Assembly: GCA_002049455.2 (NCBI GenBank)
Contig: KV918896.1
Location: forward strand, 1 to 64,000
DNA length: 64,000 nucleotides
From: Porphyra umbilicalis
Lineage: Eukaryota; Rhodophyta; Bangiophyceae; Bangiales; Bangiaceae
Reading direction: 5' to 3'
Both the position numbers and the translations under genes were made by a program. Positions 1-64,000 of the stretch are shown in pieces. The notes under the pieces are model-generated. The model ran no database searches and had not been told where the DNA came from. It saw nothing but the letters and a program-made list of their open reading frames with translations. The first letter of the stretch is position 1. Each line of letters begins with the position of its first letter.

Positions 1-281
1 GGCGCGGGTGATGAGCAACGCTTTGGTGACAGTCCTGTTAACTGTGTGCTCCGGACCGCGCGGCGCCACACGCTACGACGCCACCGCGTAGCTGTGGAAG
101 TCGCCATACGCGTCAACAGAGCGGCAGCAGAACGGCAACGCCGCGCAGTTGCGGTGGATCCTCCGAGCAGCCAGACGCCGCCAGTGTTAGCGACACTGGT
201 TGTGGCTCACCTCGTGAGCGGGGGCGCCAGCGGAGGCATTGATGCGACGTCCCTGGGTCGGGAGAACGGTGTTTGGTGTGA
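1..281. other. 5' flank of E(z)-like gene, no gene assigned
   Basis: GC-rich sequence at the window edge. A TGA closes the E(z) reading frame just before position 282, so any earlier exon of that gene would lie here or outside the window. A 93-codon open frame at 46-327 has no recognisable motif and I do not call it. Confidence 0.4.
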
Positions 282-3200
282 TTGTCGGGTCGGGCAGGGG
301 AGGCGGGAGTCTCAGGTGAGGTTTTAGGCGGCTACTCTCTCGATGGTGGTGCACTGCGGGTCGGCGATGTGAGGGGCATCAGCAACAAGACAATGTCGGC
401 AGCACGCTACAGGTTTGCATGTGGTGACGGGCGACTTGGGGCAGACGACATCTTGGGTCGCATATGCGAGGACCGGGCTAGGACCGGCAGGAGCGATGTC
501 GGCGGCATTGGGCGGCAGCCACCCTCAAAGCTGCGGCGTTTGTCATCGCACGGGCAGCGGGCGCGTGACCAAGGTGTCGAGCCAGGTACTGTCCGCCACG
601 CCGGTGAGACGTTCTCTAGGTGGGATACCGACGTCGGGGCTCGTTCCCTGTGGTCTCTCCCTCCACCTGGCTCAGTGCGAGTCACTTCGCTCTCAGCCGA
701 GGAGCAGCTGCCAACGCACACGTATTATGTCCCCACTCGCTTTTCTTGGCGGCGCGTTGAGGAGGACCCCGGGAAGCGGTTTGTGTCGGACTTGCGGGAC
801 ATGTGCGGCCCGTTTGCTGAGTCGGCGCGTGCCGCCTTAATGGACAGATGGGCCGGCCGGGTCGACAGCGATGCGAGTGACGCGTCCGATGATGAGGACT
901 GCGAGCAACGCGGGGTGCACTACAATCAGCTGCCCCAGCGGATGCGACGGCTTGCTGAGCGAGCTGGAGTGAGCGCGGTGACCGGGATGTTTGGACAGGG
1001 GATGGTGGTCCTGGGAGCTATTGCTACCTCACGAGGGTGCAGCACTGCTGCGGTGAGGCGCCTCGTGGCGCTCATCGAGCGTCGAGCTCGTGACCATGCG
1101 GCATTGCGGTCGAAGCGGGCCGCTTCTATCGCGCGTCGTACAGCCGTGGAGCGGCTAACCGGCGGCGCCAGTCTGGCCGTCGTACTCGGCAGTGGGGCGG
1201 TGCGTGTGCCGTCGTTGACGGCCGACGGGCGGTTGGTCGCTGCCGGACTTGGGCGCGTCGAGGCGCGGCCTGAGCGCTGGGAGGTTTCTAGGGTTGCTGC
1301 AGAGACTACCGCAGATGGGGTGGCCGCCGGGCTCCCTCGAGCGAGTCGGAGATGGGCGGTGCGGCAAGCGCTCTTGGTCGCGCGGGAGCTGTCGGTGGAA
1401 GACCGGCGAAGAGCAGACGCTCACGCAGTGCGTGCACTGCGCTCGACGAATTGGTTGCCTGTCGTCATTTCGGATGGTCGCCGCGGCTCCAGCGCGGGTG
1501 TTGCGACTGTCGGTGCTGCTGGTTGGGCGGCAGGTCGCCTTGGTGAGGACGATGGCGCTGGTGGCCATGAGATTGACACATCGGTGCTGGGGAGAGACAC
1601 GCTTTCCAGTTTGCTCTGACGTGTCTGCTTGCGGTACGCCTGCCGTCTGCACTCTACAAATCCCTCCGATCCTCTGTCGGCGCCCCCTCCCGCTATGCCT
1701 GTGCGGCCGCCGCCCGACCCATCCCGCCTCTCTCAGCGCCGTGGGAGTGACTACCACGGGAAGCAGAGAGCAACGGCGTCTGCTCCCCGAGCCATTGGTG
1801 GCGGTTTGGCCGCGGGCAGCGCCCGTGATGCGTTCTCGCGGCCACCGCAGGCCAGTGCGCGGCGTGGTGGGCCGGCGAGCTCGATTCACCATGCCATTGC
1901 CGGCGTGTCCGGTGAGTGCGGCGATTGCTGCCTTGCTTCCAAGTCTCATCGAGTAGGTGACGATGGGCACTTTGCAGCTGCCGTGGGGGCCTGGACGGCG
2001 ACCAGATTGCCCTCCTGCGCGCCGGCGCCGCCATTGTCGGCCAGGGCGACACGTGCGGGATTGCCAGATTTGTGCCTGGGCAGTCGTGTCGTGGTGGGGC
2101 TGAGTACATCCACGCTGTCGGCTTGGGTCAAGGCACCTCTTCTGCAGTCGCCGCGCCGTTGGAGGACCCGCGGCAGTCTGTCGAAAAAAGAAGTTCGACG
2201 TCGGGATCATTGGGTTTGTCGCAAGCTGCGTCGGCCCAGCGACACCGGCTTGAAGGGGCGACGGCATCGCCGGCTGAGGACGGGAGCAGTCAGGGCGGTG
2301 GCCCAGCTGTGGACTTTGTGCCGTGTTTCCATCAGGGCAAATGCACATCGGAGGTGTGTCGGTGTGCGCGAGCAGATATTCCCTGCGAAAAGTACTGCGG
2401 CTGCGCGCGCCTGCGGTGGATATCTGTCGATCCCGGTGTGCCACCGGCTGCCTCGACCAATGTCGCCGCCGCAACCGTGTCGCCTGACGGCGCAGGGGCA
2501 GCGCACGAGGGGGCGGGCCCGCCAAGTGTCAGTGACGGCTCCCACAAGGACAACGGCAGCAGCAGCTCGGCAACGCAGGACGACTCAGTGTCGGCGGACC
2601 AGGCGCGGCCACGTCCAAGCGACGGCGGAGGCACCGCGGACGAGGAGGACGCGGTGGCGGCGCACAAGGGGGTGGCGTCGCCAATCGACGTTGACGGCTC
2701 CGAGGAAGAGGAAGACGTGCTGGCGGCGCACAAGGGCGGGATGTCGCCAATCTATGTAGCCGACTCCGACGAAGAGGAAGACGCGGTGGCCGCGCACGAG
2801 GGGGCGACGTCGCCAATAGACGTCGACGCGTCTGGCGCAGAGGAGGAAACGGGGGCGGTGCACCAGGCGGCGCCGCGGCCAATCGACGTCGACGCTTGCG
2901 ACGAAGAGGAGGAATTGGCGGCGGCACACCAGTGGGCGCCGGCGCGAAGCGACGTCGGCGACACCGAGAAAGAGGGCGACAGCGACGGCTGCGCGACGCC
3001 TGGGTGGACTCCCGGTTCGCTCGCTTCCGTATCGGGATGGTCGCACCTGGAGAGCGCTCCGGCCCCCGGTTCGCGGCTTTGCTCGCGCCGCGTGTGGTGT
3101 GAATGCTCCGCGCCCGGGCGCTGCGCCACCGATGACTGTCCATGCTTCGCTTGCGACCGCGAGTGTGACCCTGATGCGTGTGGGTCCTGTGGGGCGCATT

Positions 3201-3650
3201 GGGACCCGGCGTCGGGTGTGGACGGAGAGCAGCCCTGCAGTGCCATTGGCGGGGAGAGCGATGCCACGGCGCCCCGTGTCGGTGTCTTGGCGGCTGCTGA
3301 CCCAGTCGCCGGCGGGGTCAGAGGTAGCAGGCGCTGCCGGAACGTGCAGATGCAAGTCGGCCTTCGAGTACGCCTCGTGCTGGGTCGGTCGGACGCGCAC
3401 GGCTTTGGTGTGTTTGCTGCGCAGCGGGCGGTCAAGGGGGATTTTGTCGGTGAGTATGTGGGGGAGATGGTACCGCACGATGATGCGCACACCAGAGGCC
3501 GCGTCTACGACGCACTTGGTGTCAATTACTTGTACACGCTGACGCGCTCTGTCGTCCTCGATGCGTGCCGTATTGGCAGTCGGATGCGGTACGTGAACTA
3601 CAGCAGGGTGAGGGCTAACTTGCAGCCTAAGCTGCTCAGCGTTTGTGGGT
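282..3650 (+). pseudogene. E(z)-like H3K27 methyltransferase, 5' part, interrupted
   Basis: E(z)/EZH proteins are the catalytic subunit of Polycomb repressive complex 2 and methylate histone H3 lysine 27 in the nucleus. The N-terminal frame (282-1616) has an acidic stretch like that of EZH proteins. A cysteine motif R-V-C-L-R-Y-A-C-R-L-H follows at about 1620. A SANT2-like segment (G-x-x-x-C-G-I-A-R-F-V-P-G-Q-S-C) lies at about 2000-2110. The CXC domain starts at about 2324 (C-E-K-Y-C-G-C) and resumes at about 3077-3210 (R-E-C-D-P-D-A-C-G-S-C-G). The SET domain begins at about 3350 (H-G-F-G-V-F-A-A; V-G-E-Y-V-G-E-M; G-R-V-Y-D) and is cut at 3650. Defects: in-frame TGA at 1617-1619, an apparent 1-nt slip near 1990-2003, and NYS in place of NHS at 3596. 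A possible 66-nt GT-AG intron (1912-1977) does not change frame. Homology is clear from the CXC and SET motifs; loss of function is inferred. The true start is unknown (an ATG lies at 393). Confidence 0.85.
2636..2970 (+). repeat. Acidic coding minisatellite inside the E(z) CXC domain
   Basis: Five imperfect units of about 22-24 codons, each with an acidic run (EEEED, DEEED), an A-A-H-x-G/A core and S/R-P-I-D-V-D. They lie between the two halves of the CXC cysteine domain, where other E(z) proteins have only a short spacer. Isoleucine-aspartate-valine cores next to acidic runs resemble SUMO-interacting motifs; that reading is inference. Confidence 0.7.
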
Positions 3651-4023
3651 TGTTGAGCATGGCTCAGCAATTCCATTTGTCTATACTTACCCGGTTGAGC
3701 ATTGGGACTCAGATTTGGGTATTTACCTATGCACTTGTTGTATGTTTTGTACTTGTGTGTACTTGATTTGTTGGTCTCGTAGTGGGCACTCTCTGCTGGG
3801 GTGAGCTCGGGGGGGGGGGCTTGTGTGGGGAGGTGCATGCCCCGTTCTGGGAGGTGCGCCGCGGCCCGTGCGCACTGAGAACTGAGGCACGTGGGTGTGC
3901 TCCGAGAGCGGGCTGCCCGACGACCTGTCCTGGGGCCGCCTGGGGTACATTAGGTGGCTGGACACGGCCCAGGACCTCTGCCATAGTAAAATAACGCACC
4001 CACTTGACCACACCGACTTCACA
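3651..4023 (+). repeat. 5' LTR of copia element
   Basis: 373 bp, TG...CA ended, aligns along its whole length with 9242-9615 and 50502-50873. Differences from the 3' LTR are in a G-run near 3810 and a few single bases. Confidence 0.97.
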
Positions 4024-4037
4024 GGTTATGGGCCCAG
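4024..4037 (+). promoter_or_regulatory. Primer-binding site, half-tRNA iMet type
   Basis: Directly after the 5' LTR the sequence GGTTATGGGCCCAG is the exact reverse complement of the anticodon stem-loop of eukaryotic initiator tRNA-Met (CTGGGCCCATAACC), not of a tRNA 3' end. Drosophila copia and yeast Ty5 prime from the 5' half of tRNA-iMet cut in the anticodon loop, so the same mode is inferred here. Confidence 0.85.
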
Positions 4038-4179
4038 TGTCGCTGGTGGTCATCGTCGTCTTCCGTGCGGTTGTTGGCGGGACGACCTTGGTTGGGTTGC
4101 CGTGTGTTCCAGCGTCGGGCAGGTGGGTATAGCCTCCCACGTCGTCAGTGCCGCGCCTGCTGGCGTGGTTGTCATCGTC

Positions 4180-7100
4180 ATGTCGGAGTACGGCCGCTAC
4201 GCTGGCCCTCGCTTCGCGCAGCTGGAAGACGACTACAAGGTCTGGGCTGTGTACTGCCGTGCACAGATGATCAAGGAGAAGGTTTGGGCTGCCGTTGTGA
4301 CGGACCGCCCCGCGTCTGGGAGCGGTGCCAAGAGCGACGTTGCAGCTGAGGCGTGGGACCTCATGAACGAGTCGGCCCTGGCGACTATCCAGATGTCGGT
4401 CAAGCCGGTTCATCTTTATTCGGTGACGGCGGTCAGTACGGCCAAGGAGGCGTGGGATGCGCTCAAGGACATCTTTGAGGCGCGGGACAACGCACGCCTG
4501 CTGCAGCTCATGCATGAGCTGAGCAACCTCAAGAAAGGCAGCGTCGAGAACATCATCAAGTACACGTCTCGCGCCAAGGGCATCCGTCAAGAGCTCTCCA
4601 TGCTGGGAAATCAGGTGGACGAGAACGCGCTTGTCCTGCAGATCCTGTCGGGCCTTCCGGCCGAGTATGACATGATCAAGACCGTTCTGGAGAACATGGA
4701 CGGGAAGCGCAACCTCGCTGACGTGAGCGCCAAGCTGCTCACTGTGGAGCAGCGGGGGAGCCATGGGCGGTCGTCCTCGGCGACCGGCGTCAAGTCAAAA
4801 GCGTTTGCGGCAACGGCTTCTAAGAAGCCGTGGGACAAGCGCGCGGTCGTGTGCTACTGCTGCGACAAGAAGGGGCACATGAAGCGCGACTGTATCAAGA
4901 AGAAGGCCGACGACGCCAAGGGCAACAAGAAGCCAAATGGCGGGCGTCGTGAGGGTGGCGGTGGAGGTGGTGCACCTCCCCGCGCCGCATTGGCCTACGC
5001 TGCGTCGGCAGGCCAGGCCGGGAAGCTCAACGCTTCCGGGAGCACCAGCGGGTCCTCGACCTGGGTGTTGGACTCGGGTGCGACCAACCATATGGCCGCC
5101 CAGGACGCGGGTTTCACCGTCAAGATGACGGGGAGCGGGGCCAAGGTCACTCTAGCTGACGGCCACAAGGTGCCCATCAAGGAGCACGGATACGCGTCCA
5201 TGGACGTGGGGAAGGGAATCACCACGGCTCGCATGGTCCTCGATGAGGCCATGCTTGTGCCGGATCTGACAGACAACCTTCTGTCGGTCCGAGCGCTCGA
5301 CCGCTGTGGCGGTGCCGTGGTGTTCGTTGGCGACGCCTGCTATATCCTCAGTGATGGGGAAGCGGTGCTCGCGAGCGGAGTTTTGAGCAACGCATCTGTC
5401 GTCGGCTCGGTCAACGAGTCGGAGAGCTACGTGCTCAAGGTGACTCCGGTCACGGCATCGGCCAGAGCCGCCTCCACGCACATGGACGGCGAGGCAGAGC
5501 TGTGGCACCGCCGGTTCAACCACTTGGGTTTCGAGAACCTCAAGCGTGTGGTTGGGATGGTCGATGGGATTCCATCGACGGTAGCCGACGCCAAGCGCGT
5601 TCCTGGTACGGTATGCGTGCCTTGTGTCGACGGAAAGATGGCGCGTTCTCCGCATCATCGCTCGACAACGACCACCACCAAGTGCGAGTTGGTTCACACG
5701 GACGTTGATGGGCCGTTGACGGCGTCGCTGGGCGGCTCTGTCTACTTCGTGACTCTGATGGAAGACTCCACTGGGTTCATCACGGCGACGCCCATCAAGT
5801 CCAAGGGCATGGTTCCGGATGTCCTCAATGCCCGCATCAAGCAGCTAGAGACCCTAACTGGGCTTAAGGTGAAGCGGGTTCGTCACGATGGCGCCAAGGA
5901 GTACGTGAGCCGCGACCTCCAAGCCTGGTATGAAGACAAAGGCATTACGTCTGAGAAGACGGCGCCGTACTCTTCGCAGCAGAACGGGAAGGCAGAGCGC
6001 GCCAACCGGTACATCATGGAGCGCGTCCGTGCGGCTCTTCTGGACGCCGGAGCGGAAGAGGAGCTGTGGGCTGAGGCTTTGTCATCCGTCATCCACGTGC
6101 TCAACCGATCCCCCAAGGCGGGTCAAGATGTGACCCCGCTGGAAGCCCTCACGGGGAGACGCCCCGACGTGAAGGGGTTTCGGGTCTGGGGGAGCCGGGC
6201 ATGGGCTCTGAAGCCCAAGCAGCAGCAGCGAAAGCTGGAACCCAGGACCGACGTCGGCCGTTTTGTCGGCTACACTGTTGGTGGCAAGGCCTACCGCATC
6301 ATAGAGGATGGCTCAAACAAGGTCTTTGAGCGCCGAGATGTGCTCATGGAGGAGACCTCAAGCAAAGCCATCAAGATGACCTCTGTCCCTGGCTCTGCTT
6401 CCACCCCTTTCCTGACCAGTCAGACGGATGGTGACAAGGAGGACGGCGCCATGGACATGCTGGAAGCGGAAGCCGCAAGCGGGGACGAGTATACCTCGCA
6501 GCAGTCGTCAGAGAGCGACGTTGAGCCGGACGAGGCTTCCGGACTCGACGCAGAAGACGGAGATGACAATGACGCCGGCGAGGACGCGGCGGATCATGAT
6601 GGACACGACGTGCTGTCTGGATCCACCACAGAGAGTGGTGACGACGGGGTGCAAGCACTCCGGCGGTCGAAGCGCAAGCCGGCACGCAAGGTTACCTGGT
6701 GGGAGCGTAACCCAAAGGCATACGCTGCAGAAGGACCCAAGGGCGGAGATCCGTCGGGATGGGACCTGACCAAGGCGCCAGCCAATGCGAAGGAGGCGCG
6801 TGCGCGATGGGACTGGCCGCGTTGGAAGGCGGCTGAGAAAGAAGAGTACCTCGCACACAAGAAGCTTGGTACCTGGTCCAATACCAGGAGCAGCAACAAG
6901 CGTAAGGCTGTCAAAACGCGGTACGTGTACGACATCAAGCACGATGCTGAGGGCAACATGACTCGGTACAAGGCGCGACTGGTGGCGCAGGGCTTCAACC
7001 AAGTGCCGGGGCGCGACTTTGATGAGACATGGGCACCAGTGCCGAGCTCGGCCACGACACGCGCGCTCTTCGCGGTGGCGGCGGCCAAGGACTGGGAAGT

Positions 7101-8364
7101 TCACCACGTGGATGTGAAGACGGCCTTCCTCAACGCAAAGATGGACAAGGAGATGTACATCAAGCTTCCGGTCGGAGCCGAGCCGGGGGAGGAAGGTGAT
7201 GTCCGCCGTCTGAACCTGGCTCTCTATGGGACCAAACAGGCGGGACGATTGTGGGGCATCAAGCTTAACAAAGAGCTCAATGCCATCGGAGCGGTCCGGT
7301 CCAAGGTGGACCCGTGCCTCTACACGTGGAGCCACCCTGTGCACGGGCTTGTCTACATCCTCGTCTACGTGGACGATCTCATTGTGGCTGGAAAAAGCCT
7401 CGAAGGGGTCCAGATGGTCAAGGCCTCGCTGTCGGCGTCTTTCGACGTGCGCGACATGGGTGAGGTCAAGGACTTCATTGGCATGAAGGTCATGCGAGAT
7501 CGGGCTGCCAAGGTGATCACCCTGAGCAATCCGGGGCATGTCAGTTCCCTGCTTGAGGCTTCCCAGATGGACAAGTCTGCGCCTAACAAGACGCCCATGG
7601 TGGCAGGTGCCAAGCTTTGCAAGACGGGGGAGAATCTACTGCCCGAGGGCAACCGGTACGCCGAGCTTGTTGGCTCGTTGCTGTACCTCTCCACGACGAC
7701 GAGGCCGGACATTGCCTTTGCCGTGGGCGTGCCCTCCCGCTACATGTCATGCCCCGAGGAGGACCACATGCGCGCGGCCAAGGGGGTGCTCCGATATCTT
7801 CGCGGGGCTACGCGACTAGGGGTCGTGTACGGCGACGACAAGCCTCTCCAAGGGTACGTTGACGCAGACTGGGCAGGCGATATTGACGCTCGTCGGTCGA
7901 CGACGGGCTTTGTCTTCACCCTCAATGGCGGGCCGATATCGTGGACGAGCAAGCGCCAGTCGACCGTGGCGACGTCAACGGCCGAGGCCGAGTACGTCGC
8001 CGCCGCTATGGCGACCAAGGAGGCGCTGTGGCTGCGCAAACTTCTGTCGGAGCTGGGCGTCGACGGGGACGCCGTGCCCATGGGGGAGGACAACCAGGCG
8101 TGCCTCGCTTTGGTCAACAATCCCGAAGCCACCGGGCGTACCAAGCACGTAGACGTTGCGTACCACATGGTGCGCGACTACGTCGCGCGTGGGGAGGTTG
8201 CCTTCTACTTTCTTCCCAGCGCCGACATGCCCGCAGATGGCATGACGAAGCCACTGCCGGCCCCGGCGTTCACCACATTCCGGGGCGTCATCGGCGTTGG
8301 CTCGGATCTGGGCACTTCGGGGAGTAGCGGCACGCGGGCCCTACGTCCTGCGCCGCAGTGCTGA
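4180..8364 (+). CDS. Copia gag-pol polyprotein
   Basis: 1,394-residue polyprotein from the ATG at 4180; the frame is open further upstream but earlier codons overlap LTR and leader. Gag (UBN2-type) occupies about residues 1-205. A CCHC zinc knuckle (C-Y-C-C-x4-H-x4-C) is near residue 222. The protease signature L-D-S-G-A-T is near 296. A GAG-pre-integrase finger has H-R-R-F-N-H and C-V-P-C. The integrase triad is D in H-T-D-V-D-G near 507, D in R-H-D-G-A near 568 and E in N-G-K-A-E-R near 604. Reverse transcriptase has V-D-V-K-T-A-F-L-N and Y-V-D-D near 1063. RNase H has V-D-A-D-W, S-T-A-E-A-E-Y and D-N-Q-A. No stop or frameshift interrupts it, so the element may be competent. Gag and pol are fused in one frame, as is common in this superfamily. 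Confidence 0.96.
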   Translation: MSEYGRYAGPRFAQLEDDYKVWAVYCRAQMIKEKVWAAVVTDRPASGSGAKSDVAAEAWDLMNESALATIQMSVKPVHLYSVTAVSTAKEAWDALKDIFEARDNARLLQLMHELSNLKKGSVENIIKYTSRAKGIRQELSMLGNQVDENALVLQILSGLPAEYDMIKTVLENMDGKRNLADVSAKLLTVEQRGSHGRSSSATGVKSKAFAATASKKPWDKRAVVCYCCDKKGHMKRDCIKKKADDAKGNKKPNGGRREGGGGGGAPPRAALAYAASAGQAGKLNASGSTSGSSTWVLDSGATNHMAAQDAGFTVKMTGSGAKVTLADGHKVPIKEHGYASMDVGKGITTARMVLDEAMLVPDLTDNLLSVRALDRCGGAVVFVGDACYILSDGEAVLASGVLSNASVVGSVNESESYVLKVTPVTASARAASTHMDGEAELWHRRFNHLGFENLKRVVGMVDGIPSTVADAKRVPGTVCVPCVDGKMARSPHHRSTTTTTKCELVHTDVDGPLTASLGGSVYFVTLMEDSTGFITATPIKSKGMVPDVLNARIKQLETLTGLKVKRVRHDGAKEYVSRDLQAWYEDKGITSEKTAPYSSQQNGKAERANRYIMERVRAALLDAGAEEELWAEALSSVIHVLNRSPKAGQDVTPLEALTGRRPDVKGFRVWGSRAWALKPKQQQRKLEPRTDVGRFVGYTVGGKAYRIIEDGSNKVFERRDVLMEETSSKAIKMTSVPGSASTPFLTSQTDGDKEDGAMDMLEAEAASGDEYTSQQSSESDVEPDEASGLDAEDGDDNDAGEDAADHDGHDVLSGSTTESGDDGVQALRRSKRKPARKVTWWERNPKAYAAEGPKGGDPSGWDLTKAPANAKEARARWDWPRWKAAEKEEYLAHKKLGTWSNTRSSNKRKAVKTRYVYDIKHDAEGNMTRYKARLVAQGFNQVPGRDFDETWAPVPSSATTRALFAVAAAKDWEVHHVDVKTAFLNAKMDKEMYIKLPVGAEPGEEGDVRRLNLALYGTKQAGRLWGIKLNKELNAIGAVRSKVDPCLYTWSHPVHGLVYILVYVDDLIVAGKSLEGVQMVKASLSASFDVRDMGEVKDFIGMKVMRDRAAKVITLSNPGHVSSLLEASQMDKSAPNKTPMVAGAKLCKTGENLLPEGNRYAELVGSLLYLSTTTRPDIAFAVGVPSRYMSCPEEDHMRAAKGVLRYLRGATRLGVVYGDDKPLQGYVDADWAGDIDARRSTTGFVFTLNGGPISWTSKRQSTVATSTAEAEYVAAAMATKEALWLRKLLSELGVDGDAVPMGEDNQACLALVNNPEATGRTKHVDVAYHMVRDYVARGEVAFYFLPSADMPADGMTKPLPAPAFTTFRGVIGVGSDLGTSGSSGTRALRPAPQC

Positions 8365-9233
8365 ACCCCCTCGGGGGGGCGGCGGTTGGCGGCGGAGTGG
8401 CGGTGTCGGCGGCCCGGAACGGCTTCGGGTCGATTGGGCGGTTTACGGCGAAGTCGGGGGCTGGGCTGTATCAGTACAGCCCTCCTCGGAATCAGGATCC
8501 GATTGTCGGCGGGCTGTACTGATACAGCCCGAGTCGGATTCGTGCCGAAATTCGTCGATCAAGTCGACGTTTCGCCGATCGAGTCGGGGGCGGCCGGTCG
8601 AATCGATGTCTACCGAACGTTTCGTCGGACGATCCGATCAACATTGGACGACCGCGTCAATTCGATTTTCGGCTGGGCGGTAGCCGTTACGGCTGTACTG
8701 ATACAGCTCCAGGCCCTTGCATCGCTACGAAGGCAGCGGCTTGCGTCGCCTGTACGCCGACTGGGTGGCCTGCGGAGGTCGGGCGGTCGGCTAAGGGCTT
8801 CTCCGATGCTGTCCGCGTCGACCGAGGCGGACTTGGCGGACATCGTTGGTTTTTGTTTTAAGTGGCGGGGGGAGGGCTGTACTGATACAGCCCAGCTTCA
8901 TGCGTCTCTACCAAGTCGGCGGTTTGCGTCGACTTTGCGGCGGTTGGGCGGCTTGCGGCGGCCTGGCGGTCGGCTGGCGGGTGCTCTGATGCTGTCCGAG
9001 TCGGCGGTTGTCGACTTGGCGGTGGGCGGTTTTTTGGCCCACATCGCGTTTTGCGGCCAAGTCGGGGAGGGGGGGTTCTGTATCAGTACAGCCCAAAACT
9101 GATATGGCTTCCCGAGGAGGGCTGTACTGCTACAGCCCGGGCCCGAGCAGCGGCGATCGGGAAGCCAAATCAAGCTGTCAGCCGGAAGCTGGGCTACCTT
9201 GCATCCGGACTCCGGAACCGTCACAATGTAATT
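8365..9233 (+). repeat. Copia 3' noncoding region with six palindromic repeats
   Basis: About 870 bp between the pol stop and the polypurine tract has no coding signature. It holds six near-identical palindromes of the type GGCTGTACTGATACAGCC, in both orientations of the centre, at about 8463, 8511, 8691, 8874, 9078 and 9118. They are absent from the LTRs and the coding part. Confidence 0.75.
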
Positions 9234-9241
9234 GGGGGGAG
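9234..9241 (+). promoter_or_regulatory. Polypurine tract of copia element
   Basis: GGGGGGAG lies immediately before the 3' LTR, the position and composition expected of the plus-strand primer of an LTR retrotransposon. Confidence 0.85.
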
Positions 9242-9615
9242 TGTTGAGCATGGCTCAGCAATTCCATTTGTCTATACTTACCCGGTTGAGCATTGGGACT
9301 TAGTTTTGGGTATTTACCTATGCACTTGTTGTATGTTTTGTACTTGTGTGTACTTGATTTGTTGGTCTCGTAGTGAGCACTCTCTGCTGGGGTGAGCTCG
9401 GGTGGGGGGGACTTGTGTGGGGAGGTGCATGCCCCGTTCTGGGAGGTGCGCCGCGGCCCGTGCGCACTGAGAACTGAGGCACGTGGGTGTGCTCCGAGAG
9501 CGGGCTGCCCGACGACCTGTCCTGGGGCCGCCTGGGGTACATTAGGTGGCTGGACACGGCCCAGGACCTCTGCCATAGTAAAATAACGCACCCACTTGAC
9601 CACAACGACTTCACA
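9242..9615 (+). repeat. 3' LTR of copia element
   Basis: 374 bp, begins TGTTGAGC, ends TTCACA, followed by TSD copy TGGGT at 9616-9620. Confidence 0.97.
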
Positions 9616-9715
9616 TGGGTATCTGAGGGTGGGGCTGTTTGCTTTGCGAGAGTTATCCCCTGGGGAGGAGCTTTACTTTGACTATGGGTATGAGGAGGAC
9701 GGGTGGCGTGAGTGA
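9616..9715 (+). pseudogene. E(z)-like gene, SET domain C-terminal end after copia insertion
   Basis: Immediately after the copia element the E(z) SET domain resumes. Removing the element and one TSD copy restores the same frame (Y-L-R-V-G-L-F-A-L-R-E-L, then S-P-G-E-E-L-Y-F-D-Y-G-Y). This is the conserved SET end (GEELxFDY) that closes the SAM and lysine channel. The frame ends at the TGA at 9713-9715, 10 residues after the FDYGY motif. In the present sequence this piece cannot be translated with the 5' part unless the 6-kb element is removed. Confidence 0.85.
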
Positions 9716-9889
9716 CTATACATTATCGCAGAGCGCTTGTGGCGGACCACCCATGTGACATGTGGAAGTGCTTGCTCCTTCACTCTCGTCGTGGTCCGCT
9801 ACTGACAGGGCCGAGGCGGGCCGCTTGGGGGGAAGCGAGTAGCAGCCGGTGTCCTCAGCAGAAGAGAAGCCCGCCCACGGCGTTGCCTC

Positions 9890-11195
9890 GTCCGTCGCAT
9901 CCGCGGCCATGGTGGCCGGCGGCGCGATGGGAAGTTGGTGGGCGCGGGTGGTGGCGAAGCGGTCGGCGGCACACGGGGCGGCCACGGCACACGGCGTCCC
10001 CGCGTCGGCGAGATGGAAAGTTGGTTAGCGCGGGTGGTGGGGCAGCGGTAGGCTGCACGCGAAGCGGCCCCGGCACACGGCGTCTCCAACTCGGCGCGAT
10101 GGGACGTTGGTGGGCGCGGGTGGTGGGGCAGCGGTTCGCGGCACGCGGAGCGCCCACGACACGCGGTGTCTCCGCGTCGGCGCGATGGGACGTTGGTGGG
10201 CGCGGGTGGTGGGGCAGCGGTGGGCGGCAAGCGGAGCGGCCATGACACACGGCGTCTTCGCGTCGGCGCGATGGGAAGTTGGTTGGCGCGAAAAGTGGGG
10301 CAGCGGTAGGCGGCGCGAGGAGCGGCCACGTCACACGGCGTCGCCGCGTCGGCGCGATGGGACGGTGGTGGGCGCGGGGGGTGGGGCAGCGGCCGGCGGC
10401 GATTGGAGCGGTCACGGCACACGGCGTCTCCGCGTCGGCGCGAAGGGACGTTGGTGGGCTCGGGTGGTGGGGCAGCGGTGGACGGCAAGCGGAGCGGCCA
10501 CGTCACACGGCGTCTCCGCGTCGGCGCGGTGGGACGTTGATGTGCGCGGGTGGTGGGGAAGCGGTCCGCGGCACGCCAGGCGGCCACGGCACACGGCGTC
10601 TTCGCGTCGGCGCGATGGGACGTTGGTGGGCGCGGGTGGTGGGGCAGCGGTGGGCGGCAAGCGGAGCGGCCATGACACACGGCGTCTTCGCGTCGGCGCG
10701 ATGGGAAGTTGGTTGGCGCGAAAAGTGGGGCAGCGGTAGGCGGCGCGAGGAGCGGCCACGTCACACGGCGTCGCCGCGTCGGCGCGATGGGACGGTGGTG
10801 GGCGCGGGGGGTGGGGCAGCGGTCGGCGGCGATTGGAGCGGTCACGGCACACGGCGTCTCCGCGTCGGCGCGAAGGGACGTTGGTTGGCGCGGGAAGTGG
10901 GGCAGCGGTCGGCGGCAAGCGGAGCGGTCACGGCACACAACGTCTCCGCGTCGGCGCGATGGGAAGTTGGTTGGCGCGGGAAGTGGGGCAGCGGTCGGCG
11001 GCGAGCGGAGCGGCCACGTCACACGGTGTCTCTGCGTCAGCGCGATGGGACGTTGGTGGGCGCGGGGGGTGGGGCAGCGGTGGGCGGCACGCGCAGCGGC
11101 CACGACACGCGGTGTCTCCGCGTCAGCGCGAAGGGACGTTGGTGGGCGCGGGGGGTGGGGCAGCGGTGGGCGGCACGCGGAGCGGCTACGACGTC
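9890..11195 (+). repeat. 86-bp tandem satellite with 430-bp higher-order unit
   Basis: About 15 copies of a GC-rich unit containing GTCGGCGCGATGGGACG. Anchor positions 10096, 10182, 10268, 10354, 10440, 10526, 10612 and 10698 are exactly 86 bp apart. A block of five units (about 10196-10440) recurs almost unchanged 430 bp downstream, so the array has higher-order structure. Long open frames on both strands are by-products of the repeat; 86 is not a multiple of three, so no frame is conserved between units. Confidence 0.95.
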
Positions 11196-11607
11196 GCGGG
11201 AGCCAACCGTGACACAGACGGGCCACCGCGCGTCACAGGATGGGTCGGCTGCCGCAGCATGTGGATGCATGGACAATTCGAATGGACGCGACGTGTGGCA
11301 GAGTCCGCAACTCATGGCATGTTCTATCATTCTATTGGAAAGAGCAAAACAAGTTGATTAAAAATACATACTTGTTCACTCGTTCTCATCCGGAGTCGTC
11401 CGAAGTTTGCCGTGGCGCCGGGCGCCTGCACGGAGTCTGACGTGACGCCCCCTCTGATGGGGTGCTCGGCCGTACGGTGTTGCAGGCACATCTCCAGCGC
11501 GTCTTCGCGACGACGCACGTCGGAGTACGGGGCCCGCTTGCCTCCGTTGCTTCTGTTTGTCACGCCCCCTTCATGTCCCGTGCTTGTCCCAATCCTGCCC
11601 CATCCTG
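11196..11607. other. Intergenic, no gene seen
   Basis: A short AT-richer stretch with TATA-like sequence near 11360 lies upstream of the zinc-finger gene and may hold its promoter. Nothing else can be supported. Confidence 0.35.
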
Positions 11608-12687
11608 ATGGCTTCCGCTCCTCCATCCCCCCCTCGTCCCGACCAACGTGGGTTTGTGGAGTGCCATCTTTGCGCTCTGATGCTGTCGGAGGTGGCGCCC
11701 TATCAGCAGCACGTGAGGGGCACCAGGCACCGTCGTCTACAAGCTGCAGCGAATTCCCCGCCCTCATCTTCTGACCGTGCAACGCAATGGATGTGCCCAC
11801 TGTGCGCTACCCACAACGACGCGGCGGCGAGTCTATTCATGCATGTCAATGGTTCTCGTCATCGCCGTGCTATCGCGCGTCTTCGTGAGGCTGGTCGGCT
11901 GTCGGAAACTGTCCCACTCGTCCCTCGGCTGCGCGCCGCCATGGCGGAGATCCGTCGCGCTGGGGACGACGACGCCGTTTTCGCGGAGCTGCTGCGAAAT
12001 GCTGAGGAGGACGCGGGCGTGCAGCTTGGCGCAGGCGGCCAAGAGCAGCTGGCCGACGAAGGAGACGTCGGTGGCGACCAGGAGGACGAGGACGTCGACG
12101 AGGACGGTGCCGTCGGCGGCGTTCAGGAGGACGAGGACGTCGACGAGGACGGTGCCGAGGAGGAGAACAACACGCACGGCGACGCCGTTGAGACCGGCGC
12201 CGTCAAATCGTCGCGCACTGGTGGCGCGCGTGGTCGTCTTGATGCCAGCTCGCCGTCAGCTCGTCCAAAAGCAATGGTCGCTAGCCGCAACACTCCGCGC
12301 GCCGACGGCCCTGTCCATCTCGGCAAGCGCTACCGTGATAGTGACGGCCGTGGGGCCGCGCCGCCCCCGAGGCACTCGACGGAAGCCCGCGAGACGGGCG
12401 GCTCGGGAAGCGGTGGGGTGGAATTTGGGTATGAACGTCGCATGGGAGGACGGAACGGACGCTACGCCGGCGGTGCCAGCGACGTCGGTCGCGCGCGTGG
12501 GTCGAGCTCTCCTGGTGGACCCACGACGCTCATCGTGCCGCCCGGCGCGCGCCCGTGGCTCGAGTGCCCGCGTTGTATGCCTCTGTGCGCGTCGGCGCCG
12601 GCCTTTTATGATCATCCCTGCCACCCCCCTTCCAGCAAGGGAAAAGGCCCTGCGCGCTCCGCCCGTGGCGGCGACCGCATGTCGTAA
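11608..12687 (+). CDS. C2H2 zinc-finger protein, U1/matrin-like fingers
   Basis: Uninterrupted frame of 359 residues from the ATG at 11608; the frame is open upstream, but this ATG begins just before the first finger. Two N-terminal fingers have the spacing C-x2-C-x12-H-x5-H (E-C-H-L-C...Q-Q-H-V-R-G-T-R-H and M-C-P-L-C...M-H-V-N-G-S-R-H). The long His-His spacing is typical of U1-like/matrin fingers, which often bind RNA or structured nucleic acid. An acidic repeat (E-D-E-D-V-D-E-D-G, twice) and a basic, serine-rich segment follow. A third C-x2-C...H-x3-H cluster sits near the C terminus. No catalytic domain is seen. Function unknown; a nucleic-acid-binding role is inferred. Codon third positions are G/C-rich. 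Confidence 0.7.
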   Translation: MASAPPSPPRPDQRGFVECHLCALMLSEVAPYQQHVRGTRHRRLQAAANSPPSSSDRATQWMCPLCATHNDAAASLFMHVNGSRHRRAIARLREAGRLSETVPLVPRLRAAMAEIRRAGDDDAVFAELLRNAEEDAGVQLGAGGQEQLADEGDVGGDQEDEDVDEDGAVGGVQEDEDVDEDGAEEENNTHGDAVETGAVKSSRTGGARGRLDASSPSARPKAMVASRNTPRADGPVHLGKRYRDSDGRGAAPPPRHSTEARETGGSGSGGVEFGYERRMGGRNGRYAGGASDVGRARGSSSPGGPTTLIVPPGARPWLECPRCMPLCASAPAFYDHPCHPPSSKGKGPARSARGGDRMS

Positions 12688-13426
12688 CTGCCGGTATGTT
12701 TGCACACTCGTTCCAATGAGCGTCAGCCCGGTGGCCGCTGTGTATGCTTGTGGTATGACCACGCTCTTTTTTTCATTGTCGCATGTGCGCTTGTTGCTCG
12801 TGTGCGTGTTGCTCATTGTTTTGTTCTTCGCGTAACCCCGTCACCTCAGTTCCTGGCGTGTAGCAGGCTCTTATAATTTATTCCACGCCGCTACAACAGA
12901 GACAAACTCGCTCACGAGTGCGACCGCATGGCACAACCAGCCGCGTAACCACGCGCGAGAATCCCCCCCGTTACTGGAATGTCGTTCGTCTCCGCCACCG
13001 CCACAGCGATAGCCGCCGACGCGTCCGCGGTGGCCACCGCTGCCCTATCTGCGACAAACGCCGCCGCCATCACAGGTGCCAACGCGCCCCCATTCCCCAT
13101 CGTGGTCACAACCGCAGCTGCCGGCTCACGCGGGACAGCAGCCGCTGTCCCCGCCGCCGCCGCCACCGCCGCCGAGTTGGTGCACTTTTCGGCGGCCAGA
13201 AGAGCCACCGCCTCCTCCATTCGTCGGCGGACACAAAGCCAGTCAGCAGGTATGCGGGGGGCGGTACAAATGTCACCCGCAGCACGTGGGCAACTGGCGG
13301 GCTGGAGACGTCGACGCGGCGTGTCGATCGCGACGCTGGCGACGCGCAGTACGCCGCTGCCTACTGCCTGCCCGCCGCGCCCTTTACCGCCAATGCGACG
13401 TGCGCCGCACCTGGACAGCGGCGGAA
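12688..13426. other. 3' flank of zinc-finger gene and alanine-rich low-complexity DNA
   Basis: After the zinc-finger gene stop comes an AT-richer tail (to about 12900). Then GC-rich sequence can be read as alanine- and proline-rich frames on both strands (for example 12979-13437 plus). No motif or start context supports a gene. Confidence 0.35.
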
Positions 13427-13520
13427 GTCAAACGTAAGACAAACATTGGGGGAGAGGGGGGGGGGTGGACGAGGTCAAACGTAAGACAAACATTGGGGGA
13501 GAGGGGGGGGGGTGGACGAG
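13427..13520 (+). repeat. 47-bp tandem duplication
   Basis: The 47-bp segment beginning GTCAAACGTAAGACAAACAT occurs twice head to tail (13427 and 13474), each ending in a G-run and GGTGGACGAG. Confidence 0.9.
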
Positions 13521-14774
13521 GGTGGGAGTGGACGGCGGGGGGGCCGTTCTTGGTCGGGGGAGGAGCCTGCCGTGGCGGCGGAGGCAGCAAGGGCGTCGGC
13601 GGAAAGGACGGCGCGGGCGGCACCGTGGCGCGGCGGCACCCAGAGCTCGCCCGACGGCGGCGCGACGTGGTGCGCCGCGACCGCGGAAACAAGCGCGTCC
13701 AGGTCGGTGCGCAGGGCGGCGGCGGTGGCTACTGGCGGCGACACCAAGGGCGGTGCGTGGGCACGGGCGGGAGGCGGGCCGGGGTCATCCCACTCGGCCC
13801 ACGCCTGCGGCGGCGGCGTCGGCTCGCAGCCGTCTTGGCAGGACGAGACGGTCCGGGCGGCGGCCGATCCGGACGAGGGTCGGAGCTGCCGCAGCGAGAG
13901 GGGGAGGAACACGGGGAGAGGGGGTGCAGGGGCGAGCCTCCCAAAGCAGGCGAAGACGGAACCTCCGCGGCCGCGGCCATGTGCGGCAAGCGACGCGGCG
14001 GCAGTGGGCGGTCGGTGCCGAAGAGCGGGGGGGGAGGGCGGGGGGGGGGGAGGGTAAGGTGCGGGACATGCCCCGCGCGGCGGCGCTGCGAGCCGCCGCG
14101 TCCATAGCCAGGGGGGCCGCCGCCGTGGGCGGGTTCGACCCTGCAGTCGGCGGCGGGCGCCGCGCCGTCCCTGTTGCCGCCGCCGCCAAAGCGGCCGCTA
14201 CCACAGCCGCCACCGCCGCTGCAGACTCGTTGGCGTCTGCCGCCGCCCGGCCACAGCCCGGGCGTTGGTTGCCGGCGAGCGCTGAGTGGAGGGGGGGAGG
14301 GGGGCTCCAGCGCCCGCGGCCAACGCCACCGCCGCCGCGTCCGGCGCGCGACCCCCGGCGGCGCCACTACAGGCGCCCGGAGAACGAACGGCACCGCCGC
14401 GGCCACAACCGCGGCGACAAAGCCGCCTCACAAGGCGCCGTCGCCACTGAAGAGGTAACGGTAAAGCACGAGCGCGGCAGATAACGACGCCACGGCGCCC
14501 GCGCCCGGACAGCTGACGTCACACGGCTGACATCATGATTGTCAGTGCGCAGGGACCAATCGGCTGAGGGAGAGTGTGTGGGAATTTGATAGTCGCACTT
14601 ACAGTTACAGATACAGTAGAACACCAAACATTTTCGTGTTCCAGAGGACAAACACAGCCATGTGCGCCTCGCACAGTCGCCCCGTGTTGCCATCACGTGC
14701 GGCGTGGCACGAACGCTGCAACCAAACAAGGGATAAAAATTTCCGGAAGCGCCGCATGAAATGTCCAAGACTCC
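13521..14774. other. GC-rich low-complexity region, no gene assigned
   Basis: Very high GC up to about 14480 with overlapping frames on both strands rich in Ala, Pro, Arg and Gly; none has a recognisable domain. From about 14490 the composition becomes normal again. Confidence 0.4.
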
Positions 14775-15089
14775 ATGGACCCAGGTGACACCCGAGAGAC
14801 TTTTTCCGTCTTGATGACGGTGCAAGCCGATAATGAACACGACGTCCTCGTGCTTCGGCCTCCTACCAGAATTGAAGTGCCGACAGGGACCACCATTCGG
14901 CGTGCAACAAGAACGAGCTGCGTCGAGGTGATGAGGACGGAGGTGCTGGCGCCGGGATTTGAAAAGCACCACAAGCTCAAGCTCGGATGTCGAAACAATG
15001 CCAAACTGCGAAAAGGGACGAAGGTTGCCACTGTATTTGCACTAAATATAATCGTGGACTGCATTCTTCTCGCCTTCTGCATCTGTTGA
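14775..15089 (+). CDS. Small ORF, hydrophobic C terminus, unknown
   Basis: 104 codons from an ATG. The body is mixed-composition and soluble-looking with no low-complexity bias, unlike the surrounding GC-rich frames. The last 20 residues are hydrophobic (V-A-T-V-F-A-L-N-I-I-V-D) and could be one membrane segment or a tail anchor. No family is recognised. A fragment of a mobile element is equally possible. The overlapping minus-strand frame looks weaker. Confidence 0.25.
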   Translation: MDPGDTRETFSVLMTVQADNEHDVLVLRPPTRIEVPTGTTIRRATRTSCVEVMRTEVLAPGFEKHHKLKLGCRNNAKLRKGTKVATVFALNIIVDCILLAFCIC

Positions 15090-16148
15090 CGGGAGAGCAA
15101 TCGACTGCCTCGGCACCACAATCGATCGGGCGAATCGGCACGGCAAATCAGGTCGAGCGGAAAACTATTTCAATGCTGCAATACAGAAGCAAGGACTCCC
15201 TTTACTCTGCGCCTCGCACCGCTGCGCGCTTTGATCGAAAGCGCCGGCAGCACGGTCGCTCCATGGCAGTATGCGCGTGCTTCGCCGTAGCTTGCAGGAG
15301 AATGTCCTCTGGACCAGGGCGTGCGGCCTAACAGTTTATGGCTGCTGACCGATCATGACGACTCCCAGCTGGTCTGGTGTCTGGAAAATCAGGTCTGGCC
15401 GAAGGTAGCTTCAGAAAGTCAACGGAACGCCAGGGAAAAGCGCGCCTTCGCGGCAGCGCGAGTGAAGAGTTCCGCTGGGTCCGCCACCTTTTCCCCTAAG
15501 TCGATCCATTCCATCGTCGATAATTGCTTTCCGAGTTGGAAGGACGGAGTTTGGGCTTTCCAAACAGCCGAGGGCGACAATGGGAAGAGATCTGGGGCGG
15601 TGTCTGTGTGTTTCACACAGCGATCGTCCGTCCGATCAATGCCGGCCCATTCGCAGCCAAAGTTTTCTTTAAACCGGGCCCCGCGGTGCCGCGAGATTGC
15701 CTTCCAGCGTAGAACGGGTGGCTGAGAAGCCGATCTTGCGCGTTTCCGCTGGCTGATTTGCCATGGAGGGTAATCGGCCAGGCCAACATCCCCCCGTGAC
15801 GTGACCGTCCTCGTCGCCCCACCACCGCTCCCTCTCTGATGATCGTCCTCGACGATGCCTCTTTTCCTCGCCCGCCGCAGCTCCGTGACCACCACGCTCC
15901 CACGCTGATGCTGTCCTCTTGACCAATTGAGAAGTCTCTCCGCCGCTCCTTTTGTGTTTTGTTTTGACCGGTGTGGCCCATGCAACAACTATGCCATCCT
16001 CCCGCCCGTCGCCTGCCATCCGGCCGTCGGTACTTGACCGACTCATTTGCGTCATTGTCATGTGTGTCTGTCCCTTTCATGATATCTGTGGGCGCCTGTT
16101 TGCAGTTTTTGCTTTTTTGACGCTTCTCATGCGCTTCCAACATCCCAG
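15090..16148. other. Intergenic, no gene assigned
   Basis: Normal-composition DNA without a convincing coding frame. The last 40 bases end in a pyrimidine-rich stretch and CCCAG, a plausible 3' splice site for the aminotransferase fragment that follows. Confidence 0.35.
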
Positions 16149-16675
16149 CCTTTCACGAACTGGCACGGCGCGAGGGCGCTCACCCTCATTGACAATTACC
16201 CGACCAGGGCCGTCGTCATCTGCTCGTGGACCAAACTGTGGTCGTGCCCGGGCCTCCTCCTCGGCATCATTGCCGCGTCGCCGGCGTGGACGACCACCCT
16301 CAGACGATGCAGACGCCGAGGAGTTGCAACTCGGCGGCGCAGGCCTTTGCGGCTGTGGTCGCGGCCGACGGCGACTACCTCCGCCGCACGTGGACGAGCC
16401 AGCCAGGGCGGCAGCGGGAGACGGAGGGGCGCCTGCGGAAGCTCGGGTGGGCGCCCAACGCCGAGTCGCCGCCGTGGGTGCCGTATGTGTATTTCCATAC
16501 CGGGGGGGAGGCCACCGCCCGCCGCGCGGCGGACGCGGCGCAGGCTGTGGGCGTGCCGGTCAGGTGGTGGAAGAGCTATGAGCAGCCCGCGTTTGTGAGG
16601 CTCGGCGTGCCCTGCCCGGCGAGCCAAGACGTGCTTTCTTCCGCCTGGGCGCAGGCGCTTGGCAAGGCGGGCTAG
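16149..16675 (+). pseudogene. PLP aminotransferase (HisC/CobD-like) C-terminal fragment
   Basis: Fold-type I aminotransferases such as histidinol-phosphate aminotransferase and threonine-phosphate decarboxylase bind PLP through a lysine in S-x-T-K...PGLRxG. Here frame 16149-16300 has S-W-T-K-L-W-S-C-P-G-L-L-L-G, with the candidate PLP lysine codon at 16233. The homologous continuation (M-Q-T-P-R-S-C-N-S-A-A-Q, then P-Y-V-Y-F, G-V-P-V-R and F-V-R-L-G-V) is in another frame, so a 1-nt shift lies near 16300-16308. The usual substrate arginine is probably in F-V-R-L-G. The N-terminal half is missing; the piece may be a terminal exon of a split gene or a relic. Conservation of spacing suggests a recent lesion or a sequencing error. 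Confidence 0.55.
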
Positions 16676-17299
16676 GCGAGGATCGGGTAGAACATTATTT
16701 TTTGGTTGGCTTCGAACTGCTGTCCACACCGCCGGCACCAGGTCAGCCGCCCGCTCGTCGGAACTGGGGGCCATGCGCCGGAACTGGGGTCCATGCGCGC
16801 ACAGGCGCCGGCGGCCGCGAGCTGCCCGCGCCCCCCCCACCCACGTCGCTGCGCGGCGGCGACACCTGCGTGGCTGCGGGTAGGGCAGCAGCGTCGCCCC
16901 CCCCCCCCCCCATGCCGGCGGCCGTACTCAGCGGGCGCCCTGCACCCGTTTGCCACAGCGCCAGCCAGATAAAAAGACAGTGGCGACTGTCGTCGAGTTT
17001 CTGGGTTTTTTTCGCGGTCGACCCCCCCCACGACCCCCACCCCCCCCGCCCCCGCGCGCGCGCCGTGTCCAACGCGCGCCCGAGCGCCCGCCACGCGGCG
17101 GGCGGCGGCAGGCCGTCCCCCTCCCCCCCCCCTCGCGCTGACACCACAGGCGCGCGGGCGGCGCGCCGCGCCGCCGCCTCCGTCGCCACCGCGTCGCGGC
17201 CACCCGCGCGGAGCACCGACGGCGCGAGCGCCATCGCTTCGGCGGGAGTGAAGGCGCCGACGAGCGCCGCTGCCGTGGCGGCTGAAGCGGTCGCGGCCG
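16676..17299. other. GC-rich region before minisatellite
   Basis: Contains C runs (16901-16912, 17025-17060) and low-complexity frames on both strands. No gene can be supported. Confidence 0.4.
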
Positions 17300-17940
17300 G
17301 TGCCCGACGCCAACGAGCGCCGCGGCGGTGGTTGCAGCAGCGGTCGCCGCGGGGGTGGTGCCGCCGCCGGCGTGCCGGGGGGGGGGGGGTGCAGTAGGAA
17401 GCGCCCCACCCCCGTCGCGGCCGCCAGTGCCAGACGCCAACGAGCGCCGCGGTTGTGGCGGCAGCAGCGGTCGCCGCGGGGGTGGTTCCGCCGCCGGCGT
17501 GCCGGGGGGGGGGGGGTGCAGTAGGAAGCGCCCCACCCCCGTCGCGGCCGCCGGTGCCAGACGCCAACGAGCGCCGCGGTGGTGGCGGCAGCAGCGGTCG
17601 CCGCGGGGGTGGTTCCGCCGCCGGCGTTCCGGGGGGGGGGGGGTGCAGTGGGGAGCGCCTCCCCCCCGTAGCGGCCGCCGGTGCCCGACGCCAACGAGCG
17701 CCGCGGCGGTGGCGGAAGCAGCGGTCGCCACGGGGGTGGTGTCGCCACCGGCGTGCCGGGCGGGGGGGGGGTGCAGTGGGGAGCGCCTCCCCCCCGTCGC
17801 AGCCGTCGGTGCCCGAAGCCCACGAGCGCCGCGGCGGTGGCGGCAGCAGCGGTCGCCGTGGCGGTGGTGCCGCCGCCGGCGTGCCGGATGGTGGGGGGGT
17901 GCGGTGGGAAGCGCCCCACCCCCGTCGCGGTAGCCGCTGC
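17300..17940 (+). repeat. 127-bp minisatellite, about five copies
   Basis: The anchor GACGCCAACGAGCGCCGCGG recurs at 17306, 17433, 17560, 17687 and, altered, 17815, i.e. every 127-128 bp. Each unit contains a G-run of about 10-12 bases followed by TGCAGT. Long frames on both strands here are repeat-derived. Confidence 0.95.
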
Positions 17941-18648
17941 GCGCCACGTCTCCCGCCACGGCTCCCGCCGCGGACGCCGCCACGGCACGAGCGTCGCCGT
18001 CATGGGAGACGGCCGGTGGCGAGGACCGCGGCTGTGCCGGCGACGGCAGCGACACGAAATCACGCGCGGTGGGGGCGAGGCCCAAAGCTACAACGGGGGA
18101 TGCCCCGCCTCCCGTCGGCGGCCTGCTAACTGCGACAGCAACGAGCGGCAGCGGAAACGGGGTGACGCTGGCCCCCCGCGCGGGCCCTGTAAGCGGCTAC
18201 ATCAGTGGCGCCGCCGCCTGCGGCGGCCGCTGCCATGGCCGACATCCCACCACCCGCACCATCTCCAGTCCGCACAACCCCAAACACCACGCACCGGCAG
18301 CCGCGCCCGTCGGCTCCAAAAGCGGCACGCTCCACACTAGAAAGGATCCAGTGGCGGGTGGCCGTCAGCCCATGGCGGCAAAGCGGCGACCGCGAGCCCA
18401 GATAACGTCGCTGGTGCTGGCCGATCGGCCAGCAACAAACGCAGACGGCCGAATCCGCACTGGCAAGAGTCGGAAGGCCCAACTAATCCCATCCATATAT
18501 CCTCCCGGGCCCATACAACAGAAATGAACACGCGAGCGACCAAGGGCATAAAAAATAGCAGGTTATGGGCCAACAAACGGCGGCTCGAACACATGGCCGG
18601 GGCACGCAAAATCTGCGGCCTCAAGAGGCCGCTGGTGCGGATGCGCCA
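17941..18648. other. GC-rich DNA, no gene assigned
   Basis: An open frame at 18069-18527 (plus) is of mixed composition but has no recognisable motif. I see no other support for a gene. Confidence 0.3.
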
Positions 18649-18860
18649 TCAGCCGCCCACCACGAAGCTCATATCGTCCAGCTCGGGGAACTTGTGAGCG
18701 AGCCCCATGGCCACGCCCGTGGCAAACGACGCACACCCTCGCACAATTATGGCACTCGTAATTCGGCCTCGCCAAAAACAAAGGATCACTCGGCGAAAGC
18801 AAATGACGGCACACAAAATCACGTGCGGGGCAGGTTCTCGCCAAATGTCCACCACGTCCT
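18649..18860 (-). CDS. Small membrane-protein-like C-terminal exon, unknown
   Basis: The minus-strand frame ends at the stop at 18649. Its last 60 or so residues are hydrophobic and glycine/alanine-rich (A-S-F-A-T-G-V-A-M-G-L-A-H) followed by the acidic tail P-E-L-D-D-M-S-F. The small-residue spacing recalls the second membrane helix of Mic10-type inner-membrane proteins, but the match is too weak to name. The 5' boundary is uncertain; an upstream exon may exist. Confidence 0.25.
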
Positions 18861-20542
18861 TCCCGAGCGACATGTCCACAGAAGCCGCACGGCATCCTGG
18901 CAGCCCTGACGACTGATCGAGGTCGGAAGAGACTCGACGAGCAAGCATCGCCAGTACAGAAAAAGGCAAAGATATGGACGCGTTAGACACAGTTTGAGCG
19001 CGGCGGACCCACGGAGGTGAGGCGAGCCAATCGTTGTTCCACCCGAGAGGAATACAGAGGTCACCTCACCACGAAGAAGCAAAAGCTGTCTGTGGCACGG
19101 CACAACTGACACCGACCGTCGCATTGACAAATGAAAGCGAGAGTACGAACACATACCAGCCGTAGTGCTGCAGTCAGCTGCCCGATTGGACCCGAACCCG
19201 TCCTCAGTGTGTCAATATCGCACACAGCGAGGGGTGTAGTGCCTGAAGAGACCAGCACCGGAAGAAAGAACGCGACGCCCACCGGTTGAGTAGCGCAAGA
19301 GACGGGACCCACGTTGACAACGGCGACAACGACGGCGACGACGACAGCGACGGCGACGTCGACGGCGACGATGCGGCCGCCGACGACGATGACGACGACA
19401 ACAACGACGACAGCAACCTCAATACCCGCCCGACTGTCCACCTGTCTGGGGACACCCCCCCCCACAGTGATGCAGAAAACGCTGTTGCGCAACCGCCACC
19501 CACCTCCACGACACTCCACGGCGCCACCCCCTCCTCAAGGCGGCTTGTGGCACGATTCTGGGCGGGGACACGGGACAATAGTCGCGCGATGACAGCCACT
19601 TCTTCACTTTTTTTCCGTTTGGAGAGGACAAACGCTCGAGAGAGTCGATCTGTGCCGATTAAAACGATCCCGAGTCCATTGAGGACCACCGGACACCGTT
19701 CCCATCTCGTTGGGAAAGCGGGAGAGTGTTTAAATGCGGAATCTGGTGGACCACTCGACTCAATTGAACATGTTCGACTTGCAAGAAATCGGCCAGTGCG
19801 GCCGTCACGGACTGGGCTGCGCCCCTGGGGCAGCCATCAGAACCTGCCACACCGGGGGACCAGTCCACGAGAACCTCCCTTCCATGATGCTTGTTTGGTG
19901 CTTGTTTGATGTCGAATGGACAGCGGAGAGACGACGTAGACAGCGACGTGGGACAATGTCAACTGCTTGTGTCGAACGTGAGAGGAAGCACAAAAGAGAC
20001 TCCACGGTCACCGCTGGGGATGACATCCAGCGGATTGACGCACGGCGCGGAACCTTCTGTCACAGCGGTCGCTGCAGCCACAGACGTGCCGTTCTGAGAC
20101 ACTGTTGCTGAAAACACCTGTCGCGTGCACGTCTCGGCCTGAGCTTGAGGCGTTGTTAAAGACATGGGAGCCAAGAGTTCGTGCATCGATGGTGTGGCTG
20201 GAGATGCTGAACGACTACGTACGTACCCCCAGCGGTGGGTGGCGGGACGACCATGACGCACAGCAGTCCAGAGATCGTAGATCATCACATACCATTCAAT
20301 CAACAGAAGACGATTGATCACGTCAATTGACTGTTGAGGCAGCTGTCGACCATCTCAGGCCACGTGCTCCAACCACTCCCTGTCAGATCACAGATGCTTT
20401 CCAGGCGCGCGGGCGAAGACATCGCTGGAGGAGGATCGGTGCGACGCATGAAGACGACACACTCGCTGTCAGTCGCTGCTGGTGAATATGAAGGATTGCT
20501 GGAAGCCAACAATCTGTCCGTCCGATCACGAGCGACTGGAAT
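18861..20542. other. Intergenic with GAC-rich microsatellite, no gene assigned
   Basis: An imperfect (GACAAC/GGCGAC)n array covers about 19312-19425. It gives an acidic Asp/Asn-rich frame (19286-19909 plus) that I treat as repeat-derived. The rest has short frames without motifs. Confidence 0.4.
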
Positions 20543-21577
20543 TTATTCTACAAGGATCGATGCTAGGACCTTGTCGACACGATCAAATTGGCCAATTACT
20601 TCGCGGCGCGTGATGAAGCTTGCCGCCCGGGCCTGTAACAAGTGCGGATCGTCGAGCAAATCCGGTCGCACATAAACCAGGTTTCGGATAATCACCTTCA
20701 GGTCGTTGAAAACACCTTCGATCGGCTGCAGGTCCGGGCTGTAGGCAGGAAGACGCAAAAACGGTACGCCGTTGTTGCCCAGGAAGGTGTCGCTCATGAC
20801 ATTGTGTATGGGCGCGTTGTCAAACATGACCACGCAGTTGGACGGCTGTAGATGCCACGGCCGCCCAGGCACGTACACACCGAGCTTCGGCATCAGGAGA
20901 TGCAGAAAAAGACGCCAGTCCGCCGCCTTCAGCCCCCCATCGCGCACAACCACGGACTGGAAGCCGAGGATGCTCCCGTCAGACGAAACCGCCATCTTCG
21001 TGCTGGTCCTGGGCACAGACCGTGGATCACGGCCACGCTCCCGGGATCGCTCTTGGGCCAGTGCCCGTCCGTACCGGCGGAAAACGTCACCGCCATCCGT
21101 GTGCGTCTCGTCGACTGATACGATGCGCCTCCGAGGGATTCTCGCACGAGCAACGGCGTGGGCCCTTCGAACGGCGTCCAGCGACTCGCGAAAAAGCCGC
21201 AGGACGACCTTTCGCGTGAAACCCAGCCGTCGCATGTGGAGGTCGACTGTGCTGCGTGAGCATCGCAGACCCACAAATTCCCCGCTGGGGTGGTCGCGCA
21301 TCGCAGCGAGCATCGCCGCGTGCTCGCGCAGGAGCGCCCGGGGGTTCTCCCAAACAAGAGTGATGAGTGCTAACATTAGGCGGTCATCGAACCAACAGCT
21401 CGTCGTGTGGAGGTTTCGGTGAACGAGGTCGCGCCAGGGGGATCCCTGGGCGCGATAGTACGCCGCCCACCGTTTGAGGGTGGACTGCTTGACGCCGACG
21501 TTCTCGTAGATGACGTGTCGGGATACGCCATTGCGGAGCATGGCGAGAGCGACAAACCTCACTTCAATACTGTACAT
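20543..21577 (-). CDS. Tc1/IS630-like DDE transposase
   Basis: 344-residue transposase from the ATG at 21577; the frame is open 63 nt further upstream but without better support. An N-terminal helix-turn-helix (G-V-S-R-H-V-I-Y-E-N-V-G-V-K-Q) would bind the element ends. The catalytic triad of the IS630/Tc1-mariner DDE domain is visible: D in V-S-V-D-E-T-H-T, D in M-F-D-N-A-P-I-H, and E in P-D-L-Q-P-I-E-G-V-F, with 33 residues between the second D and E. The family cuts and pastes DNA at TA dinucleotides. No stop or frameshift interrupts the frame. Terminal inverted repeats were not identified. A 77-bp satellite abuts the 5' end of the gene, which may have overwritten one element end. Confidence 0.9.
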   Translation of the reverse strand: MYSIEVRFVALAMLRNGVSRHVIYENVGVKQSTLKRWAAYYRAQGSPWRDLVHRNLHTTSCWFDDRLMLALITLVWENPRALLREHAAMLAAMRDHPSGEFVGLRCSRSTVDLHMRRLGFTRKVVLRLFRESLDAVRRAHAVARARIPRRRIVSVDETHTDGGDVFRRYGRALAQERSRERGRDPRSVPRTSTKMAVSSDGSILGFQSVVVRDGGLKAADWRLFLHLLMPKLGVYVPGRPWHLQPSNCVVMFDNAPIHNVMSDTFLGNNGVPFLRLPAYSPDLQPIEGVFNDLKVIIRNLVYVRPDLLDDPHLLQARAASFITRREVIGQFDRVDKVLASILVE

Positions 21578-21604
21578 GCTCGCTCGGGTCCACAGCGGAC
21601 TCTC

Positions 21605-23085
21605 CTCCACCCGACCGCCGACCGCACAACTTGCGCCCAACCGACAACGACACTAGCAGCACCGCCGCGTGCGCGCCGCACCCGCGGCCGACCGACGACC
21701 ACGCCACTTGCGCCGAAGCGACAACGACACGAGCAGCACCGCCGTGTGCGCGCCGCACCCGCGGCCGACCGAAGACGACACGACACGCGCCCAAACGACC
21801 ACGACACGAGCAGCACCGCCGCCTGCGCGCTGCACCCGCGGCCGACCGAAGACAACGCCCCTTGCCCCCCGACGACAACGACACGAGCAGTAGTGCCGCG
21901 TGCGCGCCGCACCCTCGGCGGACCGACGACCGCACGACTCGCGCGTCCACGACGACGCCACTGCCGCGTCCGGTCTCACTCAACCACTTGACCGCCTGCC
22001 GCACCGACCCCCCCACTTGCGCCCAAGCGACAACAACACGAGCAGCACTGCCGCCTGCGCGCCGCACCCGCGGCCGACCGACGACCACGCCACTTGCCCC
22101 CCGACGACAACGACACAAGTAGTTGCGCCATGTGCGCGCCGCACCCGCGGCGGACCGACGACCGCACGACTCGCGCGTCCACGACGACGCCACTGCCGCG
22201 TCCGGTCTCTCCAAACCACTTGACCGCCTGCCGCACCGACCCCCCTACTTGCGCCCAAGAGACAACGACACGTGCAGCAGCGCCGCCTGCGCGCCGCACC
22301 CGCGGCCGAGCAACGACCAAGCCACTTGCCCCCCGAAGTCAACGACACAAGAACTTGCGCCGTGTGCGCGCCGCACAAGCGGCCGACCGAAGACCACACG
22401 ACTCGCGCCCAAACGACAACGACACGAGCAGCACCGCTGCGTGCACGCCGCACCCGCGGCCGACCGACGACCACGCCACTTGCCCCCCGAAGTCAACGAC
22501 ACAAGTGGTTGCGCCGTGTGCGCGCCGTACCCGCGGCCGACTCAAGACCACACGACTCGCGCCCAAACGACAACGACACGAGCAGCACCGCCGCGTGCAC
22601 GCTGCACCCGCGGCCGCCCGACGACCACGCCACTTTCTCCCCGTCGACAACGACAAGAACAGCAGCGCCGCTTGCGCGCCGCGCCCGCGGCCGAGCAACG
22701 ACCAAGCCACTTGCCCCCCGAAGTCAACGACACAAGCAGTTGCGCCGTGTGCGCGCCGCACCAGCGGACGACCGAAGACCACACGACTCGCGCCCAAACG
22801 ACAACGACACGAGCAGCACCGCCGCGTGCACGCCGCACCCGCGGCCGAGCAACGACCACGCCACTTGCCCCCCGAAGTCAACGACACAAGTAGTTGCGCC
22901 GTGTGCGCGCCGCACCCGCGGCCGACTGAAGACCACACGACTCGCGCCCAAACGACAACGACACGAGCAGCCCCGCCGCGTGCACGCCGCACCCGCGGCC
23001 GACCGAAGACCACGCCACTTGCCCCCCGACGACAACGACACGAGCAGTAGCGCCGTGTGCGTGCCGCACCCGCGGCCGACCGCCG
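21605..23085 (+). repeat. 77-bp tandem satellite, about 19 copies
   Basis: GC-rich units with anchors GCCGCACCCGCGGCC and ACGACACGAGCAGCACCGCC recur about every 77 bp (21675, 21752, 21829, 21906). Some units contain the variant CCCCGAAGTCAACGACACAA, so at least two unit types alternate. All long frames in the region, in every frame, are repeat translations. Confidence 0.93.
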
Positions 23086-24410
23086 ACCGCATGACTCGCG
23101 CGTCCACGACGACGCCACCGCCGCGTCGGGTCTCTCCCAACCTCTTGACCGCCTGCCGCACCGACACCGCTACACGACAGACGTCGCCCGTCCACTCGAA
23201 CGCCTGCCGCCAAGAATCCGCAATGCGACAGACGCCGCGCAACCAGTGCCGTGAACGCAGCCCCCAAAAAGACTTGACCGCACCCAGCGCCTCGTCCGCG
23301 ACGCAACAGACACCGCGCGACCGCGGACGCGCACACCCTCCCGCACGCGGCGTCGCGTGCGCGCGGAAAAGGACGCCGCGCGACGACCACCGCGTCCGCC
23401 CCCGCCGATTCACGTGACCGCACGCGGCGCGACGACCGCGCGGCGGCAAACGCCGCACGACAATCGAGGCGCCCGGCCCCCCCCGACGACTCGAGCTCAC
23501 GCGGCGGGGCGTCCGCGCCTTAACAGATGCCGCGCAACCACTTCCGCGTCCGCCCCCGACGAACCACGTGACCGCACGTCCTGCTGCCTCGTCTGCAGCG
23601 GCACCACCCGACGACCGCCACCCGACGACGACAGAGAGAGCCGCCCGCGACAACGTCGTGCCCGCCAGGAGCACTGCCGCTGCGCTGCCTCGTTGCCGCC
23701 CATAAAGGGGCCGGCCCGCCCCCCACTAACTGCGACGACGACAGGCCTAACAGCATCCGCCCGACGACGTGCCCGCCCACGAAGGCGTGGCTGCACTGCC
23801 AATGCCGCCTCACGACAACCGGCAGGCCCGCCCCCCGCCGACGACGTACCCGCCCAAAGCGCCTCGGCTGCGGCGCCACCACCACCGCCGGACGATGACC
23901 CGAGCCTGTCAACTGCCAAGGACGTGTCCGCAACCTTGCACCGCTGCCGGCGACGGGTCCGAGGCGTTGGGGCTGGGCTACGCCGCAACGAACACCGCCC
24001 GATGACGACGCGACGCCGCCCCTAGTGTCCCGCCTGGCACGTCTGCCGACCGCGTTGATACGATTGGAGGAAGGGGGAACAAGGGCAACATGCCGACGAT
24101 CGGCGAGGGGGGGGATACCAGACTCGAGGGTGGCCGTGATGCAAAACAGCTGGCTGATGGAAAACTCCAGCTCGCTGGCCTTGCATTTTTCTGCGGTCGG
24201 CTGCTTATCTCAATAGAGGTCTCAGTAGAGGCAACCGTGAATGGTCTGTGCACCCGAGATGCTTGGAAAATACTACCGGTCCACAAACGCGCTCATACCA
24301 TTGGCTGCTGATGCCACACGTTTGCTGACAGCACGTTTCCCGGCATGTGTCGCCGGCAAAAGGAGGGGGTCCATTTTTCGCGGAAGTGCCATATACAACT
24401 ACAATATATA
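23086..24410. other. Degenerate continuation of satellite, then unique DNA
   Basis: To about 24010 the sequence keeps the same composition and short motifs (GACGAC, CCGCGC) but loses a clear period. From about 24020 to 24410 it is of normal composition and ends in an AT-rich tract (ACAATATATA) that is the target of the next LTR element. No gene. Confidence 0.5.
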
Positions 24411-24883
24411 TGTAGTACTACGCCAGAGGCGTTGTACTCGTGGCTGTGGGCGCTGGTGGTCGGAAGCCGGGTGGTCGGTGGTGTGTCGCCTTTGTTGCGT
24501 GCCACTGCGGCGTGTGAGCGCCTGCGGCGCACGTGTCTGGGTGAGCTCGTCCGATTGTCCGGTGCTGACAGCGGGGAGTGTCAATCCAGATTGGGTAGTG
24601 TCATGCATTGGAGGGAATTATCTGCATCGTAGGTATTTGGCAGCGCGGGACCGGGCCAACTAGTGGCCCCGGTCCCCGCGCAGCGGTTTCCGCCCTTTAA
24701 GGACGAAGGGCGACGACGGTGGGAGGCGCCGTCGTCGCCGGCAAGTAAACCGTGCCTGTTTGTCTTGGCGTTTCGGTCGGCCTGACTTCCTGGACCTCGA
24801 GTCCCATAGCGAGTGACGCACGAGCGGCTAGGACGGCCGGTACTTCCCTCCTCTCCGAGGTGATCGCGATTCATTGTACTACA
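24411..24883 (+). repeat. 5' LTR of LARD-like element
   Basis: 473 bp, TGTAGTAC...GTACTACA. Contains a strong hairpin with an 11-bp stem (GGCGACGACGG at 24709-24719 pairing with 24729-24739). Confidence 0.9.
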
Positions 24884-24905
24884 TTTGGCGCTCCGGGTGA
24901 GACTC
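24884..24905 (+). promoter_or_regulatory. Putative primer-binding site
   Basis: TGGCGCTCCGGGTGAG begins 2 bases after the LTR end; TGG matches the CCA end of a tRNA. The donor tRNA was not identified. Confidence 0.6.
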
Positions 24906-26384
24906 TGGCATTGCTAGCGCGGTGCCGGGGACGAGCCATGTTGGTGCATCGATCGCGTGACCCTAGAGGGGTTGTCTTGGGTGCGGATTTGACGGTCGAG
25001 CGAGGACGTCCCGAGGGACCGTGCTTCCTGTTGTCTTTTTGGATTGCGGATCTTCCTCTCCTTCCCCGCTCAACGATGTCGCGTGGTAGATCGACATGCC
25101 TGGCAAGCATCAAGAGCAACCACGCCATCGGCGGGAGACGACGGCACGCTGGCGCGGCCAACCCGGGACCCGGGTCTTCGGCAGAGGGTCGGCCCCGGCC
25201 TGGCGGCGGTGGTACGGTGGTAGGTGAGTTGGACTCCCTACCCGAGGACCCCGGCCACACGCCGACCAACGGGACTCGTCCCCCCATCATCCGGAACGGG
25301 TGGCTGCGGGCACGGTGTCCCGCGATGGCCGCCAGGGGGCCTCCAACCAACCCCTGGAATCAAGGCTCGCCGGGCTATGGGACGTTGGCCACTTCCCATT
25401 GGGATCCGGGTGACGTCAAGCGGTGCTTGGCCGGTGAGCTGTGTCGGTTGTGGCGATGGATCTGACATGTTCATCCCGACCGCGCTGCGGTACGATTGAG
25501 ATGGCGTCCTCGGCGCTGGGCTACGATACTGTGCCGGATTGGCGACCCGGACGGCGGCGGTGCTCAGCGTTGGAGCGCTCTCCCGGGAATTCCCGGCGGG
25601 GTAATCGACGGAGGAGCGTGAGGCGGATGAAGACCAAGATTATTGGCGGGGTCGTCACCATTGGTGTCTTCCCCCGGCGTCGCCGGAACTGTGGGTGGGG
25701 CTTTGCTCGTGGCAGCCCACCCCGGTGATGACGCCCTGTCAAGCATCTCGGAGAACATCCGGCCCCACGCGGGGTACTTCGGCAGACAGCGCTACTAAGT
25801 TGCTACAAGGACCGGGAAAGATAAGACGCGACTAGTATCGCGCAACGCGAGATAGAGAGGAAGCAGTTAATGGGGCGAGCGCAAGACACAAGAGTGGCCG
25901 CTGCGATAACGACGACGAGCCGTCGGGAACCTCGAAACCGACGGCGATGACGGCGCGTCGGCGGCATCGACGACTGAGTCGCTGACGGCGACCGATCCAG
26001 GGCGTCGTCGACGCGATCGGATTTGGCGGCGCGGCGGGCGGACATCGGCGTCGCCGTCCTCTTCCCCCAACCCGAGATCGAGCCGATGGATCCGGCACCG
26101 CCGGCACGCCTAGTAACGAGCCGTCCCTCTGGGGCGGGCGCTGATGGGTGACCAGCGCCCCGCCCCGGAGGGGGAGGGCCAGCTCGGAGCGATGCATGCG
26201 CGCGGCGGCAATGCCGCGACGGTCGGCTACAATGCGAAGGGGACGGGGGGCGACGCCCATGACGGTCGTCCACACACTCGCTTGGTCCGCCCTGCGCCGT
26301 GGGACGGAGACTGAGTCGGGGCGGCGTCGACGCGACCAGATGTGGTGAAACCACGGTCGACCCAGCGGCACAGGACCGCGCCCT

Positions 26385-28455
26385 CAAGAAAGAAGCGACA
26401 CCCTCGCGGCGGGTGCGCGCAGCGCGTCTTCGTCTTCCCCCGTCGTCGTCGTCGGCGGGCGCGGTGACGCGGACGGGGGGAGGTCTTCCCGTCGTCCGAT
26501 TCGCGGTGCGACGACGGCGGCGCGGGCTCCGCGAGGCACGCTTCCCCCCTGGCGTAGGGGGAAGTCGGGGGCAGCAACGCCCTCGGCGTGGGGGCGCGCC
26601 GCCCCTGGCGGGCGGCGGCGGCGGCGGCAACGACGGGGTGCTTCCGCCGGCGCGGCGCTGGGGCGCGGCGGCTCCGTTGCAAGATTTTCGGTCCTCTGCG
26701 GCGGCGCCGCCGGATCAAGCGCGGCCCAATCAGCGGCCGTCTTGCCGACGGCGCGCGACGCGCGTGTTCGTCTGCCCCCGTCGTCGTCGGCGGGCGCGGT
26801 GACACCGACGGGGGGAGGTCTTCCCGTCGTCCGATTCGCGGTGCGACGACGGCGGCGCGGGCTCCGCGAGGCACGCTTCCCCCTGGCGTAGGGGGAAGTC
26901 GGGGGCAGCAACGCCCTCGGCGTGGGGGCGCGCCGCCCCTGGCGGGCGGCGGCGTCGGCGGCAACGACGGGGTGCTTCCGCCGGCGCGGCGCTGGGGCGC
27001 GGCGGCGCCGTTGCAAGATTTTCGGTCCTCTGCGGCGGCGCCGCCGGATCAAGCGCGGCCCAATCAGCGGCCGTCTTGCCGACGGCGTGCGACGCGCGTC
27101 TTCGTCTGCCCCCGTCGTCGTCGGCGGGCGCGGTGACGCCGACGGGGGGAGGTCTTCCCGTCGTCCGATTCGCGGTGCGACGACGGCGGCGCGGGCTCCG
27201 CGAGGCACGCTTCCCCCCTGGCGTAGGGGGAAGTCGGGGGCAGCAACGCCCTCGGCGTGGGGGCGCGCCGCCCCTGGCGGGCGGCGGCGGCGGCGGCAAC
27301 GACGGGGTGCTTCCGCCGGCGCGGCGCTGGGGCGCGGCGGCGCCGTTGCAAGATTTTCGGTCCTCTGCGGCGGCGCCGCCGGATCAAGCGCGGCCCAATC
27401 AGCGGCCGTCTTGCCGACGGCGCGCGACGCGCGTGTGCGTCTGCCCCCGTCGTCGTCGGCGGGCGCGGTGACACCGACGGGGGGAGGTCTTCCCGTCGTC
27501 CGATTCGCGGTGCGACGACGGCGGCGCGGGCTCCGCGAGGCACGCTTCCCCCCTGGCGTAGGGGGAAGTCGGGGGCAGCAACGCCCTCGGCGTGGGGGCG
27601 CGCCGCCCCTGGCGGGCGGCGGCGGCGGCGGCAACGACGGGGTGCTCCCGCCGGCGCGGCGCTGGGGCGCGGCGGCGCCGTTGCAAGATTTTCGGTCCTC
27701 TGCGGCGGCGCCGCCGGATCAAGCGCGGCCCAATCAGCGGCCGTCTTGCCGACGGCGCGCGACGCGCGTCTTCGTCTGCCCCCGTCCTCGTCGGCGGGCG
27801 CGGCCACGCCGACGGGGGGAGGTCTTCCCGTCGTCCGATTCGCGGTGCGACGACGGCGGCGCGGGCTCCGCGAGGCACGCTTCCCCCGTGGCGTAGGGGG
27901 AAGTCGGGGGCAGCAGCGCCCTCGGCGTGGGGGCGCGCCGCCCCTGGCGGGCGGCGGCGGCGGCGGCAACGACGGGGTGCTTCCGCCGGCGCGGCGCTGG
28001 GGCGCGGCGGCGCCGTTGCAAGATTTTCGGTCCTCTGCGGCGGCGCCGCCGGATCAAGCGCGGCCCAATCAGCGGCCGTCTTGCCGACGGCGCGCGACGC
28101 GCGTCTTCGTCTGCCCCCGTCGTTGTCGCCGGGCGCGGCCACGCCGACGGGGGGAGGTCTTCCCGTCGTCCGATTCGCGGTGCGACGACGGCGGCGCGGG
28201 CTCCGCGAGGCACGCTTCCCCCCTGGCGTAGGGGGAAGTCGGGGGCAGCAACGCCCTCGGCGTGGGGGCGCGCCGCCCCTGGCGGGCGGCGGCGGCGGCG
28301 GCAACGACGGGGTGCTTCCGCCGGCGCGGCGCTGGGGCGCGGCGGCGCCGTTGCAAGATTTTCGGTCCTCTGCGGCGGCGCCGCCGGATCAAGCGCGGCC
28401 CAATCAGCGGCCGTCTTGCCGACGGCGCGCGACGCGCGTCTTCGTCTGCCCCCGT
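26385..28455 (+). repeat. 335-bp tandem repeat array inside LARD-like element
   Basis: About 6.2 near-identical units. The anchor GTGGGGGCGCGCCGCCCCTG recurs at about 26590, 26924, 27259, 27594, 27929 and 28264 (334-335 bp spacing). Each unit contains CAAGATTTTCGGTCCTCTGC and a TCAAGCGCGGCCCAATCAGC segment. Open frames of 190-440 codons on both strands are repeat-derived. Confidence 0.97.
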
Positions 28456-28686
28456 CGCCGTGGGTGGGCGATGTTCACCTATCTCGCCGGGGGCCTTCCT
28501 GTTGTTGGTTTCGGATGCCGTTGGCCGGGTCGGGTGCGTGACGGCATGGCCGTCCCTTCTGGGCTAGGGGGATCTGGGAGGCCACCCCGACTTCGGCGGT
28601 TCTCCTGTTCTCCTGTCTTGCGCGTCGATGCGCTGTCGACGGTCTCCGTCGTGCGGCGAGGACGCCGCAGTCTCAGATGGGGGAGA

Positions 28687-29159
28687 TGTAGTACTACGCC
28701 AGAGGCGTTGTACTCGTGGCTGTGGGCGCTGGTGGTCGGAAGCCGGGTGGTCGGTGGTGTGTCGCCTTTGTTGCGTGCCACTGCGGCGTGTGAGCGCCTG
28801 CGGCGCACGTGTCTGGGTGAGCTCGTCCGATTGTCCGGTGCTGACAGCGGGGCGTGTCAATCCAGATTGGGTAGTGTCATGCATTGGAGGGAATTATCTG
28901 CATCGTAGGTATTTGGCAGCGCGGGACCGGGCCAACTAGTGGCTCCGTTCCCCGCGCAGCGGTTTCCGCCCTTTAAGGACGAAGGGCGACGACGGTGGGA
29001 GGCGCCGTCGTCGCCGGCAAGTAAACCGTGCCTGTTTGTCTTGGCGTTTCGGTCGGCCTGACTTCCTGGACCTCGAGTCCCATAGCGAGTGACGCACGAG
29101 CGGCTAGGACGGCCGGTACTTCCCTCCTCTCCGAGGTGATCGCGATTCATTGTACTACA
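28687..29159 (+). repeat. 3' LTR of LARD-like element
   Basis: 473 bp, same ends as the 5' LTR. Preceded by polypurine GGGGGAGA at 28679-28686. Confidence 0.9.
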
Positions 29160-29843
29160 ATATATATATTTGTCAGTTGATCGGCTGATGCGGGACGGCA
29201 TTTGTCGTCCGAAGCAGCCATGCCTCGTCAAGCTGCCAGGCCCATCCACTGTACGTGAACGATGCCACGACTGCCTGACCATCCAAAGGGTCCTGTATCC
29301 ACCCAACGCACGCCGACACCGCTACCGCCCCTCGCCTCCACTTCACCGACCCCTCCATTGCAACCGTGTCGCGCACCCACACACCACACGACGACCCCTC
29401 CCGCCCAACAGATAGCATGCAATCGCGGCTTGCCGTCAACAGCCGCCCCCGACCCCAACGAGCACCGCCCTGTTCGAGCGCACGCTTGGCCCGGATCCCC
29501 GTGCTCGAAAAACGCACACACAAATACAAGACACACACCCATGACCGCCGCCCCTCTCCCAGCACTCCAACGACAAAGCGCCGCCCAAGGGCGGCGCGCG
29601 ACTCGTCCCCCCAGCAAACACAAACAAACACGATACACATATCCATGACCGCCGCTCCACCTCCCACACATGCGACGCCACCGCACCGTCCCCCGGCATC
29701 GCACCGTCCCCCGGAACACACATCGCAAGGATACTGCCCGCCGCGCACACAGACGCGCGTCTCGTCTCTCCAACATGCCCACAGCCCCACCGTGCGGGCC
29801 GGGCTGACCGCGCACAGAGCTGCGCGGCAGCGGTCGTCAGAAC
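29160..29843. other. Intergenic, no gene assigned
   Basis: Starts with the AT-rich target site of the LTR element. A CCATGACCGCCGC-containing segment occurs twice about 105 bp apart (near 29538 and 29644). The minus-strand frames here are Cys/Val/Gly-rich without motifs. Confidence 0.35.
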
Positions 29844-31953
29844 TTACGGAGTCGTGTTGACACCCGCCGGCTGCGGCTCGTCGTCGTCTCCCTCCTCTGC
29901 CTCCTCACCCAGAGCGCCACGCCCCCCAGCAGACATGCCGCCCGCAGGTACTGGCTCTGTCGCACCAGCACCCGCCCCAACAGGCCAGCCGTCACCGCTC
30001 AACCACTCATCCGGGTCCGTGTGGTCCGCATCGTTGTGAAGCAAGTCGTCCAACGTCGACGCGCGGGGCGCCTGCTCGCGGCGCCGCTGCTCCAATATGA
30101 CTGCGGCAATGGCGCAGTGACGCTGAGCAGCACGCCGTGCACGGCGCTGCTCATGGCGGAACGCGAGCTGGCGTTCCGCACGCTCCTGTGCCATGCGCGC
30201 GCGCGTGACGGGATCGTAGCCATGAAGGTCACGCATGCGGCGGCTGACGTCCATGATGACGTCGTTGGGGAAGTCTGCCACCTCGGAAAGGCTGTTGGCC
30301 GGGGGCTCCATCAGCTTAAGCCCGTCATGGACCCCGCCGTCGGCCGGCGCGTATTGCTGGATGAGTTTCCACTCGGCCGCCCACATCTTGCGGTGACCGT
30401 CATCGGCGTTTCCCGACCGACCATACACGGCGGGAAGGTTGCGCAGGTTACCTCGAAGGAACGAGCGTACCTGTGAGCAGCAATGAAGAGAAAAACTCAA
30501 CGGCGTAACTTACAACAGCGGAGAGGAGAAATTCCAGGTCAGAATGTGCCCCCGACCCACCTCGGCCCTCGACCCCCGCCGACCACACAGCCCCCGCCGA
30601 CCACACAGCCATCACACCAGCATCTACCTGAGCTCACCATCTAGTGACCCGCTCCTTCACCGCACTCAAGACACCACCAGCACAGAAAAATATGACACAA
30701 CGTACCGCTAGATGGAAGAAGGCCGCATGAGGGACGGAAAGGTGCCAGAAGTCGGCCGGGTTCTCCGGCGTCCCCTTGACGAACCAGCCGGTCTTCTCAG
30801 CCAGATCCTTGTCGACTGCCGCAAGCCCTACGATGAAGGCGCGCTTGCCATTGGTTGCGCGCCAGAAGCGGTCGTGCTCCAGCTGCTCGACGATACCGTC
30901 CACTGTGAATGCAGGTGTACCGGCCGCGGTCATCTCGCCGAGGGCGCCCAGCAGGATCATTTCCTTCACCCAAGCCTCGACAAAGACCTTCTTGCAATGC
31001 GCGCGCTGGTGGGCCAGGGGACGGCGGAAGTACTTGAGCATCCGCTGAGCGGAGCGGCCACTGGGGTTGGCGGCAGTGACGGCAGCGCGGAAAAGGAACG
31101 TACGCATGACCTTGGCCGACGCCGCGTCCATACCAATGCCAAAAAAGGCGCTGCTCATTTGCACAAGGTGCTCACAGGAAGCCGGCGCCGCGTCGTAAAC
31201 GTACTTACCGTCGGTGGAGGCACACAAGCGGGTGACGTGCTCGGCCATGTACACGTCCTTGAGCTCCGCCGACCACGGGGCCAGCTCAATGTGCGGCGGC
31301 GCATTAGCACCGAGAGGACTGGGCACAACACCGGCAGGACCCGCACGGCCGCCGCTACCCGTACCACCGACTGCTTCATCGCGCGCACCGCCACCGAGAC
31401 CATCACCATCAGCCACGTCAGGCATCTCCAGCTTCTCCAAGATAGAGGCCATGCCGAGCGAGACGGCCTGGTTGGACGTCTTGACCCGCTCCGAGCGCTC
31501 TGCCACGTCCGCCATCTGGTCTTGCACTTGCGCGAGCAGGCCGCGCATGCCGCGCGCTTCCGCCCGGAGCAGCGTCATCTCTTTCTTGTTCTGCTCTGCG
31601 AGTTTCGCCAACTGGAGCACCCCCTTCTCGACACGCTTGGAGCTTGTGACAATGCCGCGCAGCTGAGTCTTCGGGACACGGCGGGAGGCGGCGCCGCTGA
31701 TGTTGTCGTCGCTGGGGTCGACCACCTCGACGTCCGAGTCATCCGGTATGACCACGAGCGAGTTGGCCCCAGCCGCCGCGGGCTCGTCGGCGTCAGAGAC
31801 GTCGATGACCGCCATCTCCTTGCGGACCGCAGGCCCCTTGCCCTTTCCGTGGCGCTTGTGGTCGCTGCTTCCAAACGCCGCCGCACGCTCCAGACGCCGC
31901 TTGGAACCGACCGGCGGCTTGGGAGCCGTGGGGGCAGCGGGCAGCCGCTCCAC
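29844..31953 (-). CDS. Unknown two-exon gene, coiled-coil N-terminal region
   Basis: Exon A is 31953-30706 and exon B 30470-29844, joined in phase 0 across a 235-nt intron with GTACGT donor (30705) and CTCACAG acceptor (30471). The product is at least 624 residues. It has a basic N terminus (K-R-H-G-K-G-K-G), an acidic D-D-S-D-V-E-V-V-D segment and a likely coiled coil (about residues 95-150, heptad-rich K/E/L). A conserved-looking helical domain follows (S-S-A-F-F-G-I-G-M-D-A), then an Arg/Ala/Gln-rich charged helix and an acidic tail. The first codon of this frame is GTG and no in-frame ATG follows a TGA upstream, so an earlier exon or the internal ATG near residue 46 may be the start. No family is recognised; accessory ORF of a transposon or a lineage-specific nuclear protein are both possible. 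Confidence 0.65.
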
Positions 31954-32640
31954 TGGTTCGTAAAATGGAGCGTCGCCCCTAACCTTAGGTCCAGTGCTGC
32001 CTTGGTTGCCCCCCAGTCAGCCAGAAGCTGAAGCACGAGGTTTTACATCAAGGTCTGGATGCGGCACTCGCCTGCAGCACGATCTGGGGCCTGTCCTTGT
32101 CCCTAGCGACGCGGGCCAAGCGAGATCGTCTGGCCTCCTTTCTGGGTGCGCATTAGGGAGTGACGTCGCACCTCACCGACACCCCCCAGGATCTGCTCTG
32201 TCCAGGGCAGGGGCAACGCCGCAGCTTAGGAAGCCCCCTTATTGCTGGCTAACCACGCCGTGCTGAGTGCAAGTCAACCTCGACCCACCAGACCGCCGCT
32301 GAGAGAGGGGTGCTCTGGTCACCGGGGGTCAGCCAAGCATGCGGCCGGTGTCTCGGCGCATCGGCGCTGTTCGACGCAATAACCTAGTGCGTTGAGCTGC
32401 CCTGATTGGTCACTCGCCGCGCTCGTCCGTCCATGTCCAAGGGGCGTCTGCTCGGCAAAAAATGTCCATGCCGAACAACGGGGGTTCCCGTTCGAGGTCT
32501 GTTCGGGCCGTTTTCGCCCAACCGCAGTCCGTGCGCGTTCGTGCGTTTGGCCTGTTCGGCCCCGTTCTGGAATCGTTCGGGTTACCTAAGTTTGTGATGA
32601 TCTTCATCTGACTCGCTCATCATATGGAAAAACCATTCTC
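31954..32640. other. Intergenic, no gene assigned
   Basis: Upstream flank of the two-exon gene; no supported frame or repeat. Confidence 0.3.
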
Positions 32641-32659
32641 AGAAAACATGTTCAACACA

Positions 32660-33190
32660 GGTACAAGCGCCCCAGGCCCACAGGTAGTCACCACCTCACG
32701 CCCACAAGTTGTAGTCGCCCAGCCCACGGGGTGTCGCCACCCCCCTCCCACCGGTACTGGCCAGCCCCCGCTGGTGAGTGCCACCCTCAGCCCGCAACCA
32801 AGGGACGCACCACACACACGTCGTCGCATCCCACTGCCCACCGGTTGTAGTCGCCAACGCCCACAGGTAGTAGCCGCCCCGCCCGCTGGTCATCGTCACC
32901 CCCCGCCCGCATGTAGTGGCCATCCCTGTTCCGAATGAGGTGGCCACACTCCGGCCGCAACTGGTCTACGGCTCCCACCCGGAACAGTCCACGCCCCGTG
33001 CCCCCAGGTCGCCACCGCCTAATGCCCAAAGGTAGCAGCCGCCCCGCCGGCAGGTTGTCGCCACCTCCCTCTGGCAGGTTGTCGCCCTCTTCCGCCCGCA
33101 AGTAGCGTTTGGCTCCTACCGGAAAGTAGTCAACGCTCCTCGCCCGCAGGCAGTGGCCACCGCTCGCCCGTCATGTCATTCCCATCCACG
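32660..33190. repeat. Degenerate short tandem repeats
   Basis: Irregular 17-27-bp units built on CGCCCACAGGTAGTAGCCGCC-like motifs (GTAGTCGCCA, GTTGTCGCCAC) run through this stretch. Open frames on both strands are Thr/Pro/His-rich or Gly/Trp-rich and look repeat-derived. Confidence 0.6.
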
Positions 33191-33724
33191 CTCATCACGG
33201 TCATTGCAGGTTGTCGTCGCCTCCTCTCCTCTGTTTCAGCACATGCCGCGCTACGCCCCCCCCCTTAGCTACATCCATGTTTGAAACACCAACTCTTCCA
33301 CCCCCCTTGTCGCGCCTGCCACACCAAAGACACCCCACAGAAACTTGTGCACGATAACGGCCACCCGGCGCGGACGAGCCGAAGCAGGCGGTGGTCTTGG
33401 AAGGAGCGCGACAGAGGACGAGCAGGGTAGCTCGCGCTCCGCATGCCCTGTTTGCTTGGAGCATGCCCGGGCGTGCACGAGGCGCACAACGGCCGTCTGC
33501 GTGCAGAGCATCTGAGTGCAAGTGGATGGACGGGTCCGAAATTATTTCAGCGTCCCTGTCCGTTGGCAAAGTAGCCCTAGATCTCTGAAGAAGCAGACAG
33601 GAGCCCCGCTCGCAATTGACAGCGAACCGTCGGTGGACAAAAAAAATGATCTCACAAAGAGGTCCGGACAATGAATTTCGAGCAAAGATGTAAAATTCCA
33701 TCGTGGCGACGGTTCTGCCGAGTG
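33191..33724. other. Intergenic, no gene assigned
   Basis: Normal-composition DNA without a supported gene. Confidence 0.3.
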
Positions 33725-34030
33725 CTGTGCACCCGCCCGCCCGTGCGCCGTGTCGGCCGCCCCGCTCGCCGTGCGCAGGTGCGCCGTGCGGCGGAGTGAC
33801 AGCCCCGCCCGTGGGCATCGCGCGACGCTGGCGGGCCGCCGCTGCTGCGGTGGTGGAAGCGGCACCCCTTTCCCCGCCCGACGCCCCCCCCACCACGGCA
33901 ACGTGGCTGTACGTGCCCCCGCGCACGCTCGCGGCCATGGAGCCGGCCGGCGTGCCCGGTATCGATGCGTCGCCGAGCGCGCTACCGCATTGAAGGCCAG
34001 GGTATTGCACGCACGTGCCTGGAATTACTC
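33725..34030 (+). repeat. Truncated copy of 618-bp dispersed repeat
   Basis: Aligns with the right half of the repeat at 61425-62065 (same orientation) from CCGCCCGCCCGTGCGCCG to the shared end GTATTGCACGCACGTGCCTGG. It is more diverged than the two full copies are from each other. Confidence 0.8.
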
Positions 34031-34784
34031 CATGCCCCGATATGCGAACGGTCGACCCGCGTTCGACTCGATTCATCTTTGAATGTAATGTACTCACTCG
34101 ATTGCGATAACTGCTGGATATTCAATCTAGCGCCAAACGAGGACGCGTTCGACGGCCTTTCTGCTTCCACCAACGCTTGTTCGGCCACGTCGCACTATAT
34201 ATGCCACGTCTCTGAAACGTGTCGTAAATATGGCGTCGAACGCACGTTGGTGGCTCCGCCCTAATGGCGCTCCGATAGACTTGGTCTCACAGCACAGGAA
34301 GCTCAACTGTTATTAAATAAGAACAGGCCTGACCCTCACTGCGAACGCTAGTGGCACGGGAAGCGAGGTGACAAGACGACTGCTGCCGGCGGGCGCGGCA
34401 CATGAGCACCCCCCGACGCGCGGCTACCCCCGCGGCGGTGCCTCCCGAGCAGCGGGCCGCTTCCCCCTTCACCGCCCCGACCTGTGCCGTGCCCCGGACG
34501 TCGGTGTGACCTTAGCGCGGCGCCGAGGCGCCGTGCGGGGCGGCGCCACCGCGCCAGACGGGGCACCGCACGGCGCGCGTCGTCGTCCCGCCAAACGGGG
34601 CGTCGTACGGCGCGCGCCACCGCCTGTGGCAGCGGTGGCTGCGCCGCGTCTCTGCTTCGCGCTCCCACCGTCCGCCTCATCTGCAATCTCATCTGCCGAC
34701 AGGCGGCGGTTACGCTCCCACGCCGTCCATCCCGCCTGTGTCGGCCCCCTCCTGCGCTGTGCGCGTCCAGAATGGGGCCGGTGA
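34031..34784. other. Intergenic, GC rising to the right
   Basis: AT-richer to 34340, then GC-rich with competing Arg/Ala-rich frames on both strands. No gene supported. Confidence 0.3.
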
Positions 34785-36193
34785 CCCCCCCCCCATGCCC
34801 CGCCCTTTTCCCCTCCTCCGCCCCCCCCGGCGGCGCCCCCCCCCCCCCCGCCCCGCTCCCCCCCGCCCTTGACCGCCCCTGCCCGCGCGGCCGCTGAAGC
34901 GGCGCTGCGGGCCAACCTCGCCGACGCCCTCCGCGGCCACGCGGCGCTCGCCGCCGACAGCCTCATCGATGCGGACGAGCACAAGGCGCTGCGCGGGGAA
35001 GAGGTGCGTCGCTACGCGATTGAGCGGGCGGCACTCGGCGGGCTGGCGGTGGGGGTGGGGGGGGGGACCCCCCAGGGGGCGGGGTGCCCGACGGGAGCGC
35101 GGGAGGGGGAGGGACACCGCCCCCGCTGAGCGCGGCGCCGCCGCTGCGCGGCGCGCCCGCTACCGGCAGCGGCGGAGGTGGCGGCGACGCGGCGGCGGTG
35201 GCGGCGGCGTGGGCGGCGGGGGCGTGGCTCGCTGACGCGGCCGCGTCGGCCGGCGACCCCGGCAGGCGGGAGGGGCGGGCGAGCGGCAGCCCGTCTGCGG
35301 CCGCGCCGACGACGCCGCCGTCCGTGGCGCGGTTGTTTGGCTCCCAAGCGTTGGGCACCACGGCGGGCGCCGCTGTCGCAGCCACCGACGCGGCCGCGTC
35401 GGCTGCCAACGGCGGCGGCAGCGGCGGAGGCGGCTCCTCGCGGTGGTGTCGGCGGCGGCGGGCGCGCGAGTGGGAGGGCACCGCCGCAGCCGCCGCGCCG
35501 ACGGTGGGGGCGGGCGGGAAGGAGACGGCTGCCCCGGGCGGTGGCGGCAACGGCCATGGTGGCGGCGGCGGCAACGGCCGCGGCGGCGGCGGCGGCCGCC
35601 GCAGCCGCGGCGGTGGCGGCTGCGGCGGCAGCGGTAGCGCGTGGACCGATGGCGGCGTCGTCGTGGCGGCGGCGGCGGCAGCGGCGACGGCGGCTGCCTA
35701 CCATGCGTCGGTGGGAGCCGCGGGTCGTGGCGATCACACGGCGGCTGCTGAGCCCTTCCCGCCCATTGTGTACGTGCACCCGACGCTGTTTGATGCGCTG
35801 CACACGCCGTCCATCTTACGCCGCCGCCACGTGATTGGCGGAAGCGCGTTGCAGACGCCGTCTGGCGGGGGGGTCGCGGCGCCGCCGCCCGCGGATGGCA
35901 TCGCCGCGCCGCCGCCTGCGGGGGGTCGTGTGGCTGCCGTCGCTGCCGTGTCGCCGCCACGGCACGGTGGAGGTGGCGGTGGCGGTGGGCGCGGCGGCGG
36001 CGGCGGCGCTGCCGCGTCGACGGCCGACGCGGCAGGCGCGGCGTCGCGAGGCGCCACATCGGCGGGCGGGGACAAGCGGCGTCGTCTGCGGGATGGGGGC
36101 GGCAGGACTCGCTGGGTGGGCGGGGACGGCGACGTCTTGTGGGGCGGGGAGAGGGCGGCGGCGAAACAAGCGACCGCCCCACACCCGGCGTGA
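34785..36193 (+). CDS. Putative Gly/Ala-rich protein, possible frameshift
   Basis: A frame ending at 35129 contains a non-repetitive helical stretch (about 34870-35040; A-A-E-A-A-L-R-A-N-L, then L-I-D-A-D-E-H-K-A-L-R). It then runs into a G10 tract near 35060. A second plus frame (35084-36193, 369 residues) continues with Gly/Ala-rich sequence and an ordered island, P-I-V-Y-V-H-P-T-L-F-D-A-L-H-T near 35765, before a Gly-rich, basic C terminus. A 1-nt change in the G tract would join the two. No family is recognised and low complexity makes the call weak. Confidence 0.35.
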
Positions 36194-36672
36194 GGGGGTT
36201 GGGGGTGGGGGTGGGGGCGGGGGGGGAGGCGGGCTGGAGCCCGCTGCAGCGAAGATGCAGGAACGGTGGCCGTACGTCGCGCCCGCCCGCACAGCGCCCC
36301 GCTCGGCGCGGAGGCCGGTCGTTATCTGTGTGCCCGCTGGCGGTGGGGAGCAAGCGTTATGGCCGCTCCGTTGAGGTGGTGTGGCGGAGCGGCGGCCATC
36401 CTTCCTGCCACTTCGATTGGCACGACGTTGTGGCTGTGTGCCGTCTCTTGCACTCGCGCTGCTTTCCCCATCCCGCTTTTCTCCCGCGCAAGCGCACATG
36501 GGTCTTTTGCACTTTGCGCGTGGCTGCTGGGATTCGTAGCGGCGCGCGGGCCTGCGCAGCAGCAGCTGCGCCGGTGAGGCCGCGCATTCCTTGTACCGCG
36601 CTGTTGCAGTAGCGTTTACCTTTCCGCGGTTAGTGCCTCGCCTGTGCACGTACCTCTGCGCAGGACACACCA
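36194..36672. other. Intergenic, no gene assigned
   Basis: G-rich run at 36190-36230, then normal-composition DNA. No supported gene. Confidence 0.3.
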
Positions 36673-37305
36673 TATGGTGCGTGTCCCAAAAATGAGACAT
36701 GGCGGATTTTTCTTTTTTTCTCGGCCCACTGGCCTTCTGCAACGGTCCGATAATGTAATGTGACCCACTCGGTCCCACTATGCTTCCAGAACAGCCCCTG
36801 ACAGTGTTAGAAGAGGCGGCACATCCTGACGTGTCATGGGGGAAAGTGTCATTCATTGCAACTTCGACAGGTGACGATCACGCGGCCCAATCAAATGCAC
36901 AGATACTAGAGCAGGCATGCGCTGACAATTTGTGCACCAAGAAAAGGGCACCACCTCACCAATAAAAACCTGAAAAAGACCCCCATGTAGCCCCCTGTGA
37001 GGAAAACACGATTTGGGACACCCCTCATCGAAGCTCCAGTTAGCACATGAGCTTTGGCGTTGCAAACCTTTAACCCCCAAGAACCTGAAAAAGACTGGCT
37101 CCAAGACCGGGGCTATCTGAGAGGTCCACAGAACAGGGCCCACAGGCGGGTATGAAGGAGTTGTCAGCCAAGCACGCGTCGGGAGAGGCTCTTTCCATGG
37201 AGGCCAGTCGAGAATTTTCTCGTACCCCACGCCGCCTGCCCCCGTGCAGTGATGTGTCAGTCCTTCAGAAACCGCGCATGTCTCATTTTTGGGACACGCA
37301 CCATA
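36673..37305. mobile_element. MITE-like element with 29-bp TIRs and TA ends
   Basis: TATGGTGCGTGTCCCAAAAA and the following 9 bases at 36673-36701 are matched exactly in reverse complement at 37277-37305. The ends sit at TA dinucleotides, as expected for a Tc1/mariner-type target. The 630-bp interior has no transposase motif. The internal 61-codon frame at 36780 is not supported. Confidence 0.8.
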
Positions 37306-39809
37306 GTAGGATGTTGTCTTGTTAATATCAGGCCTGTCCTTGCGTCCCGTCGGATCCGCGTCGGACCGCGAAACAGTGGTGGAATCGCCGATCGGCCCGA
37401 CGGGTAGCACCCCATTGTCCGACGCTACACTTGTGGCACATAAACGTCACGCAGAGAAGCGACACAGGCGGCCTGCCTTCTTCATCCAACTTGTGCATAT
37501 CATCCCCCCCTCATCTCTGCCATCTCTCCCCTGCCTGCATCTCCCTTCCCCGCATACTGCCCCTCTCCCCGCGCTCCCCCCCCCTATGTCATCATGGCAA
37601 TCAAGCGAAGCGCCCCTCCTTCCCTGCGTCGGTGTCGCCGCGGCGTCCGCCGCCCGGCGCTCTGGTGGCTGCCGGCGGCGGCTTTTCCGCACCGCGCCGC
37701 TGCGGCGGACAGGGCAGCACGCTTCCCCCTTCCTCCCCGCCGCCGCCACCGCCGCCACCGCCGCCACCGCTGCCACCGCCGCCACGGTCGTCTGCGCGTG
37801 GGCCGCCCTCCCCGTGCCGGCCCTCCTCCCCACCTCCCCCGCCGCGTCCGCTCCGGCCGCCGCCGCTTTTGTGGCCGTCCCGACGTCGTGATCTGTGTAC
37901 GCCGCGCGGAAGGCCTGCTGGGTGGCGTCTGAGGGGGGGGAGGGGGGGAGTGGGGAAAGTCGAAGTGCCCGCGTCGGCCTGTGAAGGGGGTGGGAAAGGG
38001 GACGGGGCGTCGACCGGGGGGGGGGAAATCGGCCGACGCCGCCGTCGCTGCGACGTAGTGGGGTGGGGTCTGCGTGGCTACTCTTCGGCCCCGCGTAGCC
38101 GGTGGGGGGGGGCAACTGGTGGTGCCGCACCGCCTTCGCCACTGACGCTGGAATTTGCTGACTCCCTGACGCCTCCGCCGCGGTAGCCGGAGCTCGACGC
38201 AGACAGCGGCGGCGGCGGCGGGGGCCCTGCGGTGGTCTTCTGCTCAGCTCCCCCGCCGTTGCCACCGCGGCGGTTGCCGCCGCCACCACCGCCGGCTTCA
38301 GGGAGGCGACCATCGGGGGGGGCGCCGGCACGCCGGGGAGTCCGGCGTCGGTGCCAGCCGGCGGGTGGTCCATGCCGCGGGCGACGCCCGTTGTGCGGGA
38401 CGGGGCCGCCGCGGCGGTGGCGTCTCCGTCGGTGGTGGCCCTGACGGTGGTGGCGTCGCCGGCGCCCCTCGCGCGTGGGTGCTGCTGTTTGTGGGGGGGG
38501 CGTCTGTGCCCCCGTTGACAGGGCTGGCCGTGGCGGCGGTGACGGCAGAGGCGGGGGGGGGCGGGGAAGCGGACGCCGTGGCGGCCGAGTGGCTTGCGGC
38601 GGCAGTGTTGCTCGGCGTGAGCCACACGATTGAGTAGGTGGGCGGGCTGCTGGTGGTGGGGTTGGTCTGGGCGGTATAGGAGCTGACTAGGATGCCGGCT
38701 TGGGGAAGCACGTTATCGGGGAGCCGGTGCCCTGCAAATGGTAGGCTGTGGGGGGGACCCGACGTGAGAATAGTGGGGAGCCAGCTGGGGGGCGGGGGGG
38801 GGAGGTACCGGGGAGCCGCAGCCGTGTTCCTACGTCCGAGAGAAAAAGAAGCGGGGTGCTTTCGACTCCACCTCGGACCAGTGCGCAGCGAGGAGCCGAG
38901 GGTGGGCAGCAAGTGAGCGTGGGAGGGGGGGGGAGCCCCGACTCGTCTTGTCCGACGGGGGGTCCGATTCCGCAGAGGCTCTTACATTCCCGCAATGGCC
39001 CGATATTTTGGCGCCACAGGGGCGTCAACGCGCACAAACGAGGGGGTGAAATTGTGGGCGAGTGCACATTGTGTGGCAAAAAAGAAAGAGTTACTGTTCA
39101 CCCCCTTCCAGAGGCGCCAGGAGTTCGGGTTCGTCGGATTTGATCGGATCCGAATGTCCTGCCGAGGCTGCGAAAATCCGATGCCGTCGGTATATCTCGC
39201 GATGAGCCTTCCGCACGATGCTGATTGTGCCAGTGGCGACGCCCGCTCTCCAGTTTCCCCGCCCAGCCGCTTACCGCTTCTTCTGTGGCCCGATCCAATC
39301 CGTTTACAATAGACAGGACTGCGCACGAGGAGATCGGATTCTTCCCAGGGGCGTAGCTCCAATGAGGTGCCCAATTTATGTCGTGGCCGTGCCAGGTGTC
39401 GGCCCGTTCGTCCCTTTGAATGCCTATTTCTTCGACGTTGTCATCGGTTTCGACGATTATTAGCGGCATATCTGGCGCTTGACGAGGACGTGGCAATCTC
39501 ACCTCGACTGTTGGGCACACTTTCCGGACATCTTTTCGGTGGTTTCGTTTCATTGAGCGCTGATCGAGATCCCTTAGCGCTACTTCGCTTTCATTCGCAT
39601 TTGGACTACCAGAATGGGGCTACACATAACCCAGCAATGACGACCCCATTCAGACCGTCTCGTGGCTCGTTTCAGACAGGTTCATGCCCAACTACATCGC
39701 GCCTGGCCCCACACAGGGCCCCCAGAACGGGCTCTCCATTCAGCATGCCACACGTTGCGCCTCTAGATTCCCCAATTGGAAGATGGGATCGACGTTGCAG
39801 GGTTTGCTC
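37306..39809. other. GC-rich region, weak ORFs only
   Basis: A 102-codon frame from ATG 37585 (Ser-start, then Ala-rich with a (GCCACC)n-encoded Ala/Thr tract) and a frame at 38365-38637 ending A-V-L-L-G-V-S-H-T-I-E are the most protein-like. On the minus strand a 392-codon frame (38625-37447) covers the same DNA. None has a recognisable domain and I cannot choose between strands. 38640-39800 has only short frames. Confidence 0.3.
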
Positions 39810-39920
39810 TTACTGGCCCTCCAGCGTCCAGGCAGCCTTCCACCTCGTCTTCTCAACCACCCACGTGCCATCATGGCGGCAAATGATTTGCCGATGGCTT
39901 CCCGGCTGGGCACCCGCTAC

Positions 39921-41720
39921 ATCGTCACGGCTGGCAGATTCCAGGCACGTGCGTGCAATACCCTGGCCTTCAGGGCGGTGGCGCGCTGGACGACGCATTG
40001 ACACTGGGCATGCCGGCCGGCTCTATGGCCGCGAGCGCGCACGGGGGCACTTACAGCCACGTTGCCGGTGTGAGGGCGGCGTCGGGCGCGGAAAGGGGTG
40101 CCGCCTCCGCCACCGCAGCGGCGGCGGCCCGCCGGCGTCGCGCGGCGCCCACAGGTGAGATCGTCACTCCGCCGCGCAGCACACCCACGCACGGCGGGCA
40201 GGGCGGCCGACACGGCGCACGGGCGGGCGGATGGGACTGATCGCCGCGCGACAAGGCGCCTGTAACCGCGCCGCTAGATGGCGTCAGCAACCGCCGGAAG
40301 TCGTTGCGCGCGGTCACCGCGCGCAACTCGGGGCGGTAGAGGGGGCACGGGGGCAGGCGCCGTCCGGGTCCAGTGACCCCTGTGGCAGGACAGTCCTTCT
40401 CAGCCACGTAACTCCATTCGTTTTTAGCGTCATCGCGACCCTTCCAACACTGACACGCCCTCAGATCCCTGAGAACACGAATGCAGACTGCCACCTCTGA
40501 AACGAAGAGCAAGTCCCTTGATCTAAGTATATGTGTGCATCACTACACTTTGAGAGCACCCTGTCCTAAAGGCCAGGGAAATCCCCATCCAAACGGGTTT
40601 TAGATGGGCCTTGGATGTTGTCTGGTTACTCTTTGGTTGTTGACGGATGGGCTTCTCCTGCTCATCCAAGCCCATCCATCAGAGTTTTCGATGGGATACC
40701 GCTGGGCTTTGGATGGGCTTCGGATGCGCGTTTCCAGCCGATGGCGTGGTCCCCAGTTCCGCCCGGGAGTCCTTCGTGTCGAGGTGGCCCGCTCGAGAGA
40801 CACCGTGTGATCCTCGGCAGGCTCGGCCGTTTCGTATTCAGAAACCCGATGTGAAACCAAAAGGCCATGTCATTGGCTACCAGTCGCACGTGGTTTGGCT
40901 ACACCTGCGCAGCAGTTTGGGCCAATCCAATTGGTCTGCTGGAAGTATAAGTATGCTGTTCTAAGGCATGCCAATTGCACGGGCCTCGGTGGCAGCCGGC
41001 CGTCCTCACGACCGACTCCGAATCCGACGAGGTGAAGTCGCGGCGGAAGCACAGCTACAGCGTTTGTGAATCAAGTGCCGTGCTGCTGGTGCGTGCGTCG
41101 TCGCGGGTGTCGGGGGCATCGGGCAGTCTCATAACACACTGTGCAAGTGACGGAATTTTTGCACTCTCAAAGCGAATAGCAGAGCGCAGCGTAGAGCACG
41201 GCGTGTCGCGATGTCACCGACTCATTGCGATTTTCAAGGCCAAGTCATTTTCTGTCGCTGTCTGTCGGCGTGAACAAGACGACCGTCGGTCTGGTCGTGA
41301 CGTCGACGGGGTGGACACAATGTACAGGACTTGAATCTCAAGTACTGAGAAATATGGGAGCTGTATCGCAGAAAAGCAAGGGTTGACCTCGTGCCGCGGA
41401 CGCCGCTGAGCAGACGGACCAGATGGGAGCAGTACGGGGGCTACAGTTAGCAAGGGCCCGGCTCAAGAGTAGAAATGATGCTGGCCCAATGAGATGGCGT
41501 GAGTTTTCCGCGGACGTGACGAGGGCTGGAAAGAAACGGCTGTGCTGCGCAAGAGTGCGGTGACTTTTGACTGGCCTCGGTCGAGGAAGCCCATCCCAGT
41601 AACTCTTTGGATTGGGAATCGGGGAGCGCTCACAGACGTCAAAAATGCCCGTCCATCAGAGTTTTGCATACGGATAGGCTTTGGATGGGGGCGGATGGGG
41701 ATTCTGCCGGCCGTGACGAT
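39921..41720. mobile_element. Nested 1.8-kb insertion in the left arm
   Basis: Ends are inverted copies: ATCGTCACGGCTGGCAGATT at 39921 against AATCCTGCCGGCCGTGACGAT-like sequence ending at 41720 (20 or so bases, 1-2 mismatches). Its left third is the 618-bp repeat; the rest (40579-41701) starts AATCCCCATCC and ends GGATGGGGATT, again an inverted pair, so it is itself composite. Confidence 0.6.
39961..40578 (+). repeat. 618-bp dispersed repeat, copy 1
   Basis: Bounded by CCCTGGCCTTCAGG and CCTAAAGGCCAGGG, an imperfect 14-bp inverted pair. Matches 61425-62042 in reverse complement over its full length with few differences. Similarity continues to the left through CCAGGCACGTGCGTGCAATA. No coding function is evident. 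Confidence 0.88.
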
Positions 41721-43043
41721 TCGGCCGACCGCCACGAACACCGCTCGTTCCACGAACTGCCCAGCTCAACCGCCTCCCCCCTGACGTCAACGCCCTCCGT
41801 CAACCTTTTCACCTCCTCTATCGGTGCGAGGCCTCTGGGCGCGCTTCTCACTTGCCTGTGGTGCGTTTCATGGCGTTTTCATTGCGTGCGGTTCCCCTGC
41901 CCCCGAGCTCCCCGCACCCCCCCCCACGACTTGCTGCGGACTGTTTCTGCAGCATGACCTCGACTCTGCAGCGCTAGTGGCTCTGTAGGTGACCATGATC
42001 TGCATGCGCTTTCTCTCACGCGGTCGTTTTGGGAACAAGCGCACTCACCTTCTCTGTCTTGGGCGTGTGCTTCCCTGTTTCTACTGGGTCATTCTAGTTC
42101 TCGTGGGGCTTCTCTGTTTCTGTTCGCACCAGGCTGGGTTGGTGGTGCGTTGAGGCTCGTGTTTTTAGAAGCGAGTAAAGGAGTAGCTTCGTGTCTCGTG
42201 GGCAAAACGCAATAGCCTGGCCCTGACCGTCAGATCAGGAATTGCGCACTTCGCATGTATTGGTAAAAAATGCTACGGTCTGCCCACGTTGGACTGCAAC
42301 TTGTATTCGCAAGCCTTTTCTCCCCACGCCCAGTTAAGACACCCCTGAGGCGGACATTAGGATTACCGGCCATTCATTGGCCAGATTGGTAGGTGTCAGA
42401 CACTTTTCACTTGTCCAGCGGTTGGAACCAGCTTTCTGAAGACGTGTCCCAACCGTAGCTGGCAGCAGGCGCATCAGGGCGTCTTGGGGCATTCACAGCA
42501 CACGTGTTTCTTCCAATATGCGACAAATCGAAAGTCTACCTGCTGAACCATGCGACTCACATCGATCTGGACCCAGCCGGATCGCCATCACGCTCGTTGC
42601 AGACCGGGCCATGTTGAGCACTATGATGACTCTAGATGGTCTTCTTTTTTGGATGAGCCTATGATCGAAGGACGGGGGGGGTAGTAGCTTGGGTTCTATG
42701 ATACGGATTGGGTACGAGGTGACATCAATGCGTCAAGGTGGGACACTCTTTTCATCAGAGGTAGCGTGAGAAGAGCAGCAGCTACAAGAAAACCAGGACG
42801 TCAAAAGTGGGTTGCAACCCACGTAGCATTGTTCACCACGAGCTTCTCTATCATTGTACGTCACGATCAGTAACAGAAGTATCTGCTATTTACCTGCTTT
42901 TTTGCGCTTCTTATGTGTACGCCTCTTGGTACCGTGGAGAGTTTACGAGTTTCACGTGTACGCTGTAATGATGCAACGTGTCCGCATCCTAATGTCCGCC
43001 CTTGACTGGGCGTGTCCCCATGACCCTAATCCAGAGCATCCGG

Positions 43044-43440
43044 TCCTGTTCTCGATCACATGTGCTGCACGGTCCCTCCATAAAACCCGATATCCAGCAT
43101 CTAGCACCGAAGAGGACTGTAACAGAATCTCATCTGTTGGGCGTCTGTTCGGCAACAGACGCGGAACAGAATGGCGTTCTGTTGGGGCTGCCGCCTGCAG
43201 CGACGGTCGGCGTGGCCGACGGCGGTTCCCCCCGTCCCAAGCCGCCGCCACCTCTGCCCGGCGCTGCTGCGCGGTCGTCGCTGCAGGCGGCAGCCTCAAC
43301 AGAACGCCATTCTGTTCGGGCGTCTGTTGCCGAACAGACGCCCAACAGATGCGATTCTGTTGCGGACCTGTTTGGTGCTAGGCGCTGGATCTCGGCAGGA
43401 CCGTGCAGCACATGTGATCGAGAACGAGATCAGGAGCTCC
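43044..43440. repeat. Foldback palindrome with CTGTT/AACAG motifs
   Basis: Two arms of about 150 bp face each other around 43205-43285. For example GATCACATGTGCTGCACGGT at 43054 returns inverted near 43400, and AACAGAATGGCGTTCTGTTG at 43166 near 43300. Related short palindromes recur at 49330-49460. Confidence 0.8.
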
Positions 43441-44160
43441 ATATAAGGGCTATTGGGCGAAAAGGCTTGCAAGTACAAGTTGCAGTCCAACGTCGGCGGA
43501 CCGCAGCTGCTTTTCCATAACATGTTAACTGCACAGTTCCTGGTCTGACGGTCTGAGCTAGGCTCTTGCGTCATGCCAACAAGACACGGAGTTCCTCCTT
43601 TACTCGCTTCTACAAACACGAGCCTCAACGCACCACCAATCCAACCTGGTGCGAACAAAGACAGAGAAGCCCCACGAGAAGTAGAGTGACCCAGTAAAAC
43701 GGTGAAGCACACGCCCAAGACAGAGAAGGTGAGTGCGCCTGTTCCCAAAACGACCGCGTGAGAGAAAACGCATGCAGATCATGGTCACCGACAGAGCCAC
43801 TAGCGCTGCAGAGCCGAGGTCGTGCCACAGAAACAGTCCGCAGCAAGTCGTGGGGGGGGGCGGGGGGGGCTTTGGGGCAGGGGAACCGCGCGCACGGAGA
43901 ACGTCATGTAACGCACCACAGGCGAGTGAGAAGCGCGCCCAGAGGCCAGGCACCCACAGAGAAAGTGAAAAGGTTGACGGAGGGCGTTGACGTCAGGGGG
44001 GAGGCAGTGGAGCTGGGCAGTTCGTGGAACGAGTGGTGTTCGTGGCAGTCGGACCAAGGTAGCGGTTGCCCAGCTGGGAAGCCATCGGCCAATGGCACGT
44101 GGGTGGTTGAGAAGACGAGGTGGAAGGCTGCCTGCACGCTGGAAGGCCAGCCCTACGGGA

Positions 44161-45805
44161 AATGCCGGATCGAAAAAGCTCCACATCCTAAGAACGGGCC
44201 AATCAGCTTCGCGCATTTGCTCCTGTGACCCAACCGGGATCACCTCGGATGGAGTTGAAGACCTGACTCGGATCAAAGGGTGTTCCACTGCAGCACACTT
44301 CACCGTGAGTGGCCAGAGTATCAGCTGTAAACTGTAAGCTGTTCATATGTCAGATCTAATTCGATGTAGCCCACGAGGGTTGCCTCGTGGAAGTGCTTTT
44401 GTCAAAGTAGCCTTCGAGAAATGTCAGGTGATCCAGTGCCATGCCCATTTAAACACGTCGCCGCCGTCGTGCCCGGCACCCACAGTCGCTTTTCATGCGC
44501 GACCGCCCCCGATCGACCGCTACAACCTGACCGCCACTGGCATCGTCTCTGCTCGGCAATCGCACTCAACACCCTTTTGTCACCACCATCCCCACCACTC
44601 GCACAAACCATCATCCCCACCATCATTACCGCTCGGTGACCTCCAGGGGCCGCGGAGGTGGGCGCGGCAGCAGGGGGGGGGGGGGGGGGGGGGGGGGGGG
44701 ACGTGGCGGACGGGGGAGGGGTGGGCAGGCTGACTTGGTCGTTGGTGTTTTGGGCGGGGGCGGTGTGCTTGATGGGGGGGACGGGGGGGGCGCAGTTGCC
44801 GCGGTGGCTGCGCCGGAGAGGCATCACACCACTGCCGACGACGACGCCGACGACGACGGGCTGTCCGACCCAGAGGAGGAGGACGACGGTAGCAAGAGCT
44901 TCCTGCCGTGCTTGTAGTGTGCGGCGTGGCTCGGGGGGGGCCGAGGCGAGGGGGGGGGGAGGCTAGGGGGGGGGGGATGCGAGGGGGGGGGGGATGCGAG
45001 GGGGGGGGGGGGCGATGGGGGGGGAGGCGAGGGGAGAGGGGGGGCATGGGGGGGGGGGGGGGGGGGGCGAGCGTGGGGGTACGGGGGACGGTAAGAGCGT
45101 AGAGGTACGCTGTCTTCCGGAGTGAAAATTTTCGTCTTCCCTTCCCCTTTCGACGGGCGAAAGGCCGTCAGAAGGGCCCCCAGAGCGATTCTAAGTCCGA
45201 GGCCGGCAACCATTTGTCGTCACAGAAACACGTTCCACCACTCACAGCTCGGACTTCCTAGCCTGGTGTGGGTACTCGTCGCAGCGTCCGACTCGGTTGC
45301 AATCGCCCGATCGACGTCGCCACCCACCTACTCGCTTCCCCCCCCCCCCACTCGACTCAACAAACTCGCTCCACAGGGTGGACCTGCTCCTTGGAGGTGC
45401 TCCCCCTTTCGCCAGAGGGCACCATCACGCCTACCCGGAGGCCTCTATCATAGGGGGAGGTCGTGCTTTTTTTTTTCCCCTCCGTGAGAGCGGCGCACAT
45501 GGTGGCACCCGACCGTGGACCGAGTTGCGGCGGACAAGCGCAGCAGTCCCCGCAGACGAGTTGATAGTGTATCAATAAACTATATTCTCAGCTGCCTTCT
45601 CGGCCCCACTGTGTCACTGCTCCGACTACTCCCCCAACTCGTCCTCCCCCACCCCAGAGCACCGTGGGCGTTGGGCAGATGGCCACGTCGCCGCCCATCA
45701 CACCCCAGCATATTCTCCAAGTCCGCCCCGCCGCGCGCCATCCCCACGGTGCCAAGACCTGCATCCCCCCGCCACGAGGGGCCTCCATCATCGGGTGCCG
45801 GTACG
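44161..45805. other. Intergenic with extreme G runs, no gene assigned
   Basis: A 28-base G run at 44673-44700 and many shorter G runs between 44930 and 45070 dominate. A 93-codon frame across the first run (44636-44917) ends with an acidic tail (D-D-D-A-D-D-D-G-L-S-D-P-E-E-E-D-D), but its Gly tract depends on run length, so I do not call it. 45120-45800 has no supported frame and may hold the 3' flank of the hAT gene. Confidence 0.4.
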
Positions 45806-48219
45806 CTAGAACTTGAAAAAAGTCTCGACGATGGCATCGAGGTCCGCTGCCAGGATCGGCGTCTCGTCGTCGCTCTCGCCATCGCCATCAGCCAGCCAGT
45901 CGCCGGCGGCGTCCAGCGCCAGCGCCTGACCAATCACACCGGCGACGTCAAGCGGTTGGCCTCCGGCTGCCGCTGGGCCGTCCAACGCAGCCAGAGCGGC
46001 CGCGACGGCATCATCCACGTCGCCGAGTAGCTCATCCCCGCCGCCATCGGGCATCCCACCGTTGCCCCCACCGCCCCCACCGCCGCGTGCCGCGGGGGGC
46101 GATGGAGGGGCAGCTACGGGGGGGAATCGGTGGGCGGCTCCAGGAGGGTGTTGTGTGGAACCAGCGGGGAGTGGGGGGGCGGCATCAGCAGGGAGCGGGG
46201 GGGCGGCACCTGGGGGAAGCGCGGGGGCAGCACCGAGAGCCCCACCGGCGGGCACATCGAGTCCCCCCAGCGCCCAGCCGAGGCCGTCCACGTCATGGCC
46301 GTCGACCAGCCTAATGAGCAGCTGCTCAACTGGCGAGCGGGTGTAGTCGCCGATAATGTCGCCCCACCGTAGTTGCTTCTGGTTGACAATAATTCTCCAC
46401 TGCTTGTCCACCTTTTCGTCGAGAGTACGGTTTCGCGTCCGGGACAGCACCAAAGAGAGGGCCTTGAAAGTCCGTTCCGAGCCAGCTGAGGACGTCGGCA
46501 AAATGAAAAGCCGGCTGGCTAAGAAGAGGAGCGTCGGCCATTTCGCACATAGCTCCCACCAGATGGCGGGGTGAAGCAGTCGGCCGCACAAGGCCGAGGT
46601 GCGCACGTCTGTTTGGCGTAGGAAGCTGCCCAGCTCCCGGAGGATGACATCCTCCAACGCCGCGTCGCCGTCACATAGGGAGTGCACAGCACGCCCGCGG
46701 GTTGTCGGCAGATGCTCGCCGCCCCAAAGATCCACGCCAACCTACTGGCGGCAGGGGGCGTAAAATGGGTCTAAGAAAAAGGCAAGAACCATGAGGGGGT
46801 GGGAGTAGGAGGAAAACCGAGCAACCAAGCTGTCCAAAATAAAAGAGCGCGTCGCACCCAGCACTCCAAACATATTCCCACGTAAAATAATATGCCGAGC
46901 GGAAAACAAACCCAAGACGGAAGAGAGAGGAGAGGCGTCCGCCTCAAGCGACGCGGACATGCGGAAGAGTAGGTGAAGGCACGGCAGCAGGTCGCTGGCA
47001 GTAGCCTCAACGGCCCCGTCGTTGACGGCGGCGGCGACGACGGGAGGAACGGCGAAGGCAATACCAGCAGGCTTGTGGGAATTGAAAAGTAACACCCTGC
47101 GGAGGCCAGGAAGGTTGTCGATGAAGGAGCGCAGTGTCAGGCTCTGTCCAACCCAGCGAGTCGGGCTGAATGTCCGTAGCTCGCTGGTCTAGTTCCCTGC
47201 AGCCTTCTGGATGGCCCGGTCCTCGGCCAACTCCGCGCGCCCCCTCACACAGCGCCGAAAAAAAACAGTACTGGCAATCACCGACTTCAGCATCGCTGAG
47301 AAGGGCGCACGGGCGCACAGATCCTTGCTAAAAAGGTTGACAGCGTGCGCAAAGCAACCGTAGGAAGCCAACACCAACCCGTCGGCCTCGGCGGCGTTCC
47401 GCATTGACACCATTTCCGACGCGTTGTCAGTGCACAGAGCCCACAGCCTGCGGCTGCCAAGTGCTTGAAGCCGTTGGCTCTTTGCCGTCGCTGGCCACTT
47501 ATGTAACACATCTGTCACAGGATGGTGGAGGTACGAAGGCAAACAAGCACGAAAAGCGAGGAGCAGGTTGGGGGCGGATGCGACCATGGCACCCAATCGA
47601 AAAGACCTAACAAGGAGCGGTCTGGGGAGACACCCCATCACATTGTACGTCGTCTTTCCATTGAAGTCCCCCGCACCGTCAAGGGTCAAAGCCACTGTGT
47701 CGGCGGCACGCAAAGCCGCGTCGACGCGAGCCGCCACCTGCCCACTGGCAGTGTGCAGGCGCGAGCCCCCCACTTTGAGTTGATCACCAGGCCCGGAAAA
47801 GCGACCACCAGAGATGAGCGAAAAAAAACTCTTCCACTCGGGCGAGTGAATCACGGAAAAAGGCACCCCACTCCCAAAAACCAGAGATGCACACCGTTGC
47901 TCCCAGTCATCCAAAACAGCAGGATCCAGGGGTGGCAAGATCTGGGCACCCGAGGAGCCCGCTCGGCCCGCCGCGCCCACCCCCCTGAGCTTACGGCCGC
48001 ACCCACCACCGAAGCCCGCATCGTCGGATCAAGTGCATGCGCCTCTTCACATTCCAAAAGATGCCCCTTCGCCCGTGTAGCGTTGTGGGACATGTTACGG
48101 TAAGTTGTGCAAAGCGGGGCGGGGCACGACAGTAGCCGCTTACCATCCACAACCGTTACCTTAATAAACCTCCACAATGGTGCAGCAGCCTTCTCCTTCC
48201 GAATGGGGGGAGGCACCAT
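45806..48219 (-). pseudogene. hAT-family transposase, degenerate
   Basis: hAT transposases cut and paste DNA with a split RNase-H fold and a C-terminal dimerisation domain. From the ATG at 48219 there is a BED-type finger (C-P-A-P-L-C...H-L-L-E-C). In the next segment (about 47980-47192) lie the first Asp (T-L-D-G-A-G-D-F), the second (C-T-D-N-A-S-E-M) and the C-x2-H motif (G-C-F-A-H-A-V-N-L). The C-terminal segment has S-S-A-G-S-E-R-T-F with the third acidic residue and the dimerisation helix (R-T-L-D-E-K-V). Breaks: a frame change near 47965 at a G6 tract, in-frame TAG at 47189 and in-frame TAG at 46742. The second TAG lies in a GTAGGT donor-like site, so an intron is possible there, but the first does not. 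Probably inactive. TIRs and 8-bp TSD were not found. Confidence 0.85.
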
Positions 48220-49064
48220 GGTGGCAGAAAGGTGTGGGGGACGGGAAGGATGGGTGTAGGAAGCACAGAGACAATGATCGACGAAGGGGCCGTGTGCAAC
48301 TGACGACGGGCGGTGACGACCATATTGACGACGGTGGCCGCGGCAGTGGCGCGGCGAGATACAAATCTGCACCCATGAAGCGCCGCTGGGACGCTTGAGC
48401 CACTCAGAACGAGACACGTTTGTAATACAGCGTAAGAATTTCACGTTACGTGAAAGTCACGAAGGAAAGGGTCTGTGCGAGGGGCCTTGAAATTTCATTG
48501 AAATTACACAACGTGGCGTAAGAATGCACATGTCTTAAAGAGCGTAGGTTGGTAGGCGTCGCGGTCGGGGCGCCAGCGGCGGTGTAGCCGATTATAATTG
48601 CTGGACCCTGTGATACACGTGGGTCTCACGTGTCTCCCTCTCATTCGTGCAGACCTAGACGCCAGCCCGGATCATGGTGTCATAGGTGCATTCTATTCGT
48701 CAGATCTATGTGCCTGGAGCAACGACAGCCGCTCAATCGAATCAATGGCAGCCGCACAGTCCGTTAGGGTGCCTCCCAGGCCCTTTCCAGAGTCTCATTC
48801 ATTGAGCTTCTTTGATCATCAGGCCAATGAGGAGCCGGCCTCAGTCTCACCCTCAAATTCCAGCCGAGTGGGATTTTGCGAATTCCTAACTCCTCGAAGT
48901 GGAGCTTTTTTGATCCGGCATTTCCCGTAGGGCAGTGGACACATTGCACCAGCCCTTCTCCAACGAGCTACACATAAGGACAGGGCTGGCTGAGTCCTAT
49001 TTAACATGAAGTAGCGACGATGCGGCACTTCCTCGCACGGCAGTGCATGACAGGATGGCAGACA
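48220..49064. other. Intergenic, no gene assigned
   Basis: Upstream flank of the hAT gene. A short stretch near 48895-48935 (GGAGCTTTTTTGATCCGGCA) is also found inverted near 44155-44180, so part of this DNA is repeat-related. Confidence 0.35.
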
Positions 49065-49200
49065 TACAGCCGTTCTCTCAAAAACCTCGCACGCCAACTA
49101 TTGCACCACTCTGACAAATCGGCCTCTGCGACCCCGTGAAGGCCGATTTGTCAGAGAGGTGCAACAGTTGGCGTGCGAGGTTTTTGAGAGAACGGCTGTA
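49065..49200. repeat. Near-perfect 136-bp hairpin
   Basis: Two 61-base arms (starting TACAGCCGTTCTCTCAAAAA at 49065 and ending at 49200) are reverse complements with 2 mismatches and a 14-base loop (about 49126-49139). The sequence is not GC-biased like the surrounding satellites. It could be a small foldback transposon or an RNA hairpin precursor. Confidence 0.9.
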
Positions 49201-49329
49201 CCTTCTTTGAAGACTGAAACAGACTTAGGCATTCAAAAACTCACTAACCATCATAAAGAGAGCCGTTACTTGATCCAGTTCCTGGCAGTCGAGTAACCAA
49301 CCCACGAGACAAACCAACAGCGGCGCCGA

Positions 49330-49460
49330 ACAGAATGGCGTTCTGTTCGGCGTGTGTTACCCAACAGACGGGCCCAACAAATGGCCTTCTGTTCGGCTGT
49401 GGCCCAACAGCGATTCTGTTCGGCGTTCTGTTGGGCTGCCGCCTGCAGCGACGGTGCGCT
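49330..49460. repeat. Short palindrome cluster related to 43.0-43.4 kb
   Basis: Repeats GCCGAACAGAATGGCGTTCT, CCAACAGACGGGCCCAACA and GGGCTGCCGCCTGCAGCGAC, all shared with the foldback at 43044-43440. Probably a partial copy of the same family. Confidence 0.75.
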
Positions 49461-50216
49461 CGGCGGGACCGCCGCGTGACGCGGCGCCGGGGTCGCGTCC
49501 CCCCGGCGCGGCCGACACCCGCCCCTCCACTGCCCCACAGGGGTGCCACCGACTGTGGCGGGCGGACGCCGCCGGGACGGTGGGCGCGGCGTCAGCGTCG
49601 GCGGCGCCACCCCCCCCCCCTTCCAGGCCTCGCGAGTGCGGGGCAAGGGCGGCGGCCGGATCCGTGGCCCCCATCGTCAGCTTTGACTCGAATCCTCATC
49701 CGGACCCATTTTTCGATGACACCCGATGACTGCCTAAAGGCCTCATCCGCAAAGCATCTCGATGGGATTGCGATGACCATCTTTCCTCGATGATGTTTTG
49801 ACGCTCGATGAGCTTTTACTCATCAAGGCAGGGACCAGCAGACAATCGGCAGTGACGGGACTATTTTCGACAGTGAAGGAACCACCCAATAGAACGCTTG
49901 TTCTTCAGGATGCAATCACTCAATGAGGTGACACGGAAAAGGAGAACAATGTGCCGACAAAGCCTGCACGCTGGAGCGGCTCTGGGAGGCCTTCTCTTTT
50001 CCTCTCCACGGCACTGGCTAGTGCTTTTCCCACGTCACTCGTTGCTGTTCCTTGAAGAGTGCATCATGGGACACACAGTGGTGCACAGAACAGATCGAAA
50101 CTCGGTCGCGCAGATGCCACCAGGGGCAGTACAAGTCGACTGTGACAATGCCACCAACAGCCACTCGGCCGGGCGCAGCGGGTTGCCCACATCACCGGGA
50201 CGCTCGCACGCCACCC
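49461..50216. other. Intergenic, GATGA-rich repeat fragment
   Basis: 49685-49810 has repeated CGATGA/TCATCC motifs also seen at 60628-60740. No gene is supported. Confidence 0.35.
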
Positions 50217-53200
50217 CTACTCCAGCACGTTCCCCCCGAGCTTCTCCTCCTCCAGCCCTTCGTAACCGTCGACGTCCGAGCCATCGGCAACTCGGCCGCG
50301 GCCGTCACCCCCCTCCCCACGCTCCCCATCTTCCCCCGAGTCCCCGCTCCCCTCGCACCCGTCCTCCTCCTCGTTCTCTCCGTAGCCAACTCGGGCGGCA
50401 GCAGCGTCGCCACGGTTTTGGGCACCAGGGCTCATACCCCGTCCCCCTCTCGTCCCCTCCGTCATCCCCACCCCGCAACGGTCATCACCTTGGTCGCTCT
50501 GTGTTGAGCATGGCTCAGCAATTCCATTTGTCTATACTTACCCGGTTGAGCATTGGGACTCAGTTTTGGGTATTTACCTATGCACTTGTTGTATGTTTCG
50601 TACTTGTGTGTACTTGATTTGTTGGTCTCGTAGTGGGCACTCTCTGCTGGGGTGAGCTCGGGGGGGGGACTTGTGTGGGGATGTGCATGCCTCGTTCTGG
50701 GAGGTGCGCCGCGGCCCGCGCGCACTGAGAACTGAGGCACGTGGGTGTGCTCCGAGAGCGGGCTGCCCGACGACCTGTCCTGGGGCCGCCTGGGGTACAT
50801 TAGGTGGCTGGACACGGCCCAGGACCTCTGCCATAGTAAAACAACGCACCCACTTGACCACACCGACTTCACACTCTGCACACCCTCCTTAGCAGCTGTG
50901 GAGACAGTGTCGTCGGTTGGCAGATACGCGGCTCCGAAATCGTCCCCTTCGCCGGCGCCCAAACCCGGCGCCCCACCTCCGCTCCCGTCCACTGCGCCGC
51001 CGTCGCCGTCTGCAGCGGCATGAATGGCGGACGTAGGTCCAGCAGGACCATCCAAGTTCGTCGCGCCGACCTCCATCTGCGACGGATTGGCGTCACTGAT
51101 GTCGGCCGGGTCGGCCGCGGGCATGCCAGCGGCCACGTCATCGAAGTAGTCCCGCGATGCGGCGGCATCGATAAAACACATGCCGTTGGCGACACGCGCG
51201 TCCGTGGGTAGCCACTCCCGCAGAGGGCTCGCCTCCACCACCCACCGCCGAAACGAGCTGGCGTTGCCGTTCTGCTTGCGCTTGCGCCGGCGCGCGTACA
51301 CCATCAGCTCGTGCCGAGCCATGCTGGAAATGAGGAGGTAGTATCCGACGGTGAGGACGACGTACTCGCCACCACCTGGGCCCTGCTGCTTGACGATGCG
51401 GCAGTGTGCCCCGATGGACTCAAAAAAAGCCCTCGCCATGGCGAGGATGGCCTTCTGCCCCTTCTCGGACGTCGCAAACTCGTTGTTGACGGGCCACAAA
51501 TCGGCTGTCGCCTTGTTGACAGGGGGGACCAGCCCTAGCGCTGCCCATAACGGGGGAGGGCACCAAAGCTTTTACTTGCCCGTGAGACGGGGGATGATCA
51601 GGTTGAGCGGAACGGTGAGCTTCTTGGGCTTGGCCTTGCAGCCCGTCTCTGTATCGACCTTCGACGTGGGTAGCAGGCGCTTGCTGTGAACGTACGTCTC
51701 CGCCGCCGCCGCATTGCCGCCGCGCACGCGCTGGGCCGCCTCGTACAGAATGTCCATTGCCCGACCCGGGTGGGCCAACACCTCCGAGCTGGTCTTCGTC
51801 TTGGCCGCCAACGTCAAGTGCGCCTCGCGCGCGTTGACCCGGACTAGGTCCATCTCCGCGCTGTTCTTGGCCGCGATGGCAAGCTTCTCCGCCACGGTCC
51901 GCATGGAAAACGGCACCTCCGCCTCCGTCTTGACGACCTTCTCGTCCTTGACTGGCCCGCCAACGGCGGGTTTGTAATTGTCGCGCAGCTTGACGATGGC
52001 GCGAACCGTCTTCTCCTGCCCAACCCCCTACGTGTCCACCTTTTGAGCGAGGCGGCTCAAGTCGTCACGCAGGCGCTGGCGCTCCTGGGCCGCGTCGGCC
52101 AGCTCCACGCACAGGGGCTGCATACCGTCCATGACGGCCTTAACGCGCGCCGCGTCCGCCGCCGTCAAAGGCGTACTCTTGGCGGTGGGAGGCTTCTTTC
52201 CACTCTGAGCAGCACGTCCAACTGCTGCTGTGTCCGCCACCGGCAGCTTCGCACGAGCGGCGAGCATTGCTGCCGCCGTCACGACCTTGGTCGCGGTAGC
52301 CACATTGAAATCCTTAGTTTTCTTGGACGGCTGCGCCTTCTCGGTAGCCCCCCCCGACCGCTTTGGTGCCGCGGAGCGCAGCACCGCCTTCTCCAAGCTT
52401 GGGGGAGGGCCTGGACGCCGAGGCGGTGAGGCAAGGCCACTTGAAAACCCGGAGGCCAACGTGCTGACCGGTCGACGCGCGGGCAGGGAGAGCCCACCGC
52501 CACCCAAATCGACGATGACGTCCTTGTGCAGCGGGCACTGGGAACCATTGCGCTGCGGCGCAAGGCCAGATGACCACGCGGCCAGTAACGGAGTTTGGGA
52601 GCCAGCATGCGCCGTAGGCACAGCTGACAGGGCACCGGCAGAGGACGAAGACAGGTGATGCGGACGACACGCAGCAGCGGATACGGCCCGCTTCGGGCCG
52701 GCGGTAGTTGAAGCGTCAGCCAGAGAGGCCGTTGGCGAAGACACCGGCGTCGTCGTCTTGACGGGTGGGGGAGACACAGGAGGCGGCAAAGGCCTCGTCG
52801 AGTAGCGCGCGTGCTCCGGCCGGGGGACGACGAGGCGTCCACCAGAGTCTTACCGCCGAGACGCAACAGCGCGCGCGAGCAGGTTGGTCTCAATGTTTGC
52901 CGCCAAGTGCGTCACGGTTCGGGGCTTCCGGCGGCTCTGGAAGTTGGTCAGGGTCTGCGACTCGGGAGTCATGTGGGCCACCGGGTCCGCTGTATTGTCG
53001 GCTGGAGGGGGCGCTGGCAAACTGTCACCGGCCACCCCGTCGGCGACATTGCCAGTGCCATCGTGAGTTCCACGAACAAAAGCCTGTACGGGTGCCGCCG
53101 AAGACGACGCAGATGCGTCATGGCCGCGCGGGCCCAGGACGTCGGGCGCCGACGCCGGTGTAGGACACGGACCGCCCATGATTGGCACGCCTCACGGCTG

Positions 53201-53647
53201 CATGGGCGCCGTCGCTACAGTCGGTGAGCCCTGCCTGCCGACTCCGCACCATGCAACGATAGGTAGACTCTCAAGCCGCAAGCCCGTGCGGTCGGCGTCT
53301 TCCGCGGGCGACGGGCAGGGGGCCTGCCATGGCTCTCCCACGCCAGCAGCCAGCAGGCCACCCGCAGGGATGTCGTCCACCCCGCCACCAGACGGTACCA
53401 GAACGACCGGAGGCTGCGTCGGCGGCGTGGAAGCCGTCGCCGTCGCACTGGACGCATTCGCTCGCCCTGCAACGACCGCCGGCTGAGCGGAAGCGGCAGC
53501 GGCCCGTGCGGCCTGCTCCCACGCCTTCATCTCCGCCGCGGCAGCCGCCGCCCGCACTGCAGTCAGCACCTTCATTCTTTCCGCGCCAAGGTACTTCGGC
53601 CGAGCACCGCTGGAAGACCCACCGCTTCGCCGCGAGCCGCCGCCCAT
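50217..53647 (-). CDS. Unknown multi-exon gene carrying a solo LTR
   Basis: A single minus-strand frame can be followed from the ATG at 53647 (M-G-G-G-S-R-R-S) to the stop at 50217. It is interrupted by four in-frame stops at 53192 (TGA), 52850 (TAA), 52028 (TAG) and 51572 (TAA). Each stop is inside a donor-like GT site (GTGAGG, GTAAGA, GTAGGG, GTAAAA), so they may mark introns; exact acceptors were not fixed. The pieces show an Ala/Glu helical N terminus and a Pro/Ser-rich middle with K-K-T-K. Then come a charged helix (A-A-Q-E-R-Q-R-L-R-D-D-L), an ordered region near 51500-51200 (Y-Y-L-L-I-S-S-M-A-R-H-E-L) with R-R-R-K-R-K, and an acidic Gly/Glu-rich tail. A copia solo LTR (50502-50873) lies in the last exon; without it and one TSD copy the frame is continuous. 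No family recognised. Confidence 0.55.
50502..50873 (+). mobile_element. Solo copia LTR
   Basis: 372 bp, same family as 3651-4023, TG...CA ended, with a perfect 5-bp TSD CTCTG (50497-50501 and 50874-50878). Solo LTRs arise by recombination between the two LTRs of a full element. It is in reverse orientation to the host gene. Confidence 0.97.
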
Positions 53648-55766
53648 CAGTAGTAGTCCACAGGAGTGAACAGTTAGAGAGAGAACAGAGTGGAAAAGGG
53701 GGTGTAGGAGTTGAAAAACAAAGCCGCGTCTGGCCAGCAAGGAGTCGAGGGCGGTGGCGAGTGGTTAGCGACCCGCGTCGGGGCCGCGAGGTGGTGGTCA
53801 TCGTACGGCTGTGTCACTCGCTACCGTCGCTCTCTCTCGCCCTCAGTTGATAAAGGGTCGCGACGAACCATCTCAAGCAGCTCACGTCGGCAGCGTGGCC
53901 ACAGCCCTCGACCTGGTGCCCCACTGGGCGGTGGGTGGCCGTCGGGCTTACGCTATGGGCTGCGTCAGGACAGGGCGGGAGTCAGACCAGGAACCGAACA
54001 AAGGCGGGCAGCCTGTGCAGAGGGTGGGTGCGGGGTTTGCCAACGGAACCCTGATGAACCGACACCGCGCGCCATGGCGCCAAAAACGGGCGGGAGTCAG
54101 AAAAGCAAGAGCGTGCCAGTCCCGTCGACATGGTGGTGCCGCGGCGCCGTCCTTAGACACTCAAGCCAAAGCAGGCTCAGACATGGAAGCGCCTTCGACA
54201 AACGAACCGACCAGAGGCGCTAGGACGCAGCGGCTCGCTTGCTCGTCACCAGCGCATCCAGACACAGAGTACCCCCCCCGCGTTGCCCGCCATCACCTCC
54301 GACAACGGACCATCAATAGCGCGCGTTGCCACCCTTGCTCACGCCGCGCCACAAAGACGCCGAAGTCATGCGCGGCTGCAACTGGAGGTGGTGTGCTGAT
54401 TGACAGTCAAGCGACGCCCTGAGCTGCAGCGTCGATCCGCCACCCGTAGTTGGATATCCACGTCGATTGAGCGCAACCAAACTGATCGATTGGCACTTAT
54501 CTGCCTTGTTTGACGCTACCGCTATCATAAGAACCTTTGGTGGCATTTCTATTCGTCGACGGTTCTTGGCCAATTAGTTCTTTCGGGGCCCGCAACAAAA
54601 TTCGTGGATCTAGGTACTTATCTTGTTCTATTTAACGGAGCCTTCGGGCAAGCAGCGCGGTACCTTGAGTTTTGAAGTGGTCCAAGCGTTGGCAACCGGC
54701 ACGCGACTCCCGCACTCTGTGCAGGGGCCCTTCCCGTCGCTTCACCAGCGGCGGTCATCCCCCGATGCCCTTCAGCGGTGCTGGCTGCATCGGTGACATC
54801 CGCTGTGCCCGCGAGAAGCTGCATGTGGAGCCCTCAACACGCTCCCTCATCTTCCCGGTGGGACATCCGGGAGAAAGCCGCAATAGTGGACCATCGGCGC
54901 CGGCGGGCAGGCCTCGCCGTGGGATCTCGTGATGCGTCCTGTGGCGAGACGCATGGTAGGGGCGGCGGGCTCCCTTGCACTCGGAGAGCCACTGGGAGGA
55001 TGCCTGCCTCGCGTGCCGGTCGCCTGCAAGTCGTGAATTGAGGGGCGCTTGTGAGATAGCAGGGACGGTGCGAGCAGCGGCAGCTGAGTGCTGAGTGGTG
55101 TCGCGCGGCGCCAAGCCTCGACTCGTGGACGGTGGTATGTCCGGGTGGGGGTCTTGCACGCTCTGTGGCCTCAGTTAGTGGCCTTGCGCAACCGAGAGCG
55201 AGGATTTACCTTTTGGGTACTGCACGAGAGCTGGCAGCCAGGGGGTTCTGTGGCAGTGGACTGACTGCGCGGTGCGCTGACCTCTGCCCGCTCAATCTGG
55301 TGTGAGTGGTCTCTTTTTTGGCCCATTGTCCACTTGATCACAGCCCCATCCCGGTGTGATGCATGCTCCGTCGACGGGTGCCTCCGTCGCGACGGCGCGC
55401 TGTACCGCTGCGGCCCATCAATGCGCTTTGATGACGGCCACTTGACCGTGGCCGGCTCAGTGTGTATCCGTGAGCCAGTGGCATCCTAGTGGATTTTGCT
55501 CGCCGTTGTTGTACGTTGAGAGGGGCGACTATCACGCCACGCGGTGACTATGTCTGCATGTTGGACTGCTTGTTGCACGCCGGGTGCGTACGTATTCTTT
55601 GGACGCTCGTGTTTGCCAGCGGGACCATTGTATATTGGAAGAATGAGGGGTTGCCTCCGCACGCACCGAGCGCCATCTCTGACCGTTAGAGCTATTGTCA
55701 CTGACTCATCTCTTTGTTCTATCTTGCATCACTGGTCTACCCGTTTTGACTCACAGGCACGCTGCC
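53648..55766. other. Intergenic between divergent genes
   Basis: Lies between the minus-strand gene ending at 53647 and the plus-strand KDZ-like gene, so it may hold both promoters. Only short frames are present. A 20-40-base pyrimidine-rich tract precedes the ATG at 55767. Confidence 0.4.
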
Positions 55767-58700
55767 ATGTCTGCGGCACCTGTTCATGGGGCGCAGCTGC
55801 GGTGCGTGATCTGCCGCCGTCCCGTGCGCGACTTTGCCGGTTTACGTCGGCACCAGAACGCGGCACACGGCCGCACGGAAGGCCTCGGCTTTCCGATTTC
55901 CGGTCACAAGCTTCGTCGCGCCAGCGATGACTCGTCGTCAAGCCTTGGTGGCCCACCTCCTGCCGGGGGAGGACCGTTCCTCGGTGGCGGTTCTCTACCA
56001 GCTGGTGTCGGCGACACAAGCGGCAGCAAGGACGCGACCGTGGACGGAGTGGATAATAATCCCCCTCCGGTACCCGCTGAAGCGGTGTCTGATGGAGGCT
56101 CTGACTTTTTCTCCGGGTCGGGGGCCGTCTCTGCAGATTTGAATGCACTCTACGAGATGTTCAGGACGCAGGTTGACGACGAAGACCATGCGGGCGAGGG
56201 GGGTGCTTCCGCCGTCGTCCACGCCACGTGCGAGTACAGCTACGGGGTCGCCTCGACGCAAATCAGGGCGCTCTACGAGCACATGCAGGACGTCCAGCGC
56301 GCGACGCCACTGGCGGAGCCGCGACGCAAGAAGCCCCACACCGGCAAGTTCAACTCGTACCGCTTGCGCGCCTTGCAGAACTTTGTGCTCAACGTCGGCG
56401 GGGCGGGTCTCTCTCTGTCAGAGCAGGAGCGCCTGTTCGATTTTCTCGACGTTTGGGACAGGACGCGGCCGGATATGCCGGCAGATGACGGGCACCGCAA
56501 GACATTGCGCGACTCATTTAGCAATGCCAATGAGTTTCGCAACGCCATCACCGACGACCTCGACATGGCCGTAAATGAGGCGGGGTGGAGGAAGGTTGAG
56601 CTGGTTGAGGATGGGGAGAAGTACGAGGCCTACTTTCGGTAAGTAATGGGCGTGGTCCGCAGCGTCGTGGCCAACGCAAAGGCTGAGGCTATGAAGTGGT
56701 GGAGCGGTGGATCGGCGCCGGCGCCACTAGACAACCGGCGCGAGACACCCATGGAAGGGGAGGTCTACAAGGTGATGGAGAAGACCGTCATCGACGAGCA
56801 TGGACCCAACAGCGCCATCCTCCGCATTCACGTGTACAGTGACAGTAGCCAGCTGTCATGGTCTGGAGGTAAGTCACTGTGTTTCTGAGCCCTTGAATGG
56901 ATTGTAGAGCCGCTCGCGTCAGTTTGGCATTCGTGCGCTCGCACGGGGGGCTGACGGACGTCGTCGCGCTTGGAAGGGGACTAATGGCATCGTGCTCCAT
57001 CCTTACATTACATGTATCTTTTCCCGTTCGGCTGTACCCTGTATTCTCTGATAGCGCACAAGCTCTATCCCGTCAGAATTCGGGTCCTCAACGTGGCTGG
57101 GAAGCCAGAATGGCTTGTGGTCGCGTACATACCAGTTGTCCGCACTTTGAAGGAGAAGGCGGCAGCTGAGAGTGGCAACAAATGGCGCTTTGGAGTGATG
57201 CAGCGGGTGCAGTACGCGGCCTTCCGCGAGTTCATTGCTTTCTCGCACTTGGGCTTTGAGGTCCGGCTGGACACGCGCGTCATCAGGGTCTTCACCCGCA
57301 CTATTTTGTACCTGTGCGACCGCCCTGAGGAGCGGGCGGTCCTGAGCAAGAAGGGAGGCCAGTGTGAACATCCCTGCAGCGTGTGTGATGTCAAACTCGC
57401 CGCTTCATGCCTGCCCGAGGCGAAGGAGTCGAAGGGCCGAGTCGTCGTCGACACGCTCAACGACCAGATCGAGGGCATGGAGCACTTACGGCGTGCTCGG
57501 AAGAAGAAGAGACGCCGAACGCTGGCTGCCGTGAGTAGCGCAAGCAACTATGCTCCTGTCTTTGGGGGTATGGCCGGCCTCGGCACCGAGCCACACCTTC
57601 TATACCACATGATTGGATTTGACATCCTACACGTACGTTGTGAGTCTACTATGACTTTACGCCTGATGCTTGAATGAGCGTCTTGCCGTGGTGGTGTCCG
57701 TGTCGCAGCGGCGCATGTACTTTGAGATGCTCCAGGAGTGGGACTGACGTTTGCTCTTGTGGCTCATGCCAATGAGTGCTGCCTAACGTGTGTCATCAAC
57801 CACCCGAACAGGTGCTTGACTTGGGAGTTACAAGCATGCTTGTTCACCGCCTTGTAGCCATCTTTTCATACATGTGCAGTGGTTACAAACCCAAGGCGGG
57901 TTCACATGCAGGCACGCGGCGCGTTTGCTTTTTCGGTTGCTGTTCATGGGTCGCCGCTGCAAAGCATGCAAGACTGCTCCAGGGTACGTGGCGGGAAAGC
58001 ACTCGTTGTGTGCAATCCTATGTACTTGGTCCCGTTGCACCGATTCTCTAGGCTCTTTCTCTTTTTGCAGCTCCCAGTATGCTAACGTGCGTGACATCCT
58101 TAGTTTTCCCCCGTCGCCTTCCCTGCGCTGCTCTCATTCAACACTGCTTGGCTTCATGATCCTTGGATCGGTGTGTGCACAGGTATGTGGTCTCGGCCAA
58201 AGAGAAACAGGCCACATTCACTGCGCGGCAGCAGCGCTTGGGCGTCTTCATTCTGCCCTTCCTTGTGGCGGGGTTGTTTTTCTGGTCTGCCGCGGCGTCA
58301 ACGATGAGCGGGACGGCCGCCTCGGACTTTGAGGCCAAGGCAGAGATGGGTACAGCAGCTGGTGCGGCCGCGCCAGAGGAAGAGACCAATAGGTACGATG
58401 CCGACAGTGAAGCAGAGGCGAGCCAAGTCAAGAAATGCTTTATTTTCGACTGGGCGGCGTACCGCGCAGTCTGGAAGGACATTCCGGTGCATGTGGCCGT
58501 GACGGCCATGTTTGCCGAGTACGCCCAGCTCTACGCCTTGATTGCGCGCCACACGACGCAGCGCGCGCCTTTGCCCATGACAATGGAGGAGGGCGTATCA
58601 ATCGGCAACAAGGCGACAGAGTTCGTGAACAAGTTTATGACGCCCATCCTTGGCAAGGTGGTAAGCACCAAGGTGCACAACCTGCTGCGCCACGTCACGG

Positions 58701-59758
58701 ACGCCATAAGGTGGCACGGTAGCCCCCAAAACGCAAACACAGCGTCCAACGAAAGCCAACACAAGGACGACAAGCCCCACTACGCGCGCACCAACAAGTC
58801 ACCTGCCAAATTCACAAGGCAGTTGGTGCGCCACGCGCAAGGCTCGCGGTCCGTGACATACAAGAACGAAAAGGCTGACGCCGAGTGCGTCACGGCCTTC
58901 AAGGAGCTCATGGAGGAGCGCGCGCGCGAAGCCGTCGGCGGCAGGACTGGTGGCGCGCCAGCTCCATCGACGTCCGCCGCCCGGGCGGCTGTTACCCGAA
59001 CGGCACCAGCGGTGCCGCCGCGCGCCGATGACGGATGCACTGATGTGCAGGGGGGACGCACGTGTCCCCCGACCGACGGATCGAGCGCTTCGGTCAGTGG
59101 GCCAAGGCAGCGGATGGGCCAGGATGGAGGACCAGGGGAGCACACGCCGCGAGGCTCTGGGGCGCCGGTCACCAACAGAACTCCTTACCACCGCGACAAT
59201 GTACGCGTGGCGGACCTTTCACAGAGGCCGGGGCTCACCAACGTGGCGGCCGTTCTGAAGATGAAGGACACGGACCAAATCCGTGTCACTCAGAGCTTGG
59301 ACTTCAAGGGTACCTTGCTGTGTGGCACCGAGGTGTCCCAGAGGTTGCGGGCGACCATGGACGACCGTGGCTCGCCGTGGCTGGACCACGTGTCCTTCCA
59401 CCCTCCTGGGCAGCCGGGCGTCCGCCGCGTGGGTCACGCGCGCGCAATCGTCCAGCGTAGCGATGGGGACCACGTACTCCTTTTCCTGATGCAGCCGACG
59501 GAGGTTGATAAGGACTGCCCTTTGCAGGCTCGCTGTTCTACGCGCCTCCAATGGCACATTGCGGAGAAAGCTACCGAGATAACGGCGTGCTCGGTGCCTA
59601 TCTCGTGCGTGAACCGGGTGATCCACGTCGTGCTGGATTTCGCCGCGCTTGCTGCAAGAGGCGGTTTGGACCGACCACCCGCTAGCTTTACGGCCGATAT
59701 GGATGAGCAGCTGGCAATGCGCTACTTCCTCAATGTGTTTTTTGCTTTGGACGATTGA
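55767..59758 (+). CDS. KDZ/Plavaka-like DDE transposase, multi-exon
   Basis: Exon 1 (55767-56638, donor CG|GTAAGT) has an N-terminal C2H2 finger (C-V-I-C...H-Q-N-A-A-H). The next coding piece (to 56868, donor GTAAGT) has D-N-R-R-E-T-P and Y-S-D-S-S-Q-L-S-W-S-G. A 186-nt intron joins it in phase to 57055-57632 (H-K-L-Y-P-V-R-I-R-V-L-N-V, then V-V-A-Y-I-P-V-V; C-E-H-P-C-S-V-C; Y-H-M-I-G-F-D-I-L-H). The next exon starts at 57812 (V-L-D-L-G-V-T). The last exon, 58183-59758, has N-E-S-Q-H-K-D-D-K and ends V-N-R-V-I-H-V-V-L-D-F. This order matches Plavaka/KDZ transposases; candidate catalytic residues are D of Y-S-D-S-S, D of F-D-I-L-H and E of N-E-S-Q-H. Between exon 1 and the second piece the frame is kept across only 24 nt starting GTAAGT. 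The splice between 57984 and 58183 does not fit in phase as drawn, so one exon may be missing or damaged. Element ends were not found. Confidence 0.8.
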
Positions 59759-59984
59759 CTTGGTGCCCACGGTGTCGCTCTCTGTTGCTGGGTGTAGGTC
59801 ACTCAACATGTTCTGGTGTGCGGGGGTAACAAAGAGACGATGACGGTTTATTGTTTACTTAGCGTCGCCGCCGTGCGGCGTCACAGGTCCCGAGCGTCTT
59901 TCCCAGCGTCTCCATTATCCCGGTGGACCAGTTACGTAAAGGTAAGACAAGATATGAACAGCACATCTGTTGGTCCCACCGCCA
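59759..59984. other. 3' flank of KDZ-like gene
   Basis: No supported gene in this short stretch. Confidence 0.3.
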
Positions 59985-60313
59985 TCACAACGGGCCGGCG
60001 CGCGGAACCCACCCGACTCGTCGACCCGCCTGACTCTGCTCGTGTATGACCCAGCTACGAAGCGCCACCCGCAGGTTCTTCTTGTCCTCCATCTCCTCGT
60101 AGAATAGCACCAGGTCATGGTCATGGGCCATGTCGTCTGGGTCCACCCACATCAACACACAGGGGCAGACAAAGTGATACTCCAGGGCCTCGCTGGAACG
60201 CTCCAGAAAGCAGAAATGGTTTGAAGTGATGGGATAGTGATGGTAGAAGAAGTCAACCAGCGCGTCAGTGACGACACGCACAAGCACCCTGCAGTCAGGA
60301 CACTTGCAGAACT
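59985..60313 (-). CDS. Cys-rich C-terminal exon, unknown
   Basis: The minus-strand frame opens right after a CATGTAG acceptor-like site (60314) with F-C-K-C-P-D-C and continues to a second Cys pair (F-V-C-P-C), so a zinc-binding fold is plausible. The stop is at 59985. Mixed composition with aromatic and His residues (F-F-Y-H-H-Y-P) is unlike the low-complexity frames nearby. The upstream exon is not identified. It may belong to the neighbouring transposon, tail to tail with the KDZ-like gene. Confidence 0.35.
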
Positions 60314-61424
60314 ACATGACGTGGGGTGGGCAAGGGAGACGATAGTTAGGCGACAGGGACCTCGGGAGTGGGATGGTGGCAGTGGCGCGGGTCGGGGCGG
60401 ATGATGGTGCTGTCGGTGGCGACCAGAGTACCCCGTCTCGGCCAAGTCAACCGACGACGAGAGGTCCGACGATTTCACAGTAAGCCGAGACTCGGATCAC
60501 AGAAACCACTGTACGCAGATTAAATCATGTACGTGGCCCAATGAAACTGCGCAAGACCCTAGCATGGCCACGAGTGCGAAAGAGCCAAGCACAGGACAGC
60601 TGAGGTGGCCATGATCCGTCTATAGCGAAATCCCCATCCACAGATGACCCTCGATGACTGCTCACAACAGTGATCCGAACCCTCATCCAGAGCAATCCTC
60701 GATGATCCGAGGAGCCCCGATGAGGGTTCGATGGCTTTCGACCCAAAGCTGACGATCCCAAACGCGCCTGGTCCCCCCGCCCGGCGTCGCGGGGCGGGGT
60801 GGGGGGGGCGGCGCCCGCCCCCGCCCCGCCGCCGGGACGTGGGAGTGTCGGGCCGCTGCCGCGCGCCGGGCGCCGCGGTCCGTTGGCGCCGCCGCGGGGG
60901 CCCCGCAGTCGCGGATGCGGCACCCACACGCGGACGGCGCCGGCGGAAGGAGTCAGTTGGGGGGGGGCACCTGGCCTCACGTGGCACCCGCGTGCGTGCG
61001 CGGCCGTCGGCCTCGGGTGCGCGGCGGGCGCCGTCGGTGATGGGCGTGCGCGTGCCACGGCGGCGGCACGCCTCGGCGGGCGTGGAGGTGCCCATTCCCG
61101 TTTGTGGCGACAGTGGGGAACACCCCCCCTGCCCCCTTCCCCGCCCCCGCCCCCCGCCTCCCACCGCCTGGCATCGTCCCCGCCGCCCCCACCGCCCCCG
61201 CCGCCGTCGCGCCGCCAGCGCCCGCTGCCCCCACAGCGCAGTGGGGCTCAGACCGTGTACCTTACGGATCTGCTGATTCCGTGTTGCAGGCTGTTGCAGG
61301 ATCTCCACAGTCTGCCAAATGGCTGCCGGTCGGGCCATTTTGTGCTGGCAGCCTGCTGGCTCAACAGATATCTGGCGGATCGGCACGCATGTTTTCTGCT
61401 CTTTCGCTGCTTGTCTGGATCATT
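60314..61424. other. GC-rich intergenic DNA with GATGA repeat fragment
   Basis: 60628-60740 repeats CGATGA/TCATCC motifs (compare 49685-49810) and begins AATCCCCATCC like the element end at 40579. 60770-61250 is very GC-rich with Pro/Ala- or Arg-rich frames on both strands; none is supported. Confidence 0.4.
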
Positions 61425-62042
61425 CCCTGGCCTTTAGGACAGGGTGCTCTCAAAGTGTAGTGATGCACACATATACTTAGATCAAGGGACTTGCTCTTCG
61501 TTTCAGAGGTGGCAGTCTGCATTCGTGTTCTCAGGGATCTGAGGGCGTGTCAGTGTTGGAAGGGTCGCGATGACGCTAAAAACGAATGGAGTTACGTGGC
61601 TGAGAAGGACTGTCCTGCCACAGGGGTCACTGGACCCGGACGGCGCCTGCCCCCGTGCCCCCTCTACCGCCCCGAGTTGCGCGCGGTGACGGCGCGCAAC
61701 GACTTCCAGCGGTTGCTGACGCCATCTAGCGGCGCGGTTACAGGCGCCTTGTCGCGCGGCGATCAGTCCCATCCGCCCGCCCGTGCGCCGTGTCGGCCGC
61801 CCTGCCCGCCGTGCGTAGGTGTGCTGCGCGGCGGAGTGACGATCTCACCTGTGGGCGCCGCGCGACGCCGGCGGGCCGCCGCCGCTGCGGTGGCGGAGGC
61901 GGCACCCCTTTCCGCGCCCGACGCCGCCCTCACACCGGCAACGTGGCTGTACGTGCCCCCGTGCGCGCTCGCGGCCATAGAGCCGGCCGGCATGCCCAGT
62001 GTCAATGCGTCGTCCAGCGCGCCACCGCCCTGAAGGCCAGGG
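61425..62042 (-). repeat. 618-bp dispersed repeat, copy 2 (inverted)
   Basis: Reverse complement of 39961-40578 over its full length with the same 14-bp inverted ends; shared sequence continues right through TATTGCACGCACGTGCCTGG to about 62065. Very few differences from copy 1. Confidence 0.88.
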
Positions 62043-62629
62043 TATTGCACGCACGTGCCTGGAATCCAAATGCTGAGACGATGCTCAGCTCGTGCTGTTC
62101 TTCTGCTGTACGCTAGTATAACTCCTAGGAGGCGCGGATTTATCTCGTTTCCACCAATAGGAAGCCGTTATCGTCATTCTGCAGCAGACTTGATGCTGAA
62201 TACATGCGCTGCAAGTGCAGCCCAGTTGCAGGTTTCCGCAGACCCTTCACAGAAAATGTGCGCTGCAACAGGGGTCCGGCAGCGACCTGCAACATTTTAC
62301 CAGCAGATTTCCTGCAGGTCAAAAACAATAAAGGCTTATCGTGGGCAGAAAAAAACGGGGGATCACGCTGGAACTTTTTGGCACAAGATCCTCGCACCGT
62401 CACGGTGCTTTCCATGAAAGAAAAGCACCGGTCCTCCGTTTTTTTTTGCATAAATGAACGACAATCAGCTGCTCCGCAGATCTCTGCTGCAGGAAATCAT
62501 GCTGCTCGTGGCTCACGCGGCCACTTTTCAAGACCTGCAAGCAGTCAGTCTGCAACACGCCATTGCAGAGGATTCGCAGATGTGTAAGGTATATACACGG
62601 TCTAAGCCCCACTGCGCCGCCACCGCCGC
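62043..62629. other. Intergenic, no gene assigned
   Basis: Normal-composition DNA with CTGCAG-rich motifs (CTGCAGG, CTGCAAG) recurring about a dozen times. No supported gene. Confidence 0.35.
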
Positions 62630-63945
62630 GCAGTGGTGCTTATCGTGTGTTCACGCGCAAACCCTATCTGCTTGTAAAACGCTCCGAAACCCCCTCCGTA
62701 AGGCCCTCCGCAAGGGCGTCGATTTGTGCAAGAACTGTGGAAGAACTGCTGGACAGGCCGCAAGAGTTGGTGGCTTACATTTTACAGAGTGACCCACAAG
62801 CCGGTACAAAGAAAATCCCCAGCTGTCAAAAGCGACAGGGAGCCAATCGCCATGACGACTAAGGGTCTCCATGATCCAATCGTCAATCAATATCGACCGC
62901 ATCACCGCATGTGTGGCTGTTGTTGGCCAGCTGCACGGGCTGTTGACTGTGGGGAGATTGTCAATGCCTACGGCGTATGCGACCTGGTCGTTCTGTAGTT
63001 CGGCCCCCTCCGTGAGATGCTGACGTCGCAACTTTTTGTGAAGCGCAAGCAAGCGGCGTCCGGACTGAGGGAAGGCTATGGCCGTTCTCAGAGCTAGGGT
63101 TGGGAAGAGCGCCCGGGGCGCTATTGAGGGGCGTTGTTAAGGCGCTGTTAGGGCGCTGTTAGGGCGCCGTTAACGCCCCGCGCCCCTCGACGCCGAGGCG
63201 CGGATAGGGCGCGCATCGAGCATGGATAATTCCACTATTTCAAGTTCATGATTGCCTGGTGCCCAGCACGCAGCTCCGGGTGATGGAGCTGGGAGTGGAA
63301 CACGTTGTCAAGGGGCCACAGCCTCTACAGGGGATCCGACGGGGGATGGCGGTGCCCACCGCTACCGCCGCGTCTCGCAGCGCAAGGCCGTGGGGCTGGG
63401 TGATGTCTTTGACGTGGTGTGGTACCTTGCGGCAGCAGAGCGTCTGTATGGTGAAGGGTGCTGTTGTAGGCGTGGTGGTGGTTGGGCTTGAATGCGAAGG
63501 AAACAAAGGCTGACGGGGAACCGGCAGGAGCGACCCCAGACTGTCATCATTAAATAGACAATTGGATCAACTAGCGGCTGCGATCACAGAAGAATCACGG
63601 AACAATAGGGTGCTACCTGTGCTAATTCAGTGTTTATGGGTGCTACTTGGGGCGTTTTGGGGGCGTCGTTAGCCTTCAGAAGGGCGCTGCTAGGGCGCCA
63701 TTAGGGCGCGGTTACGCCCCACGCCCCTCACATAGGGGCGCTACTGCGAACCCTACTCAGAGCGGCGAGGCTCTTAGGATGGTGTAAAGGTAACAGTCCG
63801 GACGAAACGCAGTTCCGCTGCGCAAATTGTTGTGGGCGAAATCTCCGTTTACGGCTACAAGCAGGCCGGTCCGCAAGATTGTTACGGGTCTTTTTACAAG
63901 AAAAACGCGTTTGCGCGTGAACACACGATAAGCACCACTGCGCCG
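62630..63945. mobile_element. Candidate element bounded by inverted repeats
   Basis: GCGCAGTGGTGCTTATCGTG and the following TGTTCACGCGCAAAC (about 62631-62665) return inverted at about 63903-63938, flanked in both by a CTTGTAAAA-like segment. Inside are two related direct-repeat segments (63111-63190 and 63650-63725) rich in GGGCGCTGTTAG / GGGCGCCATTAG. No transposase frame is seen. Could be a non-autonomous DNA element. Confidence 0.5.
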
Positions 63946-64000
63946 CTGCCGCCGTCGGCACACTTGGCCAGCACAGGCGGCCGCGGCGCCGACGCGCCGC
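63946..64000. other. Window end, GC-rich
   Basis: Too short to interpret. Confidence 0.2.

Follow-up and report, generated by a model that had tools for sequence, protein, structure and literature searches.

A Copia retrotransposon inside an E(z)-like gene copy of a probable giant DNA transposon in Porphyra umbilicalis

When a retrotransposon lies inside a Polycomb gene, the question arises whether the organism has lost an enzyme of its own or whether the gene belonged to something else. The window, a stretch of 64,000 nucleotides of Porphyra umbilicalis that forms the start of contig C136 (KV918896.1), poses this question: an earlier note described here a Copia element inserted in the SET domain of an E(z)-like gene. 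The insertion itself is borne out by the LTRs, the target-site duplication (TSD), the domain order and the interrupted SET frame (Table 1). The TSD TGGGT lies at 3646-3650 and 9616-9620, and the SET frame runs to 3650 and continues in the same frame from 9621, one TSD copy being counted. The LTRs are near-identical, with 5 mismatches and a one-base length difference; they start with TG, end with CA and are flanked by the TSD. In the translated ORF, Pfam places gag_2 at residues 26-194, rve at 517-599 and RVT_2 at 898-1141, the integrase core match (rve) falling short of its cut-off (28.2 against 32.6 bits). The gag is copia-type and the integrase lies upstream of the reverse transcriptase. LTRs, 5-bp TSD, gag and integrase before reverse transcriptase are all common to Ty1/copia elements, from which the insert shows no notable difference. 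The putative primer-binding site may resemble the anticodon arm of initiator-Met tRNA.

An assembly join at the two junctions, which the earlier note had named as a possible refutation, is ruled out by an uninterrupted relative. Contig C20 carries a natural empty site, in which 703 of 721 bases are identical to the SET stretch of the window with 0 gaps and TGGGT is present once. The window and C20 differ by 2.5% over this stretch, and the two LTRs of the window Copia differ by approximately 1.3%; if rates are equal, the lower LTR divergence suggests that Copia arrived after the two copies parted. The family is young, since at least 40 copies of the LTR occur in the genome at 98% identity or more (40 scored out of 182 candidates).

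Table 1. Positions of features in the window
Feature	Position	Strand	Basis or remark
Giant DNA transposon (probable), right-hand part	1..24393	+	right TIR and TA; gene set as in the C20 and C192 elements
E(z)-like fragment 1, frame 1	4..300	+	tblastn with the 1292-aa ORF of C192, 77% identical
E(z)-like fragment 2, frame 3, in-frame stop at 1617-1619	297..1984	+	tblastn, 63% identical over 627 columns including the stop
E(z)-like fragment 3, frame 2: SANT-like region, CXC, first part of SET	1985..3650	+	tblastn, Pfam
TSD TGGGT, left copy	3646..3650	none	
Ty1/copia retrotransposon	3651..9615	+	LTRs, TSD, domain order
5' LTR	3651..4023	+	373 bp
Putative primer-binding site GGTTATGGGCCCAGTG	4024..4039	+	
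gag-pol ORF, 1394 aa	4180..8364	+	no interruption
3' LTR	9242..9615	+	374 bp
TSD TGGGT, right copy	9616..9620	none	
E(z)-like C-terminal SET end and stop codon	9616..9715	+	tblastn (9617-9712), 88% identical to C192
Zinc-finger (C2H2-like) partner gene	11557..12684	+	97% identical copy on C20; family alignment A1
DDE_3 transposase	20552..21577	-	Pfam DDE_3 40.2 bits, cut-off 28.6
Right TIR	24370..24391	-	pattern search of the genome
TA target-site dinucleotide adjoining the TIR	24392..24393	none	

The interrupted gene encodes a CXC domain directly before the SET domain, both above the Pfam cut-off (preSET_CXC 24.4 bits, SET 28.8 bits). Compared with the 1292-aa ORF of the C192 element, it runs through three frames before the insertion and bears lesions besides Copia: two frame changes, one stop codon and a His-to-Tyr change in the conserved catalytic motif, which reads Asn-Tyr here and Asn-His in 21 of 22 other copies read. 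The C20 copy has the Asn-His, but the Tyr of its final FDY is gone. The claim that no functional SET domain could form unless the element were spliced out thus stands for the loss of the domain but not for the rescue, because with these lesions the removal of Copia would not restore a working protein. The same lesions undercut the view that the insertion was what killed the gene.

The genome (83.8 Mb) has twelve phycobilisome-linker matches, four of them together on the plastid-like contig C665 and eight elsewhere, which points to a red alga. Whether the gene was the organism's own can be judged from its relatives in this genome, searched with the profiles PF00856 (SET, 85 matches) and PF18264 (E(z)-type CXC, 76 matches). 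Merging gave 88 loci, 71 of them with both domains, 5 with CXC only and 12 with SET only, after removal of two matches: the best SET match, on C352, was set aside as SET1-like for its C-terminal Cys-rich post-SET motif, which we take as the mark of that group, and C273:53486 was set aside as not E(z)-like in appearance. Nearly all CXC loci (74 of 76) have one or more of four partners within 25 kb, namely a DDE_3 transposase, an orphan gene here called gene C, a zinc-finger gene and a gene with the VEFS box of Su(z)12; the remaining two are C278, which has a terminal inverted repeat (TIR), and C76. The SET-only loci follow suit in 10 of 12 cases, the exceptions being C506 and C114. Altogether 84 of the 88 loci have such a neighbour against approximately 16% expected by density, and at the others a neighbour may be hidden by a contig end. 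Some locus pairs are 98-99.8% identical over 10 kb, and very similar loci could in part be allelic contigs. The best solved relative of the full E(z) ORF of locus L010 is EZH2 (1.7e-31, PDB sequence search). The CXC domains of two full E(z) ORFs score just below the Pfam cut-off, Ezh2_MCSS in a full ORF reaches 16.4 bits (cut-off 27), and the MCSS and SANT regions align weakly with EZH2.

A search for a second E(z) in the same genome, which the earlier note had proposed, found a separate gene on C76, with CXC and a SET domain bearing RFANH and FDYGF in a 923-aa frame (1051 bases read). It looks like the host E(z), and a C478 ORF that combines a zinc finger with VEFS looks like the host Su(z)12; both are separate from the element copies. 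With 76 CXC loci, 74 of them beside transposon partners, and this separate E(z), there is no support for taking the window gene as the organism's Polycomb gene: it is most probably a broken passenger copy within a giant DNA transposon.

The ends of this transposon were sought by pattern. In the window the left end lies beyond the contig start, and the inverted repeats of positions 1-3000 show no element end; at the right, the DNA beyond the transposase aligns with C20 as far as 24393. When up to 3 mismatches are allowed, the 24-base end including TA occurs at 120 genome sites (63 forward, 57 reverse), and the reversed pattern, used as a control, at 0 sites. Pairing drew on 100 of the 120 sites, those listed, and the pattern lists no ends for subfamilies C50, C21 and C5. 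Among the sites listed, 30 correctly oriented pairs lie within 60 kb, against 2 in +/- order and 2 on the same strand. The TA is present at all but one of these 100 sites with mismatches allowed; as the search words included TA, the evidence lies only in its retention under mismatches. At each of nine readable ends TA adjoins TGGCACTTCC and the flanks vary; the DNA beside the TA differs at the C20, C192 and window sites.

Large pairs among the sites listed number 23 and span 18.7-47.7 kb (median 33.5 kb). They enclose a match to E(z) in 19 cases, the transposase in 20, gene C in 20, the zinc-finger gene in 14 and VEFS in 9, and 18 of the 23 hold E(z), transposase and gene C together with a zinc-finger or VEFS gene. 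The four without an E(z) match are on C33, C306, C43 and C13, the C13 pair matching none of the element genes. Gene order varies among the subfamilies. Seven short pairs of 3.2-4.8 kb (C12, C22, C33, C3, C44, C46 and C56), also among the sites listed, lack the five element genes and are likely non-autonomous relatives of the giant elements. At C192:14045-14728 two giant elements lie tail to head, approximately 0.6 kb apart.

The transposase has 117 genome matches. SET matches lie within 25 kb of it in 61 of 85 cases, against approximately 7% expected by density. The linkage is concentrated in the better-ranked matches: 59 of ranks 1-87 have a SET match within 25 kb, against 1 of 30 in ranks 88-117, a boundary drawn by eye, and that single case is the second piece of the C61 transposase. 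Two transposases scanned with Pfam gave DDE_3 (58.8 and 40.2 bits, cut-off 28.6) and HTH matches only, with nothing of the Harbinger or MuDR type. In Tc1/mariner (IS630) transposases the third catalytic residue stands 34 residues, or a family-specific number, past the second Asp; a motif count gives 33 residues from Asp to Glu in three copies. The DDE_3-type transposase and the TA-flanked TIR of the giant family both agree with that superfamily. PDB matches by sequence are weak (Sleeping Beauty, E 0.083; SETMAR weak), and an AlphaFold model of the window transposase made without an alignment has a mean pLDDT of 34.8.

Gene C has 94 genome matches and no Pfam match. Of these matches, some of which are pieces of one gene, 31 lie within 6 kb of listed TIRs, at 2.1-3.3 kb, and all 31 read inward. 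The zinc-finger gene has 85 matches, of which 62 were counted once the second pieces of a gene (23) had been dropped; its Pfam C2H2 matches are below the cut-off. The VEFS box, above the Pfam cut-off, has 26 matches; for 24 of them an E(z) locus is no more than 22.1 kb away, and the other two (C478 and C6) are on contigs without an E(z) or transposase match. The VEFS ORFs of the elements, at 251-303 aa, are short compared with the host-like ORF of C478, and a sequence search of the PDB with the VEFS protein gave no SUZ12 match. Among the 19 large E(z)-holding pairs at the sites listed, the zinc-finger gene occurs without VEFS in 10 and VEFS without the zinc-finger gene in 8, and 1 pair has both; the window element has the zinc-finger gene and no VEFS match. 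The near exclusion suggests that the two genes seem to occupy one slot, filled by either. The few element ORFs scanned with Pfam included no WD40 (EED/Esc) match.

Selection on the element E(z) was estimated over the last 170 codons, the SET end; 16 pairs were tried, and five gave no value. In diverged pairs dN/dS is low (L010/L016 0.10, L013/L026 0.14, L014/L021 0.18); L021/L022 gives 0.28, and the window copy gives 0.15 with L013 and 0.18 with L026. Four pairs of near-identical copies have values of 0.36-0.55, and a fifth has 0. Across the family the protein has diverged widely, being approximately 58% identical between C192 and L010. Low ratios in diverged pairs together with higher ones in recent pairs argue that constraint has acted on the SET end over long times and that decay sets in once a copy has inserted; in the window copy the constraint of its past still shows.

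Taken together, the ends, gene content, linkage, differing flanks, SET constraint and empty site lead us to read the locus as a Copia nested in a decaying copy of a giant mobile DNA transposon with TIRs and a TA target, a reading to which we assign a probability of about 0.88 from the sequence data. That Copia knocked out the host's Polycomb E(z) in this strain accords with the E(z)-like SET and CXC domains, the exact TSD and the in-frame continuation, but the chance is very slight, given that the copy sits in a TIR-ended unit with a transposase, is one of 76 CXC loci, and carries the additional frame, stop and His-to-Tyr lesions, and that a separate host-like gene exists. Equally slight is the chance that the units derive from a large DNA virus that had integrated. 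Their size and several-gene content would fit, yet the recognised families are transposase, E(z), VEFS and zinc-finger genes, and a pattern-based scan of viral contigs, suited to close relatives only, found none for either the transposase or E(z).

Only marginally better placed, and still most improbable, is a segmental duplication of a silent gene block into which TIR and transposase were inserted later. Identities of 98-99.8% over 10 kb are what segmental or allelic copies would show; against this, the TIR pairs (sites listed) are outermost and rightly oriented with gene C at a fixed distance, the flanks beside the TA differ between the C20, C192 and window sites, and the short gene-free pairs exist. 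A less remote alternative, though an unlikely one, takes the mobile unit as given and holds that E(z) and VEFS were picked up from the host and ride along as idle cargo, without use. Transposons often carry host fragments; the variable gene order, the many broken copies and the ratios of 0.36-0.55 in the four recent pairs would agree with this. It is opposed by the same gene set in 18 of 23 large pairs (sites listed) across deep divergence, by SET-end ratios of 0.10-0.18 in diverged pairs and by the Asn-His retained in nearly all copies read.

The units of the family span 18.7-47.7 kb between paired ends (sites listed), have a TIR of approximately 22 bp adjoining TA, and carry an E(z)-like methyltransferase, a transposase of the DDE_3 (Tc1/mariner) type, a zinc-finger or VEFS gene and gene C, the latter reading inward from 2-3 kb inside one end. 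On the reading of a mobile unit with working cargo, the transposase would cut and paste the unit at TA. The element E(z) with the VEFS or zinc-finger protein may form a PRC2-like enzyme whose target would be K27 of histone H3 in the chromatin of element or host, and this could favour the element by damping or retargeting silencing, the candidate targets being the element itself (self-restraint), host defence or rivals. In the window copy gene function would have been lost through point lesions and Copia. That Tc1/mariner-type giant transposons own a two-subunit Polycomb enzyme, in which E(z) is joined by Su(z)12 or a zinc-finger substitute, and write H3K27 methylation in their own favour is a tentative proposal, to which we give slightly less than even odds. 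If true, for each E(z) gene of the host there are dozens on the elements.

DNA transposons with a chromatin gene are already known, as two cases in the consulted passages of PMC12730594 show. In Phytophthora, HarbingerS and MuDR transposons include SET genes (Kojima and Jurka 2014, cited there), where, as here, the SET gene stands beside the transposase; the present family differs from these, as judged by the Pfam scan, in its DDE_3 match and TA ends, and also in the VEFS gene in part of the family, in units of 18.7-47.7 kb (sites listed) and perhaps in its SET gene, which is of the E(z)/CXC kind. The same passages describe 11 lineages of fungal DNA transposons carrying TET/JBP enzymes, for which their author supposes an escape from silencing; these too are epigenetic enzymes on DNA transposons, but they act on DNA cytosine marks, whereas the genes here are of histone methylation. 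The element E(z) shares with that of PRC2 the CXC and SET domains and EZH2 as best solved match, and the partner gene shares the VEFS box of Su(z)12, the two being encoded together in part of the family; unlike PRC2 genes, they are element-borne, in many copies and with a short VEFS protein. SETMAR, a host gene in which a SET domain is fused to a dead mariner, likewise brings SET and mariner transposase together, whereas here the SET gene is separate and within a mobile unit. Searches of open-licence PMC articles brought up none whose title or abstract describes giant TA-target transposons with two PRC2-type genes, and PMC8788455, a review of PRC2 in red algae, does not mention such E(z) copies in the passages seen. 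In its consulted part, PMC8566409 presents H3K27 methylation by PRC2 as thought to originate in transposon silencing; a PRC2-carrying transposon would invert these roles, the silenced party owning the silencer. The giant elements would allow a direct test of self- or host regulation by mobile elements through Polycomb marks, and may be a source of new E(z) and Su(z)12 genes; Polycomb gene counts in such genomes may be transposon counts.

Several further observations concern the elements and their surroundings. Tandem arrays lie between the E(z) and zinc-finger genes of the window (9920-11190, 86 bp x 14.8) and beside the transposase (21611-23088, 77 bp x 19.2). Two neighbouring ORFs at 18652-19534 (minus strand) have coding-like codon use and are partly alike to DNA of the C192 element; Pfam gave no usable match for them, and they may represent one more gene of the element. 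The window has no match in Rfam or tRNA scans. A second LTR element (24411-29159) begins 17 bases past the end of the giant element, with LTRs at 24411-24883 and 28687-29159 differing by 3 mismatches, the TSD ATATA, 335-bp tandem repeats inside (26415-28470) and many genome copies. At locus L014 (C174:121947-131946) the E(z) copy loses similarity to its near twin L012 at approximately 4322, at a copia-like ORF, which indicates that nested LTR insertions recur in giant elements. Loci L027 and L028 hold a 455-aa ORF beside E(z) (7165-8529, minus strand) whose start we take to resemble a putative F-box protein. Finally, the residue after VYDA in the E(z) copies read is Met, Arg, Phe, Leu, Ile, Val, Gln, Ala or Lys, in the column that aligns with the Tyr of EZH2 DKYM (Tyr641), the setter of methylation state.
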